DNA from: Bradyrhizobium guangzhouense | GTDB taxonomy: Bacteria; Pseudomonadota; Alphaproteobacteria; Rhizobiales; Xanthobacteraceae | DNA: 64,000 nucleotides | Reading direction: 5' to 3' | Assembly (NCBI RefSeq): GCF_004114955.1 | Contig: NZ_CP030053.1 | Span: 1,302,001-1,366,000, forward strand | In this document: one piece after another, positions 1 through 64,000 of the stretch | Layout: each line of letters starts with the position of its first letter | Position numbering within the stretch: the first letter of the stretch is position 1 | Notes under the pieces: model-generated | What the model saw: only the letters and a program-made list of their open reading frames with translations | Told to the model about the DNA's origin: nothing | Databases searched by the model: none | Position numbers and translations under genes: made by a program

Positions 1-56
1 CCGGCTAGCGATTTCTGGCAGGCCGCGGGATCCGGGCTTCGGACGAGAGGACTGAC

Positions 57-320
57 GTGAACGACTACGACGCGCTACGTGATTATCTGATGCGGCACAA
101 GCAGGCGGAATTCGTGCTGACCTTCGAGCAGATCGAGGAGATCATCGGCGCAGCCCTGCCGCGCGCGGCCAACCGTGCCTCATGGTGGGACAGCCTGCGC
201 AGCCCCGACATCCAGATGCCCCAGCGCGAAGCCTGCCTGGCCGCAGGCTTCAAGGCGGTGCGGATGCCGGACGGCCAGAGCGTGCGGTTCACGAAGATGA
301 AGACCGATCGGCGCAGGTGA
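57..320 (+). CDS. Small DUF7662-like protein
   Basis: An 87-residue soluble protein of unknown function. It starts at GTG (57), six bases after a GAGAGG ribosome site at 45-50. The middle carries the pattern LTFEQIEEIIGAALP followed by ASWW, and a C-terminal block AAGFKAV...VRFTKM. I recall this arrangement from small DUF7662-type proteins, which look like a compact alpha/beta DNA- or nucleotide-binding fold. No signal peptide or membrane segment is visible. It stands alone, with a palindromic repeat between it and the convergent c-di-GMP gene. The family assignment is from memory; the coding call is firmer than the name. Confidence 0.6.
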   Translation: MNDYDALRDYLMRHKQAEFVLTFEQIEEIIGAALPRAANRASWWDSLRSPDIQMPQREACLAAGFKAVRMPDGQSVRFTKMKTDRRR

Positions 321-335
321 GGGGCTGGGCGTGCT

Positions 336-490
336 CTTCCCTTCTCCCCTTGTGGGAGAAGGTGGCGCGAAGCGCCGGATGAGGGGTTCGGTCCGCAGGG
401 CTCGCAATTCAATTGAGGCACCGCGTTCGCGGAGATGACCCCTCACCCCCGCTCGCTTTGCGAGCGGACCCTCACAAGGGGAGAGGGAAA
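336..490. repeat. Intergenic palindromic repeat, family B
   Basis: The left arm (CTTCTCCCCTTGTGGGAGAAG, then GGCGCGAAGCGCC and GATGAGGGGT) is mirrored on the right by CCCCTCACCC, GCTCGCTTTGCGAGC and CACAAGGGGAGAGGG. Related copies lie at 15637-15795, 31224-31349, 33618-33768 and 38167-38216. It sits between two convergent genes and could fold as RNA on either strand. Confidence 0.75.
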
Positions 491-497
491 AAGAAGA

Positions 498-3380
498 TCA
501 GCTCGCCGCTTCCAGCCGCACTTCCGTCAGCAGCCGCATCGCGGCATCCGCGTCCATCGGCTCGCCGAAGGCAAAGCCCTGCGCGTATTCGCAGCCCAAT
601 TGATACAGCTCGACCGCGTCGGAATCGGTCTCGGCGCCCTCCGCCACCACGTCCATGCCGAGATCATGCGCGAGCGCGATGATCGATTTCAGGATCACCG
701 GCCGCGTGCCGCGATTGGTGGTGCGTACGAACGACTGGTCGATCTTGATGGTGTCGAACGGGAACCGCTGCAGATAGGCGAGCGAGGAATGGCCGGTGCC
801 GAAATCGTCGAGCGACAGCCCGGTGCCGAGCTCGCGGATCCGCGTCAGCATTTGCGCCGCGTGCTCCGGATTCTCCATCACCAGTGATTCCGTCAGCTCC
901 AGCTTCAGCGTGCCGCGCGCGACAGAAGATCGCGACAGCACGGTTCTGATGTCGTGGATCAAATCATGGCGTAGCAGCTGTCGCGAGGACACGTTGACGG
1001 ACGCGAAGATCGGCTCGCGCGAGCGCATCGCGCGCTGCCAGATCGAAAGCTGTTTTGCGGTCTGGTCGAGCACGAACATGCCGAGGTCGACGATCAGGCC
1101 GGTCTCTTCGGCGATGGTGATGAATTCCGACGGCGCCATGCGCCCGAGCTTGGGATGATCCCAGCGCACCAGCGCCTCGAAGCCGGCGACCGAGCGATCC
1201 TCGAGCCGGACGATCGGCTGGTACAGGATGGTGAGCTCCTGCCGCTCGATGGCGCGGCGCAGCTCGCTCTCCAGCGTCAGGCGGTCCGTCTTCCGCGCGC
1301 GCATCGCCGGCTTGTAGACGTCGATGCGGTCGCCGCCGATGCGCTTGGAATGATACATCGCAAGCTCGGCGTCCTTGATGATCTCGTCCGTCAATTGCGT
1401 TTGCGGATCGGAAAGCGCCATGCCGATCGACGCCGTCAGGAAGATCTCGCGGTCGTTGAAGGCGATCGGGGCGCGGATGGTCTTGCGGATGGTCTCGGCG
1501 AAGTTGGTGATCCGCGCCGGGTCCTGCTCCGACAGCAGGATCAGACCGAACTGGTCGCCGGCAAGCCGCGCCAGGGTGTCCTGCGGCTTCAGGATGCGGG
1601 TGAGGCGGCGGGCCAGCGTCAGCAGGATCGAATCGCCGACCGCGATCCCGACGGAATCGTTGACCTGCTTGAAGCGGTCGAGGTCGATCACCATCAGCGT
1701 CGGCCGCAGTGTCGGCATGGTCTTGGCGAAATTCGCCACCGCGCCGAGCCGGTCCATGAACAGCTTGCGGTTGGGCAGGCCGGTCAGATTGTCGTGCACG
1801 GAATCGTGCAGCAGGCGTTCCTCGGCGTTGCGCAGCTCGGTGACATCGGTGAGCGTGCCGACCACGCGCGAGACTTCACCGTCGGAGCCGACAACCGGGC
1901 GCGCCTTCAGTGCGAACCACATGAAATGGCCGTCAGGGGTGCGCAGGCGGAAATCCTGCACCAGCCGACCGCGGCGCTGATCGAGCACGCTGTCGAGCGC
2001 GGCGCGGAATCGGTCCTGGTCGAGCGGATGCAGCACCTCCAGCCACGAGGCTGCGGGTCCTTCGAGTGTCCCGCGCTTCAGTCCGAGCAAGGCTTCCGTC
2101 TCGGGGCTGGTGAAGACCTTGTCGGCGGACACGTCCCAGTCCCAGATCAGATCGCCGGAACCGGCCAGGGCCAGCGCGCGCCGTTCGATGTCGGAGACGA
2201 CGCCGGTGGTGGCGCCGCCGCCGGCGAATGCGTGCTGCATGACGGTGAAGCCGATCAGCATCACGATCAGCACCAGGCCGCCGAGCAGGGCAGGGCCGAC
2301 GATGTCATTGGTGACGGAGCCCGCCACCGTCATGCCGGCCGCGACCACCCAGACCACCAGGAGGAACCAGGTCGGGATCAGCAGCACCGCGCGGTCAAAA
2401 CCGTGGGTGGAGAGATAGACGATGAGCGCAAAGCCGGCGAAGGCGATCAGCACCAGCGAGATACGCGCGATGCCCGAGGCGACGGCCGGGTCGAACAGGG
2501 CGAGCGCCACGAGCGAGCCCAGGAAGGCGAGCCAGCCCACTGTGATGTGAGAGTAGCGCACATGCCATCGACTGAGGTTGAGATAGGCGAACAGGAACAC
2601 CAGCAGCGTCGCCGCCAAGATCGCTTCACCCGCCGCGCGCCAGATGCGCTCGGCGTTGTTCGACATGTCGAGCACCTTGCCCCAGAAGCCGAAATCGACG
2701 CCGATATAGACCAGTACCGCCCAGGCCAGCGCCGCCGCGGCGGGGAACATGATGCTGCCCTTCACCACGAACAGGATGGTCAGCACAAGCGCAAGCAGGC
2801 CGGAGATGCCGATCACGATGCCCTGGTACAGCGTGAACGAGTTGACCTTGTCCTTGTAGGCATCCGGCTCCCACAGATAGAGCTGCGGCAGCTTGTCGGT
2901 GCGCAGCTCCGCGACGAAGGTGACGACGGCGCCGGGGTCGAGCGTGATGCGGAACACGTCCGCGGTCGCGCTTTCCTGCCGTTCCGGCCGGTCGCCGATC
3001 GACGGCGTAATGGTCGCGATGCGCGACAGGCCGAGGTCGGGCCAGAGCAGCCCCGACGAGACGATGCGGTAATGAGGGGCGACGATCAGGCGGTCGAGCT
3101 GGTCGTCGGTGTTGTTGGCGAGCGCGAACACCACCCAGTTCTGGCCGCCTTCGCGCGCGCGCACCTCGATGCGGCGGACGATGCCGTCGGTGCCGGGCGC
3201 GGTCGACACCTGGATGCGGTCAGAGTCGCTGCGCTGATGCTCGAGCACGCCGGTGAGGTCGATCGCGGGCGCGTCGCTGCGGACGCTGACAGCGTCAAGC
3301 GCGCGTGCAGGGGACGCGGCGACAAGAATCATGAGGCCCAGCGCGATGCGCGCGAGGCACCTGATCAGACGCAAGGTCAA
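498..3380 (-). CDS. Membrane PAS-GGDEF-EAL c-di-GMP signalling protein
   Basis: A 960-residue inner-membrane protein acting on cyclic di-GMP. It has a signal peptide (1-27), an extracytoplasmic domain (about 28-185) and a block of seven or so membrane helices (186-390), like 7TMR-DISM receptors. A PAS domain (about 405-515), a GGDEF domain (520-690) and an EAL domain (705-955) follow. The GGDEF site reads AGDQF (607-611), so cyclase activity is probably lost and the domain may act as a regulatory unit. The EAL side looks intact: EAL at 735-737, ELTES near 828, DDFGTG at 858-863, KIDQSF near 879 and AEGAE near 913. It is therefore most likely a phosphodiesterase. The gene is monocistronic and ends beside a repeat. 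Confidence 0.9.
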   Translation of the reverse strand: MTLRLIRCLARIALGLMILVAASPARALDAVSVRSDAPAIDLTGVLEHQRSDSDRIQVSTAPGTDGIVRRIEVRAREGGQNWVVFALANNTDDQLDRLIVAPHYRIVSSGLLWPDLGLSRIATITPSIGDRPERQESATADVFRITLDPGAVVTFVAELRTDKLPQLYLWEPDAYKDKVNSFTLYQGIVIGISGLLALVLTILFVVKGSIMFPAAAALAWAVLVYIGVDFGFWGKVLDMSNNAERIWRAAGEAILAATLLVFLFAYLNLSRWHVRYSHITVGWLAFLGSLVALALFDPAVASGIARISLVLIAFAGFALIVYLSTHGFDRAVLLIPTWFLLVVWVVAAGMTVAGSVTNDIVGPALLGGLVLIVMLIGFTVMQHAFAGGGATTGVVSDIERRALALAGSGDLIWDWDVSADKVFTSPETEALLGLKRGTLEGPAASWLEVLHPLDQDRFRAALDSVLDQRRGRLVQDFRLRTPDGHFMWFALKARPVVGSDGEVSRVVGTLTDVTELRNAEERLLHDSVHDNLTGLPNRKLFMDRLGAVANFAKTMPTLRPTLMVIDLDRFKQVNDSVGIAVGDSILLTLARRLTRILKPQDTLARLAGDQFGLILLSEQDPARITNFAETIRKTIRAPIAFNDREIFLTASIGMALSDPQTQLTDEIIKDAELAMYHSKRIGGDRIDVYKPAMRARKTDRLTLESELRRAIERQELTILYQPIVRLEDRSVAGFEALVRWDHPKLGRMAPSEFITIAEETGLIVDLGMFVLDQTAKQLSIWQRAMRSREPIFASVNVSSRQLLRHDLIHDIRTVLSRSSVARGTLKLELTESLVMENPEHAAQMLTRIRELGTGLSLDDFGTGHSSLAYLQRFPFDTIKIDQSFVRTTNRGTRPVILKSIIALAHDLGMDVVAEGAETDSDAVELYQLGCEYAQGFAFGEPMDADAAMRLLTEVRLEAAS

Positions 3381-3539
3381 TTCTCCGCGTTCGACGCAAA
3401 CTCTGGGTGCAAGAAGGCACGCAAGGCTGGCACGTAAGGACGATTTCAGACCGGACGGAAGTGGTTCGGCATTTCGCGATTGATGCCACGAAAGCCAAGA
3501 AAATCAAAGGGTTTCCGCCCGGTTTGATGGGCCAGCGGC

Positions 3540-4538
3540 CTAGACCTCCAACACAATTTTGCCAATATGTGCTGACGTCTCCATGCGCCGGTGTGCGTCG
3601 GCGGCCTTTTCCAGCGGGAAAGCGCTGTCCATCAGTGGTTTGACCCGGCCTTCGCGCAGCAGCGGCATCACTTTCGCCTCAATCGCAGCCACCATCGCCG
3701 CCTTGTCCGCATTACTACGGGGACGCAAGGTCGAGCCGGTATGGGTCAACCGCTTCACCATCACCTTGGCGATGTTGACGCTGACCTTGGGACCGTTGAG
3801 GGTCGCGATCTGCACGATGCGGCCGTCGACGGCCGCGGCGTCATAGTTGCGGTCGACATAGTCGCCGGCGACCATGTCGAGGATCAGGTTGACGCCGATC
3901 TTGTCGGTCTCTTCCTTCACCACCGCGACGAAATCTTCGGTCTTGTAATTGATCGCACGATCCGCCCCAAGCTTGAGGCAGGCGTCGATCTTGTCCTGCG
4001 AGCCGACGGTGACGAACACCTTCGCGCCAAATGCTTTCGCAAGCTGGATCGCCATGGTGCCGATGCCGGAGGAGCCACCATGGATGAGCAGCGTCTCGCC
4101 GGCCTTCAGGCCGCCGCGCTCGAACACATTGTGCCAGACGGTCATCAGGGTTTCCGGCAGCGCACCGGCTTCCTTCATCGACAGCGCCGGCGGCACGCTC
4201 ATGGCCTGGGCGTCCTGTGCGATGCAGTACTGCGCGTAGCCGCCTCCGGCGACGAGCGACATGACGATGTCGCCGATCTTGTGCCGCTTGGCGTTGCTGC
4301 CGACCGCGACCACCTCGCCCGCGATCTCGAGGCCCGGCAGGTCACTGGCGCCGGGCGGCGGCGGATAGGCGCCGGAACGTTGCGCCACGTCGGGCCGGTT
4401 GACGCCGGCGGCCTGCACCCTGACCAGGATCTCGTCAGGACCGGGGAGCGGCACAGCCCGCTGTTCCGGCACGAGCACCTCCGGTCCGCCCGGCTTGGAG
4501 ATGGCGACCACGGTCATTTGCGCGGGCAGCTTGTCCAT
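3540..4538 (-). CDS. NAD(P)H quinone oxidoreductase, zinc-free MDR family (PIG3-like)
   Basis: A 332-residue cytosolic medium-chain reductase that should reduce quinones or related enones with NADPH. It has the N-terminal GroES-like half (RSGAYPPPPGASDLPGLE) and the Rossmann nucleotide loop HGGSSGIGTMAIQLA. There is no cysteine-rich zinc lobe, as expected for the quinone-reductase branch. I chose the start at 4538 because AAGGAC lies just upstream; the longer reading frame has an unlike-protein N-terminus. It is divergent from the DUF1192 gene at 4666. Confidence 0.88.
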   Translation of the reverse strand: MDKLPAQMTVVAISKPGGPEVLVPEQRAVPLPGPDEILVRVQAAGVNRPDVAQRSGAYPPPPGASDLPGLEIAGEVVAVGSNAKRHKIGDIVMSLVAGGGYAQYCIAQDAQAMSVPPALSMKEAGALPETLMTVWHNVFERGGLKAGETLLIHGGSSGIGTMAIQLAKAFGAKVFVTVGSQDKIDACLKLGADRAINYKTEDFVAVVKEETDKIGVNLILDMVAGDYVDRNYDAAAVDGRIVQIATLNGPKVSVNIAKVMVKRLTHTGSTLRPRSNADKAAMVAAIEAKVMPLLREGRVKPLMDSAFPLEKAADAHRRMETSAHIGKIVLEV

Positions 4539-4665
4539 GATGTGTCCTTGAGCAAAGGTGCGAGGGAAACGAGGTCTTTGATTAGCCAGCGCAGTCCGGA
4601 CTGGCAACCGCCAAGCCGTGTATCAGGCGGTGTGGTCCGGCCAGCGGACGAGAGGAGGAACGGCG

Positions 4666-4857
4666 ATGCCGATGGACGACGACGACCGCCCGCGCAAGAA
4701 GGTGACCCACGAGATCGGACAGGATCTCTCACTATTGTCGGTCGAGGAACTGAGCGAGCGCGTCGCCCTGCTCAAGACCGAGATCGCAAGACTGGAGGAA
4801 GCCGCCACCAAGAAGCGCGCCTCGCGCGACGCTGCGAACAGCGTCTTCAAGACGTAG
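4666..4857 (+). CDS. DUF1192 family small protein
   Basis: A 63-residue acidic then helical protein of the DUF1192 family, common in Rhizobiales and of unknown function. The N-terminus is Asp-rich (MPMDDDD). The core reads LSVEELSERVALLKTEIARLE, a short amphipathic coiled coil that could pair with a partner. The start is fixed by AGGAGGAACGGCG directly before ATG. It is divergent from the quinone oxidoreductase, with about 125 bases between the two starts. Confidence 0.8.
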   Translation: MPMDDDDRPRKKVTHEIGQDLSLLSVEELSERVALLKTEIARLEEAATKKRASRDAANSVFKT

Positions 4858-4877
4858 TCGTCGACCGTTCAACTCTC

Positions 4878-5010
4878 GTGTCCCGGACGCGGTGCAGCGC
4901 ATAGCGCTGCTCCGCAGAGCCGGGACCCATGTCTCTCCGAACATTCAGCCAAAGGACTGGGCCCCGGCTCAGCAGTGCAGCACTACGTGCCGCACTGCGT
5001 CCGGGGCACG
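4878..5010. repeat. Intergenic palindromic repeat, family A
   Basis: It begins GTGTCCCGGACGCGGTGCAGCG and ends with the mirror image TGCGTCCGGGGCACG, with inner arms GAGCCGGGACCCA and GGGCCCCGGCTC. Related copies are at 5926-5979, 10305-10423 and 26895-27024. Confidence 0.75.
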
Positions 5011-5094
5011 CGCGTGGCTCGCCCATTGGCCGACATGGCTAACGAACCCTCAAAATAATCGTTCGTTTACGCAGCATTAAGCTTTCGAGTTTAT

Positions 5095-5205
5095 GACTGG
5101 AACTGTCCTCGTTTGGACACCGAGTGGCTCCTGTCCACTCTGTTTGACGCCTCCCTGTTATCAACTTTCAAAGCCGCCGGTCTCCGGCGGCTCTTTTTTT
5201 GCGCC
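5095..5205 (+). ncRNA. Candidate trans-acting sRNA with anti-Shine-Dalgarno loops (ar14-like)
   Basis: A run of stem-loops ends in a strong intrinsic terminator with no reading frame to terminate. Stem 1 is TGTCC (5104-5108) with GGACA (5115-5119). Stem 2 is GAGTGG (5122-5127) with CCACTC (5135-5140), and its loop contains CTCCT. A third, weaker stem, TTGA/ATCAA, presents GCCTCCCT (about 5149-5156). The terminator is GCCGCCGG TCT CCGGCGGC plus a T tract. Exposed CUCCU/CCUCCC loops are the hallmark of alphaproteobacterial sRNAs of the ar14/NfeR type that block ribosome sites. The family name is my inference. The 5' end is not determined; no clear promoter stands out upstream. Confidence 0.55.
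5173..5200 (+). terminator. Rho-independent terminator of the candidate sRNA
   Basis: A perfect 8-bp GC stem (5173-5180 with 5184-5191), a TCT loop, then TCTTTTTTT. It lies 160 bases before the RcdA-type gene, so it insulates that gene from upstream transcription. Confidence 0.85.
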
Positions 5206-5360
5206 AAAGCATCGCGTTCCGGTTGAGTTTCCAAGAATGACCCGCGGAAACCATATCCGCGCTTGTCGCTGGACTCCGCCATTCCCCCGCGCAATGATTT
5301 GTTCATCATAAGCCGGCGCCAAAGCCGGGTCGGTAAACAGTTGCGTAAGGGGCGTTAACC

Positions 5361-5870
5361 ATGGAACGTTTGCAAGCCGACGGCGCGCTCGTTCAACTCA
5401 GCGAGCGGTTCACCAATTCTGCGGCGTTCGGCGCCCTGTTCCGCGAGGGCATGGATCTCGTCGAAGAGACCGCTGCCTATCTCGACGGCGCGGGCCGCAA
5501 CGAGGCCAAGGCGCTCGATCGTGCCGTCAGCCTCACCTACGCGACCGAGAGCATGCGCCTCACCACGCGCCTGATGCAGCTCGCCTCTTGGCTGCTGCTG
5601 CACCGCGCCGTGAAGGAAGGCGAGATGACGCTGGTCCAGGCCAACAGAGAGAAGACCAAGGTCAAACTCACCGCCGCCGATCCCGGTCCGGCCGACACCA
5701 TCGAGAAGCTGCCGACGCAGCTCCAGGATCTGATCCATCGCTCGATGAGCCTGCAGACCCGCGTGCGCCGGCTCGATAGCTCGATCCACACCCCGCCGGC
5801 CGACCACATCGCGATCGGCAATCCGCTGGTGCCGCATCTCAACGCATTGAAGGCCGCGTTCGAGCGGTAG
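5361..5870 (+). CDS. DUF1465 / RcdA-type protein
   Basis: A 169-residue helical protein of the DUF1465 family. Caulobacter RcdA, an adaptor that helps deliver CtrA to the ClpXP protease at the cell pole, belongs to this family. The sequence opens with ALVQLSERFTNSAAF, followed by LFREGMDLVEETAAYLDG, and has a long helix MRLTTRLMQLASWLLLHRAV typical of the three-helix RcdA fold. The C-terminal tail is probably flexible. The gene is alone and converges on rpmE. Family membership is clear; orthology to RcdA itself is likely but rests on inference. Confidence 0.82.
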   Translation: MERLQADGALVQLSERFTNSAAFGALFREGMDLVEETAAYLDGAGRNEAKALDRAVSLTYATESMRLTTRLMQLASWLLLHRAVKEGEMTLVQANREKTKVKLTAADPGPADTIEKLPTQLQDLIHRSMSLQTRVRRLDSSIHTPPADHIAIGNPLVPHLNALKAAFER

Positions 5871-5925
5871 GGTCGCAGCGGCAAGCTTCGCTTTCGTATC
5901 CGCCGCGCTCGTAACGCGGGTCTCG

Positions 5926-5979
5926 CGCCCCGGACGCAGCGCAGTAACGCCAAAGCGTTGCAGCGCGTCCGGGACACGG
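5926..5979. repeat. Short copy of palindromic repeat family A
   Basis: GCGCCCCGGACGCAGCGCAG and its mirror GCAGCGCGTCCGGGACACG flank an AACGC/GCGTT hairpin. It is a shortened form of the elements at 4878 and 10305. Confidence 0.65.
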
Positions 5980-5986
5980 TTTCCCC

Positions 5987-6022
5987 AAAAACAAAAACGC
6001 CCCCGGTCTCCCGGGGGCGTTT
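5987..6022 (-). terminator. rpmE terminator, possibly bidirectional
   Basis: A 9-bp stem, CGCCCCCGG (5998-6006) with CCGGGGGCG (6011-6019). Read on the minus strand it is followed by TTTTTGTTTTTG, a good U tract for rpmE. On the plus strand TTTT also follows, so it may stop the RcdA-type transcript too. Confidence 0.85.
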
Positions 6023-6046
6023 TCCGTTCTAGCCTTTTCGGCCAGA

Positions 6047-6274
6047 TCAATCCTTTTTGAGGAAGCCCGAAAACTTCTTCTGGAAGCGCGAGACGCGGCC
6101 GCCGCGGTCCATGATCTGGGCATTGCCGCCGGTCCAGGCCGGGTGCGACTTCGGGTCGATGTCGAGGTTCAACGTGTCGCCTTCCTTGCCCCAGGTGGAG
6201 CGGGTCAGGTACTCGGTTCCGTCGGTCATCACGACCTTAATCGTATGATAATCTGGATGAATTTCGGCTTTCAT
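6047..6274 (-). CDS. rpmE: 50S ribosomal protein L31
   Basis: A 75-residue ribosomal protein L31 that bridges the large-subunit central protuberance to the small subunit. [12 protein letters not shown] at the N-terminus and [13 protein letters not shown] in the middle are family signatures. It contains no cysteine, so this is the zinc-independent form with the alphaproteobacterial length. A good minus-strand promoter precedes it and a strong terminator follows, so it is a single-gene unit. The exporter gene on the other strand is divergent. Confidence 0.95.
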
Positions 6275-6336
6275 GGCAATTCCTAGGGCGCCCGGCGCCC
6301 GGCTTGAGTGGCTATCGAATGACGGATTTGGCGGGG

Positions 6337-6365
6337 TCTATACCCCACAGGAGCCCTTAAAACAA
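6337..6365 (-). promoter_or_regulatory. Sigma70-type promoter of rpmE
   Basis: On the minus strand, TTGTTT (6365-6360) and TATAGA (6342-6337) are separated by exactly 17 bases. This puts the transcript start about 55 bases upstream of the rpmE ATG. Confidence 0.6.
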
Positions 6366-6476
6366 GCCATTGTCGGGACTCGAGAACCGGGCCGTTCCTT
6401 ACGGTACATCCCGGATTTGCCTCGCCCCGTGCCGCGGCCTATGTGGAGCCAACGTCTCTCTTTTGGTCGGATTCCA

Positions 6477-8303
6477 ATGAGCGCTGTTGAACGGCTTGAA
6501 ACCGGGCCTACCGAGGCCGCCTCGATCGAAGCCGAACTGATCGAGCAACCGGCCAAGGGCCGGGCCAAGCTGCGACCCCTCATGGCGCTCGCGCCCTACG
6601 TCGCCCGCTATCGCGGCCGGGCGGCGCTGGCTTTCGTCGCGCTGACGGTTGCGGCCCTGACCACGCTGCTGGTGCCGGTCGCGGTGCGTCGGATGATCGA
6701 TTTCGGGCTGACGCCCGAAGGCATCGCGATGATCAACAACTACTTCTCGGTGATGATCGCCGTCGTCGCCGTGCTGGCGCTGGCGAGCGCATCTCGCTAC
6801 TACCTCGTGATGACGATCGGCGAGCGCATCGTCGCCGATCTCCGGCGCGACGTGTTTGGGCATCTGCTGTCGCTGTCGCCCTCCTTCTTCGATTCCGCGC
6901 GCAGCGGCGAACTGGTGTCGCGGCTCACCGCCGATACGACGCAGATCAAATCCGCGGTCGGCGCCTCCGTGTCGATCGCGCTGCGCAATCTGATGATGTT
7001 CCTTGGCGCGGCGGCGATGATGGTGATCACCAGCCCGCGTCTCTCCGGCTTCGTGCTGCTGGCGATCCCGCTGATCGTGCTACCGCTGGTCGCGTTCGGG
7101 CGGTGGGTGCGGCGGCTGTCGCGCAATGCGCAGGACACGCTGGCCGATGCGTCTGCCTATGCCGGCGAACTGGTCGGCGCGATCCGCACCGTGCAGGCCT
7201 ATACCAGCGAGGGGCTGGCGGCGAAGCGTTTCGGGGGCGAGGTCGAACAGGCCTATGAGGCCGCGCGCACCTCGACCCAGGCTCGCGCGGTTCTCACCGC
7301 CATCGTCATCTTCATCGTGTTCACAAGCGTGGTCGGCATCCTCTGGATCGGCTCGCATGACGTGCTGACAGGCGCGATCACGCCGGGCCGGCTCGGCCAG
7401 TTCGTGCTCTATGCAGCGTTCGCGGCCGGTGGGCTCGGCCAGCTCAGCGAGGTCTGGGGCGAGGTGTCGGCGGCCTCAGGCGCGGCCGAACGTCTGTTCG
7501 AGATCTTGCATGTGAAGCCCGAGATCGCGGCGCCCGCATCGCCGCGCGCATTGCCGCTGCCCGGGCGCGGCGAGGTCGGCTTCGATCATGTCAGCTTCGC
7601 CTATCCCGCACGGCCCGATGTCAATGTGCTCGATGCCGTGTCGTTTGCGGTGCGGCCCGGCGAGAAGGTCGCGATCGTCGGCCCGTCCGGCGCCGGCAAG
7701 AGCACGATCTTCCACCTCCTCCTGCGCTTCTACGATCCCAGGGGTGGCGCGATCTCGCTCGATGGCGTGCCGGTGAAATCAGCCGATCCGCGCGACTTCC
7801 GCTCCCGCATCGCCCTGGTGCCGCAGGAATCCAACGTGTTTGCCGCGAGTGCCCGCGAAAACATCCGTTTTGGTCGGCCCGATGCTGATGATGCCGAGGT
7901 CGAGCGTGCCGCAGAGCTCGCGCATGCCAGCGAATTCATCCGCCGCTTGCCCGAAGGCTTTGACACCCCACTCGGCGAACGCGGCGTGACGCTGTCAGGC
8001 GGCCAGCGCCAGCGCATCGCCATCGCGCGGGCCATCCTGCGCGATGCGCCGCTCTTGCTGCTGGACGAGGCGACCTCCGCGCTCGACGCCGAAAGCGAGA
8101 CGCTGGTGCAGACCGCGCTCGAGGAGCTGATGAGCCACCGCACCACGCTCGTCATCGCGCACCGCCTCGCCACCGTGCTCTCCTGCGACCGTATCCTGGT
8201 GATGGACCAGGGCAGGATCGTCGAGCAGGGCACGCATGCCGAGCTCGTGGCAGCGAACGGACTTTATGCGCGGCTGGCGCGGCTGCAGTTCGAGGGGGCG
8301 TGA
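6477..8303 (+). CDS. ABC exporter, fused membrane and ATPase domains (MsbA/HlyB type)
   Basis: A 608-residue half-transporter of the ABCB class that exports lipids, peptides or drugs as a homodimer. The N-terminal part has six membrane helices (about residues 40-320). The ATPase follows with Walker [11 protein letters not shown]-loop VPQESNVFA, signature [15 protein letters not shown], Walker [13 protein letters not shown] and switch IAHRLATV. I placed the start at 6477 ([10 protein letters not shown]); the longer frame begins inside the rpmE promoter region and adds a non-family N-terminus. It is preceded by the divergent rpmE. The substrate cannot be read from the sequence. Confidence 0.9.
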
Positions 8304-8361
8304 GACGTTCAGCATGTCGCCGCTCACGCTGGCAGTGAGAGGCCTGATGCTTCCACGTTCT

Positions 8362-8441
8362 CGTCATTGCGAGCGCAGCGAAGCAATCCAGAATCCCTCC
8401 GTCGAAAGACTCTGGATTGCTTCGCTGCGCTCGCAATGACG
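8362..8441. repeat. 31-bp perfect inverted repeat (family C)
   Basis: CGTCATTGCGAGCGCAGCGA... (8362-8392) is repeated exactly in inverted form at 8411-8441, around an 18-base centre. As RNA it would form a long hairpin between the exporter gene and the convergent small gene. It resembles the CATTGCGAGCGCAGCGAAGCAATCC elements scattered in Bradyrhizobium-type genomes. Confidence 0.85.
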
Positions 8442-8481
8442 GGCGGAGAGAGCTTCGCCTTTGAGTTTGGGAGCGGTGATC

Positions 8482-8745
8482 TCACTTGCACTTCGGCGAG
8501 CCCATCGGCACGTTCGGCCACGGCCAGTTCTTCCAGCTTCCGCCTTCACCGATACAGGCGGAGCCGCCGTTGGTGGGGCTTTCCGTCGGAGCAGGGGTGC
8601 TCGTCGGAGCTGGCGAGGCCGTCGTTTGAGTTGCGGCCTTGGGCGGCGAGGCCAGGCGCTGGTCGACATAAACAGTCGACACATAGCCGGCGACGATGAC
8701 GCCGAGGAACACCGAAGACCCCTTGGCCAGATCGCTCAGCCGCAT
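8482..8745 (-). CDS. Small membrane-anchored hypothetical protein
   Basis: An 87-residue protein with one N-terminal hydrophobic segment (about 9-27, SSVFLGVIVAGYVSTVYVD). A low-complexity Thr/Pro/Ala linker (38-58) follows, then a small Trp/Gly/Cys-containing tail (CIGEGGSWKNWPWPNVPMG). Two cysteines near residues 64 and 86 could form a disulphide outside the membrane. It is probably anchored in the inner membrane with a periplasmic tail. I recognise no family. Coding is supported by the coherent anchor-linker-domain plan. Confidence 0.6.
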   Translation of the reverse strand: MRLSDLAKGSSVFLGVIVAGYVSTVYVDQRLASPPKAATQTTASPAPTSTPAPTESPTNGGSACIGEGGSWKNWPWPNVPMGSPKCK

Positions 8746-8812
8746 CGATCCTCTCCATCTGCCCGCCTGATGTCACGCCAGCAAACCACGCTGCGCCTTT
8801 CCGTGACATCAG

Positions 8813-9259
8813 TCACGGCCGCCACGCCATCTTCAGCACCGGCCGTCCCGAGGTCGGGTTCACGTCCTCGCCGGCATGGGCAAAGCCGTTGCGCTCGTAG
8901 AAGCGGATGGCGCGGGCATTGTCCCTGTTGACCAGCAGCGTCACGCCGGAAGGCGACAGCCGCTTGGCCTCATCCACCAGCAACCTTGCCGCGTCAGAGC
9001 CCCAATGATCGGGATCGACGACGAGCTGGTCGAGATAGCCCTCGCCGTCGATGGTGACGAAACCGGTCAGCGTGCCATCTTGTTCCGAGACGACGATCTG
9101 GGCCTTCGGCACCAGATCCCTGCGCCAGCGTTCGCGCCACCAGTCGAGCCGCGCGGCGAAGTCGATCTGCGGGTAGGCCTGCTGCCAGGTCCGGTGCCAG
9201 AGGTCGATGGCGGCCGCTTCGTCGGCGTCTGCGTAGGGGCGAAGGCGGAGCGCGCTCAC
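8813..9259 (-). CDS. GNAT family N-acetyltransferase
   Basis: A 148-residue acyl-CoA transferase of the GNAT fold. The core strand LDQLVVDPDHWGSDAARLL is motif A, with a weakened acetyl-CoA loop, and LLVNRDNARAIRFYERNGF is the motif B helix-strand typical of the family. It starts at GTG (9259), which overlaps the TAG stop of the MotB-like gene by one base (TAGTG). It is therefore translationally coupled and probably cotranscribed with the proton-channel pair. The substrate is unknown. Confidence 0.85.
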   Translation of the reverse strand: MSALRLRPYADADEAAAIDLWHRTWQQAYPQIDFAARLDWWRERWRRDLVPKAQIVVSEQDGTLTGFVTIDGEGYLDQLVVDPDHWGSDAARLLVDEAKRLSPSGVTLLVNRDNARAIRFYERNGFAHAGEDVNPTSGRPVLKMAWRP

Positions 9260-10287
9260 TACCGCTCCGTCAGCTTCAGCTCGATGCGGCGGTTGCGCTT
9301 GTAGGCCTCTTCGGTGTTGCCAGGGTCGAGCGGCTGGAATTCGGCAAAGCCGGCGGCGACGAGGCGCTGGGCCGGCACGCCGAGCGAGATCAGATATTGC
9401 ACCACCGAGATCGCACGCGCCGACGACAGGTCCCAGTTCGACTTGAAGTTCGGGCCGTTGACCGGCCGCACGTCGGTGTGGCCGTCGACGCGCAGCACCC
9501 AGGCGATTTCGGCCGGGATCTTCTTGTCGAGCTCGATCAAGGCGGCCGCGACCGTGTCGAGTTCGGCCTTGCCCTCAGGCAGCAGCGTTGCCTGTCCGGT
9601 GTCGAAGAACACTTCGGACTGGAACACGAAGCGGTCGCCGACCACGCGGATATCGGGGCGATTGCCGAGAATGGCGCGCAGGCGGCCGAAGAACTCGGAG
9701 CGGTAGCGCGACAATTCCTGCACGCGCTGCGCCAGTGCGACGTTCAGGCGAGAGCCGAGATCGGCGATGCGGTTCTGCGATTCCTTGTCTTTCTTTTCCG
9801 ATGCATCGAGCGCTTCTTCGAGCGCCGCCAATTGCCGGCGCAGCGCGCTGATCTGCTGGTTCAGCACCTCGATCTGCGCCAGCGCCCGCGCCGAGACGGC
9901 CTTCTCGGAGTCGAGCGCCTTGCCGAGCTCGGCGGTCTTGCCTTGCGCGTCGTTGCCGGCATTGGCGAGGCCCTCATAGAGGCCCTTCATGCGGTCGCGC
10001 TCGCTCTCGGCCGAGGCGAGGCCGGCCTTCAGCTGCGAGACCTGGTCGTCGAGCGAGAGCTTGCCGAGCTTCTCCAGCGACAGCAATTCGGTGAGCTGGG
10101 CGATCTTGGCGTTGAGCTGCTCCAGCGCCTTGTCCTTGCCGGTCACTTCCTGCGACAGGAAGAATTGCACGACCAGGAACACCGAGAGCAGGAACACGAT
10201 CGACAGCACCAGCGTCGACAGCGCGTCGACGAATCCGGGCCAGTAGTTGAAGGCGCCTTCACTGCGGCGGCCGCGGGCTAGAGCCAT
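9259..10287 (-). CDS. MotB/OmpA-like peptidoglycan-binding protein with long coiled coil
   Basis: A 342-residue protein with one N-terminal membrane helix (18-43), a long coiled coil (about 50-185) and an OmpA/MotB peptidoglycan-binding domain (about 215-335; VDGHTDVRPVNGP, NWDLSSARAISVVQYL). The motif WPGFVDALSTL places an aspartate (D21) at the mouth of the membrane helix, where MotB and related stators carry the proton-binding Asp. With the MotA/TolQ-like gene just upstream it should form a proton-driven channel anchored to the cell wall. The long helical spacer is unlike flagellar MotB. The same broad superfamily includes ZorAB, but no other Zorya gene is here. Confidence 0.85.
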   Translation of the reverse strand: MALARGRRSEGAFNYWPGFVDALSTLVLSIVFLLSVFLVVQFFLSQEVTGKDKALEQLNAKIAQLTELLSLEKLGKLSLDDQVSQLKAGLASAESERDRMKGLYEGLANAGNDAQGKTAELGKALDSEKAVSARALAQIEVLNQQISALRRQLAALEEALDASEKKDKESQNRIADLGSRLNVALAQRVQELSRYRSEFFGRLRAILGNRPDIRVVGDRFVFQSEVFFDTGQATLLPEGKAELDTVAAALIELDKKIPAEIAWVLRVDGHTDVRPVNGPNFKSNWDLSSARAISVVQYLISLGVPAQRLVAAGFAEFQPLDPGNTEEAYKRNRRIELKLTER

Positions 10288-10304
10288 TTACATCTCCGTT
10301 CTCT

Positions 10305-10423
10305 CGTGTCCCGGACGCGGTGCAGCGTGCAACGCCGCTCCGCAGAGCCGGGACCCGGAATCTCTCATCGATGGGCCCGGCTCTGCAGCGCATCACTTCG
10401 TGCTGCGCAGCGTCCGGGGCACG
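10305..10423. repeat. Palindromic repeat family A between the channel genes
   Basis: CGTGTCCCGGACGCGGTGCAGCG ... GCTGCGCAGCGTCCGGGGCACG. It fills most of the 152-base gap between the two subunits of the proton channel. A transcript hairpin could tune their ratio; that effect is a guess. Confidence 0.75.
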
Positions 10424-10439
10424 ATTGCCCAGCGAGTCC

Positions 10440-11477
10440 TTAACTCTTCTCGGGCTGGCGCGCGATGCGCTCCAGCAGGCGGCGGATCTCGCGGTTCTGC
10501 TCGCCCTGGCCGTCGGCCCATTCGCGGATCATCTGCTGCTCGGTGCGCATGTGCGAGACCAGCGCCTGGATCGCTTCGGCAAGGCTCGCCATCGCCGCCG
10601 TGGTACCGCGACTGGCGCTGCCTTCCTCGAGCACGGAGCGCAGCCGCTCGACGGCGGCCTGGAGCTCGCCGCTGGCAACGCCGCCCCCACCAGTGCTCGC
10701 GACCGCGGCGACTTCGCCGGTGCCGTATTCGCGCACGGTGGTGGCGAGCCAGTCTTCGAGGTCGGTGTAGAAGCGGTTCTGCGCCTGGCTCGATTGCAGA
10801 TCGAGGAAGCCGAGGATCAGCGATCCCGCGAGGCCGAACAGCGATGAGGAGAACGAGATGCCCATGCCGCCGAGCGGGGCGGCCAGCCCCTCCTTCAGCG
10901 TGTCGAACAGCGCGCCGGCATCGCCGCCGACCTTGAGCCCGTCGATCACCTTGCCGACCGAACCGACCGTCTCGATCAGGCCCCAGAACGTGCCGAGCAG
11001 GCCGAGGAAGACCAAGAGGCCGGTCATGTAGCGGGAGATGTCGCGGGCCTCATCCAGGCGCGTCGCGATCGAATCGAGCAGGTGCCGCATCGTGGTCTGG
11101 GTGATCGACATCCGCCCGGTGCGCTCGCCGCCCAGAATCATCGCCATCGGCGCCAGCAATTTCGGGTGCCGGGCCGGCGCCAGGCCCGGGTCGGCGATGC
11201 GGAAATTGTTGACCCAGGACACCTCAGGATAGAGCCGGATGACCTGGCGGAAAGCCAGCACGATGCCGATGAACAGCACCGCCCCGATCAGGGCATTCAG
11301 GCCCGGATTGGCGAAGAAGGCCTGGATGATCTGCTTGTAGAGCACCACCCCCACCAGCGCGCACAGCACCAGGAAAACCAGCATCCGCACCAGAAAAACG
11401 CTGGGCGAGGACAGTTTTGTGTACTCGATGTCGATGGCGGAGCGGGGCGAGGCGCCTGACGGCATGGCCGGGATCAT
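10440..11477 (-). CDS. MotA/TolQ/ExbB-like proton channel protein
   Basis: A 345-residue inner-membrane protein. Hydrophobic helices lie near 27-48, 60-80, 150-172 and 200-226. The last two contain the conserved MotA_ExbB patterns LLVFLGLLGTFWGLIETVG and LGGMGISFSSSLFGLAGSL. A cytoplasmic tail with helical repeats follows (EQQMIREWADGQGEQNREI). It is the first gene of a unit with the MotB/OmpA-like protein and a GNAT enzyme. It has two extra N-terminal helices compared with ExbB and is not near flagellar or tol genes. The task driven by the channel is unknown. Confidence 0.85.
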   Translation of the reverse strand: MIPAMPSGASPRSAIDIEYTKLSSPSVFLVRMLVFLVLCALVGVVLYKQIIQAFFANPGLNALIGAVLFIGIVLAFRQVIRLYPEVSWVNNFRIADPGLAPARHPKLLAPMAMILGGERTGRMSITQTTMRHLLDSIATRLDEARDISRYMTGLLVFLGLLGTFWGLIETVGSVGKVIDGLKVGGDAGALFDTLKEGLAAPLGGMGISFSSSLFGLAGSLILGFLDLQSSQAQNRFYTDLEDWLATTVREYGTGEVAAVASTGGGGVASGELQAAVERLRSVLEEGSASRGTTAAMASLAEAIQALVSHMRTEQQMIREWADGQGEQNREIRRLLERIARQPEKS

Positions 11478-11647
11478 CCATTACGAAGCTTGCTTGCCTC
11501 CGCACTATGGCACAGGCCGGGTGCAAAAAAAGCGCCGGATGTGCGGATTTCGGGAAGGAGCGCGGAACCCAAAGCTGAAACCGGGCTTTGATTACAGCGT
11601 ATTTTGCAAAACTTCGGCATTCCACAGGCTTAGGTCGGATTTTTTGC

Positions 11648-12457
11648 ATGGCGACGTTTCTTTGGGGATTGGCTTCCATCGCGCTCTCGCTCGCGGTTCT
11701 GATGGCGTTCGCCTGGGTCGTGCAGCAGCGCAGCGGCAATTCCGGCTGGGTCGACACGATCTGGACCTTTGCGATCGGCCTGGTCGGCGCCGGCAGCGCG
11801 CTGTGGCCGCTCGCGGGCGAGGGGCCCAATCTCAGGCAATGGCTGGTGGCCGGTCTCGTCGCGGTCTGGTCGCTCCGGCTCGGCACCCATATCGCGATCC
11901 GCACCTCAGGGATTACCGATGACCCCCGCTACGCCGCCTTTGCCGCGGAATGGGGCCTCAACGCCCCCAGGCGGATGTTCATCTTCCTGCAAAACCAGGC
12001 GCTGGGCTCGGTACCCCTGGTGTTTTCGATCTTCGTGGCCGCGCATGTGCCGGCGCCGGCCTTGCGCATTCAGGACATCCTGGGGGCCGTCATCCTGCTG
12101 ATCGGGATCGCGGGCGAGGCGCTGGCGGATGCGCAGCTGCGCCGCTTCCGGCTCGACCCCGCCAACAAGGGCAAGGTTTGCGATGCCGGGCTGTGGCGCT
12201 GGTCGCGCCATCCCAATTATTTCTTCGAATGGTTCGGCTGGCTCGCTTATCCCGTGATCGGCCTTGCGGCCGGCTATCCCTGGGGCTGGGCCAGTCTGCT
12301 CGCGCCCATCTTCATGTACTGGATCCTGGTCCACGTCACCGGCATCCCGCCTTTGGAAGCGCAGATGCTGCGATCGCGCGGCGAGCGCTACCGCGTCTAT
12401 CAATCCCGGACCAGCATGTTCTTTCCGTTGCCACCGCGAGAGGGAATGGCCGCATGA
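11648..12457 (+). CDS. DUF1295 family membrane protein (steroid 5-alpha reductase fold)
   Basis: A 269-residue multi-pass membrane protein. It contains the DUF1295 signature GLWRWSRHPNYFFEWFGWL in its C-terminal half, a fold shared with steroid 5-alpha reductases and isoprenyl-cysteine methyltransferases. I chose the start at 11648 (MATFLWG) because the hydrophobic N-terminus begins there. Its stop overlaps the start of the cyclopropane-synthase-like gene (ATGA), so the two are coupled and may act in sequence on membrane acyl chains. The reaction is not established. Confidence 0.85.
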   Translation: MATFLWGLASIALSLAVLMAFAWVVQQRSGNSGWVDTIWTFAIGLVGAGSALWPLAGEGPNLRQWLVAGLVAVWSLRLGTHIAIRTSGITDDPRYAAFAAEWGLNAPRRMFIFLQNQALGSVPLVFSIFVAAHVPAPALRIQDILGAVILLIGIAGEALADAQLRRFRLDPANKGKVCDAGLWRWSRHPNYFFEWFGWLAYPVIGLAAGYPWGWASLLAPIFMYWILVHVTGIPPLEAQMLRSRGERYRVYQSRTSMFFPLPPREGMAA

Positions 12458-13485
12458 GCGTCATGTCCACGATCATCGGGACTGCCGAACGCGTGCCGCT
12501 GCCAGATCTCGTGGTCCGCGCCGCCATCCAGCGCCTGTGCTCGCGCACCGCAACGCGCCTCGCCGCGCAGACCGCCGCCGACGATGCCGCCTTCGCCGGA
12601 AAGATGATGCTGCGGCCGATCGCCGAGCATACGGACGCCGCCAACACCCAGCACTACGAGGTGCCGCAAAGCTTCTTCGCGCAGGTGCTGGGCCCGAACC
12701 GCAAATATTCCTCCTGCTTCTACAAGACGGACGCGACGACGCTGCAGGAAGCCGAGGAGGAAGCTCTGCGCCAGACCGTCGAGCACGCCGGCCTTGCCGA
12801 CGGCCAGACCATCCTCGAGCTCGGCTGCGGCTGGGGCTCGCTGTCGCTGTGGATCGCGCGGCAGTTTCCGCATGCCAAGGTAACCGCCGTCTCGAACTCG
12901 CAATCGCAGCGCGCCTATATCGAGGACATCGCGCGGAGCCGCGGCCTGCTCAATCTGCGCGTCGTCACATCGGACATGAACGTGTTCGCGCCGGAAGGGC
13001 AGTTCGATCGCATCGTCTCGATCGAGATGTTCGAGCACATGATGAACTGGCGCAAGCTGACGACGCGCGTGCGCGCGTGGCTCGCGCCCGAGGGGCGCTT
13101 CTTCATGCACATCTTCACCCATCGCGCCGGCTCCTACGTGTTCGACCGCGCCAATCGTGAGGACTGGATCGCGCAGCATTTCTTCACCGGCGGCGTGATG
13201 CCGAGCCATCAGCTCATCAGGCAATATGCCGATATCTTCCAGGTCGAGAAGGAATGGCGCTGGAGCGGTACGCATTATCAGCGCACCGCGATGGACTGGC
13301 TCGCCAATTTCGACGCTCATCGCGACGCGATCGAAGCCGCCTTGCGCGACGTCTATGGCGACGAGACTCACCTATGGATGCGACGCTGGCGCTGGTTCTT
13401 CCTCGCCACCGCAGGCCTGTTCGGCTACGCCGACGGAACGGAGTGGGGCGTCAGCCACTATCGGATGAAGGCGGCGGACCTTTGA
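12454..13485 (+). CDS. Cyclopropane-fatty-acyl-phospholipid synthase family methyltransferase
   Basis: A 343-residue SAM-dependent methyltransferase that modifies unsaturated acyl chains of phospholipids. The SAM motif ILELGCGWGSLSLWIA is clear, as are the family patterns SCFYKTDATTLQEAEEEAL, VSIEMFEHMMNWRKL and FMHIFTHR. Its start (ATG 12454) lies inside the stop of the DUF1295 gene; a longer in-frame extension runs through that gene and is not real. The pairing with DUF1295 suggests a modified-fatty-acid product other than, or beyond, simple cyclopropanes. That is inference. Confidence 0.88.
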   Translation: MSVMSTIIGTAERVPLPDLVVRAAIQRLCSRTATRLAAQTAADDAAFAGKMMLRPIAEHTDAANTQHYEVPQSFFAQVLGPNRKYSSCFYKTDATTLQEAEEEALRQTVEHAGLADGQTILELGCGWGSLSLWIARQFPHAKVTAVSNSQSQRAYIEDIARSRGLLNLRVVTSDMNVFAPEGQFDRIVSIEMFEHMMNWRKLTTRVRAWLAPEGRFFMHIFTHRAGSYVFDRANREDWIAQHFFTGGVMPSHQLIRQYADIFQVEKEWRWSGTHYQRTAMDWLANFDAHRDAIEAALRDVYGDETHLWMRRWRWFFLATAGLFGYADGTEWGVSHYRMKAADL

Positions 13486-13487
13486 GC

Positions 13488-13829
13488 CTAGGCAGCCTTG
13501 CGGGTTCGCGGCTTCGCTGACTTGCGCTGCTTGCCGGACTTTTTGGGCAAGGGACGCGCAGTCAGACCCAAGCCAAGCGCGCGCAATACCCCCAACATTG
13601 TTGAGAACTCCGGATTTCCGGCCTCGCCGAGTGCCTTGTACAGCCCTTCGCGGCTCAGCCCTGTCGATTTTGCTATCTCGCTCATGCCGCGGGCTCGCGC
13701 AACCGTATTCACGGAATCACGGATGAACGCCGCGTCGCCAGTCTCCAGCGCTGCTGTGATGAATTCGGCCTGTGCTTCCGGCGTATCCAGATATTCCGCC
13801 GCGTCAAATGGTGTTGTTTTCAGCGCCAT
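13488..13829 (-). CDS. HigA-type antitoxin, HTH addiction-module protein
   Basis: A 113-residue DNA-binding antitoxin. It has the family N-terminus TTPFDAAEYLDTPEAQAEFI, an HTH SEIAKSTGLSREGLYKAL, and a basic Lys/Arg-rich tail. It would neutralise the upstream toxin and repress the operon. I set the start at 13829 (MALKTTPF), five bases after the toxin stop codon, as usual for this toxin-first arrangement. It ends two bases from the convergent methyltransferase gene. Confidence 0.85.
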   Translation of the reverse strand: MALKTTPFDAAEYLDTPEAQAEFITAALETGDAAFIRDSVNTVARARGMSEIAKSTGLSREGLYKALGEAGNPEFSTMLGVLRALGLGLTARPLPKKSGKQRKSAKPRTRKAA

Positions 13830-13833
13830 TGCG

Positions 13834-14145
13834 TTACTCCAGTTCTGCAAGCATCGCCCGTGCCCGCTTGATGTCGGCTTGTTGCTTTCGCTTGTCGCCA
13901 CCACAGAGCAGAATGACCGTCACGGTTCCGCGTTGCGCGGCAAAAAGACGATACCCCGGGCCGTAGTCTATCTTGAATTCAGACAGCCCCCCGCCCAAGG
14001 ACTTCACATCGCCAAGCGCGCCGCGTTCGATCAATGCGATTCGGCTTGCGATGCGCGCCACTGCGCGACGGTCGCGCAACCCGGCAAGCCAGTTTCGAAA
14101 TGCATCCGTCTGCACGACATCGGTCACGAACGATATGTAATCCAT
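13834..14145 (-). CDS. HigB/RelE-like toxin (Gp49 family)
   Basis: A 103-residue toxin of the phage-derived Gp49/HigB group, within the RelE/ParE fold, expected to cleave mRNA at the ribosome. Diagnostic parts are FRNWLAGLRDRRAVARIASRI, KSLGGGLSEFKIDYGPGYRLF and VILLCGGDKRKQQADIKRA. It precedes its antitoxin. The pair is framed by housekeeping genes without a mobile element, so it looks like a stable chromosomal module. Confidence 0.88.
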   Translation of the reverse strand: MDYISFVTDVVQTDAFRNWLAGLRDRRAVARIASRIALIERGALGDVKSLGGGLSEFKIDYGPGYRLFAAQRGTVTVILLCGGDKRKQQADIKRARAMLAELE

Positions 14146-14421
14146 AGTTCACAGTTCGGCAAGTCTCTGTAAACGAAGCGGCGGCCGAGTTGCGGTGTTC
14201 TGTCGCAGCACGCCATGCCGGAACCAGACTCACAATCCGGTGAGTCCGGAAAATCAGCCTGAACTCAGCGCGATAGAGCGTGTGACATTGAGCCGCCCGC
14301 GCCATGCATTGCGCCGCAGCACGTCCCTTCTATTTTGATCGCATCAGCCGCGCAGCGACTGCCCAGGACGGGCGTTGCGCGAGGCCTGATCGGTTTCAAC
14401 ATTCTTGGGGCACTTAACTTC

Positions 14422-15615
14422 ATGTCAGGACTTCGAGCGCGATCGGCATGCGTTGCAATGATGCTCGCGGCCTTTGCGCCGCTGCTGAGCGCTTGCGACG
14501 AATCTTCCTCCGCTGTTTCCGCCGCGCAACCTGTCGAACCCGACGTCAGCATCGTCACGGTCAAGCCGCACCCCCGTGCCGTGGTGCGCGAGCTGCCGGG
14601 GCGGATCTCGCCGACGCGCGTCGCGGAAGTGCGCCCGCGCGTCTCAGGCATCGTGGTCGAGCGCCTGTTTCGCCAGGGCAGCGAGGTGAAGGCGGGCGAC
14701 GCACTCTATCGGATTGATCCACGCCCGTTCGAGGTCGAGGTGATGGCCAATGAGGCCGGGCTTGCCAAGGCCGAGGCCGCGTTGATGCAGGCGCAGCAGC
14801 AGGCGCGCCGCATCGCGACGCTGACCAGCCAGCGCGCCGCGCCCGAAGCCGAAAACGAGAAGACCATCGCCGCCGAGCGTCAGGCCCAGGCCGAAGTCGA
14901 GGGCCGCAAGGCCGATCTCGCGCGCGCCAAGCTCAATCTCGATTATGCGACCGTGCGCGCGCCAATCGACGGCGTAGTCGGTGCGGCGCTGGTCAGCGAG
15001 GGCGCGCTCGTCGTGCAGAACGAGACCAATCTGGCCACCGTGCAGCAGCTCGATCCTGTTTATGCCGACTTCACCCAGTCGGTGACCGAGCTCAACCAGC
15101 TCCGCCGCGCCTTCGAGAGCGGCGATCTCGATCGCATCGAGTCCGATGCCGTCAAGGTGCGCCTGGTGCTCGACGATACCTCCGTCTATGCGCTCGACGG
15201 CAAGCTGCTGTTCTCCGAGGCCAAGGTCGATGCCCACACCGGCCAGGTCACCTTGCGCGGCGAGTTCCGCAATCCCAAGCGCGAGCTGCTGCCGGGCATG
15301 TATGTGCGCGTGCGCCTCGACCAGGGTCTCGACAGCGATGCGATCGCGGTGCCGCAGCAGGCGGTCCAGCGCAATGGCGGCGGCGGCAGCGAGGTGTTCG
15401 TGGTCAAGGACGACGACCGCATCGCCGTGCAGCCCGTTCGCACCGGCTCGGTGCAGGACGGCATCTGGTTCGTCACCGACGGCCTGAAGGCCGGCGACAA
15501 GGTCGTGGTCGAAGGTTTTCAGAAGTTCGCGGCGGGCGACAAGGTCAAGCCGCAATCCTGGTCCGAGGCCGAGGCGAGCGCGGACAACAGACACGCCCTC
15601 AAGGTCACGCGATAA
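14422..15615 (+). CDS. RND efflux periplasmic adaptor (AcrA-like lipoprotein)
   Basis: A 397-residue membrane-fusion protein linking the inner-membrane pump to an outer-membrane channel. The N-terminus ends in a lipobox-like LLSACD, giving a lipidated Cys anchored in the inner membrane. The split lipoyl domain is seen in RVSGIVVERLFRQGSEVKAGD and LDYATVRAPIDGVVG, around a helical hairpin rich in Ala, Glu and Gln. I chose the start at 14422, which gives the signal peptide directly. The pump gene follows after a repeat-filled gap. No TetR/AcrR repressor and no TolC-like gene are adjacent. Confidence 0.9.
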   Translation: MSGLRARSACVAMMLAAFAPLLSACDESSSAVSAAQPVEPDVSIVTVKPHPRAVVRELPGRISPTRVAEVRPRVSGIVVERLFRQGSEVKAGDALYRIDPRPFEVEVMANEAGLAKAEAALMQAQQQARRIATLTSQRAAPEAENEKTIAAERQAQAEVEGRKADLARAKLNLDYATVRAPIDGVVGAALVSEGALVVQNETNLATVQQLDPVYADFTQSVTELNQLRRAFESGDLDRIESDAVKVRLVLDDTSVYALDGKLLFSEAKVDAHTGQVTLRGEFRNPKRELLPGMYVRVRLDQGLDSDAIAVPQQAVQRNGGGGSEVFVVKDDDRIAVQPVRTGSVQDGIWFVTDGLKAGDKVVVEGFQKFAAGDKVKPQSWSEAEASADNRHALKVTR

Positions 15616-15636
15616 CGCTCGCGCCGGGCTCAGAAC

Positions 15637-15795
15637 ACCTCTCCCGTAGGGAGAGGTCGGATCGCATCGCAAGATGCGATTCGGGTGAGGGGATCTGATC
15701 GCACTGGGTGCCGCTGGCCCCCCTCACCCGGATTGCTCTGGACGATGCTTCGCATCGCCCGGAGCAATCCGACCTCTCCCCGCTGGGGAGAGGTG
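15637..15795. repeat. Palindromic repeat family B between adaptor and pump
   Basis: ACCTCTCCCGTAGGGAGAGGT starts the element and CGACCTCTCCCCGCTGGGGAGAGGT closes it. Inner arms are ATCGCATCGCAAGATGCGAT and GATGCTTCGCATCGCC. It occupies most of the gap within the efflux operon and could form a strong RNA hairpin there. Confidence 0.75.
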
Positions 15796-15862
15796 GACCT
15801 CAGACAACCGGCCGAGCCTGACTTCATCGAGCCTGAACGAAACAACAGGGGTAAAGCGGCAA

Positions 15863-18800
15863 ATGCCGAGCTTCTTCATCGACAGGCCGATCTTTGCCTG
15901 GGTCGTCGCGCTGTTCATCTGTCTGATCGGCGCGATCTCGATCCCGCTATTGCCGATCGCGCAATATCCTATCATCGCGCCGCCCTCGATCTCGATCTCG
16001 ACGAGCTATCCCGGCGCCTCGCCGGAAAACCTCTACAACAGCGTCACACGCCTGATCGAGGAGGAGCTCAATGGCGCCTCCGGCATCCTCAATTTCGAGT
16101 CGACCAGCGACTCGCTCGGGCAGGTCGAGATCATTGCCAACTTCCAGCCGGGCACCGATACCAGCGCGGCCTCGGTCGAGGTGCAGAACCGCATCAAGCG
16201 CGTCGAGGCGCGGCTGCCGCGCGCGGTGATCCAGCAGGGCATTTTGATCGAGGAAGCCTCGAGCGCGGTGCTCCAGATCATCACGCTGAACTCGACCGAC
16301 GGCAGCCTGGATGAGGTCGGCCTCGGCGACTTCATGATCCGCAACGTGCTCGGTGAGGTCAGGCGCATCCCCGGCGTCGGTCGCGCCACGCTCTATTCGA
16401 CCGAGCGCAGCCTTCGCGTCTGGGTCGATCCGGCCAAGCTCGTCGGCTACGGGCTGACCGCCGACGACGTCAACAAGGCGATATCGGCACAAAACGCACA
16501 AGTCGCTTCGGGCAGCATCGGCGCCGAGCCGTCGACCGCGACCCAGCGCACATCAGCGCTGGTGCTGGTCAAGGGCCAGCTGTCCTCGCCGGATGAATTC
16601 GGCGCCATCATCCTGCGCGCCAATGCCGACGGCTCGACCGTGCGCCTTCGCGACGTCGCGCGCATCGAGGTCGGCGGTCTCAGCTATCAGTTCAATACGC
16701 GCCTCGACGGCAAGCCGACCGCCGGTCTTTCCGTCCTGATGTCGCCGACCGGCAACGCGCTGGCGACGGCGAGCGCGGTCGAGGCGAAGATGAAGGAGCT
16801 GTCGCGCTTCTTCCCGGCCAATATCTCCTACGAGATTCCCTACAACATCACGCCCGTGGTCGAGGCCTCGATCAAGAAGGTGATGTCGACGCTGCTGGAG
16901 GCCGTGGTGCTGGTCTTCGTGGTGATGTTCCTGTTTCTCCAGAACATCCGCTACACCATCATCCCGACCATCGTGGTGCCCGTGGCGCTGCTGGGGGCCT
17001 GTACCACGCTGCTGCTCGCCGGCTACTCCATCAACATGCTCAGCATGTTCGGCATGGTGCTCGCGGTCGGCATCCTCGTCGACGACGCCATCGTCGTGGT
17101 CGAGAATGTCGAGCGCATCATGACCGAGGAGGGCCTGCCGCCGAAGGAAGCGACGCGGAAAGCCATGTCGCAGATTTCAAGCGCCATCATCGGCATCACC
17201 TTGGTGCTGATGGCGGTGTTCGTGCCGATGGCGTTCTTTCCGGGTTCGGTCGGCATCATCTATCGCCAGTTCTCGGTGACGATGGTCGCGGCGATCGGCT
17301 TCTCCGCCTTCCTGGCGCTGTCGTTGACCCCGGCGTTGTGCGCGACCTTGCTCAAGCCCGTCGCGGCCGGCCACGGCCACGCGAAGAAGGGCGTATTCGG
17401 CTGGTTCAACCGCATGCTTGAAGGCGGCAAGGAGGGTTATTCCCGCACCGTCGGCTTCTCGCTGAAGCGCACCGGTCGCCTGATGATGGTCTATGCCGCG
17501 CTGCTCGTCGGCCTGTCCTGGGCCTTCGTCAGCCTGCCCGGCGGCTTCCTGCCGGTCGACGACCAGGGCTTCGTCACCACCGACGTGCAGACGCCGTCGG
17601 ACTCATCCTACGGCCGCACCGAAGCGGTGATCGAGAAGGTGGAAAAATACCTGGCGCAGCGGCCGGGTGTCGACAACGTCACCTTCCTCACCGGCTTCAG
17701 CTTCTCGGGCCAGGGCATGAACACCGCGCAGGCCTTCATCACGTTGAAGGACTGGTCGGAGCGCGGGCCCAAGGATTCCGCTGCCGCGATCGTCAATGAC
17801 ATCAACCGCGATCTGTCGTCTTCGATCCGCGACGCAAAAATTTCGGCGCTGCAGCCGCCGCCGATCGACAATCTCGGCAACTCCTCGGGCTTCTCGTTCC
17901 GTCTCCAGGATCGCGGCCAGAAGGGCTATCCGGCGCTGATGCGCGCCGCCGATCAGCTGATCGCGGACGCCAATGCCAGCCCCGTGTTGCAGAAGGTCTA
18001 TGTCGAAGGCCTGCCCGAGGCGGGCGTCGTCAATCTCGTGATCGACCGCGAAAAGGCCGGCGCCTTCGGCGTCACCTTCGAGGACATCAACAACACCATC
18101 TCGACCAATCTCGGCTCGAACTACATCAACGACTTCCCGAACCGAGGCCGCATGCAGCGCGTCGTGGTGCAGGCCGACAGCCGCGACCGCATGAAGACCG
18201 AGGACATTCTCAACTACAACGTCAAGAACAGCCGCGGTCAGCTGGTGCCGTTCTCTTCCTTCGCGACGGTCGAATGGTCGCGCGGCCCGACCCAGATCGC
18301 CGGCTTCAATTATTATCCGGCCGTGCGCATCTCGGGCGAAGCAAAGCCCGGCTTCACCTCGGGCGACGCCATCGCCGAGATGGAGAAGCTCGCCGGCAAG
18401 CTGCCGCGCGGCTTCGGTTACGAATGGACCGGTCAGTCGTTGCAGGAAAAGCTGTCGGGCTCGCAGGCGCCGTTCCTGCTCGCGCTCTCCGTGTTCGTGG
18501 TGTTCCTGTGTCTCGCCGCGCTCTATGAGAGCTGGACCATTCCGCTTGCGGTGCTGCTCACCGTGCCGCTCGGCATCGTCGGCGCGGTGTTTGCGGCGAT
18601 GCTGCGCGGCCTGCCCAACGACGTCTATTTCACCGTCGGCCTGATCACCATCATCGGTCTCGCCGCCAAGGATGCGATCCTGATCATCGAGTTCGCCAAG
18701 GATCTGCGCAAAGAAGGCAAGCCGCTGGTGGAAGCGACGATCGAGGCCTGCCGCCTGCGCTTCCGCCCGATCCTGATGACCGGTCTTGCCTTCATCTGCG

Positions 18801-19015
18801 GCGTGCTGCCGATGGCGATTGCCCACGGCGCCGGCGGCGCCAGCCAGCAGGCGCTCGGCAGCGTCGTGATGGGCGGCATGATCGCGGTGGTGATTTTGGC
18901 GCTATTGATGGTGCCGGTGTTCTTCGTCTCGGTGCAGCGGGTGCTGGCGGGAGACAGGGAGAAGGTGGCGAAGGACAGCGAGGCGTATGGTCCGCCGGCA
19001 CCGGTGCGGCCATAG
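15863..19015 (+). CDS. RND multidrug efflux transporter (AcrB/MexB-like)
   Basis: A 1050-residue proton-driven trimeric pump of the hydrophobe/amphiphile RND group. It opens with the family N-terminus FFIDRPIFAWVVALFI and has twelve membrane helices split by two large periplasmic loops. The proton-relay aspartate pair is present in GILVDDAIVVVENVER. Further signatures are FFPGSVGIIYRQFSVT and GLAAKDAILIIEFAKDL. Length and ends match AcrB. The adaptor upstream completes the inner complex; an outer-membrane TolC partner must be elsewhere. Confidence 0.94.
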   Translation: MPSFFIDRPIFAWVVALFICLIGAISIPLLPIAQYPIIAPPSISISTSYPGASPENLYNSVTRLIEEELNGASGILNFESTSDSLGQVEIIANFQPGTDTSAASVEVQNRIKRVEARLPRAVIQQGILIEEASSAVLQIITLNSTDGSLDEVGLGDFMIRNVLGEVRRIPGVGRATLYSTERSLRVWVDPAKLVGYGLTADDVNKAISAQNAQVASGSIGAEPSTATQRTSALVLVKGQLSSPDEFGAIILRANADGSTVRLRDVARIEVGGLSYQFNTRLDGKPTAGLSVLMSPTGNALATASAVEAKMKELSRFFPANISYEIPYNITPVVEASIKKVMSTLLEAVVLVFVVMFLFLQNIRYTIIPTIVVPVALLGACTTLLLAGYSINMLSMFGMVLAVGILVDDAIVVVENVERIMTEEGLPPKEATRKAMSQISSAIIGITLVLMAVFVPMAFFPGSVGIIYRQFSVTMVAAIGFSAFLALSLTPALCATLLKPVAAGHGHAKKGVFGWFNRMLEGGKEGYSRTVGFSLKRTGRLMMVYAALLVGLSWAFVSLPGGFLPVDDQGFVTTDVQTPSDSSYGRTEAVIEKVEKYLAQRPGVDNVTFLTGFSFSGQGMNTAQAFITLKDWSERGPKDSAAAIVNDINRDLSSSIRDAKISALQPPPIDNLGNSSGFSFRLQDRGQKGYPALMRAADQLIADANASPVLQKVYVEGLPEAGVVNLVIDREKAGAFGVTFEDINNTISTNLGSNYINDFPNRGRMQRVVVQADSRDRMKTEDILNYNVKNSRGQLVPFSSFATVEWSRGPTQIAGFNYYPAVRISGEAKPGFTSGDAIAEMEKLAGKLPRGFGYEWTGQSLQEKLSGSQAPFLLALSVFVVFLCLAALYESWTIPLAVLLTVPLGIVGAVFAAMLRGLPNDVYFTVGLITIIGLAAKDAILIIEFAKDLRKEGKPLVEATIEACRLRFRPILMTGLAFICGVLPMAIAHGAGGASQQALGSVVMGGMIAVVILALLMVPVFFVSVQRVLAGDREKVAKDSEAYGPPAPVRP

Positions 19016-19023
19016 GGCACACT

Positions 19024-19145
19024 GTCATGCCCCGCCTAGTGCGCAATTGCGCACGGGGGCGGGGCATCCAGTACGCCGCGGCCCATCGATCTAATCACGA
19101 CCGCCTCGGAGTACTGGATCGCCCGGTCAAGCCGGGCGATGACAG
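19024..19145. repeat. Palindromic repeat family D
   Basis: TCATGCCCCGCC ... GTGCGCAATTGCGCAC ... GGGGCATCCAGTAC pairs loosely with GTACTGGATCGCCCGGTCAA ... GGGCGATGACA. It contains a perfect GTGCGCAATTGCGCAC palindrome. Related elements are at 20470 and 24431. Confidence 0.7.
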
Positions 19146-19298
19146 CGGAGTGTGGGGCAGGTCCTTCGCAGTAAGCCGGATTCCGCAATCCGTCCGCTTG
19201 CCTTCGCGGCTTCGTCGATCCAGACTGCATCCCTGGATTGAAAGCATGTGCAACTCGCGTCGCGACTGCACAGCCAGCCCGCCGACCGAGAGCACCTG

Positions 19299-20426
19299 AT
19301 GCGTCCGACCGATATTGCGATCTCGAACTATCGCTCGATCCGGCGGCTCTCCCTCCCCATCCACCCGCTGTCCGTGTTCGTGGGCGAGAACGGCGTCGGC
19401 AAATCCAATCTCTACAAATCCCTCTCGCTGTTGCGCGACGCGGCGACCGGGCGGATCACGCGCACGATCGCCGAGGAGGGCGGACTTAATTCGGTCTGCT
19501 GGTCAGGCGTCCGCAAACGTGGCGAGGATGGACGGCTGCGTTTGTCGGCCAGATTCGACCGCCTGAAATATTCCATCGAGATCGGATTTCCCAGCCCCGC
19601 CGAGGCGGCGTTTTCCCGCGAGCCGATGATCAAGGCGGAAACCATCGAGGCGACGCAGGGCAAACGAACGGTGCTGCTGATGGAGCGGAAGAATTCGCTC
19701 GTCAGCATCCGCAACGACAGCGGCGCATGGACGAGCCACAAGGATGCCGTGCTGCCGTCCGAGACGGCGCTTGCGGGATTTTCCGATGGCAGGGAATGCC
19801 CCGAAATCGATGTGATCAGAAGCGCAATGCTGGGCTGGCGCTTCTATCACGACTTTCGCACCGACCCGGCCTCACCGATACGAAAGCCCTGCCTTGCGAT
19901 CACGACGCCCTCGCTCAGTGCCGAGGGCAGCGACTTGGCCGCGGCCCTGGCGACGCTCTATACGATCAGGGGAGATGCCGCCGACCTGCAGGACGCAATC
20001 CAGGATGCATTTCCGGGCGCCGACCTCCGCGCGTGGGAACAGAACGGCCTGTGTGAGTTCGATCTGCAACTCGAGGACATGCCGCGTCCGTTCGGGGCTC
20101 ATGAACTGTCCGACGGCACGTTGAAATACATCTGCCTGCTCGCGGTGTTCATGGGCTATCGGCTCCCGCCGTTCATCGCGCTGAACGAACCCGAGACCAG
20201 CCTGCATCCCTCGCTGCTGGCGCCATTGGCGAGGCTGATCGTCAAGGCATCGGCCCGCGCCGACATCTGGATCGTCACCCACTCGGAACAGCTGATGGAA
20301 GCCTTGCGAAGCGAGAGCTCGGTCCCGCTTCGCCGGGTGATCAAGCAGAAGGGCGCCACAATGATCGAGGGCGTGACCCTCGGCGGCGAGTATCGGGAGG
20401 AGGAGGCCGAGGATGACGATTCTTAG
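19299..20426 (+). CDS. Orphan AAA-family ATPase, RecF/OLD-like
   Basis: A 375-residue SMC/RecF-class ATPase. Walker A is GENGVGKSN near residues 30-38, a signature-like segment is AHELSDGTLKYICLL, and a degenerate Walker B reads NEPETSLHP where DEPE is usual, followed by IVTHSEQL. The long coiled-coil arms of SMC proteins are absent, and there is no TOPRIM nuclease domain as in OLD enzymes. The tail is Glu/Asp-rich. It stands alone, flanked on both sides by palindromic repeats. Candidate roles are DNA repair or a lost or split defence module; neither is shown. Confidence 0.8.
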   Translation: MRPTDIAISNYRSIRRLSLPIHPLSVFVGENGVGKSNLYKSLSLLRDAATGRITRTIAEEGGLNSVCWSGVRKRGEDGRLRLSARFDRLKYSIEIGFPSPAEAAFSREPMIKAETIEATQGKRTVLLMERKNSLVSIRNDSGAWTSHKDAVLPSETALAGFSDGRECPEIDVIRSAMLGWRFYHDFRTDPASPIRKPCLAITTPSLSAEGSDLAAALATLYTIRGDAADLQDAIQDAFPGADLRAWEQNGLCEFDLQLEDMPRPFGAHELSDGTLKYICLLAVFMGYRLPPFIALNEPETSLHPSLLAPLARLIVKASARADIWIVTHSEQLMEALRSESSVPLRRVIKQKGATMIEGVTLGGEYREEEAEDDDS

Positions 20427-20469
20427 CCGCTTCAAGCTACCGTACGACTGAAGGCATAGACTCTGATGC

Positions 20470-20596
20470 TGTCATTCCGGGGCGCGCGTAGCGCGAGCCC
20501 GGAATCCATCAGGCTACCATTGATGCGGATCAATGGATTCTCAGGTGCGCAATTGCGCACCATAGTTCGCGCCAGAAGGCGCGCCCCGGAATGACG
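20470..20596. repeat. Palindromic repeat family D
   Basis: GTCATTCCGGGGCGCGCGTAGCGCGAGCCCGGAATCCAT on the left mirrors CGCCAGAAGGCGCGCCCCGGAATGAC on the right. An inner GTGCGCAATTGCGCAC palindrome is shared with 19024-19145. Confidence 0.75.
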
Positions 20597-20613
20597 ATCG
20601 GAGGGAGGCGCGT

Positions 20614-21405
20614 CTACGCCGGCCGCTTCAAAATCTTCACCAGCTCCCCGTGCACGAACTCATTCCCGCACACGACGTCCCCCGTAACCAGCGCGTCGCC
20701 CGGCGTATTGATGTCGCTCACGGTGCCACCGGCTTCGCGCACCATCAGCATGCCGGCGGCGATGTCCCAGGATTGCAGGTTGCGCTCCCAGTAGCCGTCG
20801 AGTCGGCCGGCGGCGACGAAGGCGAGGTCGAGGGAGGCGGCGCCGAAGCGGCGCAGGCCCGCGACGCGGTCCTGGATCGCGGTCATCTCGCGGCGGAATT
20901 CCTCGTGGTCGCCGCGGCCGATATGGGGCAGGCCGCAGGCCACCACGCATTCGTTGAGCTGGCGACGGCCGGCGACGCGCAGGCGCTGGTCGTTGAGGAA
21001 GGCGCCCTTGCCGCGCTCGGAGATATAGAGCTCGTCATTGGCGGGGTTGTAGATCACGCCGGCGATGATCGTGCCCTCGCGCACGAGCCCGATCGAGATC
21101 GCGAATTGCGGGATGCCGTGCAGGAAGTTGGTGGTGCCGTCGAGGGGATCGACGACCCAGGTGTGGCTCTTGTCGGTGCCCTCGCGCGTGCCGCCCTCCT
21201 CGCCGATGAAGCCGTAGCCGGGCCGGGCCTTGGCGAGGTCCTGGTAGAGGATTTCCTCGGCGCGCTTGTCGGCGAGCGAGACGAAGTTCGCCGGCCCCTT
21301 CAGCGAGACCTGGAGATGCTCGATCTCGCCGAGATCGCGCTTGAGGCTGCGGCCGGCGCGGCGCGCGGCTTTGACCATGACGTTGATAGTGGCGGAATAC
21401 AGCAT
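20614..21405 (-). CDS. suhB: Inositol monophosphatase family protein
   Basis: A 263-residue magnesium-dependent, lithium-sensitive phosphatase. The metal site is complete: GEEGG, then DPLDGTTNFLHGIPQF, and WDIAAGMLMVREAGG near the C-terminus. The substrate is probably myo-inositol-1-phosphate or a related sugar phosphate. SuhB proteins also bind RNA polymerase/Nus factors in enterics, which cannot be judged here. It is the last gene of a minus-strand run after the Sel1-repeat gene, with a 130-base gap. Confidence 0.92.
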   Translation of the reverse strand: MLYSATINVMVKAARRAGRSLKRDLGEIEHLQVSLKGPANFVSLADKRAEEILYQDLAKARPGYGFIGEEGGTREGTDKSHTWVVDPLDGTTNFLHGIPQFAISIGLVREGTIIAGVIYNPANDELYISERGKGAFLNDQRLRVAGRRQLNECVVACGLPHIGRGDHEEFRREMTAIQDRVAGLRRFGAASLDLAFVAAGRLDGYWERNLQSWDIAAGMLMVREAGGTVSDINTPGDALVTGDVVCGNEFVHGELVKILKRPA

Positions 21406-21535
21406 GAGCTCTGGTCTTGATCGGGGGAGGGGGCGCCAAAGGGCGCCATTTGAGGGGATTGGGTGCCCCGCGAGGGGCCAAAGGTCAAGTCATTCGGGTC
21501 ACTTGCGGGTCGATTGCGGGCCATTTGGCGTCAGG

Positions 21536-22624
21536 TCATTTGTCCCCGAGCCATTTCTTGGCGGCGGCCTCCGCCTTGGCGCGGTCGTCGGCTGGCAGGT
21601 CTGACAGCTGCTTGTCGAGCTCCGGATCGCCCTTGCCGGCGGTTTTCGCCACCAGATGCCATTTGAACCCCTCGACCTTGTCCACGGGGGCGCCCATGCC
21701 GTTGATCAGGACCCAGGCGAGGCGGTTCTGCGCGATCGCGCTGCCCTGGCGGGCGGCCTTGCGCAGCAAGGCCACCGCGGCGGGCTCGTTCTTCGGCGTG
21801 CCGGTGCCGTTGAACATGGCGATGGCATATTCGACCTCGGCATCGACATTGTCGGCGAGCGAGGCCGCCTGCAGCAGCCGAACCGATCGTTCGGGGTCCT
21901 TCGGCACTCCGGTGCCTTCCTTGTAGAAGGTCGCCAGCGCGTATTGCGCCTCGGGCAGTCCGGCATCGGCCGCCTGACGGAGCAACTCCGCGGAGCGCTT
22001 GACGTCCTGCGGCAGGGTCTGACCATCCAGATAAAGCAGCGCGAGATTATAGGCCGCCTTGGGCTCGCCGAGCTTGGCGGCGGAGGCCATCAGCTTGACC
22101 GCCTCGCCCTTGTCGACGGGACCGCCGCGGCCCGCGATGCGCAGCATGGCCAGCGCAAACATCGCCTCGCGGTCGCCGGCATCGGAGGCGCGCTTGTACC
22201 ATTCGACCGCCTTGGCGTAGTCGCGCCTGATGCCCATGGCGTTGGAATAGAGCTCGCCCAGCATGGTCATGGCCTTGGCATCGCCGGCGTTGGCGCGCGC
22301 TGTGGCGAGATCGAAGGCGGTCTTGTACTGGCCGCGCTGATAGGCGCCGTAGACCAGGTCGACGTTCGGATTGTCGGGGACCGGCGCCGGGATCACGGTT
22401 GCCGGCAGCGTCGGGCTCGGCGAGGCCGACGGCTTTGGCGCCGGCTCCTTCTTCTTGGCGACCGTGTGCGGCGCGACCTTCGGTTTCTCCTTCGCAGGCT
22501 CTTTGGGCTTCTGCTTCTCGGGCGCGGGGCTCGGGATCGTCGCCGGCGGCGTGATCTGGAGCTGCGCGGCTGCAGGCGCTGCCAGCAAGAGCGCGGCGAG
22601 AAGGGTGATGCGCGGGAGCGTCAT
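21536..22624 (-). CDS. Exported Sel1-repeat protein
   Basis: A 362-residue protein with an N-terminal signal peptide (1-20, ALLLAAPAAAQ), a low-complexity Pro/Lys/Glu linker (about 25-85), and then tandem Sel1-type helical repeats (about 90-345). Repeats are recognised by copies such as AKAVEWYKRASDAGDREAMFALA, AYNLALLYLDG and AQYALATFYKEGTGV. Such proteins act as periplasmic scaffolds. It lies eight bases after the thiE-like gene, so the two are probably cotranscribed. Confidence 0.88.
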   Translation of the reverse strand: MTLPRITLLAALLLAAPAAAQLQITPPATIPSPAPEKQKPKEPAKEKPKVAPHTVAKKKEPAPKPSASPSPTLPATVIPAPVPDNPNVDLVYGAYQRGQYKTAFDLATARANAGDAKAMTMLGELYSNAMGIRRDYAKAVEWYKRASDAGDREAMFALAMLRIAGRGGPVDKGEAVKLMASAAKLGEPKAAYNLALLYLDGQTLPQDVKRSAELLRQAADAGLPEAQYALATFYKEGTGVPKDPERSVRLLQAASLADNVDAEVEYAIAMFNGTGTPKNEPAAVALLRKAARQGSAIAQNRLAWVLINGMGAPVDKVEGFKWHLVAKTAGKGDPELDKQLSDLPADDRAKAEAAAKKWLGDK

Positions 22625-22632
22625 GTCGGCTG

Positions 22633-23301
22633 CTAGCCCTGGCTCGCGGCAGTCGCCGTGAAGGCCTTCTTGATCGCGGCGTCGGCCTCGATCAGCGCGG
22701 CCTTGGGCCCGCGCGGGTCAGCCCAGATGAAATCGCCGACCAGCACGAAATCGGCGCCGCTGGCGGCGAAGTCGTAGGCCTCTTCGATCGAGGTGGCGAA
22801 GCCGACACAGGGCGGCTCGAACAGCTCGGCCCACCAGTCCAGCCGCTCGGCGATCGCCTGCGCCTGGGGACGCTGGCCTTTCGCGTCGGGCTCGCCGAAC
22901 AGCACGTAATCCGCGCCCATCTCGCCCGCGCTCATGGATTCGTGGCGCGTTTCGAGTCCGCCGACGCCGGCGATACGGTCTGGCTTGAGCGACGGCAGGG
23001 CATCTTCCAGCGCCGCGACATTTGCGAGATGCGCGCCGTCGGCGCCGCCGCGCGCGACGATTTCGGGGTGGCCATCGACGAGCAGGGCTGCGCCGGCGTT
23101 CTGCACCACCGGGGCGAGCGCCTTGATCCGCGAGATCATGGCGCGCTGGTCGGTCTCCTTCAACCGCACCAGCACGGCCGCGACATCGACGGCCGTGAGC
23201 AGATCAGGCAGTGCCGCGAGGAGCGACGTGGGATCATCGACGTCGGGCGTCGCGAGATAGAGACGCGGCGCCGGGCGCGGCGGAGGCGATTTGTTCGACA
23301 A
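22633..23301 (-). CDS. Thiamine-phosphate synthase family protein (ThiE-like)
   Basis: A 222-residue TIM-barrel protein of the ThiE/TenI superfamily. ThiE joins HMP-pyrophosphate and thiazole phosphate to make thiamine phosphate. GGADGAHLAN and MGADYVLFGEPD match the family loops, and a late SGADFVLVGDFIW segment corresponds to the phosphate-binding end. Sequence around the first active-site loop (VRLKETDQRAMI) departs from canonical ThiE, so it may be a divergent paralogue. It lies three bases downstream of the class I aldolase. Confidence 0.75.
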   Translation of the reverse strand: MSNKSPPPRPAPRLYLATPDVDDPTSLLAALPDLLTAVDVAAVLVRLKETDQRAMISRIKALAPVVQNAGAALLVDGHPEIVARGGADGAHLANVAALEDALPSLKPDRIAGVGGLETRHESMSAGEMGADYVLFGEPDAKGQRPQAQAIAERLDWWAELFEPPCVGFATSIEEAYDFAASGADFVLVGDFIWADPRGPKAALIEADAAIKKAFTATAASQG

Positions 23302-23304
23302 GAT

Positions 23305-24330
23305 CTAGGCTGCCTTCTTTTCCAGGCTGCTTTGCCATTCGCCCTTGGAGGCGAGGCCGTTCATGCGGGCGCGATGACTGAATGCGTTTTGTCCGGCCGT
23401 AACATTCTCAGGCCTGCCCGACCAGGCCTTCTGCGGCGCGGCCTGCAGTGCGCGGCCGTAGGAGAAGGTCAGGCCCCAGGGGAGCGGACCGAGCTGGTGC
23501 ATGGCGTTGAGATGCGCGGTCGCCTCTTCGTCAGACTGGCCGCCGGAGAGGAAGGCGATGCCGGGGACGGCTGCGGGCACGCAGGCTTTCAGCAGGCGGA
23601 TGGTCTTCTCGGCGACCTCCGCGACGGAAGCCTGGCTTGGGCACTTCTTGCCTGAGATCGCCATGTTCGGTTTCAGCACAATGCCTTCGAGCGCGACGCG
23701 CTGCACCCGCAATTCCTGGAACGTCTTGTTGAGCACGCGGCTCGTCACCTCGTAGCAGCGGTCGATGTCGTGGTCGCCGTCCATCAGGACCTCGGGCTCG
23801 ACGATCGGCACGATCTGCGCGGCCTGGCACAGCGCGGCGTAGCGCGCCAGCGCATGCGCATTGACGCTGATCGCGGTCATCGAGGGGATGCCGCTGCCGA
23901 TGTCGATCACCGCGCGCCATTTGGCGAAGCGCGCGCCGCGCTCGTAGTACTTCTTCAGCCGATCGGCGAGCTTGTCGAGGCCGACGGTGATCGTTTCACC
24001 CGGGCACATCGGCAGGGCTTGCGTGCCTTCGTCGACCTTGATGCCGGGAATGGCGCCGCTAGTCTCGATCAGCTTCACCAGCGGCGTGCCGTCCTTGGCA
24101 TCCTGCCAGATCGTCTCGTCATAGAGGATCACACCGGAGATATACCGGCTCATGGCCTCCCTGGAGCGGAACAGCATCTCGCGATAGTCGCGGCGGTTGC
24201 TTTCCGTCGATTCCACGCCGATCGCGTCGAACCGCTTCTTGATGGTGCCGGAGGATTCGTCGGCGGCAAGGATGCCCTTGCCTGGTGCGACCATGGCGGT
24301 CGCGACCCTGTTCAGCTCAGTCAGATTCAT
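23305..24330 (-). CDS. Class I fructose-bisphosphate aldolase
   Basis: A 341-residue Schiff-base aldolase interconverting fructose-1,6-bisphosphate with two triose phosphates. KGILAADESSGTIKKRF and EGIVLKPNMA (with the active-site lysine) are diagnostic, and SGGQSDEEATAHLNAM lies near the end. The start at 24330 (MNLTELNRV) is supported by an AGGACC ribosome site just upstream. A class II enzyme with the same activity lies in the same orientation immediately upstream, an arrangement that allows metal-dependent and metal-free enzymes to be exchanged. Confidence 0.93.
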   Translation of the reverse strand: MNLTELNRVATAMVAPGKGILAADESSGTIKKRFDAIGVESTESNRRDYREMLFRSREAMSRYISGVILYDETIWQDAKDGTPLVKLIETSGAIPGIKVDEGTQALPMCPGETITVGLDKLADRLKKYYERGARFAKWRAVIDIGSGIPSMTAISVNAHALARYAALCQAAQIVPIVEPEVLMDGDHDIDRCYEVTSRVLNKTFQELRVQRVALEGIVLKPNMAISGKKCPSQASVAEVAEKTIRLLKACVPAAVPGIAFLSGGQSDEEATAHLNAMHQLGPLPWGLTFSYGRALQAAPQKAWSGRPENVTAGQNAFSHRARMNGLASKGEWQSSLEKKAA

Positions 24331-24430
24331 CGAGAGGTCCTCCCAAAACGATTCTGCCCTTGCCTGTGAAAATAGACGGTTCTCGGGCAATTGCCGAGTT
24401 AACGTTGGTCGCAGGGTAAAGCCCGTTCTC

Positions 24431-24531
24431 CGTCATTCCGGGATGCGCCGAAAGGCGCAGGCCCGGAATCCATAACCCCAAGCCGTGGGTATGGATTCCG
24501 GACCCACGCTTCGCGTGTCCCGGAATGACGG
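24431..24531. repeat. Palindromic repeat family D between two aldolase genes
   Basis: CGTCATTCCGGGATGCGCCGAAAGGCGCAGGCCCGGAATCCATA mirrors TATGGATTCCGGACCCACGCTTCGCGTGTCCCGGAATGACG. It separates class II from class I aldolase and could act as a transcript hairpin. Confidence 0.8.
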
Positions 24532-24562
24532 GAGAGGGGCCTTACGCCACCCGCGCGATCGC

Positions 24563-25630
24563 TTACGCGACGCGGGGATCCAGCTCGCCCTTCGCGTAGC
24601 GCTTGGCCATGTCGGCGGGGGTCAGGATCTTCTTGAACTTGGAGGCTTGCCCTGCGGTGTTGAACTCCTGCAGCCGCTGCTTGCACAGCTTGGTCATGGC
24701 TTCCATGGCCGGCTTCAAATATTTGCGCGGATCGAACTCTTCCGGATTGTCCTTGAGCACTTTCCGGATCTGGCCGGTCATGGCCATGCGGTTGTCGGTG
24801 TCGATGTTGATCTTGCGCACGCCGTTCTTGATGCCGCGCTGGATCTCGGCGACCGGCACGCCCCAGGTCGGCTTCATCTTGCCGCCATAGGCGTTGATGA
24901 TGTCCTGCAGGTCCTGCGGCACCGAGGAGGAGCCGTGCATGACCAGATGCGTGTTCGGCAGCTTGCGGTGGATCTCCTCGATCACGTTCATGGCGAGGAT
25001 GTCGCCGTCGGGCTTGCGGGTGAATTTGTAGGCGCCGTGCGAGGTCCCCATCGCGATCGCGAGCGCGTCGACCTTGGTCTCCTGCACGAACTTCACGGCC
25101 TCGTCCGGATTGGTCAGGAGCTGGTCGTGGCTGAGCTTGCCTTCGGCGCCGTGGCCGTCTTCCTTGTCGCCCATGCCTGTTTCGAGCGAGCCGAGCACTC
25201 CGAGCTCGCCCTCGACCGAGATGCCGCCGAGATGGGCCATGTCGGTCACGGTCTTGGTGACGCCGACATTGTAGGTCCAGTCGCCCGGCGTCTTGCCGTC
25301 GGCCTTGAGCGAGCCGTCCATCATCACCGAGGTGAAGCCGGCCTGGATCGCGGTCATGCAGGTCGCGGCCTCGTTGCCGTGGTCGAGATGCACGCAGACC
25401 GGGATGTGCGGGTAGATCTCGGTCACCGCGTCCATCATGTGCTTGAGCATGACGTCGTTGGCGTAGGAGCGCGCGCCGCGCGAGGCCTGGATGATGACCG
25501 GCGCGTCGACCTGGTTGGCCGCGTCCATGATCGCCAGCGCCTGCTCCATGTTGTTGATGTTGAAGGCCGGTACGCCGTAATCGTTCTCAGCCGCATGGTC
25601 GAGCAATTGACGCAACGTGATCCGAGCCAT
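24563..25630 (-). CDS. fba: Class II (zinc) fructose-bisphosphate aldolase
   Basis: A 355-residue metal-dependent aldolase of the type common in Calvin-cycle operons (CbbA/FbaA). Zinc ligands are visible in [16 protein letters not shown] and LVMHGSSSV, and the phosphate-binding end is [12 protein letters not shown]. It is downstream of pgk, gap and tkt on the same strand, as in cbb gene blocks. It serves glycolysis/gluconeogenesis and carbon fixation. Confidence 0.94.
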
Positions 25631-25684
25631 GTGAATCTTTCTCCCGTTTGGGCCAGTTCGGCCTATTGATTACTTGCTGCCAGG

Positions 25685-26881
25685 TTACTTGATGCGAAGC
25701 ACTTCGACGCCGGGCAGCGGCTTGCCTTCCATCCATTCAAGAAATGCGCCGCCGGCGGTCGAGACATAGGTGAACTGATCGGCCACATGGGCCTGGTTGA
25801 GGGCCGCAACCGTATCGCCGCCGCCCGCGATCGAGACCAGCTTCTTGGCCTTGGTACGCTCGGCCGCGTGCTTGGCGGCCGCGACGGTGCCGCGGTCGAA
25901 CGGCTGCATCTCGAAGGCCCCGAGCGGTCCGTTCCAGACCAGCGTCGCCGCGTCGTCGATCGCGGCGTGGACGCGCGCAATCGACTGCGGGCCGACGTCG
26001 AGGATCATGCCGTCGGCCGGGATCGCATCGAGCCCGTAGGCGTGCGAGGGCGCATTGGCCGCGAAATGATAGGCGACGGTGGCATCGACGGGCAGGATGA
26101 TGGCGCAGTTGGCGGCTTCCGCCTTCTCCATGATGCGCAGCGCGGTGGCTGCGAGATCCTTCTCGGCCAGCGACTTGCCGACCGCGACGCCCTGGGCGTG
26201 CAGGAAGGTGTTGGCCATGCCGCCGCCGATCACGAGCGCATCGACCTTGGTGACGAGGTTTTCCAGCAGGTCGATCTTGGTCGAGACTTTCGCGCCGCCG
26301 ATGATGGCGATGACGGGCTTGGTCGGCGAGCCCAGCGCCTTCTCCAGCGCATCGAGCTCGGCCTGCATGGTGCGGCCGGCATAGGCCGGCAACTTGTGGC
26401 CGAGGCCCTCGGTCGAAGCGTGGGCACGGTGCGCCGCCGAGAAGGCGTCGCTGACCCAGATGTCGCCGAGCTTTGCCAGCTCCGCGACGAAGGCGGGATC
26501 GTTCTTCTCTTCCTCCTTGTGGAAGCGGGTGTTTTCCAGGCAGAGAATGTCGCCGTCCTTCAAGGCCGCCACGGCTTTCGCCGCAGGCTCGCCGATGCAG
26601 TCGTCGGCGAAGGCGACAGGCTTGTTCACGACCTTCGACAGCGCTTCCGCGACGGGCTTCAGCGATTCCTTGGGGTCGCGTCCCTTCGGCCGGCCGAAAT
26701 GCGCGAGCAGGATGACCTTGCCGCCCTTGTCGGCGATTTCATTGATGGTCGGCGCGACGCGCTCGAGCCGGGTCGTGTCGGTGACGCGGCCATTGTCCAT
26801 GGGCACGTTGAGATCGACGCGCAGCAGCACGCGCTTGCCCTTCACGTCGACGTCGTCGAGGGTGCGGAATTTGTTGGTCAT
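25685..26881 (-). CDS. pgk: Phosphoglycerate kinase
   Basis: A 398-residue glycolytic kinase transferring phosphate between 1,3-bisphosphoglycerate and [32 protein letters not shown] and the hinge/nucleotide region [12 protein letters not shown] are standard. The start at 26881 ([10 protein letters not shown]) is chosen over a 47-residue extension that reads through the family A repeat and is not protein-like. It lies between gap and class II aldolase in the same orientation. Confidence 0.95.
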
Positions 26882-26894
26882 TGGACGCTCTCTC

Positions 26895-27024
26895 TTGTCC
26901 CGGGCGCACGGCGGCGCGAAGCGCTGCTGTGCAGAACCGGGACCCACCTCGCAGCGAGTCCCGCGGTTGAATGGGTCCCGGCTCTGCGGAGCAGCGCAAG
27001 CGCTGCACCGCGTCCGGGACACAA
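26895..27024. repeat. Palindromic repeat family A between gap and pgk
   Basis: TTGTCCCGGGCGCACGGCGGCG on one side and GCGCTGCACCGCGTCCGGGACACAAG on the other, with inner GAACCGGGACCCA and TGGGTCCCGGCTC arms. It fills the gap between gap and pgk. Confidence 0.78.
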
Positions 27025-27035
27025 GACCTACGTTC

Positions 27036-28043
<1,008 letters not shown>

Positions 28044-28215
28044 GTTTCGTCTCCTTATGACCGTTCAGTGACGGCTGTTCAATGACCCCATCATCCCGCA
28101 CAACGCGCAGCTGGCGCGCCTGCGAGGGTTTTTTAGAGGCGGACGCCCGGTTCGGCCGGGCGGTGCTTGATCATATGAGACCTTACGTAGTCCTTTTTTT
28201 TGGCAAGCTCAACTC

Positions 28216-30201
28216 TCAGGAAACGCGCTTCACCACAGCGTTAACCGCGGCCTCGGCGGTAATGCCGAAGTGCTGGAAGATCTTGTTGAGAGGGGCGCTG
28301 GCGCCGAAGGAATGCATGCCCACGAATTCACCATCCTGGCCGATCACGGCGTCCCAGCCCCAGCGCACGGCGGCTTCGATCGCGACCTTCACCGGCGCGT
28401 TGCCGATGATCGCGTCGCGCCGTTCCTTTGGTTGCGCTAGCAAGAGCTCGAGCGAGGGCACCGAGACCACCCGCGTCGGAATGCCACGTTCGGCGAGCTG
28501 CTTCTGGGCAGCCACCGCGATCTCGACTTCGGAACCGGAGGCGAACAGCGTCGCCTTGGCTTCGCCCTGGGCGGCGACCAGCTCGTAGGCGCCGGCCGCG
28601 CAGGGGCTCTCGTTCGGCGCCGACGTGCGCAGCTGCGGCAGGTTCTGCCGCGTCAGCGCCAGCACGGTCGGACCGTCCACGCGGTTCAGCGCAAGCTCCC
28701 AGCACTCGGCGACCTCGATCGCATCGCAGGGACGAAACACGCGCATGTTCGGAATGGCGCGAAGCGCTGAGAGATGCTCGACCGGCTGATGGGTCGGGCC
28801 GTCTTCGCCGAGGCCGATGGAATCGTGCGTCATCACGTAGACGACCCCGGTGCCCATCAATGCGGCGAGGCGCATCGCCGGACGCGCGTAGTCGGTGAAC
28901 ACCAGGAAGGTCGCGCCGTTCGGCGCAAAGCCGCCGTGCAGGAAGATGCCGTTCATCGCCGCACACATGCCGTGCTCGCGGATGCCGTAATGGATGAAGC
29001 GGCCCTTCGGCGTCTTGGCGGAGAACGCGGTCGCCGACTTCGCCTTGTTGTTGTTGGAGCCGGTGAGGTCGGCCGAGCCTGCGAGGAATTCCATCGGCAT
29101 CGCGCCGGCGATGACTTCGATGACCGCTTCCGACGATTTGCGGGTCGCCGCATTCATCGGCTTTTCCAGCAGCTCCTTCTTGTAGGCGCGCACGGCTTTC
29201 GCCAGCGCAGCCGGACGCTCATGGCGCAGGCGGCGCTCGAACTCGGCGCGCTTGCGGCTGCCGAGCTCGCCGAGCCGCGTCTCCCATTCCTGGCGAGCCG
29301 CGGCGCCGCGGCTGCCTGCCGCGCGCCAGGCCTTCAGCACGTCATCGGGCACCGAGAACGGCTCGAGCGAGATGCCGAGATTTTCCTTGGCGGCCTTGAG
29401 CTCGTCGGCGCCGAGCGCTTCGCCATGCGCCTTCGCGGTGCCGGCCTTGTGCGGCGCGCCGAAGCCGATGGTGGTGCGGCAGGCGATCAGCGTCGGCTTG
29501 TTGGATTTTTGCGCGCGGGTGATCGCAGCCGATATCGCGGCCTGGTCGTGGCCGTCGATCTTCTCGGCGGCCCAGCCGGCGGACTTGAAGCGCTTCACCT
29601 GGTCGACCGAGTCGGCGATCGAGGTCGGGCCGTCGATCGAGATGCCGTTGTCGTCATAGAGCACGATCAGCTTGCCGAGCTTCCAGTGGCCGGCCATCGC
29701 GATCGCTTCCTGCGACACGCCTTCCATCAGATCGCCGTCGGAGGCGAGCACATAGGTGTGGTGGTCGACGATCTTCTTGCCGAACTCGGCGGCGAGCATC
29801 TTTTCGGCGAGCGCCATGCCGACCGCGGTCGAGATGCCCTGGCCGAGCGGACCGGTGGTGGTCTCGATGCCCTTGGTGTGGCCGTGCTCGGGATGTCCGG
29901 GCGTCAGGGACCCCAGCTGTCGGAAATTCTTGAGCTGGTCGATCGTCATCTCCGGGCTGCCGAGGAGATGGAGCAGCGAATAGAGCAGCATCGAGCCGTG
30001 GCCGGCCGACAGCACGAAACGGTCGCGATCCGGCCATTCGGTGGCGGCGATGTCGAATTTCAGGAATTGCGTGAACAGCACCGTGGCGATGTCGGCGGCG
30101 CCCATCGGCAGGCCGGGATGGCCCGATTTCGCTTTCTCGACAGCGTCCATCGAGAGGCCGCGGATCGCGTTGGCCATGCGGTTGTGATCGACCTGCGTCA
30201 T
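28216..30201 (-). CDS. tkt: Transketolase
   Basis: A 661-residue thiamine-diphosphate enzyme moving two-carbon units between sugar phosphates. Seen are [15 protein letters not shown], the ThDP motif region [13 protein letters not shown]...[10 protein letters not shown], and [20 protein letters not shown] chose the start at 30201 ([15 protein letters not shown]), since the 31-residue longer frame is not family-like. It is the first gene of the tkt-gap-pgk-fba block and is divergent from DUF4164-zapA. The 299-base gap between 30202 and 30500 holds the divergent control region. Confidence 0.95.
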
Positions 30202-30374
30202 GTCTGAAATCCGTCTGAAATGAGGCGCTTGGCGGCGGTTCGCCCGCGCGGAAAGGAGCCTTTCGGCCGCTGGGGGTCGCGGCTGGGATAGCATCTCGGT
30301 TCCGGGAGTCCAAGGTGGTCAAACGTCTGTTGCGCGGTAAACGTTGCTTAGCGGTGCATAGTTTCGCGGCGGCG

Positions 30375-30403
30375 TTGCGATTTGCTAGCTTGCCACGTAA
30401 ATT
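30375..30403 (+). promoter_or_regulatory. Possible promoter of the DUF4164-zapA unit
   Basis: TTGCGA (30375-30380) and TAAATT (30398-30403) are spaced by 17 bases, about 100 bases before the first gene. It fits a sigma70 consensus moderately well. Confidence 0.35.
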
Positions 30404-30500
30404 TCTGCTTCTAACCGCTTGCCGAACCGAGTCTTTTGCCGGCCGGCAAGCCCTGAGGTAAAGGCCACGGGCACAGCCCACAGGTTCCGCCGCTGACTGC

Positions 30501-30821
30501 ATGAACGATCGCGTATCCAAAAGCTCTGCCATGACGGAGTCCTCCGCCGTCGAGATCGAGATCGCGACCCGCAGACTCACGGCGGCGCTCGACGCGCTCG
30601 AAAGCGCGGTGGAGCGGCGGCGCGATGCCGATCGCGACGAGAACGAGCTTGCGACGCGAATCCAGGCGCTGGGTGCGGACCGCTCGCGCCTTGCCGACGA
30701 GCTCGACGGCGCGCTGGTGAAGGCGCGCAAGCTCGAGCGCACCAATCGCGAGATCTCCGACCGGCTGGATTCCGCGATCGTCACGATTCGCTCGGTGCTC
30801 GATACCGGAGAGGACGGATGA
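30501..30821 (+). CDS. DUF4164 coiled-coil protein
   Basis: A 106-residue protein that is almost entirely coiled coil, with heptads across residues 18-98 (TRRLTAALDALESAVERRRD, SRLADELDGALVKARKLERT). It matches the DUF4164 group found upstream of zapA in Rhizobiales. Its stop overlaps the zapA start (ATGA), so the two are coupled. A role with ZapA in organising the FtsZ ring is suggested by context only. Confidence 0.85.
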   Translation: MNDRVSKSSAMTESSAVEIEIATRRLTAALDALESAVERRRDADRDENELATRIQALGADRSRLADELDGALVKARKLERTNREISDRLDSAIVTIRSVLDTGEDG

Positions 30822-31201
30822 GCCACATCAACGTCACCATCAATGCCCGGCAATACCGCATGGCCTGCGAGGAGGGCCAGGAGGTGCGGCTGCTCAAGCT
30901 CGCCGAAAGCCTGGAGACCCGCATCCAGTCGCTGCGCGGAAAGTTCGGCGAGATCGGCGATGCGCGCCTCACGGTGATGGCGGCGCTGACCGTCTGCGAC
31001 GAACTGGTCGACGCCGGCAACCGCATCCGCACCATGGAGCAGGAGCTGGTCGAGCTCCGGGATTTCCGCAACGCCGCCGTCGAGCGCGCCAGGTTGACCC
31101 AGACCGCCGTGGTGAATGCGTTGAACTCGGCCGCCGAGCGCATCGAGAAGTCGACGCAGGTCCTGAACCGGACCGTCGGCAACGGCATCGCGATCGGCTA
31201 G
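30818..31201 (+). CDS. zapA: Cell division protein ZapA
   Basis: A 127-residue protein that bundles FtsZ filaments at midcell. It has the N-terminal ZapA head HINVTINARQYRMACEEGQE, with LAESLETRIQSLRGKFGEIGDARLTVMAALTVCDEL, then a coiled-coil tail. It overlaps the DUF4164 gene by four bases. 6S RNA follows, as in many proteobacteria. Confidence 0.92.
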   Translation: MSHINVTINARQYRMACEEGQEVRLLKLAESLETRIQSLRGKFGEIGDARLTVMAALTVCDELVDAGNRIRTMEQELVELRDFRNAAVERARLTQTAVVNALNSAAERIEKSTQVLNRTVGNGIAIG

Positions 31202-31223
31202 CGGCTGCCACGCGTGCAGTGCG

Positions 31224-31349
31224 CTCCCTCCCCCGCTCGCGGGTCGCTCGCGGGGGAGGGTCGGGGAGAGGGTATCTCCGCAACGGGACAATCCCCCAGA
31301 GGAGAAAGCCCTCTCCCCAACCCTCTCCCGCAAGGCGGGAGAGGGAGCT
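31224..31349. repeat. Palindromic repeat family B before 6S RNA
   Basis: GCTCCCTCCCCCGCTCGCGGG...GGGGGAGGG and CCCTCTCCCGCAAGGCGGGAGAGGGAGC form paired arms. It separates zapA from the 6S RNA gene. Confidence 0.72.
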
Positions 31350-31428
31350 CACCGGTGAACTTGGCAAGCAAGTCGGCACACTCCCGCCGGGCTGGCGATT
31401 CGTCAGTATCGTTGTTACATTGCCCGGG

Positions 31429-31587
31429 CGAAGCTGCGACGCGCGTCAGGAGCCATATATCCCCGGGGCCTTATCGATCCTTTAGGGAACTGTCCCTGGC
31501 CGGGCCCGTGGGCCCGGACATATGGTGCCCACCTACTTTCGTAGGGAACTCCGGGATCGAGTGCTTCAACGGCGTCCGCGGCTTCGC
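31429..31587 (+). ncRNA. ssrS: 6S RNA
   Basis: The RNA mimics an open promoter and sequesters housekeeping RNA polymerase. The ends pair as CGAAGC (31429-31434) with GCTTCG (31581-31586), continued by ACGC with GCGT. Internal landmarks are CCCCGGGGCCTTATCGATCC, GGGCCCGTGGGCCC and CTCCGGGATCGAGTGC, as I recall for Bradyrhizobium-type 6S RNA. The length of about 159 nt is right, and so is the position between zapA and 5-formyl-THF cyclo-ligase. Exact ends are estimated from the closing stem. Confidence 0.85.
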
Positions 31588-31613
31588 ACTTTGGAATTAC
31601 ATGGGGTGAGTGC

Positions 31614-31928
31614 GTGTCTAAAGACCCTCGCAAGCAGGTCCTGAAGGCTGCTTGGAAGGCGCGCGAGAAGCAGGACCTCATTGCTTCCCTCCCAATGCCG
31701 GGCGCCACCTTGCGTGCGCTGTTCGACCATCTCGACGCAGCTTTTGACGAGAATGGCGCCGTCTGCGACCACACATTGTCTCGTACGCGCGCCTTCCTCT
31801 TGGCGCACCGTTTGGAAGAAGCGCGAGTGCTGCCTTGGCTGGCGAACCACGGCGGGTACTGCGACTGCGAGGTACTGTCGAACGTTGAAAACGCAGTGGC
31901 CGGCGTCATCGAGCGGGACGAGGACTAG
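31614..31928 (+). CDS. DUF2695 family protein
   Basis: A 104-residue soluble protein. LFDHLDAAFDENGAVCDHTL...TRAFLLAHRLEEARVLPWL and GGYCDCEVLSNVE are the DUF2695 pattern, including a conserved Cys-Asp-Cys. The function is unknown. It starts at GTG (31614), preceded by GGGGTGAG. It lies between 6S RNA and the cyclo-ligase gene, where many relatives have nothing. Confidence 0.82.
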   Translation: MSKDPRKQVLKAAWKAREKQDLIASLPMPGATLRALFDHLDAAFDENGAVCDHTLSRTRAFLLAHRLEEARVLPWLANHGGYCDCEVLSNVENAVAGVIERDED

Positions 31929-32149
31929 CAAAGCCGCCGCCTCCGTGCCCTTGAGGCACAAGCGGGAATCCCATACTGTTCTGGTTCGTGCCCGTCGAAT
32001 TGCGTCCCCGACACGCTTGCGGTTCAATTGAGGCTCGGTGTCATGCCGCGGCGTCGAGGTTCTTGCACTGGCGTTTCTGCAATATCGGATCACTCGCTTT
32101 CGCGGGTGATGGCTGGCGGAGCAAGACTTCGCCTTCGGGGAAAACGCAC

Positions 32150-32746
32150 ATGTCTGCCTCCAAATCCGAACTCCGCGCCAAAGTCCTCGCAGCGCGTGAC
32201 GCTCTGAGCGAGAAGAAGCGCACCGCTGCCGCGGCAAAGCTCGCCAAGCGCGGACTGCCGTTCAAGATCCTCCCCGGCAGCATCGTCTCCGGCTACTCCC
32301 CGATCCGGAGCGAGATCGACCCAATGCCGCTGATGGCGAAGCTCGCCGAGGACGGCGCCAGGCTGGCGCTGCCCTGCGTCACCGCGCGCGGCCAGGCGCT
32401 GGTCTTCCGCCTCTTCCATCCGAGCGACCGCCTGATGCTCGGTCCGCTCGGCATTCCCGAGCCGTCGCCGGCGGCCGCCGAGGTCATTCCCGATATCATG
32501 CTGACGCCGCTCGCAGCCTTCGATCGTCTCGGCCATCGCATCGGCTATGGTGCGGGGCACTACGACTTCACCTTCGCGCATTTGCGGAAAGCCAAGAACA
32601 TCGTCGGCATCGGGCTCGCTTTCGCAGCGCAGGAGATCAAGGCGGTTCCGGCACTGGCCCACGACGTGGCCCTGGATTATGTGCTAACGGAATCGGACGT
32701 TTTCGATTTCCGGAGTTCTGAAGTTGCGCATTCTCTTCGTGGGTGA
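32150..32746 (+). CDS. 5-formyltetrahydrofolate cyclo-ligase
   Basis: A 198-residue ATP-dependent enzyme returning 5-formyl-THF to the folate pool as 5,10-methenyl-THF. The N-terminus KSELRAKVLAARDAL, the GYSPIRSEIDPMPL substrate segment and the nucleotide loop GHRIGYGAGHYD are diagnostic. I chose the start at 32150 (MSASKSEL). It lies downstream of zapA and 6S RNA, the classic fau/ygfA position, and overlaps the next gene by 23 bases. Confidence 0.92.
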   Translation: MSASKSELRAKVLAARDALSEKKRTAAAAKLAKRGLPFKILPGSIVSGYSPIRSEIDPMPLMAKLAEDGARLALPCVTARGQALVFRLFHPSDRLMLGPLGIPEPSPAAAEVIPDIMLTPLAAFDRLGHRIGYGAGHYDFTFAHLRKAKNIVGIGLAFAAQEIKAVPALAHDVALDYVLTESDVFDFRSSEVAHSLRG

Positions 32747-33548
32747 TGTCGTCGGCCGCAGCGGACGCGATGCCATCGCCGAATATCTCCCCAGCATGGT
32801 CAAGGACTGGTCGCTCGATTTCGTCGTCGTCAACGGCGAGAACTCGGCCGGCGGCTTCGGCATTACCGAGACGATCTATCACGAGTTTCTCGAGGCTGGC
32901 GCCGATGCGGTGACGCTGGGCAATCACTCCTGGGACCAGCGCGAGGCGCTGGTGTTCATCGAGCGCGCCGAGCGCCTGGTGCGGCCCGCGAACTATCCGC
33001 GCGGCACGCCCGGCCGCGGTGCCGCCCTGGTCGAGACCAAGAACGGCAAGCATGCGCTCGTCGTCAACGCGCTGGGCCGCGTCTTCATGACGCCGTTCGA
33101 CGATCCCTTTGCCGCGCTCGAGCGCGAGCTCGGCGCCTGTCCGCTCGGCGTTGCGGCAGATGCCATCGTCGTCGATTTCCATTGCGAGGCATCCAGCGAG
33201 AAGCAGGGCATCGGCTTCTTCTGCGACGGCCGCGCCAGCCTCGTCGTCGGCACGCACACCCATGTGCCGACCGCCGACCACCAGATCCTGTCGGGCGGCA
33301 CCGCCTACCTGACCGACGCCGGCATGACCGGCGATTACGACTCCATCATCGGCATGCAGAAGGAAGAGCCGCTGCGGCGGTTCACGTCGGGCATTCCGTC
33401 GGGACGGTTCGAGCCGGCCTCCGGTATGGCGACGCTCAGCGGTGTCGCGGTCGAGACCGATGATGCGACCGGCCTCGCGCTGAAGATCGCGCCGGTGCGC
33501 GTGGGTGGAAGGCTGGAGCCGGCAACGCCGAAATTCTGGTTGAGCTAG
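32724..33548 (+). CDS. YmdB-type metallophosphoesterase (TIGR00282 family)
   Basis: A 274-residue calcineurin-like phosphodiesterase, with relatives that hydrolyse 2',3'- or 3',5'-cyclic nucleotides. Metal-site motifs are GDVVGRSGR, NGENSAGGFG, LGNHSWDQ and VDFHCEASSEK, followed by GTHTHVPTADHQ. It starts at TTG (32724) inside the end of the cyclo-ligase gene, with CGGAG just upstream. Translation is therefore coupled to the folate gene. Confidence 0.9.
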   Translation: MRILFVGDVVGRSGRDAIAEYLPSMVKDWSLDFVVVNGENSAGGFGITETIYHEFLEAGADAVTLGNHSWDQREALVFIERAERLVRPANYPRGTPGRGAALVETKNGKHALVVNALGRVFMTPFDDPFAALERELGACPLGVAADAIVVDFHCEASSEKQGIGFFCDGRASLVVGTHTHVPTADHQILSGGTAYLTDAGMTGDYDSIIGMQKEEPLRRFTSGIPSGRFEPASGMATLSGVAVETDDATGLALKIAPVRVGGRLEPATPKFWLS

Positions 33549-33617
33549 CGGCGGCCCGTCATGCTCAGTGTCGTCCCGGCCTTCGCCAGGCCGACACGTG
33601 AGATTGACGTGCGACCT

Positions 33618-33768
33618 CTTCCTTTTCCCCTTGCGGGAGAAGGTGGCGCGAAGCGCCGGATGAGGGGTTGTCTCCACGCACATCATCGAGAGTTGGACTC
33701 GCGGAGAGAACCCCTCACCCGGCTTCGCGTTCCGCGAAGCCACCCTCTCCCGCAAGGGGAGAGGGTGC
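33618..33768. repeat. Palindromic repeat family B
   Basis: TTTTCCCCTTGCGGGAGAAGGTGGCGCGAAGCGCCGGATGAGGGG on the left and CCCCTCACCCGGCTTCGCGTTCCGCGAAGCC...CTCTCCCGCAAGGGGAGAGGG on the right. It lies between convergent genes. Confidence 0.75.
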
Positions 33769-33787
33769 AGCCGCGCTCGCCGCGCGA

Positions 33788-35131
33788 CTACTCGGCCGTC
33801 TGCTCCCTCAGCTCCGCGACATCCTTCGCCGTCAGCTTCGAGCCCTTGGTGCCGAACCGCGCCGTGACATAGTTCGCCACCGCCGCGATCTCGTCGTCGG
33901 TGTAGGCATTGCCGAACGCCGGCATCGACAAGGCACCGTCAGGTGTATGTCGCTTGGTGCCCGAGATCACGATCTGCGCGACATTGGTGGCGGCGGGGTC
34001 GTTGACGGCCCAGGTGCCGGTTAGCGTTGCCATCGGCGAGACCGGGCTCTCGCCGCTCCAGCCGTGGCAGCTGGCGCAGGCGCTGGCGAACACTTTTTTG
34101 CCGCGTGCGTCCGCTGTCACGCCGTCCTTATGCGAGGCGGGCGCGACTGGCGCAGTGGTGGCCGGCAGGTCCGGCGAGGAGACCGGCGGCACGCTGCGCA
34201 AGTAAGCAACGATGGACCGGATGTCTTCGGGCGCGAACTGGCTGAAGCTGTGGTCGACGGCTTCGCCCATCGGACCCGAGGCCGAGCCGTGACCCGGCGC
34301 GTGGCCGAGCGACAGATACGAGATCAGATCCTGATCGCTCCAATTGCCAAGGCCCGTCGCCTTGTCCGAGGAGATGTTGAAGGCGTGCCAGCCGGCGGTG
34401 ATGGCGCCGGCGAACTTCTTGCGGTTGTCGAGCGCGAAGCCGAGATTGCGCGGCGTATGACACTCGCCGCAATGGGCCAGCGCTTCCGCCAGATACGCAC
34501 CTCGGTTCCACTCCGGGCTCTTCGACGTGTCAGGCGCAAAGCGCGTGTCCGGATTGAACACGGCCGACCAGAACATCATCGCCCAGCGCTGGTTGAACGG
34601 GAACGCCAGCGTGTTGTCGGGCGCCTTCGCGCGCACCGCCGGCAGGCTGAACAGATAGGCCTTCACCGCCAGTACGTCCTCGTCGCTCATATAGGTGTAG
34701 GACGTGTAGGGCATGGCAGGATAGAGCCGTGCGCCGTCATGGCGCTTGCCGCGCTGGACCGCGTTGAGGAAATCCTGGTCGCTGTAATTGCCGATGCCGG
34801 TGTCCTTGTCCGGCGTGATGTTGGTGGAATACAGCGTGCCGAACGGCAGCTTGAACGCAAGCCCGCCGGAGTACTGCTTCTCGCCTGGCTTGGTGTGGCA
34901 GACCATGCAGTCGGCCGCCTTCGCCAGATATTCGCCGCGCTCGATCAGGCTCGCCTTTTCGAGCTTGGCCGGCACGCCCGCGGGCTTGCCGGCGCGATAA
35001 TCGGCCAGCGCGACCTTCGTGCCCCCGGCAAAATCGAGCGGGCCGGGTCCGCGGATGATGAAGACGCCGATCCCCACCACGACGATGGCAATCACGACGA
35101 GGCCTGCAAGGATACGCATTGTCCGGCTCAT
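33788..35131 (-). CDS. Triheme cytochrome c, electron acceptor subunit
   Basis: A 447-residue membrane-anchored periplasmic cytochrome with an N-terminal hydrophobic anchor (about 6-26). Three heme-attachment motifs are present: CMVCH near residue 75, CGECH near 220 and CASCH near 350. Cytochromes of this kind take electrons from periplasmic molybdenum hydroxylases or flavin dehydrogenases and pass them to the respiratory chain. Its start overlaps the stop of the large Mo-subunit gene (ATGA at 35128-35131), so it is the third subunit of that enzyme. Confidence 0.9.
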   Translation of the reverse strand: MSRTMRILAGLVVIAIVVVGIGVFIIRGPGPLDFAGGTKVALADYRAGKPAGVPAKLEKASLIERGEYLAKAADCMVCHTKPGEKQYSGGLAFKLPFGTLYSTNITPDKDTGIGNYSDQDFLNAVQRGKRHDGARLYPAMPYTSYTYMSDEDVLAVKAYLFSLPAVRAKAPDNTLAFPFNQRWAMMFWSAVFNPDTRFAPDTSKSPEWNRGAYLAEALAHCGECHTPRNLGFALDNRKKFAGAITAGWHAFNISSDKATGLGNWSDQDLISYLSLGHAPGHGSASGPMGEAVDHSFSQFAPEDIRSIVAYLRSVPPVSSPDLPATTAPVAPASHKDGVTADARGKKVFASACASCHGWSGESPVSPMATLTGTWAVNDPAATNVAQIVISGTKRHTPDGALSMPAFGNAYTDDEIAAVANYVTARFGTKGSKLTAKDVAELREQTAE

Positions 35132-37293
35132 GCCTTCTTCCCCACGGCCAGCAGTTTCCGATCGATCGGCAGACGCCGCAGCGTGACGCCGGTTGCGGCA
35201 AGAATCGCATTGCGCAGCGCCGGCGGGCCGGCGTTGACGCCGGCCTCGCCGATGCCGCCGGGCGCTTCGCCACTCCTGACCACGGTCACGTCTATCTTCG
35301 GCGTCTCGTTAATGCGCATCATGCGGTAGTCGTGGAAGTTCGACTGCTGCACGCGGCCCTTGTCGATGGTGATCTCGCCATAGAGCGCGGCGGTGAGGCC
35401 GAAGATCAGGCCGCCCTCGATCTGCGCCTTCACCGTATCGGGGTTGACGGCGATGCCGGTGTCGACGACCGAAGTAACGCGGCGGAGCACGATCTCGCCG
35501 ATGTCGTCGATCTCGGCCTCCACCACGGTCGCGATGAAGCTCGCGAAGGACGGCTGCACGCAGACGCCGCGGCCTACGCGCGGCGGCAGCTTCTCGCCCC
35601 AGCCGGACTTTTCGGCGACTTGATTGAGGACCGCGAGCATGCGCGGGTTCTTGGTCAGCATGGCCCGGCGGAATTCGATCGGATCCTTGCCGGCCTTGCG
35701 CGCCAGCTCGTCCATCGCGCATTCGACCGCGAACACATTGTTGTTCGGACCGACGCCGCGCCAGAAGCCTGTGGGCACCGCCGGCGGCTCGGCGCGGACA
35801 TATTCGACATGGAAATTGGCGAAGTCGTAGGGCGCGTCGACCGCGGCATCGACCGCGTCGATGTCGATGCCCTTCTGGAACGCCGGCGGCAGCCAGCGTG
35901 CCAGCACCGCGGAGCCTGCGACCTTGTACTTCCAGCCGGCGACCTTGCCGTCGACCAGCGACGCCGTGATCTGGTCGCGATAGACAGGGCGGTAGACATC
36001 GTGCTGGATGTCCTCCTCGCGGGTCCAGATCACCTTGACGGGATAGTCGACCTGCTTTGCGATTCTGACCGCCGCGACCACCATGTCGGGCTCGAGCTTG
36101 CGGCCAAAACCGCCGCCGAGCAGATGCTGGTTGACGATCACCTTGTCGACGGAAACGCCGGCGGCCTTGGCCGCCTCGGACTGCACGCGAGTCATGATCT
36201 GTGTGCCGGTCCAGATCTCGCAGGAGTCTTTTGTCAGCCGCACGGTGGCGTTAATCGGTTCCATCGAGGCATGGGCCAAAAACGGTAGCTCGTAAGCCGC
36301 CTCGAACCTGTCGCCGCTGGCGAGCGCCTTGGCGATGTCGCCGGTGGATTTCGCCACCGCACCGTCCTTCGCGCTGGCATCGCGCAGGTTCTGCCAAATG
36401 TCTTGTGTCGTGATCTTGGCGTTGGGCCCCTCGTTCCATTCGATCTCGAGCGCTTCGAGACCTTTCTTCGCCGCCCACATGTGGTCGCCGATCACGGCGA
36501 CGGCGTCGTCGAGCACGACGATTTTGCGCACGCCGGCCACCTTCATCGCCGCGCTGTCGCCGACCTTGCCGACCTTGCCGCCGAACACGGGGCAGTTGGC
36601 GATCGCCGCGATCTTCATGTCGGGCAGGATCGCGTCGATGCCGTAGAGTGCCTTGCCGTTGACCTTGTCGGGCGTATCCAGCCGCTTCAGCGGCTGACCA
36701 ATGAGAACGAAATCCTTGGGATCCTTGACCGCGACGTCTTTCGGCGGCGTCTGGCCCTGCGCGGCGAGCGCGATCTCGCCATAGCCGAGCTTGCGGCCGC
36801 TCGCGGCATGGGTCACTTCGCCCTTCGATGCCGTGCAGCTCGCGGGCTCCACGCCCCATTGGCTGGCCGCGGCTTGTATCAACATTGCGCGTGCGGTCGC
36901 ACCCGCCTTGCGCAGTGGCAGCCACCAGGCCCGAATCGAGTTCGAATTGCCTGTCACCTGCAAGCCGAAGGTGGGGTTGGCGTAGAGCTTGTCGTTGGGC
37001 GGCGCGTGCTGCACCTCGACCTTGCTCCAGTCGGCATCGAGCTCTTCGGCGATCACCGCCGAGATCGAGGTGTAGGTGCCCTGGCCCATCTCGACCTGCG
37101 GCATCATCAGCACCGTGCGGCCGGTCTCGTCGATGCGGATGAAGGCGTTGGGCGCGAACTTGCCGTCGGTCGTGTCCTTCTGCACCGGTTCGTTGGGAGC
37201 GGCGCGCAGCGGCAGATGGAAGGCGAGCAGGACGCCGGTGGCGAGGCCGCCGGTCAGAAGCGTGCGGCGGGAGACGCCGTTCTGTGCATTCAT
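35128..37293 (-). CDS. Molybdopterin-binding large subunit, isoquinoline-oxidoreductase-like aldehyde dehydrogenase
   Basis: A 721-residue molybdenum hydroxylase catalytic subunit (xanthine dehydrogenase superfamily, IorB-like branch). The N-terminus has a Tat signal, SRRTLLTGGLATGVLL, so it is exported folded. The catalytic body is seen in MPQVEMGQGTYTSISAVIAE, HLLGGGFGRKLEPD, TGFWRGVGPNNNVFAVE and GEAPGGIGEAGVNAGPPA. The start at 37293 is set by the Tat peptide; the long frame upstream reads through the 2Fe-2S gene in the wrong phase. It likely oxidises an aldehyde or N-heterocycle in the periplasm. No XdhC-type maturation gene is nearby. Confidence 0.9.
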   Translation of the reverse strand: MNAQNGVSRRTLLTGGLATGVLLAFHLPLRAAPNEPVQKDTTDGKFAPNAFIRIDETGRTVLMMPQVEMGQGTYTSISAVIAEELDADWSKVEVQHAPPNDKLYANPTFGLQVTGNSNSIRAWWLPLRKAGATARAMLIQAAASQWGVEPASCTASKGEVTHAASGRKLGYGEIALAAQGQTPPKDVAVKDPKDFVLIGQPLKRLDTPDKVNGKALYGIDAILPDMKIAAIANCPVFGGKVGKVGDSAAMKVAGVRKIVVLDDAVAVIGDHMWAAKKGLEALEIEWNEGPNAKITTQDIWQNLRDASAKDGAVAKSTGDIAKALASGDRFEAAYELPFLAHASMEPINATVRLTKDSCEIWTGTQIMTRVQSEAAKAAGVSVDKVIVNQHLLGGGFGRKLEPDMVVAAVRIAKQVDYPVKVIWTREEDIQHDVYRPVYRDQITASLVDGKVAGWKYKVAGSAVLARWLPPAFQKGIDIDAVDAAVDAPYDFANFHVEYVRAEPPAVPTGFWRGVGPNNNVFAVECAMDELARKAGKDPIEFRRAMLTKNPRMLAVLNQVAEKSGWGEKLPPRVGRGVCVQPSFASFIATVVEAEIDDIGEIVLRRVTSVVDTGIAVNPDTVKAQIEGGLIFGLTAALYGEITIDKGRVQQSNFHDYRMMRINETPKIDVTVVRSGEAPGGIGEAGVNAGPPALRNAILAATGVTLRRLPIDRKLLAVGKKA

Positions 37294-37301
37294 GGCGGAC
37301 C

Positions 37302-37766
37302 TCACGACTGACGGCCGGAGGCAGCGAGCTTGATGGCCTCGCGGATGCGCACGTAAGTGCCGCAGCGGCAGATGTTCCCGGCCATTGCCGCATCGATATC
37401 GGCATCGTCGGGGTTGGGCGTTGCCGCCAGCAGCGCCGCGGCCGACATGATCTGGCCGGACTGGCAATAGCCGCACTGGATCACTTCGGCATCCAGCCAG
37501 GCCTTCTGCACCTTCGCACCCGACGGTGTGCTGCCGACATGCTCGATCGTGGTGATGGCGCGATTTGCGACGGTACTGATCGGCAGCACGCAGGAGCGCA
37601 CCGCCTTGCCATCGACATGCACGGTGCAGGCGCCGCACTGCGCGATGCCGCAGCCGAACTTGGTGCCGGTCATTCCCAGGATGTCGCGCAGCACCCACAG
37701 CAGCGGCATTTCCGCTGGCGCCTCGAAGGATTTCGTTTTGCCGTTGATGGTGAGAGTCGTTGCCAT
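37302..37766 (-). CDS. 2Fe-2S subunit of periplasmic molybdenum hydroxylase (IorA-like)
   Basis: A 154-residue iron-sulfur subunit with two clusters. The plant-ferredoxin type is [21 protein letters not shown], and the helical type is [10 protein letters not shown] with [11 protein letters not shown]. It has no signal peptide and would be carried out with the Tat-tagged partner. Two ATG codons are in frame; I prefer the second (37766) because GAAGGGA lies seven to eight bases before it but only one or two before the first. It is the first gene of the three-subunit operon. Confidence 0.92.
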
Positions 37767-37964
37767 ATGCATTCCCTTCTTCGCCAGATCGCTGACGGCG
37801 ATCGCATCGGCGAAAATTTCGCGCGACCATAATCATACCGATGCGAAACGATGAAGCTTTCAAATTCGCAGCAATGCATATCTGCGCATGCGAAGCGTCA
37901 GGCCATGACGTTCACGAATTTGTGCGGCGATCCGTGCGGCAGTTTTGGGCTAATTGATATGATC

Positions 37965-37987
37965 AGCGTCATGTTTTGACGCTTTTT
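37965..37987. promoter_or_regulatory. AGCGTCA-N5-TGACGCT inverted repeat: operator or terminator-like hairpin
   Basis: AGCGTCA (37965-37971) and TGACGCT (37977-37983) are perfect 7-bp arms around TGTTT, followed by TTTT on the plus strand. As DNA it is a plausible dyad for a regulator of the molybdenum hydroxylase operon, about 200 bases upstream of its start. As RNA it looks like a weak terminator, but no plus-strand gene ends there. Confidence 0.4.
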
Positions 37988-38166
37988 CGTCATGCGCGCC
38001 GTCGATCGCTGCAGACAATCGTGCGAACGCGCAAAATCATGCGATGACGAAACTCGTGCGATTGGGAAAACGGAGCGACGGCAGTAGACACGGACATGTT
38101 GGGGTGAGGCGTCTCTATCCGCGTACGATCCTCTCATTCTCGAGCAGTTCTACCCGCGGAGACATA

Positions 38167-38216
38167 CCCCTCATCCGGCGCTACGCGCCACCTTCTCCCA
38201 CAAGGGGAGAAGGAAG
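38167..38216. repeat. Half copy of palindromic repeat family B
   Basis: CCCCTCATCCGGCGCTACGCGCCACCTTCTCCCACAAGGGGAGAAGG. It is a single arm matching 336-390 and 33618-33670 on the opposite strand. Confidence 0.7.
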
Positions 38217-38370
38217 AGGAGTGAATGGCTATTTCGGAATAATAGCATTATGCGCCTGTTTTGCCCGACGGGTCAAGCCTTCAACAGGCGCCTCTAGCGT
38301 GACGAGGCGAAAAGGCGTTGATTTCCCGGCGCCCGTCTACTGTGCATGGGGTTGTTTTCGAGATTTGACT

Positions 38371-39795
38371 CTAGCTTTGCCGAAAGCCCATCCGGAACGC
38401 GCCCCAGTGCCTGCCGCGGATCATGATCGGGGACGACAGGTCCTTCATCAGCACGAACTGCCCGCCGCCCATGTCGCGGCGATAGGTTTGCAGCAGGAAC
38501 GGTTTCGTGTTGGCCGCGACCTTCTTGACCGCGCGATCGGTGAACAGGCGGCGGTTGCGGCAATTGGCGTTGTTCCAGACGGGGTCCTTGCCTTGCGGCA
38601 GGCGGTAGTTCGGATTGTGCGTCGGAAGGTAGCCGCCCTTGGCCCAGGCGACGCAGAACACGATGCGAGGGTCGGACTTCTGGATCGGGTCCTGGATCGC
38701 GGGCAGCACGCGATCGGTGAAGTCGACATAGGCGGTGGTGTACTGCTTGGGATCGGTGCCTGATATCTCCCGGTAGTGCTCGTCCATGAGCTGGTCGAGC
38801 GTGATCTCGCCGCGGCCGATCGCGGCCTCGAACTCGGCCGAGATCCGCTTGGCGGTGTCGACGACGACCCGGATCAGCGGCGCATCCGAGGTCTCGACGC
38901 CGCTGTCGGCGATCAGCGCGATCAGGTCCTCGGAGGTGTCGAGCAGCTTCGTCACCCGCTGGTCCGCGCTCTTGAGGTCGCGTGAGGACAGGTCGACGCC
39001 CTTGGCGAGCTCGTTGAGCTCGTTGATGACGGTGTCGCAATGGCCGAGATTGGAGGTCGCCGCGCGCGTGACGCTGTCGATCTCGGCCTCCACCGAGGCA
39101 AAGCCCTGCTGGACGCGCGAGATGATGCCGGAGATCGCTTGCGCGCCTTCGCCCGCGGTCTTGGCACGCTGCGAGGCGTCGCTGCTCTCGCCGATCAGAC
39201 CTTCGATCTGGCCGTCGAGATCGCGCACGGTGTCGGAGATCTGGTGCGTGGCCTGGCGCGTCGCCTCGGCGAGGTTCTTGACCTCGCTCGCGACCACGGC
39301 GAATCCGCGTCCCGCATTGCCGGCCCGCGCGGCCTCGATGGTCGCGTTGAGCGCGAGCAGATTGGTCTGCTTGGCGATCGCCTCGATCGAGCCGGAGACT
39401 TTTGCCACCTGCGCCAGCGCGGATCCGACGGCGCTGAGGCGCGCCTCGATCCGCTCGACGGCCGCGACGAGTTCGGAGATGTGGCTGACCGCGGTATCGA
39501 CCGCGCTGCGCGACTGCGCGATCTCGCCGACGGCGGCCGACGTGGTCGACTGCACCGCCTGCGAGGCATTGGCGATGTCGTGGTTGGCGGAGACCATGGT
39601 CTCTGCCGTCTTCTGCAAATGGTGGAACCGCTCCGACTGGTTGGCAACGCGGTGCGCGACCTCCTGGACGTTGCCGGCGATGTCGGCAAGCTCGACGCCG
39701 AGGCCGCCGATGCGGTCGGCGAGCTGGTCGATCAGCCGTTCGGCGAGCGTCCGGTTCGATCCGGTGTCGAGCACTGCAATCTGTGCAAGGGACAT
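38371..39795 (-). CDS. Soluble chemoreceptor-like protein with C-terminal sensor domain
   Basis: A 474-residue cytoplasmic protein without membrane helices. The MCP signalling tip lies in the N-terminal half ([38 protein letters not shown]), flanked by coiled coil. The C-terminal 160 residues hold a conserved domain: [36 protein letters not shown] and a final [11 protein letters not shown], which I take as a Cache/PAS-like sensor. This domain order is the reverse of ordinary receptors. The neighbour at 39914 is a paralogue with the same tail. It should couple to a CheA/CheW system elsewhere. Confidence 0.88.
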
Positions 39796-39913
39796 GTTAC
39801 GGCTTTCTCCAATCGGAGCCGTTCGCCGGCCCTCCGCGGCATTCCCATTCCAGGTTCAAGCTTACAGGATGATTCGCGCGCCCCGTCTTGCCCGAGAGCG
39901 CACGAGAGGCGCC

Positions 39914-41662
39914 CTAGAGCTTGTAAGCGGTGCGAAATCCACCCCAGTGCCGGCCCTGCACGCGGATCGGGACGTCGATCTCGCGCATCATCACGGTGTT
40001 GCCGTTGCCCATGTCGCGCGCATAGCTCTGGATCAGGTACGAGCGCTGGTTGTGCGCGGCCGCCAACCCCGCCGGATCGTTGAAGATGCGGCGGTTGCGG
40101 CAATTGGCCGTGTTCCAGGCGACATCGCCCGGACGCTGCGGATGCGAATAGATCTTGTTGTGAACCGGCAGGAAGCCGTTGCGGTCGACCATGGCGCAGA
40201 ACGCCATGCGCGGTTCCTTGGCGAGAAAGGTTTCCTGGAACGGCGGCAGCGCGCGGTCGGCCCAGTCGAGATAGCGTGTCCGGTATTGCTGCGGATTGGT
40301 GCCTGATATCTCGGCGTAATCGGTATCGAAGAGGTCGTCCATCCTGACCTCGCCGCGGGCGACGGCCTGCTCGAAGATCTTTGTCAGCGCGTTGCCGGCC
40401 TCCATCGCGCGGGTGACGAACTCGGTGTTCTCCTCGTGGATCGACCAGAGCTTGTCTTCGATCTTTTCGCGCAAGCCCGCATTGGGGCTGACGAATTGCG
40501 TGCGGGCGCCGGCCTTGGATTGCTCGATCACGCGCAGGCGGCAGGCGCCGATATCTTCGAGGGTGCCGTCGACGATCGTCTGCGGCGCGAGCCGGCTTGC
40601 TTCCGCGCCGCCGATCAACACGCCGTCCATCGCGATTTCGTAGACCGGCAGCACGCCGCGCACGCTCTCGAATTTGAGATGGCACGGCAGCCGTTCGGTC
40701 TTGCGGCGATCGTCGTGCTCGCTCTGCTTGAGCAGCACCGCACAGCGCGATTTCAGCTTCTGTGCAAAGGTCGTCACGGCCTTGCCGGCGCTGGCGACGT
40801 TTTCGCCATGGGTCTCGGCCGCCTTGGTCGCCGCGTCGATCTCGGCCGCGCTCTCGCCGACCGCAATGATGAATTGCGATGCGCTGCTCGCGTTGCCGGA
40901 GACCTCGCTGGTGGTGGCGTTCTGCTCGGCCACCGCGCCGTTGACGGTGTCGAACACCGGGCGGATCGCCTCGATCGCCTGCGAGATCCGGTGCACCGCA
41001 TCCGCGGAACCGGCGGCATCGCGCTGGAGCGCGTCGATCTTCTTGGAGATCTCTTCCGTCGCGCTCTGGGTCTGCACCGCCAGCGCCTTCACTTCGGTGG
41101 CGACGACCGCGAAACCCTTGCCGGCGGCGCCGGCGCGCGCGGCTTCGATCGTGGAGTTGAGTGCGAGCAGCGTGGTCTGCCGCGCGATCTGGGCGATCAG
41201 GTTGACGACGTTGCCGATCGCAGCGGAGGATTCGCGCAGGCGGTCGACGTTTTCGCGCGCTTCCTGCGCCGCGGCGCTGGCCTGATCGGCGAGCTTGCCG
41301 GCCTCGCGGACCTGCGCGCCGATCCCCTGCGCCGATTGGGTGAACTTGTCGGCGGCATGGGCAAAGCCCGAAGCGTTGGACTGCGCGGCATTGGTCCGCC
41401 CGGTCAGCGCGTCGGTGCGCTGGCGGATATCGGCGAGCGTGGCCGCGGTCGCCTCGGCCCCGCCTGCCACCGAATTGGCGGCACGCTCGAGTTGGCGGAT
41501 CATCGCGCCGAGCTCGAGTTCCAGCAGTTCCAGGATCTCCCGGGCCGAATCGACCTCGACCGCCGGAGCGGGCGCGGACTGGGCCGCCGGCTGCACCGCT
41601 TGCGGAGCTGCCATCGGCGTGGCCGGGTCCGGCACGCGCTTCCGGAAAAATGCGAACGCCAT
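39914..41662 (-). CDS. Soluble chemoreceptor-like protein with PilZ-like and C-terminal sensor domains
   Basis: A 582-residue cytoplasmic protein. A Pro/Ala-rich N-terminus leads into an MCP signalling domain (about 40-300; [20 protein letters not shown] at about 160). A PilZ-like segment follows (about 317-395), opening with DRRKTER, the RxxxR c-di-GMP contact; the usual DxSxxG is replaced by [11 protein letters not shown]. The C-terminal domain (410-582) matches the neighbour at 38371, with [22 protein letters not shown] and GRHWGGFR. No membrane helix is seen. The start at 41662 ([10 protein letters not shown]) gives a sensible N-terminus. It likely ties chemotaxis or a related pathway to c-di-GMP. 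Confidence 0.87.
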
Positions 41663-41871
41663 GGGGTCTACTCTTGTGGGAAGATGGGCGGACGCTATTT
41701 TCGCTGGTCGGAATGAAATCAGGGTTAACGGTGCCTGACTTCTGGGCACAGGCCTCTACGATCTTACCTTAAAGTATGAGAAGCTCTTTCATTCCGGTGG
41801 GTTGGCGGCCTATAAGGCCGCGCTTCCCCACGCTCACCTTTGACGCACGATTCCCCAGAAGAAGATCACGC

Positions 41872-42618
41872 ATGGCCGGACATTCCCAATTCAAGAACAT
41901 CATGCACCGCAAGGGGCGGCAGGATGCCCAGAAGTCGAAGCTGTTCGGCAAGCTGGCGCGGGAAATCACCGTCGCCGCCAAGCTCGGCACGCCCGACCCC
42001 GCCATGAACCCCCGCCTGCGCGCTGCCGTGATCGCGGCGCGGCAGGAGAACATGCCGAAGGACAATATCGAGCGCGCCATCAAGAAGGCGCTCGGCAGCG
42101 ATGGCGAGAACTATGACGAGATCCGCTACGAGGGCTACGGCCCCGGCGGGGTCGCCGTCATCGTCGAGGCCCTGACCGACAACCGCAACCGCGCCGCCTC
42201 CGACATCCGCTCGTTCTTCACCAAATCCGGCGGCAATCTCGGCGAAACCGGCTCGGTGTCCTTCATGTTCGATCGCACCGGCATCATCGAATACGACCGC
42301 GGCGTTGCCGATGACGATTCGGTGCTCGATGCCGCGATCGAGGCCGGCGCCGACGATGTGGTCTCCGGCGAAGGCGGCCACGAAATCTACGCCTCGACCG
42401 AAAGCTATCGCGACGTCGCCAAGGCGCTGGAAGCCAAGTTCGGCGAGCCGCGCAAGGCCGCGCTGATCTGGAAACCACAGAACACGGTCGCGGTCGACGA
42501 CGAGACCGGCGAGAAGCTCTTGAAGCTGATGGACCTGCTCAACGAGCACGACGACGTCCAGCAAGTGTACGCCAATTTCGAGATATCGGACGCGCTGGTC
42601 GCGAAGATGGGCGGGTAG
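41872..42618 (+). CDS. YebC/PmpR family protein
   Basis: A 248-residue conserved cytosolic protein. [20 protein letters not shown] is the family N-terminus, with [16 protein letters not shown] and [17 protein letters not shown] further on. Relatives are called transcription regulators, and recent work links YebC proteins to ribosome function at proline-rich stretches. The start at 41872 is set by the family N-terminus. It precedes ruvCAB, a widely conserved order. Confidence 0.94.
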
Positions 42619-42697
42619 GGGCGCTGGGCGCCTTTCCCCAGGGGACTTCTGTTCTGTTTCTGTTTCGCTATCATGGGCCAACCGCTATCACTGGCCC

Positions 42698-43225
42698 ATG
42701 ACCGCGCTCCCGATTCGCCAACCCGTCCGCATCATCGGCATCGACCCCGGCCTGCGCCGCACCGGCTGGGGCGTGATCGAGGCCGAAGGCAACCGCTTGA
42801 TCTATGTCGCCTGCGGTTCGGTGGAACCGCCGGACAATTTGCCGCTGTCGAGCCGGCTATTGGCGATCCACGAGGGGCTCGCGGCCATTCTCTCCAGCCA
42901 CCAGCCGATGGAAGCTGCGGTCGAGCAGACCTTTGTGAACAAGGACGGCGTTGCGACGCTGAAACTCGGCCAGGCCCGGGGCGTCGCCATGCTGGCGCCC
43001 GCAATGTTCGGCATTTCCGTCGCCGAATACGCGCCGAACCAGGTGAAGAAGACGGTGGTCGGCGCCGGCCATGCCGACAAACAGCAAGTCGCGATGATGC
43101 TGAAGATCCTGTTGCCCAAGGCCGAGCCGCCGTCAGCGGACGCCGCCGATGCGCTCGCCATCGCCATCACACACGCCCATCACCGCCAGAGCACGGCGCT
43201 GCGGCTGAAGGTGGCGGGACTATGA
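42698..43225 (+). CDS. ruvC: Holliday junction resolvase RuvC
   Basis: A 175-residue endonuclease that cuts Holliday junctions made by RuvAB. Catalytic acidic residues are in [24 protein letters not shown] and [16 protein letters not shown]. The stop overlaps the ruvA start (ATGA). The enzyme acts with RuvA and RuvB encoded next. Confidence 0.95.
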
Positions 43226-43839
43226 TCGGCAAGCTCAAGGGCCTGATCGATTCCTACGGCGAGGATTTTGTCATCCTCGACGTCGGCGGCGTCGGCTATC
43301 AGGTGCATTGCTCGTCTCGCACTCTGCAGCATTTGCCGTCGCCGGGCGAAGCGGCCGTGTTGTCGATCGAGACCTATGTCCGCGAGGACCAGATCAAGCT
43401 GTTCGGCTTCCGCACCGACCAGGAGCGCGAATGGTTTCGCCTGCTGCAGACCGTGCAGGGCGTCGGCGCCAAGGTCGCGCTCGCGGTGCTTGGCACGCTG
43501 GCGCCGGCCGATCTCGCCAACGCCATTGCGCTGCGCGACAAGGCCGCGGTGGCGCGCACGCCCGGCGTCGGGCCCAAGGTCGCCGAGCGCATCGTCACCG
43601 AATTGAAGGACAAGGCGCCGGCCTTCGCCAATGTCGATCCGGCCATCGTGCATCTCGCCGGCGCCGTCGACGACCAGCGCGCGCCGCGCCCCGTTGCGGA
43701 CGCGATCTCCGCGCTGGTCAATCTCGGTTACGGCCAGCCGCAGGCAGCCGCGGCGATCGCATCGGCATCGCGCAGCGCGGGCGAGAACGCCGAAACGGCG
43801 CAGCTCATTCGCCTCGGTCTGAAGGAGCTCTCGAAGTGA
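43222..43839 (+). CDS. ruvA: Holliday junction branch migration protein RuvA
   Basis: A 205-residue DNA-binding subunit that grips the junction and recruits Ruv[21 protein letters not shown] is the OB-fold N-terminus, with the helix-hairpin-helix segments [13 protein letters not shown] and [13 protein letters not shown]. The flexible C-terminal domain ([14 protein letters not shown]) contacts RuvB. The real start is 43222; a longer open frame through ruvC is spurious. Confidence 0.95.
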
Positions 43840-44894
43840 GCGATCCCAAGGCCAACCGCATGGTTTCGCCCGAGCGCCGCAGCGACGATGTCGGCGACAC
43901 TGCGCTGCGTCCGCAATCGCTGTCCGACTTCGTCGGCCAGCAGCAGGCGCGCAAGAACCTCTCGATTTTCATCGAGGCGGCGCGCAAGCGCGGCGAGGCG
44001 CTGGATCACGTGCTGTTCGTTGGTCCGCCCGGTCTCGGCAAGACCACGCTGGCGCAGATCGTGGCGAAAGAACTCGGCGTCGGCTTTCGCGCAACGTCGG
44101 GTCCTGTCATCGCCAAGGCCGGCGATCTCGCCGCATTGCTGACCAATCTCGAAGAGCGCGACGTGCTCTTCATCGACGAGATCCATCGCCTCAGCCCTGC
44201 GGTGGAAGAGGTGCTCTATCCAGCGATGGAGGACTTTCAGCTCGACCTCATCATCGGCGAGGGACCAGCGGCGCGTTCGGTGAAGATCGAGCTGTCGAAA
44301 TTCACTCTCGTCGGCGCCACCACGCGCGCCGGCCTGCTCACCAATCCCTTGCGCGATCGCTTCGGCATTCCGATCCGCCTCAACTTCTACACGATCGAAG
44401 AGCTGGAGAGCATCGTCACCCGCGGCGCGCGCGTGCTCAATGTCGGCATGAGCGCTGATGGCGCCAACGAGATCGCGCGCCGCGCTCGCGGCACGCCGCG
44501 CATTGCCGGCCGCCTGTTGCGCCGCGTGCGCGATTTCGCCTCCGCCGCCAACGCCGACAAGATCGACCGCAAGATCGCCGACCATGCGCTCAGTGCGCTC
44601 GAGGTCGACGCTGCCGGCCTCGATGCCATGGACCGTCGTTACCTCACGACCATCGCGACGAATTATGGTGGCGGCCCGGTCGGTGTCGAGACGATGGCGG
44701 CCGCATTGTCTGAGCCGCGCGATGCGATCGAGGACATCATCGAGCCGTATCTGATCCAGTGCGGCTATTTGCAGCGCACCCCGCGCGGCCGGCTGCTCAC
44801 CTCACACGCCTTTCGCCACCTGGGCATCGCCGAGCCATCGCGCGATGCTGCGGCCCAGTTTGGCCTGTTCGGCACGGACGAGAGCGACGAGTAA
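43836..44894 (+). CDS. ruvB: Holliday junction branch migration helicase RuvB
   Basis: A 352-residue AAA+ motor that drives branch migration. Walker A is [13 protein letters not shown], Walker [10 protein letters not shown], sensor [18 protein letters not shown], and the winged-helix end contains [15 protein letters not shown] place the start at GTG 43836, overlapping the ruvA stop (GTGA), which gives [15 protein letters not shown]. An alternative start is the ATG at 43860. Confidence 0.94.
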
Positions 44895-45024
44895 TTTGCG
44901 CTGACGCGCTTTGCTCTGGTCGTCATGAACTTTCGGTAATCTCTGTGCAGATGATCTGCACAAGCGCACCCCAATTTCGCTCTATTCAAGCCGCATCACG
45001 AAAGCGCATCAGCAGCAGGCTTGC

Positions 45025-45948
45025 ATGATCTCTCGGCGTCATCTCATCCGTTCCGTCGGAGGCCTTTCGGCACTCGGCATCTCGACGGCCGCCTACGGCG
45101 TCGGCGTCGAGCCGGAGCTGCGGCCGCGCATCACCCGCTATCGTCCGGCCCCGCGACAATGGCCTGCGGACTTGCCGCTCAAGATCGCCGTGATCGCCGA
45201 CATCCACGCCTGCGATCCCTGGATGTCGCTGGAGCGGATCGAGGCCATTGTCGACCAGGCCAACGCACTCAAGCCCGATCTCATCGCTCTGCTCGGCGAC
45301 TACGTCGCCGGCCACCACCACGTCACGCGCATCATCCCGGCCGCTGAGTGGGCGAGGGTGCTGGCTGGCCTGAAGGCGCCGCTCGGTGTCCATGCCGTCA
45401 TGGGCAACCATGACTATTGGGACGACAAGGTCGTGCAGCGCGCCGGGCACGGGCCGACGGTCGCCCATCGGGCGCTGGAGTCGGCCGGCATTCCCGTTTA
45501 CGAGAACGATGTTGCGCGTCTCACCAAGGATGGCCGCTCGTTCTGGCTTGCGGGCCTCGGCGATCAGCTCGCTTATGTTGCTGGCCCGCGCTATGGCCAT
45601 GCGAGGAGTTTCGGAGCCGACGATCTCAATGCGACGCTGGCAAAGATCACCGACGACGCGCCGATCATTCTTCTCGCGCATGAGCCCTATATCGCGACGC
45701 GCGTACCCGCACGCGTTGCGCTGCAGCTGTCCGGTCACACCCATGGCGGACAGGTCCGCTTGCTCGGTTGGTCCCCGGCGCTTCCGCGGCAGCATGGCGT
45801 TCCGCTCGTCTATGGCCATCTGCGGCTGAAATGCGACGTCGTCATCTCCGGCGGCCTGGGTTGCAGCATCATCCCGGTCCGCGTCGGCGTGCCGCCGGAG
45901 ATCGTCGAGGTGACGCTGGGGCGGGCGCCGGCGGCAACCGTGTCCTAG
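45025..45948 (+). CDS. Tat-exported calcineurin-like metallophosphoesterase
   Basis: A 307-residue binuclear-metal phosphoesterase. The N-terminus SRRHLIRSVGGLSALGIS resembles a Tat signal. Metal motifs are in order: AVIADIHACDPW, LLGDYVAG, VMGNHDYWDD, LLAHEP and LSGHTHGGQ. This type includes YkuE/YaeI-like enzymes acting on lipid or nucleotide phosphates outside the cytoplasm. It lies between ruvB and ybgC, which are usually adjacent. Confidence 0.88.
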   Translation: MISRRHLIRSVGGLSALGISTAAYGVGVEPELRPRITRYRPAPRQWPADLPLKIAVIADIHACDPWMSLERIEAIVDQANALKPDLIALLGDYVAGHHHVTRIIPAAEWARVLAGLKAPLGVHAVMGNHDYWDDKVVQRAGHGPTVAHRALESAGIPVYENDVARLTKDGRSFWLAGLGDQLAYVAGPRYGHARSFGADDLNATLAKITDDAPIILLAHEPYIATRVPARVALQLSGHTHGGQVRLLGWSPALPRQHGVPLVYGHLRLKCDVVISGGLGCSIIPVRVGVPPEIVEVTLGRAPAATVS

Positions 45949-46016
45949 CCGCGCTTGCGCCGCCGGCCGTTTTTGCGCAAAACGGAGCCGTAGCGACAAG
46001 CGAAGAGGCTCGCGAC

Positions 46017-46466
46017 GTGACAGCTCATCTCGACGGCGAGATCCGCGACGGCCGCCACCACATGCAGGTCCGCGTCTATTACGAGGACACGGATTTCTCC
46101 GGCATCGTCTATCACGCCAATTATCTGCGCTACATGGAGCGCGGGCGCACAAATCATTTGCGGCTGATGGGCGCCGAGCAGCAGGCGCTGTTCGACCAGC
46201 CCGAGGTGGAAGGCGCCGGCTTCGCCTTCGTCGTGCGCTCGATGCATCTCGATTTCCTCAAGCCCGCCCGGATGGACGATGTGCTCGATGTCGTGACCTG
46301 GCCGGTCGCGGTGAAGGGGGCATCGATCATGCTGGCGCAGGAGGTGCGACGTGGTGAGGACGTGCTGGTCAAGGCGGAGGTGCGTGTCGCCTTCATCAGC
46401 GGCGGCCGCGCGCAGCCGATCCCGAAATCGATCCGCACGCTGATGAAGGCCGATCTGATTTCGTGA
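46017..46466 (+). CDS. ybgC: YbgC-type acyl-CoA thioesterase (hotdog fold)
   Basis: A 149-residue hotdog thioesterase that is normally tied to the Tol-Pal system and hydrolyses acyl-CoA or acyl-ACP. VYYEDTDFSGIVYHANYLRYMERGRTNHL contains the active-site Asp and the helix of the family. I set the start at GTG 46017 (MTAHLDGEIRDG), since the longer frame overlaps the upstream gene. tolQRAB-pal does not follow; the next gene is a SnoaL/NTF2-fold protein. Confidence 0.9.
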   Translation: MTAHLDGEIRDGRHHMQVRVYYEDTDFSGIVYHANYLRYMERGRTNHLRLMGAEQQALFDQPEVEGAGFAFVVRSMHLDFLKPARMDDVLDVVTWPVAVKGASIMLAQEVRRGEDVLVKAEVRVAFISGGRAQPIPKSIRTLMKADLIS

Positions 46467-46544
46467 TCGGGCGATAGGGGATCGCCTCTCGACTCCATCG
46501 CGTGCAGGGATAGATTGCGGCCTCAATCAACCGATGAGGCCCCC

Positions 46545-47012
46545 ATGTCGCGCCCGCCGCTTCCGCCCTTTACCCGCGAGACCGCCGCGCAAAAGGCGCG
46601 CATGGCCGAGGATGCCTGGAATTCGCGCGATCCGGTGCGCGTCTCGCTCGCCTATACCGAGGACAGCCGCTGGCGCAATCGCTCTGAGGTGTTCCAGGGT
46701 CGCGAGGCCATCGTCGCCTTCCTCACCCGCAAATGGGAGAAGGAGCAGGACTATCGCCTGATCAAGGATCTCTGGGCCTTCGACGAGAACCGCATCGCGG
46801 TGCGCTTCCAGTACGAATGGCGCGACGCCAGCGGCCAGTGGTATCGCTCCTACGGCAACGAGCAGTGGGAGTTCGACGAGCACGGCCTGATGCGGCGGCG
46901 AGAGGCCTCGATCAACGACATCGCGATTGCGGAGAAGGATCGCCGGTTTCACTGGGCCGCGCCAGGGCCGCGGCCGGCGGATGTGCCGGGGCTGGGGACG
47001 GACCCGTTCTGA
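46545..47012 (+). CDS. Nuclear transport factor 2 family protein (DUF1348-like)
   Basis: A 155-residue protein of the NTF2/SnoaL fold, resembling the DUF1348 group. It is rich in Trp/Arg/Glu: [40 protein letters not shown] and [23 protein letters not shown]. The fold forms a small cone-shaped pocket used by diverse enzymes. The function is unknown. The start at 46545 is preceded by GATGAGG. It converges on the glutamine-amidotransferase gene. Confidence 0.85.
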
Positions 47013-47033
47013 ATTGCATTGCGAGCTTCGTAG

Positions 47034-47741
47034 CTAGGTGCGCCTCGCCAGAAACCTCGCAATCGCCCCACCTAGCTTGGCGCTATCCATCGGCTCCGCC
47101 AGCGACGCTCTTGCCGTCGCAACAACATCCTCCGGCGCCTTGCCGTCGCGCAGGTCGCAGCAGACTTGTGCAAACTCCGCGTCGAACTCCGGATGTGGCT
47201 GCACAGTCAGTGTCGCGCCGTTGGCGTAGAGCAGGCCGGCATGCGGGGTGAATTCCGACGAGAGAATCGTCAGCGCGTCGTCAGGCGCTTCGATCACCTG
47301 GTCTTGATGCGAGCATGCAATCGCGACCGCTTCGCCCTCGACGACGCCATTCTCCGGCAGCACCTGATAAACGTGCCGGCCGATGCCCCAGCCCTTGTCC
47401 GACTTTCGCACGGTGCCACCGAGCGCCTGCGCGATCAGCTGATGGCCGAAGCAGACACCCACCATCGGTGTCCTGTTGGCATAGGCGGTGCGCACGAAAT
47501 CTTCCAGCGGCGCGATCCAGTCGAGCCCGTCATAGACGCCGGCAGCAGCCCCCGTGATCAGAACGGCTTCGAGCTTGCGCGGGTCGGGTAGCGCATCGCC
47601 ATTCGGGATGCTGACGACGTCAACGGTGGCCGTCGGATCCTCGGCGCGGACCATGCGCGCGAACATGTCCGGAAAGGAGCCGTGCTGCTCGCGATATTTT
47701 GGCGGGACCTGCCCGGTTTCGATAATGGTGATGCGTGCCAT
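47034..47741 (-). CDS. Class I glutamine amidotransferase-like protein
   Basis: A 235-residue stand-alone GATase1 protein. The catalytic triad is visible: Cys in GVCFGHQLIAQALGG, and His and Glu in TVQPHPEFD. Relatives include GMP-synthase-like amidotransferases and gamma-glutamyl hydrolases of PuuD type. No synthetase partner is adjacent. It follows the LysR gene on the same strand by 24 bases, so it may share that transcript and belong to the nitrogen-catabolic region. Confidence 0.88.
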   Translation of the reverse strand: MARITIIETGQVPPKYREQHGSFPDMFARMVRAEDPTATVDVVSIPNGDALPDPRKLEAVLITGAAAGVYDGLDWIAPLEDFVRTAYANRTPMVGVCFGHQLIAQALGGTVRKSDKGWGIGRHVYQVLPENGVVEGEAVAIACSHQDQVIEAPDDALTILSSEFTPHAGLLYANGATLTVQPHPEFDAEFAQVCCDLRDGKAPEDVVATARASLAEPMDSAKLGGAIARFLARRT

Positions 47742-47765
47742 GTGCCCCTCGGGTCAAAGGTGAGC

Positions 47766-48692
47766 TCAGTCGCTTCCTGCCCCATGTTGCTGGTGTGGCG
47801 CTGTGCACGCCAGGAGCGCGCTCTCCTTGCGGATCTCGCCGAGAAAGGCCTTTGCCAGGCGCGACAGCGGTTCGGCTTCCGACCATAACATATAGGCGAC
47901 CGCGCGTGTCGTCGGCGTGAATGGCCGGACCACGAGGCCGTGTCCGCCGTTCTGTCGCGGCGAGAAGGGATCGACCACGGCGGCACCGACGCCGGCGGCC
48001 GCGAGCACGCAGGCCGTATTGCAATAGCGCACCTCGACCGCCGGCTGGAATGGTGCGCCGGCGCGCGCAAAACTGTCGCGCACGGCTTCGCCAAGCCGCG
48101 TGCCGCGTTCGAGCCCGATGAAGGGCAGGCCGGACAGGTCGGAAGCCGAGATCACGGACTTGCCTGCGAGCGGATGCTGCGGCGGCAGCACGCAAACCAT
48201 CTCGCCGGTGTGCACCACCTCGTGCGCGATCCCAGGGTGATGCGTCAGTCCGAGCGCGAAGCCAAGCTCGGCGACGCGGCTCAGCACGCCTTCGATGATC
48301 CCTTCGTAGCGCCGGACATCGAAGAACACGCGCGTCTCCGGTCGTCGGCGCAGGAAGCCGGACAGCGCAGTGGGGATGATGCTGTAGGCGAGCGGCGGCG
48401 TCGCCACGATGGCGAGATGCCCGGCGCGATTCTCGCGCAGATCGCGCACGCGGTTCTCGAGCTTGGCGTGAAGCGCGAAGATCGCCTCGCTCTCCTTGTA
48501 GAGCGCCATCGCCTCCGCGGTCGGAAACAGCCGGTTGTTGATGCGCTCGAACAGCGCAAAGCCTGCCTGCGTCTCCATCGTCTTCAGCGCGTTGCTGACC
48601 GCAGGCTGCGACAGGGCCAGTTCGTCGGCCGCGGCGACCGTGGTGCGGTGGCGGATGACGGCACGCAGGATCTCGAGCTGGCGCAGGTTCAT
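47766..48692 (-). CDS. LysR family transcription regulator
   Basis: A 308-residue regulator with an N-terminal winged HTH (MNLRQLEILRAVIRHRTTVAAAD, LSQPAVSNALKTMETQAG) and a substrate-binding effector domain. I chose the start at 48692, where the HTH begins; the longer frame adds a non-family N-terminus. It is divergent from the N-carbamoyl-D-amino-acid hydrolase gene, 150 bases away, the usual layout for control of a neighbouring catabolic operon. The effector may be the imported ureide or amino acid. Confidence 0.9.
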   Translation of the reverse strand: MNLRQLEILRAVIRHRTTVAAADELALSQPAVSNALKTMETQAGFALFERINNRLFPTAEAMALYKESEAIFALHAKLENRVRDLRENRAGHLAIVATPPLAYSIIPTALSGFLRRRPETRVFFDVRRYEGIIEGVLSRVAELGFALGLTHHPGIAHEVVHTGEMVCVLPPQHPLAGKSVISASDLSGLPFIGLERGTRLGEAVRDSFARAGAPFQPAVEVRYCNTACVLAAAGVGAAVVDPFSPRQNGGHGLVVRPFTPTTRAVAYMLWSEAEPLSRLAKAFLGEIRKESALLACTAPHQQHGAGSD

Positions 48693-48723
48693 ATCACTGC
48701 CTGTTATACTCTGGACCAAAACA

Positions 48724-48737
48724 TCATAGCACGATGA
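48724..48737. promoter_or_regulatory. Possible LysR operator
   Basis: TCAT-AGCACG-ATGA, a short dyad in the divergent LysR/carbamoylase region, 32 bases from the LysR start. LysR proteins bind similar interrupted dyads. Weak evidence from sequence alone. Confidence 0.3.
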
Positions 48738-48843
48738 ATTGCTTTTGCAGCCCGGCCTGCGCCTAATGTCTTCGGATTTGCGCGTTGGATCAAAGGGTTC
48801 ACTCGCCCATTGAGGCAGCATTGCGCACAGATTGGAGGCAATC

Positions 48844-49800
48844 TTGGTTCGTATCCTTCGCGCCGCCGCGGCCCAAATGGGGCCGACGCAAAAAGCCGAT
48901 AGGCGCGAACATACGCTGTTGCGAATGCTGGTCATGCTGGAGGAGGCCGCCAGCCGCGGCGCCAGCCTCGTGGTGTTTCCGGAGCTGGCCTTCACCACGT
49001 TTTTTCCGCGCTGGCTTCTCGAGGGTGATGCGCTCGACCAGTATTTCGAGCGCGGGATGCCGAATCCGGCCGTGGCAAAGCTGTTTGACCGCGCGCGTGC
49101 GCTGCGCGTCGGCTTCTATGTCGGCTATGCCGAGCTGACCCCGGAAGGCCGCCGCTACAATTGCGCCATCCTGGTCGATCGCGACGGCGAGATCCTCGGC
49201 CGTTATCGCAAGGTACATCTGCCTGGCTCGGTCGAGCCGCGGGCGGGCGCGCGTTATCAGCAGCTCGAGAAGCGCTACTTTGAATATGGCGATCTCGGCT
49301 TTCCCGCCTTCCGTGCGGGATCTGCCTTGGCGCATGCGATCATGGGCATGATGATCTGCAACGATCGCCGCTGGCCGGAATCCTGGCGCGTGCTTGGCCT
49401 GCAAGGGGTGGAACTCGTCTGCATCGGCTACAATTCGGCGGCCTATGATCCCAATGGCGGCACTACCGAAGATGCTTCCTTGCGCACCTTCCACTCGACG
49501 CTGGTGACACAGGCCAACGCCTACATGAACGCGACCTGGGCGATCTCGGTGGCGAAAGCCGGCGACGAGGACGGCTCCGGCCTGATCGGCGGCTCCTGCA
49601 TCGTCGATCCCAATGGCCGCATCGTCGCGCAGGCCGCGACCTTGACCGATGAAGTCATCGTCGCCGACATCGATCTCGACCTCTGCCGCCAGGGCAAGGA
49701 CAAGATGTTCAATTTCGCCGCCCACCGGCGGCCAGAGCAATACAGGGTGATCACCGAGCGCGCCGGCGTCATCGAGCCGGCCGTGCTCGACGCGGACTGA
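48844..49800 (+). CDS. N-carbamoyl-D-amino-acid hydrolase
   Basis: A 318-residue carbon-nitrogen hydrolase that turns N-carbamoyl-D-amino acids into D-amino acids, carbon dioxide and ammonia. The nitrilase triad is complete: Glu in VVFPELAFTTFFPRW, Lys in GRYRKVHLPG and Cys in MMICNDRRWPE. From the TTG at 48844 the Glu and Cys fall at 47 and 172, which I recall as the active-site numbers of the Agrobacterium enzyme. That start follows GGAGG by five bases; an earlier TTG at 48832 overlaps the ribosome site. LEKRYFEYGDLGFPAF and FNFAAHRRPEQY also match. It leads the catabolic operon opposite a LysR gene. Confidence 0.9.
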   Translation: MVRILRAAAAQMGPTQKADRREHTLLRMLVMLEEAASRGASLVVFPELAFTTFFPRWLLEGDALDQYFERGMPNPAVAKLFDRARALRVGFYVGYAELTPEGRRYNCAILVDRDGEILGRYRKVHLPGSVEPRAGARYQQLEKRYFEYGDLGFPAFRAGSALAHAIMGMMICNDRRWPESWRVLGLQGVELVCIGYNSAAYDPNGGTTEDASLRTFHSTLVTQANAYMNATWAISVAKAGDEDGSGLIGGSCIVDPNGRIVAQAATLTDEVIVADIDLDLCRQGKDKMFNFAAHRRPEQYRVITERAGVIEPAVLDAD

Positions 49801-49856
49801 GCAAATGGCACGGCGCTGGCAATGGTTCGGTCAAGCAAAAGGTCGAAGGAACTGAC

Positions 49857-50684
49857 ATGACACGCCTCTCGCTTTCCCTCGGCTTCGCAGCGCTGGCTGC
49901 CGTGACGTCCGCGCGAGCGGCCGAGCTTCCGGCTGACATCAAGCAGGCAGGCACGCTGAAACTCACAGTCAACTCGACCTACGCGCCGATGGAATATCGC
50001 GATCCTGCCAGCAACGAGCTGGTCGGGCTCGATATTGATCTCGCCAATGAACTCGCCAAGCGGCTCGGGAGTCTCAAGATCGTCTGGAGCGAGACGCCGT
50101 TCGCCGAGCTGATCCCTTCGCTCCAGACCAAGCGCGCCGATTTCATCATCTCCGGCATCTCCGACCGCGCCTCGCGGCGCGAGAGCGCCGACTTCGTCGA
50201 TTACCTCACGACCGGTCCCCAGTTCTTCGTGATGGCGGAGAGCGCGGCGAAGGCCGCGACCGATCTCTGCGGCAGGAAGGTCGGCACCACGCGCAGCACC
50301 AGCTTCCCGGTCGAGATCGAGAAGTGGAGCAAGCTGAATTGCGAGGCGGCCGGCAAGCCGGCGATCCAATACGTGCCGGGCGAAAATTCGATCGACGTGC
50401 GCAATCAGCTCAGGCAAGGCCGCATCGACGCCGCGGTGCAGGGCAGCGAGACGTTGCCTTATGCGCAGACGCAGGAGCCCGGCAAATACCGCATCGTCGG
50501 CGAGGCTTTTGCCAAAGGCTATCAGGGCATCATGTTTCGCAAGGATGATGCAGCCTTGCGCGAGGTGGTGACGGAGAAGCTCACGGCGATGATCGCTGAC
50601 GGTTCCTACAAAGCGATTCTCGACAAATGGGGTCTGGGCGCGAATGCGGTCACCCAGCCCATGCTGAACGCGGCGCCGCAATGA
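49857..50684 (+). CDS. Amino-acid ABC transporter substrate-binding protein 1
   Basis: A 275-residue periplasmic binding protein of family 3 with a signal peptide (1-21, ending TSARA). Family features are YAPMEYRDPASNELVGLDIDL and IISGISDRASRRESADFVDYL. It brings an amino-acid-like ligand to the permease encoded next, whose start overlaps its stop (ATGA). The protein at 52316 is a clear paralogue, so the transporter has two receptors. Confidence 0.9.
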   Translation: MTRLSLSLGFAALAAVTSARAAELPADIKQAGTLKLTVNSTYAPMEYRDPASNELVGLDIDLANELAKRLGSLKIVWSETPFAELIPSLQTKRADFIISGISDRASRRESADFVDYLTTGPQFFVMAESAAKAATDLCGRKVGTTRSTSFPVEIEKWSKLNCEAAGKPAIQYVPGENSIDVRNQLRQGRIDAAVQGSETLPYAQTQEPGKYRIVGEAFAKGYQGIMFRKDDAALREVVTEKLTAMIADGSYKAILDKWGLGANAVTQPMLNAAPQ

Positions 50685-51538
50685 GGCCGGCGCCGGCACT
50701 CGCGGAGGGTTTTCCCGATCTCTCGGGAATGCAGATCGCGCGCGAGCCGCACTGGTTTCGCTGGATCAGCGCGGCCCTGATCGTCCTGGTGCTGGCGGCG
50801 ATCGCGCGCGCCTTCGCGAATGGCCAGATCGAATGGTCCTATGTCAGCCGCTTCCTGACGGCAAAAGTCATTCTCGAAGGCATCGTCAATACCATGGTGA
50901 TGGCGGTGCTGGCGATGGCGCTCGGCATCTTTCTCGGCATCGTCGTTGCGATCATGCGGCTGTCGCCCAATCCGGTGCTGAAGACGGTGGCTGCCGGCTA
51001 CACCTGGCTGTTCCGCGGCACGCCTCTGATCCTGCAATTGCTGCTGTGGTTCAACCTGGCGCTGGTGTTTCCAAGCATCGGCATTCCCGGCCTGTGGAGC
51101 GCACGGGCGGTCGACGTCATGACGCCGTTCCTGGCGGCGCTGCTCGGGCTCGGCATCAACCAGGGCGCCTATACGTCCGAAGTCATGCGCGCCGGCATGT
51201 TGTCGGTCGATATCGGCCAATATGAAGCGGCGCAGGCCATCGGCATGGGGCGGTTGCGCGCGCTGCGCCGGATCATTCTGCCGCAGGCCATGCGCGTGGT
51301 GATCCCGCCGCTCGGCAACGAGTTCATCGGTATGGTGAAGGCGACCTCGCTGGCGAGCGTGATTCAGTATCCGGAGGTGTTGCACAACGCCGAGAACATC
51401 TACTACGCAAATTCCCGCGTGATCGAGCTCCTGATCGTCGCCGGGCTCTGGTATCTGCTCGTCGTGTCGATCCTGACCCCGCTGCAAATGCTGCTCGAAC
51501 GCCGCTTTGCGCGCGGTACAGTGCGGCTCACACGATGA
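50681..51538 (+). CDS. Amino-acid ABC transporter permease
   Basis: A 285-residue inner-membrane permease of the HisM/GlnP type. The hydrophobic core begins at about residue 25, and the EAA loop reads [22 protein letters not shown]. Typical motifs are [15 protein letters not shown] and IKMV-like [15 protein letters not shown]. It overlaps both neighbours by four bases. A single permease implies a homodimer. The N-terminal 24 residues are longer than usual. Confidence 0.92.
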
Positions 51539-52299
51539 CAAAGCCCCTCGTCGCGATCCGCTCCGTCAGCAAGAGTTTTGGCGAGTTCCAGGCTCTCAAA
51601 AGCGTTTCGCTCGACGTCCAGCCCGGCGAGGTGATGTGCCTGATCGGCGCCTCCGGCTCCGGCAAGACCACGCTGCTCCGTTGCATCAATCAGCTCACCG
51701 CGATCGATGCTGGCGGCATCTGGCTCGATGGCGAGCTGCTGGGCGTGCGCGAGCAGGGCGGGCGGCTTTATCGGCTTTCCGAGCAGCAGATCGGGCGGCA
51801 GCGGTTGAAGACCGGCATGGTATTCCAGCGCTTCAACCTGTTTCCGCACAAGACTGCACTGGAGAATATTACGGAGGGCCCGCTCCAGGTGCAGGGCCGC
51901 AAGCCAGATGAGGTTCGCGCAGAGGCTCTGGCGCTGCTTCGGCGCGTCGGCCTGTCTGCCAAGGCCGACGCATATCCCGCGCAGCTCTCCGGTGGCCAGC
52001 AGCAGCGCGTCGCGATTGCGCGCGCGCTCGCGATGAAGCCGATGCTGATGCTGTTCGACGAGCCGACCAGCGCGCTCGATCCGGAACTCGTCGGCGAGGT
52101 GCTCGCGGTCATGAAGGAGCTGGCAAAGAGCGGCATGACCATGATGGTGGTGACGCACGAGCTCGGCTTCGCGCGCGAGGTCGCCGACAGGGTCGTCTAT
52201 ATGGACCAGGGCGCGATCGTCGAGCAGGGGCGCGCGCCCGACGTGCTGGGTGCGCCGCGCGAGGCGCGCACCAGGGCATTTCTTTCGGCTGTGATCTGA
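51535..52299 (+). CDS. Amino-acid ABC transporter ATP-binding protein
   Basis: A 254-residue ATPase of the GlnQ/HisP family. Walker A is [15 protein letters not shown], signature [15 protein letters not shown], Walker [21 protein letters not shown] and switch VVTHELGF. An extra loop ([22 protein letters not shown]) is like that of HisP. Starts four bases inside the permease gene and energises it. Confidence 0.93.
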
Positions 52300-52315
52300 C
52301 ATTGGGGGCGACTTG

Positions 52316-53131
52316 ATGAAGAGAATCTTGGTTGCGGCGGCGCTGTTCGGCGCCATGACCGTGTCGGCTTTGGCGATTGATCTGCCGCCTGACATCGCCA
52401 AACGCGGCAGCCTCAAGGTGGGGCTGGTGCCGAACTATCCGCCGATGGAGTTCCGCGATCCTGCCACCAACGCGCTGTCCGGCTTCGACGTCGACCTCGG
52501 CGAGGCGCTCGGACGCAAGCTCGGCGTCAAGATCGAATGGACCGAGACCAGCTTTGCCGAATTCATGCCGTCGATCTCGACGGGCCGGGTGGATGCGATC
52601 CTGTCCGGCTTCACCGATTATGCGAGCCGGCACGAGATCGCCTCCTTTGTCGATTATCTGCGCAGCGGTCCAAAATTCTTCGTGCAGCAGTCCCGTGCGA
52701 CGGAGTTCAAGGACATGGCCGTGTTGTGCGGCAAGAAAGTCGGCGCCAGCCGCCGGACCATGTTTCCGGCAGAGATCGACAAATGGAGCCAGAAGAATTG
52801 CGCCGGCAATCCGATCCAGTTCGTCGGCACCGACGGCTCGGCCGATGCGCGCACGCAGCTCAAGCAGGGCCGTATCGACGCCGCAGTGCAGGGCAACGAG
52901 ACGCTGCCCTATTTGATGGATCTCGAGCGGGGCGCCTATGCGCCGGTCGGTGATCCCTTCGCAACGCAGTTCACCGGCATCGCACTGCCGGTTAAAGAGA
53001 AGGTGTTGCAGCAGGCGGTTGCCGACGCGCTCGATGCGTTGATCGCGGACGGGACCTACAAGACCCTGCTTGCCAAGTGGAAGTTGACAGATAACGCAGT
53101 CGAAAAGGCAACAATCAATGCTGGACAGTAA
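52316..53131 (+). CDS. Amino-acid ABC transporter substrate-binding protein 2
   Basis: A 271-residue family 3 binding protein with a signal peptide (1-20 or so, ALFGAMTVSALA). It parallels protein 1 across its length (YPPMEFRDPATNALSGFDVDL, ILSGFTDYASRHEIASFVDYL), with perhaps 40-45 per cent identity by eye. I use the ATG at 52316 rather than the preceding TTG; GGGGGCG lies upstream. Having two receptors on one permease/ATPase set suggests two related ligands, for example both enantiomers or ring-open and closed forms. That is inference. Its end overlaps the next gene by 14 bases. Confidence 0.9.
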   Translation: MKRILVAAALFGAMTVSALAIDLPPDIAKRGSLKVGLVPNYPPMEFRDPATNALSGFDVDLGEALGRKLGVKIEWTETSFAEFMPSISTGRVDAILSGFTDYASRHEIASFVDYLRSGPKFFVQQSRATEFKDMAVLCGKKVGASRRTMFPAEIDKWSQKNCAGNPIQFVGTDGSADARTQLKQGRIDAAVQGNETLPYLMDLERGAYAPVGDPFATQFTGIALPVKEKVLQQAVADALDALIADGTYKTLLAKWKLTDNAVEKATINAGQ

Positions 53132-54002
53132 GGCCCTCCAGAGCATCCCGCTCACCCCAGCCAACACCGCGGATCCCGCGCCTGATTATCCGTGGCCCAA
53201 GCCGTTCAAATCGGCGATGTTCCTGTCCTTCGACGTTGATGCCGAGACCGCATGGACGAGCAAGGATGCGCTGCATGCGCAGCGGCTCATCACCATGAGC
53301 TATGGCGGCTACGAGGCGCGGGTCGGCACGCCGAAGCTGCTGGAACTGCTCGACCAACTCGATCTCAAGGCGACCTTCTTTGTCACGGGCTGGTCGGTCG
53401 ATGCGCATCCGGCCATGGCGGAGGCCATCCTCAAGGCCGGTCACGAGATCGGCCATCACGGCTATCACCATCTGCTGCCGGATCCCGGCGATCCCTGGAT
53501 CGAGGAGGAACTGGAGCGGGGTTTCGAGGCGCTGAAGCGCAGGCTCGGCGTGAAGCCATCAGGCTATCGCGCGCCTTACGGCGAATTCACCGAGGAACTG
53601 CGCGTCGCGCTGGTGCGTCACGGTATCGTCTACACGTCCTCGTTCCGTGACGACGTCAGGCCCTATCGTCATCGTCTCGCCGACGGCAAGCCCGGCACGA
53701 TCGAGCTGCCGGTGACCGCGAGCTATGACGACTGGATGCATGGCCTCTCGGCCCGCTTCAGCCCCCGCTCGATCTTCCCCAAGGAGCATGTGCTCTCGAT
53801 CTGGAAGGACGAACTGGATGAGGTGCGCGATTGGGGCGCGATGGTGACGACCGTGCTGCATCCGCAATGCAGCGGCCGTCCGATGCGTCTGCGCCTGCTG
53901 CGCGAGTTCCTCACCTATGCGAAGTCGTGCCCTGACGTCTGGATCACCACCGGCGAGAAGATCGCGGAAAACTTCCTGCGCCACGAGGCCGCCAACCGTT
54001 GA
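53118..54002 (+). CDS. Polysaccharide-deacetylase-fold hydrolase (PuuE / HpPgdA / cyclic-imide-hydrolase-like)
   Basis: A 294-residue cytosolic NodB-fold protein without a signal peptide. Motif 1 is FLSFDVDAETAW (metal/base aspartates), motif 2 is EIGHHGYHHLLP, motif 3 GYRAPYGEFTEEL, with a late CPDVWITTGEKIAENF. This branch includes PuuE allantoinase, a metal-independent ring opener, and cyclic imide hydrolases. Lack of export argues against a cell-wall deacetylase. It sits between transport and racemase genes in the ureide operon, which fits opening of a hydantoin- or imide-type ring. The substrate is not established. Confidence 0.8.
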   Translation: MLDSKALQSIPLTPANTADPAPDYPWPKPFKSAMFLSFDVDAETAWTSKDALHAQRLITMSYGGYEARVGTPKLLELLDQLDLKATFFVTGWSVDAHPAMAEAILKAGHEIGHHGYHHLLPDPGDPWIEEELERGFEALKRRLGVKPSGYRAPYGEFTEELRVALVRHGIVYTSSFRDDVRPYRHRLADGKPGTIELPVTASYDDWMHGLSARFSPRSIFPKEHVLSIWKDELDEVRDWGAMVTTVLHPQCSGRPMRLRLLREFLTYAKSCPDVWITTGEKIAENFLRHEAANR

Positions 54003-54023
54003 GAAGTGCCAGTGAGCCCTGCC

Positions 54024-54680
54024 ATGACCCATCGCCGCATCCTCGTCATCAATCCCAACTCCTCGGCGTCGGTGACGGCGGCGATCGACGACGCGGTGGC
54101 GCCGTTGCGGATATCAGGCGGGCCCGAGATCGAGGTTGTCGGGCTTGCCGAGGGACCGCCGAGCATCAGCTCGCAGCGCGATGCCGACAGCGTCGTGATG
54201 CCGCTGGTGGGGCGCGTCTCGCGTGACGATGCAGACGCATTCGTGCTCGCCTGCTTCAGCGATCCCGGGCTGCATGCGGTGCGCGAGGCGGCGGACGGGC
54301 GCCCGGTGATGGGCATCGCCGAATGCGGCATCTTTCGTGCGCTGACACTCGGTGAGCGTTTCGGCATCATCGCGCTGTCGCCGTCCAGCATCCGCCGCCA
54401 GCAGCGCATGGCCCGGGTGATGGGCGTCGATGGCCGCTACGCCGGAAGCTGGTCGGTCGGCGCGAGCGCGGCGGAGACGGCAGGCGCGGACATCCGCGGC
54501 CGGTTGATCGAGGCAGGCCGCTCGCTGGTCACGCAATATCGCGCCGATGTCGTGGTGATGGGCTGTGCCGGCATGGCCTCGCATCGTGCCGCGATTGCCG
54601 ATGCTATTGGCGTGCCCGTGGTCGAGCCGGCGCAGCAGGCGGTGGCCGTCGCGATCGGCGCGGTCTTGCTCAACACATGA
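54024..54680 (+). CDS. Aspartate/glutamate/hydantoin racemase family protein
   Basis: A 218-residue cofactor-independent racemase of the hydantoin-racemase group. RILVINPNSSASVTAAIDDAV is the family N-terminus. Two cysteines that usually act as acid/base pair are in VLACFSDPGL and VVMGCAGMA. I chose ATG 54024, but GTG codons at 54006 and 54012 are possible. The gene follows the NodB-fold hydrolase and would interconvert the enantiomers of its substrate before the D-specific carbamoyl hydrolase. Confidence 0.88.
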   Translation: MTHRRILVINPNSSASVTAAIDDAVAPLRISGGPEIEVVGLAEGPPSISSQRDADSVVMPLVGRVSRDDADAFVLACFSDPGLHAVREAADGRPVMGIAECGIFRALTLGERFGIIALSPSSIRRQQRMARVMGVDGRYAGSWSVGASAAETAGADIRGRLIEAGRSLVTQYRADVVVMGCAGMASHRAAIADAIGVPVVEPAQQAVAVAIGAVLLNT

Positions 54681-54726
54681 AGTGCAAATCGTGGAGCTTC
54701 GACGTGTTCTGGAACGTGCGCCCCGC

Positions 54727-56100
54727 ATGAGCACCACAGCAATCTTCGGCAGCTACGTGCTGTCACGCAAGGACGGCGCGCAGGACGTGCTGCGCGATCA
54801 TTGGGTCCTGGTCGAAGGCAAGAAGATTGCCGCAGTCACGCGCGACAAGCCCAGTGCGGATCAAACTTACGACCGCCCCGGCCGCTTCGTGCTGCCGGGC
54901 CTGTTGAATTTGCACAATCATTGCTTCAGCGAGGCCGTGGCGCGCAGCCATAGCGAGGACGGCAACGGCCGCAAGAACAACCAGAGCATCGTCTACACGG
55001 TGCTGCTGCCGCTAACCAAGCGCGGCGCCGAAATCCTGTCGCCGGAAGAGCGGCTTGCGGTGGCGCGGCTCGGCATCCTCCAGCTTCTCAAGGGCGGCGC
55101 CACCACGGTGATGGAGCCGTTCCGCAACTCGATCCCGGAGATGTTCGACGCAGCGGAAGAGATGGGCATCCGCTTCTACGGCGCGCCCTATCTGTTTTCG
55201 ACGTCCGACGCCAAAGCGGGCGCCGACGGCGTGGTCCGCTATTCCGGCGATGACGGCGCCGCCGACATGGCGACATGGGATGCGCTCTACCAGCGCTGGA
55301 ACAATCGCGGCGATGGCCGCATCGGCCTCGCGATGAGCCCGCACGCCACCGACACCTGTGGTCCCGATCTGCTGAAAGCCTGCGCGACGCGGGCGCGCGA
55401 GCTCGGTGTGCCCATCACCACGCACATGGCGCAGAGCCGCGCCGAGGTCGAGACCATCGGCAAGCGCTATGGCGGCCGTACGCCGGCCGAGTATCTGGAT
55501 TGGCTGGGCCTGCTGGCGCCGGATCTGATGGCCGCGCATTGCATGTTCAGCAGCGACGACGATCTCAAGCTGATGGCTGCGCGCGGCATGACTGTTCTGA
55601 ATTGCCCGCGCGTGTTCGCGCGCGCCGGCGTCACCGCCGCCTTCAGCCGCTTCGCCGAGCACGGCGTGCGCACCGTTGTCGGCACAGATGGCTACAACAT
55701 GGACCTGCTCGGCGAGCTCAACGCGGCCTCGCTGATCTCCAAGGTTACCTCAGCGCGCGCGGACGTCGCCAACTCACCGGCGCTGATCGAGGCGAACACG
55801 GTTGTCGCCGCCGACGTCATCAAGCGGCCGGACCTGGGCCGGATCGAGCCCGGTGCGACCGCCGATCTCACCGTCGTCGATCTCACCCATCCGCATCTCC
55901 AGCCGCTGTTCGATCCGCGCCGCGCGCTGATCGCGTTGGCCAATCGGGCCAATATCGATCAGGTCATGGTCGACGGCCGTGTGCTGGTGGATGAAGGACG
56001 CTATCTCGGTGCGGATGAAGCGGCGATCACAGCGGCGGGCACCGCCGCGATCGGCAAGATATGGGATCTGCCCGAGGCGCAGGCCGCGTTCAACGGCTAG
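54727..56100 (+). CDS. Amidohydrolase, ATZ/TRZ (SsnA-like) family
   Basis: A 457-residue metal-dependent hydrolase of the amidohydrolase superfamily. The metal site appears as GLLNLHNHCFSEAV (HxH), TTHMAQS, AAHCMFS and GTDGYNMDLL. Members deaminate or dechlorinate nitrogen heterocycles or remove amino groups from purine-like rings. It follows the racemase gene by 46 bases, so it may be part of the same operon. The exact substrate is open; it could act on the same imported ring compound. Its stop overlaps the convergent LysR stop by four bases. Confidence 0.88.
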   Translation: MSTTAIFGSYVLSRKDGAQDVLRDHWVLVEGKKIAAVTRDKPSADQTYDRPGRFVLPGLLNLHNHCFSEAVARSHSEDGNGRKNNQSIVYTVLLPLTKRGAEILSPEERLAVARLGILQLLKGGATTVMEPFRNSIPEMFDAAEEMGIRFYGAPYLFSTSDAKAGADGVVRYSGDDGAADMATWDALYQRWNNRGDGRIGLAMSPHATDTCGPDLLKACATRARELGVPITTHMAQSRAEVETIGKRYGGRTPAEYLDWLGLLAPDLMAAHCMFSSDDDLKLMAARGMTVLNCPRVFARAGVTAAFSRFAEHGVRTVVGTDGYNMDLLGELNAASLISKVTSARADVANSPALIEANTVVAADVIKRPDLGRIEPGATADLTVVDLTHPHLQPLFDPRRALIALANRANIDQVMVDGRVLVDEGRYLGADEAAITAAGTAAIGKIWDLPEAQAAFNG

Positions 56101-57008
56101 CTCTCGAACTCCGCAAGCGACTTGCGCATGGTCTCGACCAGATCGAGCGCCACCGGCGAGGGGCTGCGCTGTGCCGGAAACACCGCGGAGAATTCGAAGT
56201 CGATGCGCGGCAGGAAGCGGCGCACGACGACGCCACGGGTGGAGAATTCCTGCGCGGTGAAGGGATCGCAGATCGCGACGCCCAGTCCCGATGACACCAT
56301 GCCGCACATGATCTCGGACAGCGCGGTCTCCACCCGCAGCACGCGGCGGACGTCGTGACGATGGAAGATCTGGTCGACCAGATGCCGGCTCGAGGAGCCC
56401 GCCGAGAGCGAGATGAAGGTCTCGCCCTCGAAGTCGCGCGGTTCCAAGACTTCTTTCTCCGCGAGACGATGTCCGCTCGGCAGCACCGCAACGCGCGCCG
56501 GCGCCGGCAGCTTCTGGCTCGGCAGGCCGGAATGTGCGATCGGCACCTCGGCAAAGCCGACGTCGCATTGATTGTTCAGCACCCAATCGACCACGATCGG
56601 CGAGATCACGCCGAAGAAGGCGAGGTTGAGATTCGGCCGCTCCTTCAGGAAGTGACCGGTGAGCCGCGGCAGATAGCCGTTCGACAGCGCCGGCAGTGCT
56701 GCGATCCGCAGCGAGCCGGTGCGGCGTCCCCGGATTTCCTCCGCTGCCGCGGTGATGCGTTCGAGGCCGACGAAGGAGCGCTCCACCTCGGTATAGAGCG
56801 CCATCGCTGCCGCGGTCGGCACGAGGCCGGTGCCGCGCCGCTCGAACAGCTCCATCTTCAACAGCGCCTGGAGGTCACGGAGCAACCGGCTGACCGCCGG
56901 CTGGGTCACCGCCATCAGCGTTGCCGCTTCGGTGACGCTGCCGGTCAGCATCATTGCGCGGAAAGCCTCCACCTGCCGCGAATTGATCCGGACCATCGCA
57001 AATCTCAT
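56097..57008 (-). CDS. LysR family transcription regulator
   Basis: A 303-residue LysR regulator. The HTH reads RINSRQVEAFRAMMLTGSVTEAATLM, then TQPAVSRLLRDLQALLKMELFER. The effector domain follows from residue 90. It is divergent from the transporter gene at 57271, with a 262-base control region between, so it probably governs the second catabolic operon. It is distinct from the LysR at 47766. Confidence 0.9.
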   Translation of the reverse strand: MRFAMVRINSRQVEAFRAMMLTGSVTEAATLMAVTQPAVSRLLRDLQALLKMELFERRGTGLVPTAAAMALYTEVERSFVGLERITAAAEEIRGRRTGSLRIAALPALSNGYLPRLTGHFLKERPNLNLAFFGVISPIVVDWVLNNQCDVGFAEVPIAHSGLPSQKLPAPARVAVLPSGHRLAEKEVLEPRDFEGETFISLSAGSSSRHLVDQIFHRHDVRRVLRVETALSEIMCGMVSSGLGVAICDPFTAQEFSTRGVVVRRFLPRIDFEFSAVFPAQRSPSPVALDLVETMRKSLAEFES

Positions 57009-57270
57009 TCATAACATTAAGGCATGTAGAGGGTGCCATTATTCATTGGACGATGGAAGCTGGGGTCTGCGATCTTTTTCATCAGAGCTGAAGACAGACC
57101 GCTTTTTCGGCAGATTGGGGCTCAAAACACCCAAATCGCGCCAAAACCCGTCAAGCAGGGGCCGGAGCCCTGGTTGGGGGCGGGGTTTGCGCGGAAGGAA
57201 AATGCGGAAGTCGCTTCGGCCAGGGATTTGTCGGCACGTCACCTCATTCCGGTATTGGAGATCGGTCCAC

Positions 57271-58308
57271 ATGAAGACTCTTCGCCTCCTGACCGCGGTC
57301 AGCATCGCAGCGCTCATCGCCACCCCGACGGCCGTCTCGGCCCAGCAGAAAACGCTCTATGTCGCCGGCTATGGCGGCTCGTTCGAGAAGACCATCCGCG
57401 ACGAGGTGATCCCGACCTTCGAGAAGGAGAACAACGTCAAGGTCGAGTACGTCGCCGGCAACTCCACCGATACGCTGGCAAAACTCCAGGCGCAGAAGGG
57501 CAACCAGCAGATCGATGTCGCCATCGTCGACGATGGCCCGATGTACCAGGCGATCCAGCTCGGCTTCTGCGGCAAGCTCGACGGCCTGCCGGCTGCCGAT
57601 CTCTACGACACCGCGCGCTTCAAGGACGATCGCGCGGTCGCGATCGGCATCGTCGCGACCGGCCTCATGTACAACACCAAGGTGTTTGCCGAGAAAGGCT
57701 GGGCGCCGCCGACCTCGTGGAACGATCTGAAGGATACGAAATACGCAAAACAGCTCGTGATTCCGCCGATCAACAACACCTATGGCCTCGAAGCGCTGGT
57801 GATGCTGTCCAGGATGAACGGCGGCGGCGAGGCCAACGTCGATTCCGGCTTCAAGATCTTCAAGGACGAGATCAATCCGAACGTGCTGGCCTACGAGCCG
57901 TCGCCGGGCAAGATGACCGAGCTGTTCCAGTCCGGCCAGGCCGTGATCGCGGTGTGGGGCACCGGGCGCGTGAAGAGCTTTGCCAACACCGGCTTCCCCG
58001 TCGACTTCGTCTATCCGAAGGAAGGCGCGGCGACGCTGCTGACGACGGCGTGTCCGATCAACAAGCCCAACGCCTCGCCGCTGGCGTCCAGCTTCGTCAA
58101 GATGCTGCTCGATCCAAAAATCCAGCTCGTGATGCTGAAGGACTACGGCTACGGCCCGGTGCTGAAATCGCTGAAGGTGCCGTCCGAGCTCGGCAAGATG
58201 GCGCCGATCGGCGAGCGTGCCGCAAAACTCTATAATCCTGATTGGACCACCATCAACGAGAAGCGCGAGGAGTGGACCAAGCGCTGGAACCGCGAGGTCG
58301 AGCGCTGA
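57271..58308 (+). CDS. ABC transporter substrate-binding protein, spermidine/putrescine type
   Basis: A 345-residue periplasmic binding protein (PotD/family 8 type) with a signal peptide (1-24, ending TAVSA). TLYVAGYGGSFEKTIRDEVIPTFEKE is a typical start of the mature protein, and VIPPINNTYGLEAL and VIAVWGTGRVKSFAN are in the ligand cleft. I chose the start at 57271 (MKTLRLLTAV). It heads a plus-strand operon of ATPase, two permeases and a dehydrogenase. Ligands of this class include polyamines, opines and betaines. Confidence 0.9.
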   Translation: MKTLRLLTAVSIAALIATPTAVSAQQKTLYVAGYGGSFEKTIRDEVIPTFEKENNVKVEYVAGNSTDTLAKLQAQKGNQQIDVAIVDDGPMYQAIQLGFCGKLDGLPAADLYDTARFKDDRAVAIGIVATGLMYNTKVFAEKGWAPPTSWNDLKDTKYAKQLVIPPINNTYGLEALVMLSRMNGGGEANVDSGFKIFKDEINPNVLAYEPSPGKMTELFQSGQAVIAVWGTGRVKSFANTGFPVDFVYPKEGAATLLTTACPINKPNASPLASSFVKMLLDPKIQLVMLKDYGYGPVLKSLKVPSELGKMAPIGERAAKLYNPDWTTINEKREEWTKRWNREVER

Positions 58309-58335
58309 TCTGATCGTCCGCAGCGGAGAGAGCGC

Positions 58336-59376
58336 ATGGCCTATCTCGAGCTCGATCGGCTAGCAAAGCAGTTCGGCACGCAGACTGTGGTCGACGACTT
58401 CAGTCTGTCGGTGGGGAAGGGGGAGTTCATCTCCTTCCTCGGCCCCTCCGGCTGCGGCAAGACCACGACCTTGCAGATGATCGCGGGCTTCCTCGACCCC
58501 ACGCGCGGCGCGATTCGCCTGGAGGGCAAGGACCTGACTGCGATCCATCCGGCCAAGCGCGGGCTCGGCATCGTGTTCCAGAGCTACGCGCTGTTTCCGC
58601 ACATGACCGCGGCGGAGAACGTCGCGTTCGGCCTCGAGATGCGTGGCGTGCCGCGCAACGAACGGGCCGAGCGCGTGCGCGCCGCGCTCGCGATGGTCGG
58701 CCTCGCCGGTTATGAGGACCGCCACCCCCGCCGCATGTCCGGCGGCCAGCAGCAGCGCGTGGCCCTGGCGCGCGCGCTGGTGATCAAGCCGAGCGTGCTG
58801 CTGCTCGACGAGCCGCTGTCGAACCTCGACGCAAAGCTTCGCGAGGAAATGCAGATCGAGCTGCGCCAGATCCAGCGCACCATCGGCACCACCACCATCC
58901 TCGTCACTCACGACCAGAACGAGGCGATGTCGCTCTCCGGCCGCATCGTGGTGATGAGCCAGGGCAAGATCGAGCAGATCGGCACGCCGCAGGAAACCTA
59001 TGAGCGGCCGGCTTCGGCCTTCGTCTCGCAGTTTTTGGGCAAGACCAACGACTTCGCCGGGACGATCGATCGAACCGCAGCATCGGCACGGATCGTCGCT
59101 GGATCGTGGAGCGCGCCGGCGCCTGCTGGCCTTAATGGCGTAGTCACGGTGAGCATTCGCCCCGAGCGCATCGGCTTCGGTGACGCCGGGCTCGGCGCAA
59201 AGATCGTCACGCGCATCTTCCAGGGCAATCACTGGCTGTTCCAGTGCGACAGCGAATGCGGCCCGGCGATCGTGATCCGCCAGAATGACGGTCTCAGTCA
59301 ACCGGCTGAAGGCGAGGATGTGCGTCTCACTTGGCGTCCGGAAGACATGAGCGTGCGCACGAGGGCTGGCGCATGA
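58336..59376 (+). CDS. ABC transporter ATP-binding protein, PotA-like
   Basis: A 346-residue importer ATPase. Walker A is GPSGCGKTTTLQMIAG, signature [15 protein letters not shown], Walker B LLLDEPLSNLDAKLREEM and switch VTHDQNEAMSLS. A C-terminal TOBE domain (about 240-340) binds transport regulators or adds specificity. It lies 27 bases after the binding protein and overlaps the first permease by four bases. Confidence 0.93.
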   Translation: MAYLELDRLAKQFGTQTVVDDFSLSVGKGEFISFLGPSGCGKTTTLQMIAGFLDPTRGAIRLEGKDLTAIHPAKRGLGIVFQSYALFPHMTAAENVAFGLEMRGVPRNERAERVRAALAMVGLAGYEDRHPRRMSGGQQQRVALARALVIKPSVLLLDEPLSNLDAKLREEMQIELRQIQRTIGTTTILVTHDQNEAMSLSGRIVVMSQGKIEQIGTPQETYERPASAFVSQFLGKTNDFAGTIDRTAASARIVAGSWSAPAPAGLNGVVTVSIRPERIGFGDAGLGAKIVTRIFQGNHWLFQCDSECGPAIVIRQNDGLSQPAEGEDVRLTWRPEDMSVRTRAGA

Positions 59377-60248
59377 GTGCGGCCACCGAGGCGCGCAGCG
59401 CACGTGCGCCCTGGGCGCTGACCGCGCCCGCCTTGATGCTCTTCGTCGGCGTGCTGCTGATCCCGCTCGCCATGACCGTGATGCTGTCGTTCCATGATTG
59501 GGGCCAGTACAAGGGCATCGAGCCGGTCTTCATCCTGAAGAACTGGCGGGAGATCGCGACCGATCCCTACTACGCCGAAATGTTCTGGCGGACCTTTCGC
59601 ATCGGGATCCTGACCACGCTGCTCACCGCCGTCCTGGGCGCACCCGAGGCCTATATCCTCAACCGCATGAGCGGCCGCTGGAAGAGCTTCTTCCTGCTGG
59701 TCATTCTCGGCCCGCTGCTGATCTCCGTGGTGGCGCGCACGCTCGGCTGGGCACTGCTGTTCGGCGGCAACAACGGTCTCGTCAACAAGCTCTTGATGTC
59801 GCTTGGCGCAATCCATTCCCCCATTCCCTTCATGTTCACCGAAACAGGCATGGTGGTGGCGCTGGCGCATGTGATGATGCCGTTCATGGTGCTGTCGGTC
59901 TGGGCGGCTCTGCAGCGGCTCGATCCGCAGATCGAGAACGCGGCGATGTCGCTCGGCGCGGGACCTGTCACCATCATCCGACGCATCATCATGCCGCAGA
60001 TCATGCCTGGCGTGTTGTCGGGCGCGATCATCGTCTTTTCGCTCTCGGCCAGCGCTTTCGCGACGCCCGCGATCATCGGCGGCCGCAGGCTGAAGGTCGC
60101 AGCCACGCTCGCCTATGACGAGTTCCTCAACACGCTGAACTGGCCGCTCGGCGCGGCGGTCGCGACGCTCTTGCTGGCGGCGTTGGTGCTGATCGTCGTC
60201 GGCAGCAATGCCTTGATCGAACGCCGCTACGCCGAGGTGTTCCGATGA
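59373..60248 (+). CDS. ABC transporter permease, PotB-like
   Basis: A 291-residue inner-membrane permease. The EAA motif reads ENAAMSLGAGPVTIIRRIIMPQIMPG, and six helices start at about residue 15 (ALTAPALMLFVGVLLIPLAM). It overlaps the ATPase (ATGA) and the second permease. It pairs with the PotC-like protein. Confidence 0.92.
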   Translation: MSAATEARSARAPWALTAPALMLFVGVLLIPLAMTVMLSFHDWGQYKGIEPVFILKNWREIATDPYYAEMFWRTFRIGILTTLLTAVLGAPEAYILNRMSGRWKSFFLLVILGPLLISVVARTLGWALLFGGNNGLVNKLLMSLGAIHSPIPFMFTETGMVVALAHVMMPFMVLSVWAALQRLDPQIENAAMSLGAGPVTIIRRIIMPQIMPGVLSGAIIVFSLSASAFATPAIIGGRRLKVAATLAYDEFLNTLNWPLGAAVATLLLAALVLIVVGSNALIERRYAEVFR

Positions 60249-61051
60249 GACGGAACGGCCCGCTTGCGCTGATCTTCCACGGCATCTTCGTCATCGTCAT
60301 GGTGGCGCCGATCCTGGTGGTCTGCCTCGTCGCCTTCACGCCCGAGGGCTTTCTGTCGCTTCCGACCAATGGATTCTCGCTGCGCTGGTTCAGGGCGATC
60401 GGGCAATATCCGGAATTCATCCATGCCTTCTGGGTCAGCCTTGGTCTCGGCGCACTGTCATCCTTCGTCGCGCTGCTGTTCGCCGTGCCCGCAGCACTGG
60501 CAATCGCACGCTATCGCTTCCGCGGCCGCGATGCGCTGGCGGCACTGTTCCTGTCGCCGCTGATGATCCCGCATGTGGTGCTCGGCATCGCCTTCCTGCG
60601 TTTCTTCACATCCGTTGGCTTCGGTGGCAGCTTCACCGCGCTGATCATCGCCCATGTCATCATCGTGTTTCCGTTTGCGCTGCGCCTGACGCTGGCAGCG
60701 GCGACCGGCATGGACCGCACGGTCGAGATGGCCGCAGTCTCGCTCGGCGCCGGCGGCTGGACGTTGTTCCGCCGCGTGACCTTGCCGCTGATCATGCCCG
60801 GCGTCATCAGCGGCTGGGCGCTCGCCTTCATTCAGTCCTTTGACGATCTGACGATGACCGTCTTCCTCGCCGCGCCCGGCACCGAGACGTTGCCCGTGCG
60901 CATGTTCCTTTATATCCAGGACAACATCGATCCGCTGGTGACCTCGGTCTCGGCCTGCGTGATCGCTGTGACCATGACCGCCCTCATTCTGCTCGACCGT
61001 TTCTACGGGCTCGACCGCGTGCTCGCCGGCAAGGGCGATCCGGGACGATAG
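60245..61051 (+). CDS. ABC transporter permease, PotC-like
   Basis: A 268-residue permease partner with motif EMAAVSLGAGGWTLFRRVTLPLIMPG and the C-terminal helix VTSVSACVIAVTMTALIL. It completes a transporter of binding protein, ATPase and two permeases, and precedes a flavoprotein by eight bases. Confidence 0.92.
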   Translation: MRRNGPLALIFHGIFVIVMVAPILVVCLVAFTPEGFLSLPTNGFSLRWFRAIGQYPEFIHAFWVSLGLGALSSFVALLFAVPAALAIARYRFRGRDALAALFLSPLMIPHVVLGIAFLRFFTSVGFGGSFTALIIAHVIIVFPFALRLTLAAATGMDRTVEMAAVSLGAGGWTLFRRVTLPLIMPGVISGWALAFIQSFDDLTMTVFLAAPGTETLPVRMFLYIQDNIDPLVTSVSACVIAVTMTALILLDRFYGLDRVLAGKGDPGR

Positions 61052-61059
61052 GAGAACCC

Positions 61060-62196
61060 ATGCGAACTGAATACGACGTCGCCGTCGTCGGCGGCGGATT
61101 GCTCGGCTCCGCCATCGCCTGGGGCCTCGGCCGGCTCGGCAAGAGCGTGGCCGTGCTCGACGAAGGCGACATCACCAAGCGCGCCTCGCGCGCCAACTTT
61201 GCGCTGGTCTGGGTGCAGAGCAAGGGCCTCGGCATGCCCGCTTACACGGTCTGGACCGTGCAGGCCTCGCAAGCCTGGGGCCGGCTGGCGTCCGAACTGA
61301 AGCAGCAGACCGGTCTCGACGTCGCGCTCCAGCAAAATGGCGGCTTCCATCTCACGCTCGGCGAGGACGAATTCGGCCAGCGCACGGAGCTCGTCACGCG
61401 CATGCATAACCAGGCCGGCGCCGCCGATTACAAGATGGAGATGCTCTCGGCGTCGGACGTCAAGAAGTCGCTGCCGCTGATCGGCCCTGAGGTTTCCGGC
61501 GGCAGCTATTGTCCGCTCGATGGTCACGTCAATTCGCTGCGCACGTTCCGCGCCTTTCACACCGGCTTCAAGGCATTCGGCATCGATTATTTCCCGGAGC
61601 GTCCGGTCTCTGCCATCAGCAGGAGCGGCGGCGAATTCTGCCTGACCACGCCGAAAGGCGAGCTACGCGCCGCCAAAATCGTGCTCGCCGCGGGCAACGC
61701 CAACCAGATGCTGGCGCCGATGGTAGGCCTCCACGCGCCAATGGGGCCGACGCGCGGCCAGGTCGTGGTGACCGAGCGCACCATGCCGTTCCTGCCGCAT
61801 CCCCTCACCACGATCCGCCAGACCGACGAAGGCACGGTGATGATCGGCGACAGCAAGGAAGACGAGCTGGATGATCGTACGCTGAAGCCGTCGATCAGCG
61901 GCGTGATGGCCGATCGCGCGCAGCGCATGTTCCCGCATTTGTCGCGGCTCAACGTTGTCAGGAGCTGGTCCGGCATCCGTGTCATGCCGCAGGACGGCTT
62001 TCCGATTTACGATCAGTCGGAGACCCATCCCGGCGCCTTCGTCGCCTGCTGCCATTCCGGCGTGACGCTCGCCTCCAACCATGCCTTCGAGATCGCGCGC
62101 ATGGTGGCGCAGGGCGCGCTCGAGCCTGAGCTGGTCGGCGCGTTTTCCGCGAGCCGTTTTGGCGGTGCGGGCGCGGCAAACAACAGCGGCTATTAG
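61060..62196 (+). CDS. FAD-dependent amino-acid/opine dehydrogenase, DAO subunit
   Basis: A 378-residue flavoprotein of the DAO family. The dinucleotide fold is DVAVVGGGLLGSAIAWGLGRLG, and the C-terminal FAD loop is WSGIRVMPQDGFPIYD. With the next two genes it matches the three-subunit D-hydroxyproline dehydrogenase and opine oxidase plan: catalytic DAO, small 2Fe-2S protein, and NAD/FAD protein. It oxidises an imino or amino acid. Gene order matches transport then oxidation of the same substrate. Confidence 0.88.
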   Translation: MRTEYDVAVVGGGLLGSAIAWGLGRLGKSVAVLDEGDITKRASRANFALVWVQSKGLGMPAYTVWTVQASQAWGRLASELKQQTGLDVALQQNGGFHLTLGEDEFGQRTELVTRMHNQAGAADYKMEMLSASDVKKSLPLIGPEVSGGSYCPLDGHVNSLRTFRAFHTGFKAFGIDYFPERPVSAISRSGGEFCLTTPKGELRAAKIVLAAGNANQMLAPMVGLHAPMGPTRGQVVVTERTMPFLPHPLTTIRQTDEGTVMIGDSKEDELDDRTLKPSISGVMADRAQRMFPHLSRLNVVRSWSGIRVMPQDGFPIYDQSETHPGAFVACCHSGVTLASNHAFEIARMVAQGALEPELVGAFSASRFGGAGAANNSGY

Positions 62197-62224
62197 AAAT
62201 TCTGGGGGGAGCCACGAGGCATCC

Positions 62225-62521
62225 ATGTTTAGACGATCCGAACAGGACAAACGTCCGCAAGTGCAGATCTTCGTCGACGGCGTCGCCGTCGCGGCGCGCC
62301 AGGGCGACACCGTCTCTGCCGCATTGCTGGCCTCCGGCCAAGATGCAAGGCGCTCTACAGCAGTGAGCGGTGCGCCGCGTTTGCCCTATTGCATGATGGG
62401 CGTGTGCTTCGACTGCCTCGTCACCATCGACGGCGTCGGCAATCGCCAGGGCTGCCTCGTTCCCGTCGCCGAGGGTATGCAGGTCGAGATCCAGAAGGGC
62501 AAGCGGGAGATCGGACGATGA
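62225..62521 (+). CDS. Small 2Fe-2S subunit (LhpF/HcnA-like)
   Basis: A 98-residue iron-sulfur protein. Four cysteines in PYCMMGVCFDCLVTIDGVG and QGCLVPV form the expected 2Fe-2S site of the C-x4-C-x2-C type. It would carry electrons between the two flavoprotein subunits. The start at 62225 is preceded by GGGGGGAGC and it overlaps the next gene by four bases. Confidence 0.9.
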   Translation: MFRRSEQDKRPQVQIFVDGVAVAARQGDTVSAALLASGQDARRSTAVSGAPRLPYCMMGVCFDCLVTIDGVGNRQGCLVPVAEGMQVEIQKGKREIGR

Positions 62522-63936
62522 GTGTGGCTCCCAAGCGCGAAGACTACGACGTCGTGGTGATCGGTGCAGGGCCCGCGGGCCTCGCGGCCGCTGCGACCTC
62601 TGCCGAAGCCGGCCTATCGACGCTGCTGCTCGACGAGAATATCGGTCCGGGCGGGCAGGTGTTCCGCGCTATTTCGTCCACGCCGGTGATCGATCGCAGC
62701 CAGCTCGGCGCGGACTATTGGGTCGGTGCCGATCTCGTGCAGTCGCTCCGTGCGAGCAGTGCCGAAGTCATTCATCGTGCGACGGTGTGGAGCCTCGACC
62801 GCAATCTCGACATCGCCGTCTCGATCGGCGGTGCCTCCGCCTTCGTCAAAGCCAAGCGCGTGATCCTTGCGACCGGCGCGCTGGAGCGCCCGTTCCCGAT
62901 TCCCGGCTGGACGCTGCCGGGCGTGATGACCGCGGGTGCCGCGCAGACCATGCTGAAGTCCTCGGCGCTGGTGCCGGACGGCCGCACCGTGATCGCAGGG
63001 CAGGGGCCGCTGCTCTGGCTGCTCGCCGCACAGATCCTGCGCCTCGGCGGCCGCATCGATCGCATCCTCGATACCACCGAGCGCGGCAATTATTTCGCCG
63101 CGCTGCCTCATGCCTTCGCTTTCCTGACATCGCCCTATTTCGCCAAGGGCCTGTCGATGATGCGCGAGGTGAAGGCCAAGGTGCAGGTTGTCTCCGGTGT
63201 TACCGAGCTTTCTGCATCCGGCGACGGCCAGCTTGCGAGCGTGAGCTATGTCGCGGGTGGAAGGCGCGAGACCATTCCTGCGGATTTGCTGCTGCTGCAT
63301 CAGGGCGTCGTGCCCAACGTCAATTTGGCGATGGCAGCCGGCATCGAGCATCGCTGGGATGATCTGCAATTGTGCTGGTCGCCCGTGCTGGATGCGAACG
63401 GTCGTTCATCGGTCGCGGGCATCGCGATCGCCGGCGATGGTGCCGGTATCGGCGGCGCGAATGCCGCGGTGGTGCGTGGCCGCATCGCGGCCCGTGCGGC
63501 GGTGGAAGCACTGGCGCCCGCGGTTGCGGCAAAGCTGCCCGCGATGGCAATGCTCCGCGCCGATCTCGCCAAGGCCGAACGCGGCCGCGTCTTCCTCGAC
63601 ACGCTGTTCCGCCCCGCGCCGCAATTCCGCATTCCCTCTGGCGATACCATCGTTTGTCGCTGCGAGGAGGTCACCGCCAAGGACGTGCTCGACTCCGTCG
63701 CGATCGGCGCGACCGGGCCGAACCAGCTCAAGGCCTATCGCCGCACCGGCATGGGTCCGTGCCAAGGCCGGCTCTGCGGCCTTACCGTCACCGAGCTGAT
63801 GGCGCAGGCGCGCGGTAAGACCCCGCAGGAGATCGGCTACTACCGGCTGCGTGCACCGGTGAAGCCGATCACCCTCGCCGAGCTCGCCGCCGTCCCGAAA
63901 ACGGAAGACGACGTCAAGGCCGTGGTGCGCGGATGA
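62518..63936 (+). CDS. NAD(P)/FAD-dependent oxidoreductase, LhpE/HcnB/OoxA-like subunit
   Basis: A 472-residue disulphide-reductase-like flavoprotein. The FAD loop is DVVVIGAGPAGLAAAATSAEAG, with LILDENIGPGGQ-like LLLDENIGPGGQV. A C-terminal cysteine-rich cluster (CRCEEVTAKDV and PCQGRLCG) resembles the BFD-type 2Fe-2S domain of the opine/hydroxyproline dehydrogenases. It overlaps the small subunit (ATGA) and the following DAO gene. Confidence 0.9.
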   Translation: MSVAPKREDYDVVVIGAGPAGLAAAATSAEAGLSTLLLDENIGPGGQVFRAISSTPVIDRSQLGADYWVGADLVQSLRASSAEVIHRATVWSLDRNLDIAVSIGGASAFVKAKRVILATGALERPFPIPGWTLPGVMTAGAAQTMLKSSALVPDGRTVIAGQGPLLWLLAAQILRLGGRIDRILDTTERGNYFAALPHAFAFLTSPYFAKGLSMMREVKAKVQVVSGVTELSASGDGQLASVSYVAGGRRETIPADLLLLHQGVVPNVNLAMAAGIEHRWDDLQLCWSPVLDANGRSSVAGIAIAGDGAGIGGANAAVVRGRIAARAAVEALAPAVAAKLPAMAMLRADLAKAERGRVFLDTLFRPAPQFRIPSGDTIVCRCEEVTAKDVLDSVAIGATGPNQLKAYRRTGMGPCQGRLCGLTVTELMAQARGKTPQEIGYYRLRAPVKPITLAELAAVPKTEDDVKAVVRG

Positions 63937-64000
63937 CTGCGAATGTGGATGCGATCGTCATCGGCGGCGGCATCCACGGATGCTCGACGGCGCTCCATCT
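63933..64000 (+). CDS. Second DAO-family flavoprotein, cut by window end
   Basis: Only 22 residues are in the window: MTANVDAIVIGGGIHGCSTA and onwards, a DAO-type FAD-binding start. It begins four bases inside the preceding gene, so it is cotranscribed. A second DAO protein in the same operon suggests an alternative catalytic subunit or another reaction on the same pathway. Confidence 0.8.
   Translation, partial: MTANVDAIVIGGGIHGCSTALH

Follow-up and report, generated by a model that had tools for sequence, protein, structure and literature searches.

Gene content of the locus

The window, i.e., the whole stretch of 64,000 nucleotides analysed here from Bradyrhizobium guangzhouense, carries a LysR-linked gene set that was compared with 80 related loci fetched by their NodB-fold protein, a sample that is consequently biased towards NodB carriers. 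Its features, in window coordinates, are:

47034-47741, minus strand: gene for a class I glutamine amidotransferase, next to LysR1 on its downstream side (PF00117, 51.4 bits)
47766-48698, minus strand: LysR1, divergent regulator (PF03466/PF00126; in 78/80 loci)
48699-48843, no strand: LysR1-carbamoylase intergenic region with conserved blocks (alignment with 78 relatives)
48844-49800, plus strand: N-carbamoyl-D-amino-acid-hydrolase-like CN hydrolase, Gln144 subfamily (PF00795, 172 bits; PDB 8i99)
49857-50684, plus strand: amino-acid-type binding protein 1 (PF00497)
50681-51538, plus strand: ABC permease (PF00528, scored over a longer reading frame, 50627-51538; ATG at 50681)
51535-52299, plus strand: ABC ATPase (closest model EhuA at 313.3 bits, cut-off 345.4)
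52313-53131, plus strand: amino-acid-type binding protein 2 (PF00497)
53118-54002, plus strand: candidate NodB-fold small-ring hydrolase (PF01522, 78.7 bits; structural neighbours; invariant columns)
54006-54680, plus strand: Asp/Glu/hydantoin racemase (PF01177, 165 bits; Cys83, Cys187)
54700-54730, plus strand: putative SBP5 deletion scar, 31-bp match (blastn, 93.5% over 31 bp, E 3e-7)
54727-56100, plus strand: ATZ/TRZ-type amidohydrolase (PF01979, 157.7 bits; PDB and orthologue alignments)
56097-57008, minus strand: LysR2, convergent (in 55/80 loci)

Pfam and PDB matches place every gene named in an earlier sequence-only reading of this DNA where that reading had put it and in the family it had given. 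The glutamine amidotransferase gene, absent from that reading, adjoins the cluster in 59 of the 80 loci. From 48844 to 56100 a single run of eight genes diverges from LysR1, and its short gaps and overlaps (56, -4, -4, 13, -14, 3 and 46 bases) point to a single operon. The likelier start of the CN hydrolase is the TTG at 48844, preceded by a GGAGG conserved in the alignment with 78 relatives, and LysR2 is likely the regulator of the neighbouring operon. The segment at 54700-54730 matches the terminal 31 bp of a gene for an SBP5 binding protein that is present in 78/80 loci, its last four bases being the amidohydrolase start, while the rest of the SBP5 gene is absent from the window; we read this as an apparent deletion that left a scar. 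The binding-protein transporter reported earlier is therefore present, but with two binding proteins, and with a third probably lost.

Eight core genes stand in identical order in 77 of the 80 NodB-fetched loci, and the core is largely together in three further lineages. In a search that did not start from NodB, the NodB and amidohydrolase genes were common to the same 17 of 36 Bradyrhizobium genomes, so that the co-occurrence comparison proposed at the outset bears out a gene set that is not a product of chance. The racemase, found in 55/80 loci, was ruled out as a constant member.

Active sites of the encoded enzymes

The best PDB match of the CN hydrolase is the D-carbamoylase 8i99 (345 bits), and it is 55-56% identical to the canonical D-carbamoylase copy of the same genome. 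Its triad Glu51, Lys127 and Cys176 (numbered from 48832) is kept in the window and in 78/78 relatives, as are, in all 78, the equivalents of 8i99 His128, Arg174, Arg175 and His214; the residues listed for N-carbamoyl-D-amino-acid hydrolase in the available part of PMC3546935 are His129, Arg175, Arg176 and His215. At position 144 (codon 49261-49263), the reported substrate-recognition residue His is replaced by Gln in the window and in 78/78 relatives, and Thr-Pro in the substrate loop has become Ser-Ala. His144 is kept in the genome's two other homologues and in all six canonical copies adjoining the cluster in relatives. The full Glu-Lys-Cys triad claimed before thus holds, but the claim masked these changes, and we found, at the level of sequence, what appears to be a distinct carbamoylase subfamily with a changed pocket. 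The D-amino acid that had been proposed as product is unsafe because this carbamoylase is without His144, and members of the Gln144 subfamily may be misannotated as "N-carbamoyl-D-amino-acid hydrolase".

For the NodB-fold protein, whose invariant columns comprise Asp39, Asp41, His114, His118, Arg151 and His248, a VIA-align structural comparison ranked 3rxz, 3qbu, 3s6o, 1z7a and 3cl6 closest, with Z falling from 31.0 within the PuuE/HP0310/3rxz group to 22.8 beyond it. The protein groups with PuuE, HP0310 and 3rxz and not with sugar deacetylases. Membership of the PuuE/HP0310 structural subgroup together with kept metal ligands is what NodB-fold cyclic imide hydrolases require, and structural ranking and ligands both support the assignment to the PuuE/cyclic-imide-hydrolase branch made from the sequence. 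Given this group and the kept metal site, a cytosolic imide or ureide ring opener is the best reading of the protein. Identity to 3qbu is 28%, and the sequence comparison, which covered PDB entries, scores 93.9 bits to 3qbu and 172.5 bits to 3rxz. The name given to 3rxz is itself a putative one. HP0310 showed no activity on allantoin or on any other compound tested, according to the part of PMC3084791 available. The candidate differs from the allantoinase PuuE in keeping the metal site, and its score against the PuuE model TIGR03212 (67.9 bits) lies far under the cut-off of 424.6. It was ruled out as the PuuE of this genome, which has a separate one above the cut-off at C1:2223019 (546.4 bits). 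Its gene partners also differ from those of HP0310 and of the NodB-fold imidases of P. putida YZ-26 and A. nidulans (HxnM).

In the amidohydrolase, His63, His65, His233, His271 and Asp321, which we take to include the metal-binding residues, reach at least 97% conservation among 80 sequences and give the HxH, His, His, Asp pattern of the ATZ/TRZ deaminase type. Three residues past the third His, however, it carries Gln236, kept at the same level of at least 97% of the 80, and departs here from the deaminase type, in which Glu at this place presumably has a catalytic role. Glu occupies the position in three PDB relatives (3hpa, 7ww2 and 4dyk), of which only 7ww2 is named a deaminase. The racemase has Cys83 and Cys187 in 57/57 sequences, the two cysteines that characterise the hydantoin racemase superfamily and, we assume, its functional pair.

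A proposed heterocycle-degrading operon beside the hydantoinases

With a probability of roughly 45%, we favour an operon, controlled by LysR1, that imports and degrades a small N-heterocycle alongside the hydantoinases of the genome. The substrate would be a cyclic imide or ureide, probably bearing a carboxylate, and would enter through the polar-amino-acid ABC transporter. In the cytosol, the NodB-fold protein, with one metal ion bound by Asp-His-His, would open the imide or ureide ring; the amidohydrolase, the closest partner of NodB within Bradyrhizobium, may carry out another hydrolysis on the same compound; and the CN hydrolase with its changed pocket would take off a terminal carbamoyl or amide group, the racemase admitting both enantiomers. 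The operon appears related to the known systems that break down hydantoins and imides, and does not look like a stand-in for a missing hydantoinase. Like hyu clusters it has a carbamoylase-family enzyme, a racemase and a transporter; unlike them it contains no hydantoinase, has NodB and the ATZ/TRZ amidohydrolase as constant members, and carries a carbamoylase with Gln at His144.

Among the alternatives, it is conceivable, if unlikely, that two functions share one transporter operon, with carbamoylase and racemase salvaging N-carbamoyl or D-amino acids and NodB and the amidohydrolase degrading a different heterocycle. Several genomes do separate the parts, so that one linear pathway is not forced. 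In Roseomonas mucosa, the 19.9 kb read contain carbamoylase and racemase but no NodB; another genome (G010) has the carbamoylase without NodB or amidohydrolase and with no close NodB genome-wide; NodB and amidohydrolase occur without the carbamoylase in L139 and L151/G012; and in a sister clade, described below, NodB has other partners. R. mucosa and G010 rule out a strict dependence of the carbamoylase on NodB. Also weighing against the favoured reading, the NodB (66-67%) of Kozakia and Pantoea is accompanied by transporter genes or a binding protein, with no carbamoylase or amidohydrolase match within 18.9 kb, and in G054 the amidohydrolase beside NodB is just 30% identical. Against two functions, the core stays together in nearly all NodB-fetched loci and largely in the three further lineages, and the G010 carbamoylase may be a decaying remnant, since it adjoins a transposase-like gene and deviates at a normally conserved stretch.

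We regard as unlikely a cyclic-imide route in which the half-amide that NodB forms from an imide is cleaved by the CN hydrolase, as half-amidase, to a dicarboxylate and ammonia, with neither ureide nor D-amino acid involved. In the fungus A. nidulans, the NodB-fold imidase HxnM has an amide hydrolase, HxnN, as its partner (PMC9304392, available part), and in the CN hydrolase both Arg remain while the His reported to act in recognition is gone. The racemase and the closeness to D-carbamoylases nevertheless suit ureides better, and such a route leaves no role for the amidohydrolase. Routes through creatinine and N-methylhydantoin, or through ergothioneine and hydantoin-propionate, came into consideration as further possibilities.

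The sequence-only reading had proposed that NodB or, less likely, the amidohydrolase replaces the hydantoinase, so that ring opening, racemisation and decarbamoylation lead from a ureide to a D-amino acid. What survives of it is a small-ring NodB whose conserved operon also encodes a carbamoylase-family enzyme, triad intact, and a two-Cys racemase; the replacement itself now appears improbable. No hydantoinase was found between 48844 and 56100, which upholds the absence of a classical hydantoinase inside the operon, but not beyond it. Four HyuA genes are present in the genome, along with two D-hydantoinases that exceed the family cut-off, and one HyuAB pair lies 15.6 kb downstream that is 92% identical to the pair abutting the operon in a related locus (L054); HyuAB abuts the operon in L124 and L134 as well, and the favoured operon would act beside, not instead of, this nearby HyuAB or a D-hydantoinase. 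Elsewhere in the B. guangzhouense genome (L044), one D-hydantoinase adjoins a D-carbamoylase with canonical residues. A dihydroorotase-family enzyme or D-hydantoinase accompanies NodB, inside the operon or next to it, in 11/80 loci; since the loci were fetched by NodB, this demonstrates coexistence but does not mean that NodB never goes missing. One run in Sulfitobacter combines two NodB proteins with carbamoylase and dihydropyrimidinase, and HyuAB lies next to it on the other strand. The change of His144 to Gln also counts against replacement, and so do R. mucosa and G010, where the carbamoylase occurs with no NodB beside it.

That NodB would be just a polysaccharide or peptidoglycan deacetylase of the usual kind, in the operon by chance, is suggested by its Pfam family name and by database names such as "polysaccharide deacetylase", but is highly improbable considering the drop in structural Z outside its group, an N-terminus in which no hydrophobic stretch was seen by eye, and its occurrence in the same Bradyrhizobium genomes as the amidohydrolase.

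In 2012, three Bradyrhizobium strains were described with three to four D-carbamoylase genes each, only one cluster having a hydantoinase (PMC3546935, as far as its text was available). For one such extra carbamoylase, the operon is now shown to be conserved and its partners constant, and the fixed change in the pocket is open to direct testing. Within PMC, outside which most subscription journals lie, we found nothing joining cyclic imide hydrolase with polysaccharide deacetylase or half-amide, and nothing on a catabolic cluster of ArgH, NodB, LysR and MmgE; polysaccharide deacetylase, hydantoinase and carbamoylase came together there only in one Haloferax expression paper.

A sister clade of NodB-fold proteins

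In the NodB tree, the sister clade consists of LysR-ArgH-ABC-MmgE/PrpD-NodB clusters of Sinorhizobium, Agrobacterium and relatives; PuuE sits on a very long branch, which makes its placement unsure. These clusters share with the operon a core of amino-acid ABC transporter and NodB with a LysR gene, and differ from it in having ArgH (7/7 loci), mostly MmgE/PrpD (6/7) and, in 3/7, agmatinase. No match to the carbamoylase (0/7), nor to the operon's amidohydrolase or racemase, was found in the seven loci. A racemase-family gene is annotated nearby in the Chelatococcus record of this clade. The MmgE/PrpD proteins are kin of IDS-epimerase and cis-aconitate decarboxylase.

NodB-fold small-ring hydrolases are thereby tied to two kinds of rhizobial gene cluster. 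It is a tentative possibility, which we would not put at even odds, that both families represent an undescribed breakdown route acting on N-substituted, aspartate-like compounds in their cyclic imide or ureide form, with NodB as common ring opener and a "D-carbamoylase" that is no D-carbamoylase; to the common core, one family adds the Gln144 carbamoylase and the Gln-type amidohydrolase, whereas ArgH, in most loci MmgE/PrpD and sometimes a ureohydrolase join it in the other. One cluster of the sister type is located on Sinorhizobium pSymB.

Organization and conservation of the operon

The best-supported reading is that this operon serves the import and breakdown of a small cyclic imide or ureide, whose ring the NodB-fold protein (NodB) would open, and that it works beside hydantoinases and does not replace them. 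The enzymes and the transporter that the sequence-only reading had placed in one LysR-linked stretch, and a glutamine amidotransferase beside them, were located as follows:

47034-47741, minus strand: glutamine amidotransferase, behind the LysR gene
47766-48698, minus strand: LysR regulator (LysR1), divergent from the eight-gene run
48844-49800, plus strand: CN hydrolase (the carbamoylase), first of the eight-gene run
Between CN hydrolase and NodB, plus strand: binding protein, permease, ATPase and second binding protein, in that order
53118-54002, plus strand: NodB
54006-54680, plus strand: racemase
54727-56100, plus strand: ATZ/TRZ-type amidohydrolase, last of the eight-gene run

The intergenic distances within the eight-gene run are 56, -4, -4, 13, -14, 3 and 46 bases, which points to a single transcript. 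Translation of the CN hydrolase more likely begins at the TTG at 48844, which a conserved GGAGG precedes.

A protein scan with NodB yielded 129 relatives, and the best 80 of the 129, nearly all from Bradyrhizobium, were retained, NodB being present in 80 of 80 loci by construction, as the loci were selected by it. At an identity threshold of 60%, the amidohydrolase, the ATPase and the second binding protein were each found in 79 loci, LysR1, the CN hydrolase, the first binding protein and the permease each in 78, the amidotransferase in 59 and the racemase in 55. A core of eight genes (LysR1, CN hydrolase, two binding proteins, permease, ATPase, NodB, amidohydrolase) was complete and in unchanged order in 77 of 80 loci, the exceptions being L139, L151 and L104, the last without the amidohydrolase and with its contig ending. 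An SBP5-type binding protein, present in 78 of 80 loci, is absent from the window, where 54700-54730 matches the final 31 bp of the SBP5 gene (93.5%, E 3e-7); the simplest reading is a deletion that left this scar.

Searches independent of the NodB loci gave the same picture, and the co-occurrence proposed for comparison across Bradyrhizobium was found: NodB (at least 93% identity) and the amidohydrolase (at least 84%) occur in an identical 17 of 36 genus genomes, our own included, and a close carbamoylase (at least 83%) in 16 of those 17 plus the genome G010. Beyond the genus, most of the core is kept in Terrarubrum, Roseomonas haemaphysalidis and the genome G054, whose amidohydrolase shares just 30% identity with the window enzyme. 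One record titled Frankia sp. RB7 (L087) also carries the cluster, with a NodB 97% identical to the Bradyrhizobium window, and is probably mislabelled or contaminated.

A distinct carbamoylase with separable partners

The full Glu-Lys-Cys triad claimed for the carbamoylase was borne out, as Glu51, Lys127 and Cys176 (counted from 48832), together with both Arg and the equivalents of His129 and His215, are kept in 78 of 78 relatives, all taken from NodB-selected loci. His144 is listed among the residues assumed to govern substrate recognition and is highly conserved in aligned D-carbamoylases (PMC3546935), and it contacts the ligand in a model (PMC11503299). Its equivalent is Gln in all 78 operon carbamoylases, which also carry Ser-Ala for Thr-Pro in a later loop; His and Thr-Pro are retained in our genome's two other homologues and in six canonical copies adjoining relatives' clusters. 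By sequence, the operon carbamoylase is a separate subfamily. The third D-carbamoylase homologue of our genome (L159/L193, C1:5454586), with canonical His and Thr-Pro, lies distant from both clusters.

Gln144 is shared by the carbamoylases of Terrarubrum, R. haemaphysalidis and G054, and it turns up apart from NodB in two others, those of R. mucosa TT14 and G010. R. mucosa TT14 has LysR, a Gln144 carbamoylase and a racemase, with no NodB or amidohydrolase match in the 19.9 kb examined, and a search of plasmids found carbamoylase relatives (E <= 1e-60) in 13 Roseomonas records and NodB relatives (E <= 1e-40) in three. G010 carries LysR1 and a Gln144 carbamoylase (84%), followed by a canonical carbamoylase together with an oligopeptide-type transporter, with no close NodB and no amidohydrolase genome-wide; with a transposase-like gene nearby and a deviation at a normally conserved stretch, this Gln144 copy may be decaying. 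Conversely, L139 keeps NodB and the amidohydrolase with the rest of the core absent, L151 (same contig as the genome G012) has lost LysR1 through permease and G012 holds no close carbamoylase at another site, and Kozakia and Pantoea have NodB with no carbamoylase or amidohydrolase match in 18.9 kb. In the relative with this LysR1-to-permease loss (L053 6368-8324), proteins resembling, by eye, PxpA-type components of 5-oxoprolinase lie immediately upstream of the remaining cluster. In Sulfitobacter, a single run holds a racemase, a NodB protein, a carbamoylase with canonical His, a dihydropyrimidinase and a second NodB, next to HyuAB on the opposite strand; by eye, the two NodB proteins of the Sulfitobacter sp. 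SK012 plasmid (L180) differ, one being PuuE-like and one HP0310-like.

Hydantoinases in the genome and beside the operon

The sequence-only reading had NodB, or less likely the amidohydrolase, substitute for a missing hydantoinase, but our genome encodes two proteins above the D-hydantoinase cut-off (C1:4690936 and C1:6431550), the first (L044) lying next to a canonical D-carbamoylase and to an oligopeptide-type transporter, and four HyuA genes above the Pfam cut-off. A HyuAB pair (L043 7836-11581; Pfam 272 and 504 bits) begins 15.6 kb past the amidohydrolase. It shares 92% identity with its L054 counterpart, which directly follows the amidohydrolase there, as do the pairs of L124 and L134. 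Downstream stretches from ten relatives (L183-L192) contained HyuA in seven (L183-L187, L189, L190), with HyuB where the stretch was long enough, and a D-hydantoinase in two (L191, L192); neither was found within 19.9 kb downstream in L188.

Among the 80 loci, five have a dihydroorotase-family enzyme between racemase and SBP5 (in L054, 439 aa; NF006559 684 bits, above cut-off; D-hydantoinase model 211 bits, below cut-off), six others have a D-hydantoinase and canonical carbamoylase adjoining the operon, and twelve further loci have a 389-aa amidohydrolase of a different family. All 11 dihydroorotase or D-hydantoinase loci carry NodB, as expected from NodB selection; such enzymes can coexist with NodB, and the proposed substitution is not supported. 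The operon racemase (at least 60%) is present in five of five dihydroorotase loci and none of the six D-hydantoinase loci, and in Terrarubrum a racemase (80%) is followed by a dihydroorotase-family enzyme (84%). Since the two occur together in these dihydroorotase loci and in Terrarubrum, racemase and cyclic amidohydrolase may represent an ancient pairing, the second half of which was lost in the window.

Amidohydrolase, neighbouring operon and sister clade

The amidohydrolase retains His63, His65, His233, His271 and Asp321 and has Gln236 where three aligned PDB relatives (3hpa, 7ww2, 4dyk) have Glu. Of 80 sequences, at least 97% share this Gln, as does the G054 enzyme. Glu at this position is presumably catalytic in deaminases.

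An adjoining operon (window 57271-63936 and L043 33-1154) has its own LysR2 and SBP_bac_8 transporter; downstream of these lie a DAO-family oxidase, then a Pyr_redox_2/SO_alpha_A3/BFD protein and what looks by eye like a second FAD oxidase. In 53-55 of the 80 loci, the part from LysR2 through the first oxidase adjoins the cluster. We take the operon to resemble a multi-subunit dehydrogenase of D-amino acids, opines or hydroxyproline.

A sister NodB clade (seven rows in the tree, support 98/94; union with the window's clade 100/100) has amino-acid transporter genes and ArgH in seven of seven loci, MmgE/PrpD in six, agmatinase in three and a carbamoylase match in none of the seven. The Agrobacterium MmgE/PrpD protein is nearest to cis-aconitate decarboxylase and IDS-epimerase. 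These LysR-ArgH-ABC-MmgE/PrpD-NodB clusters (L160, L174-L179), some with agmatinase, occur in rhizobia and relatives, one of them on Sinorhizobium pSymB.
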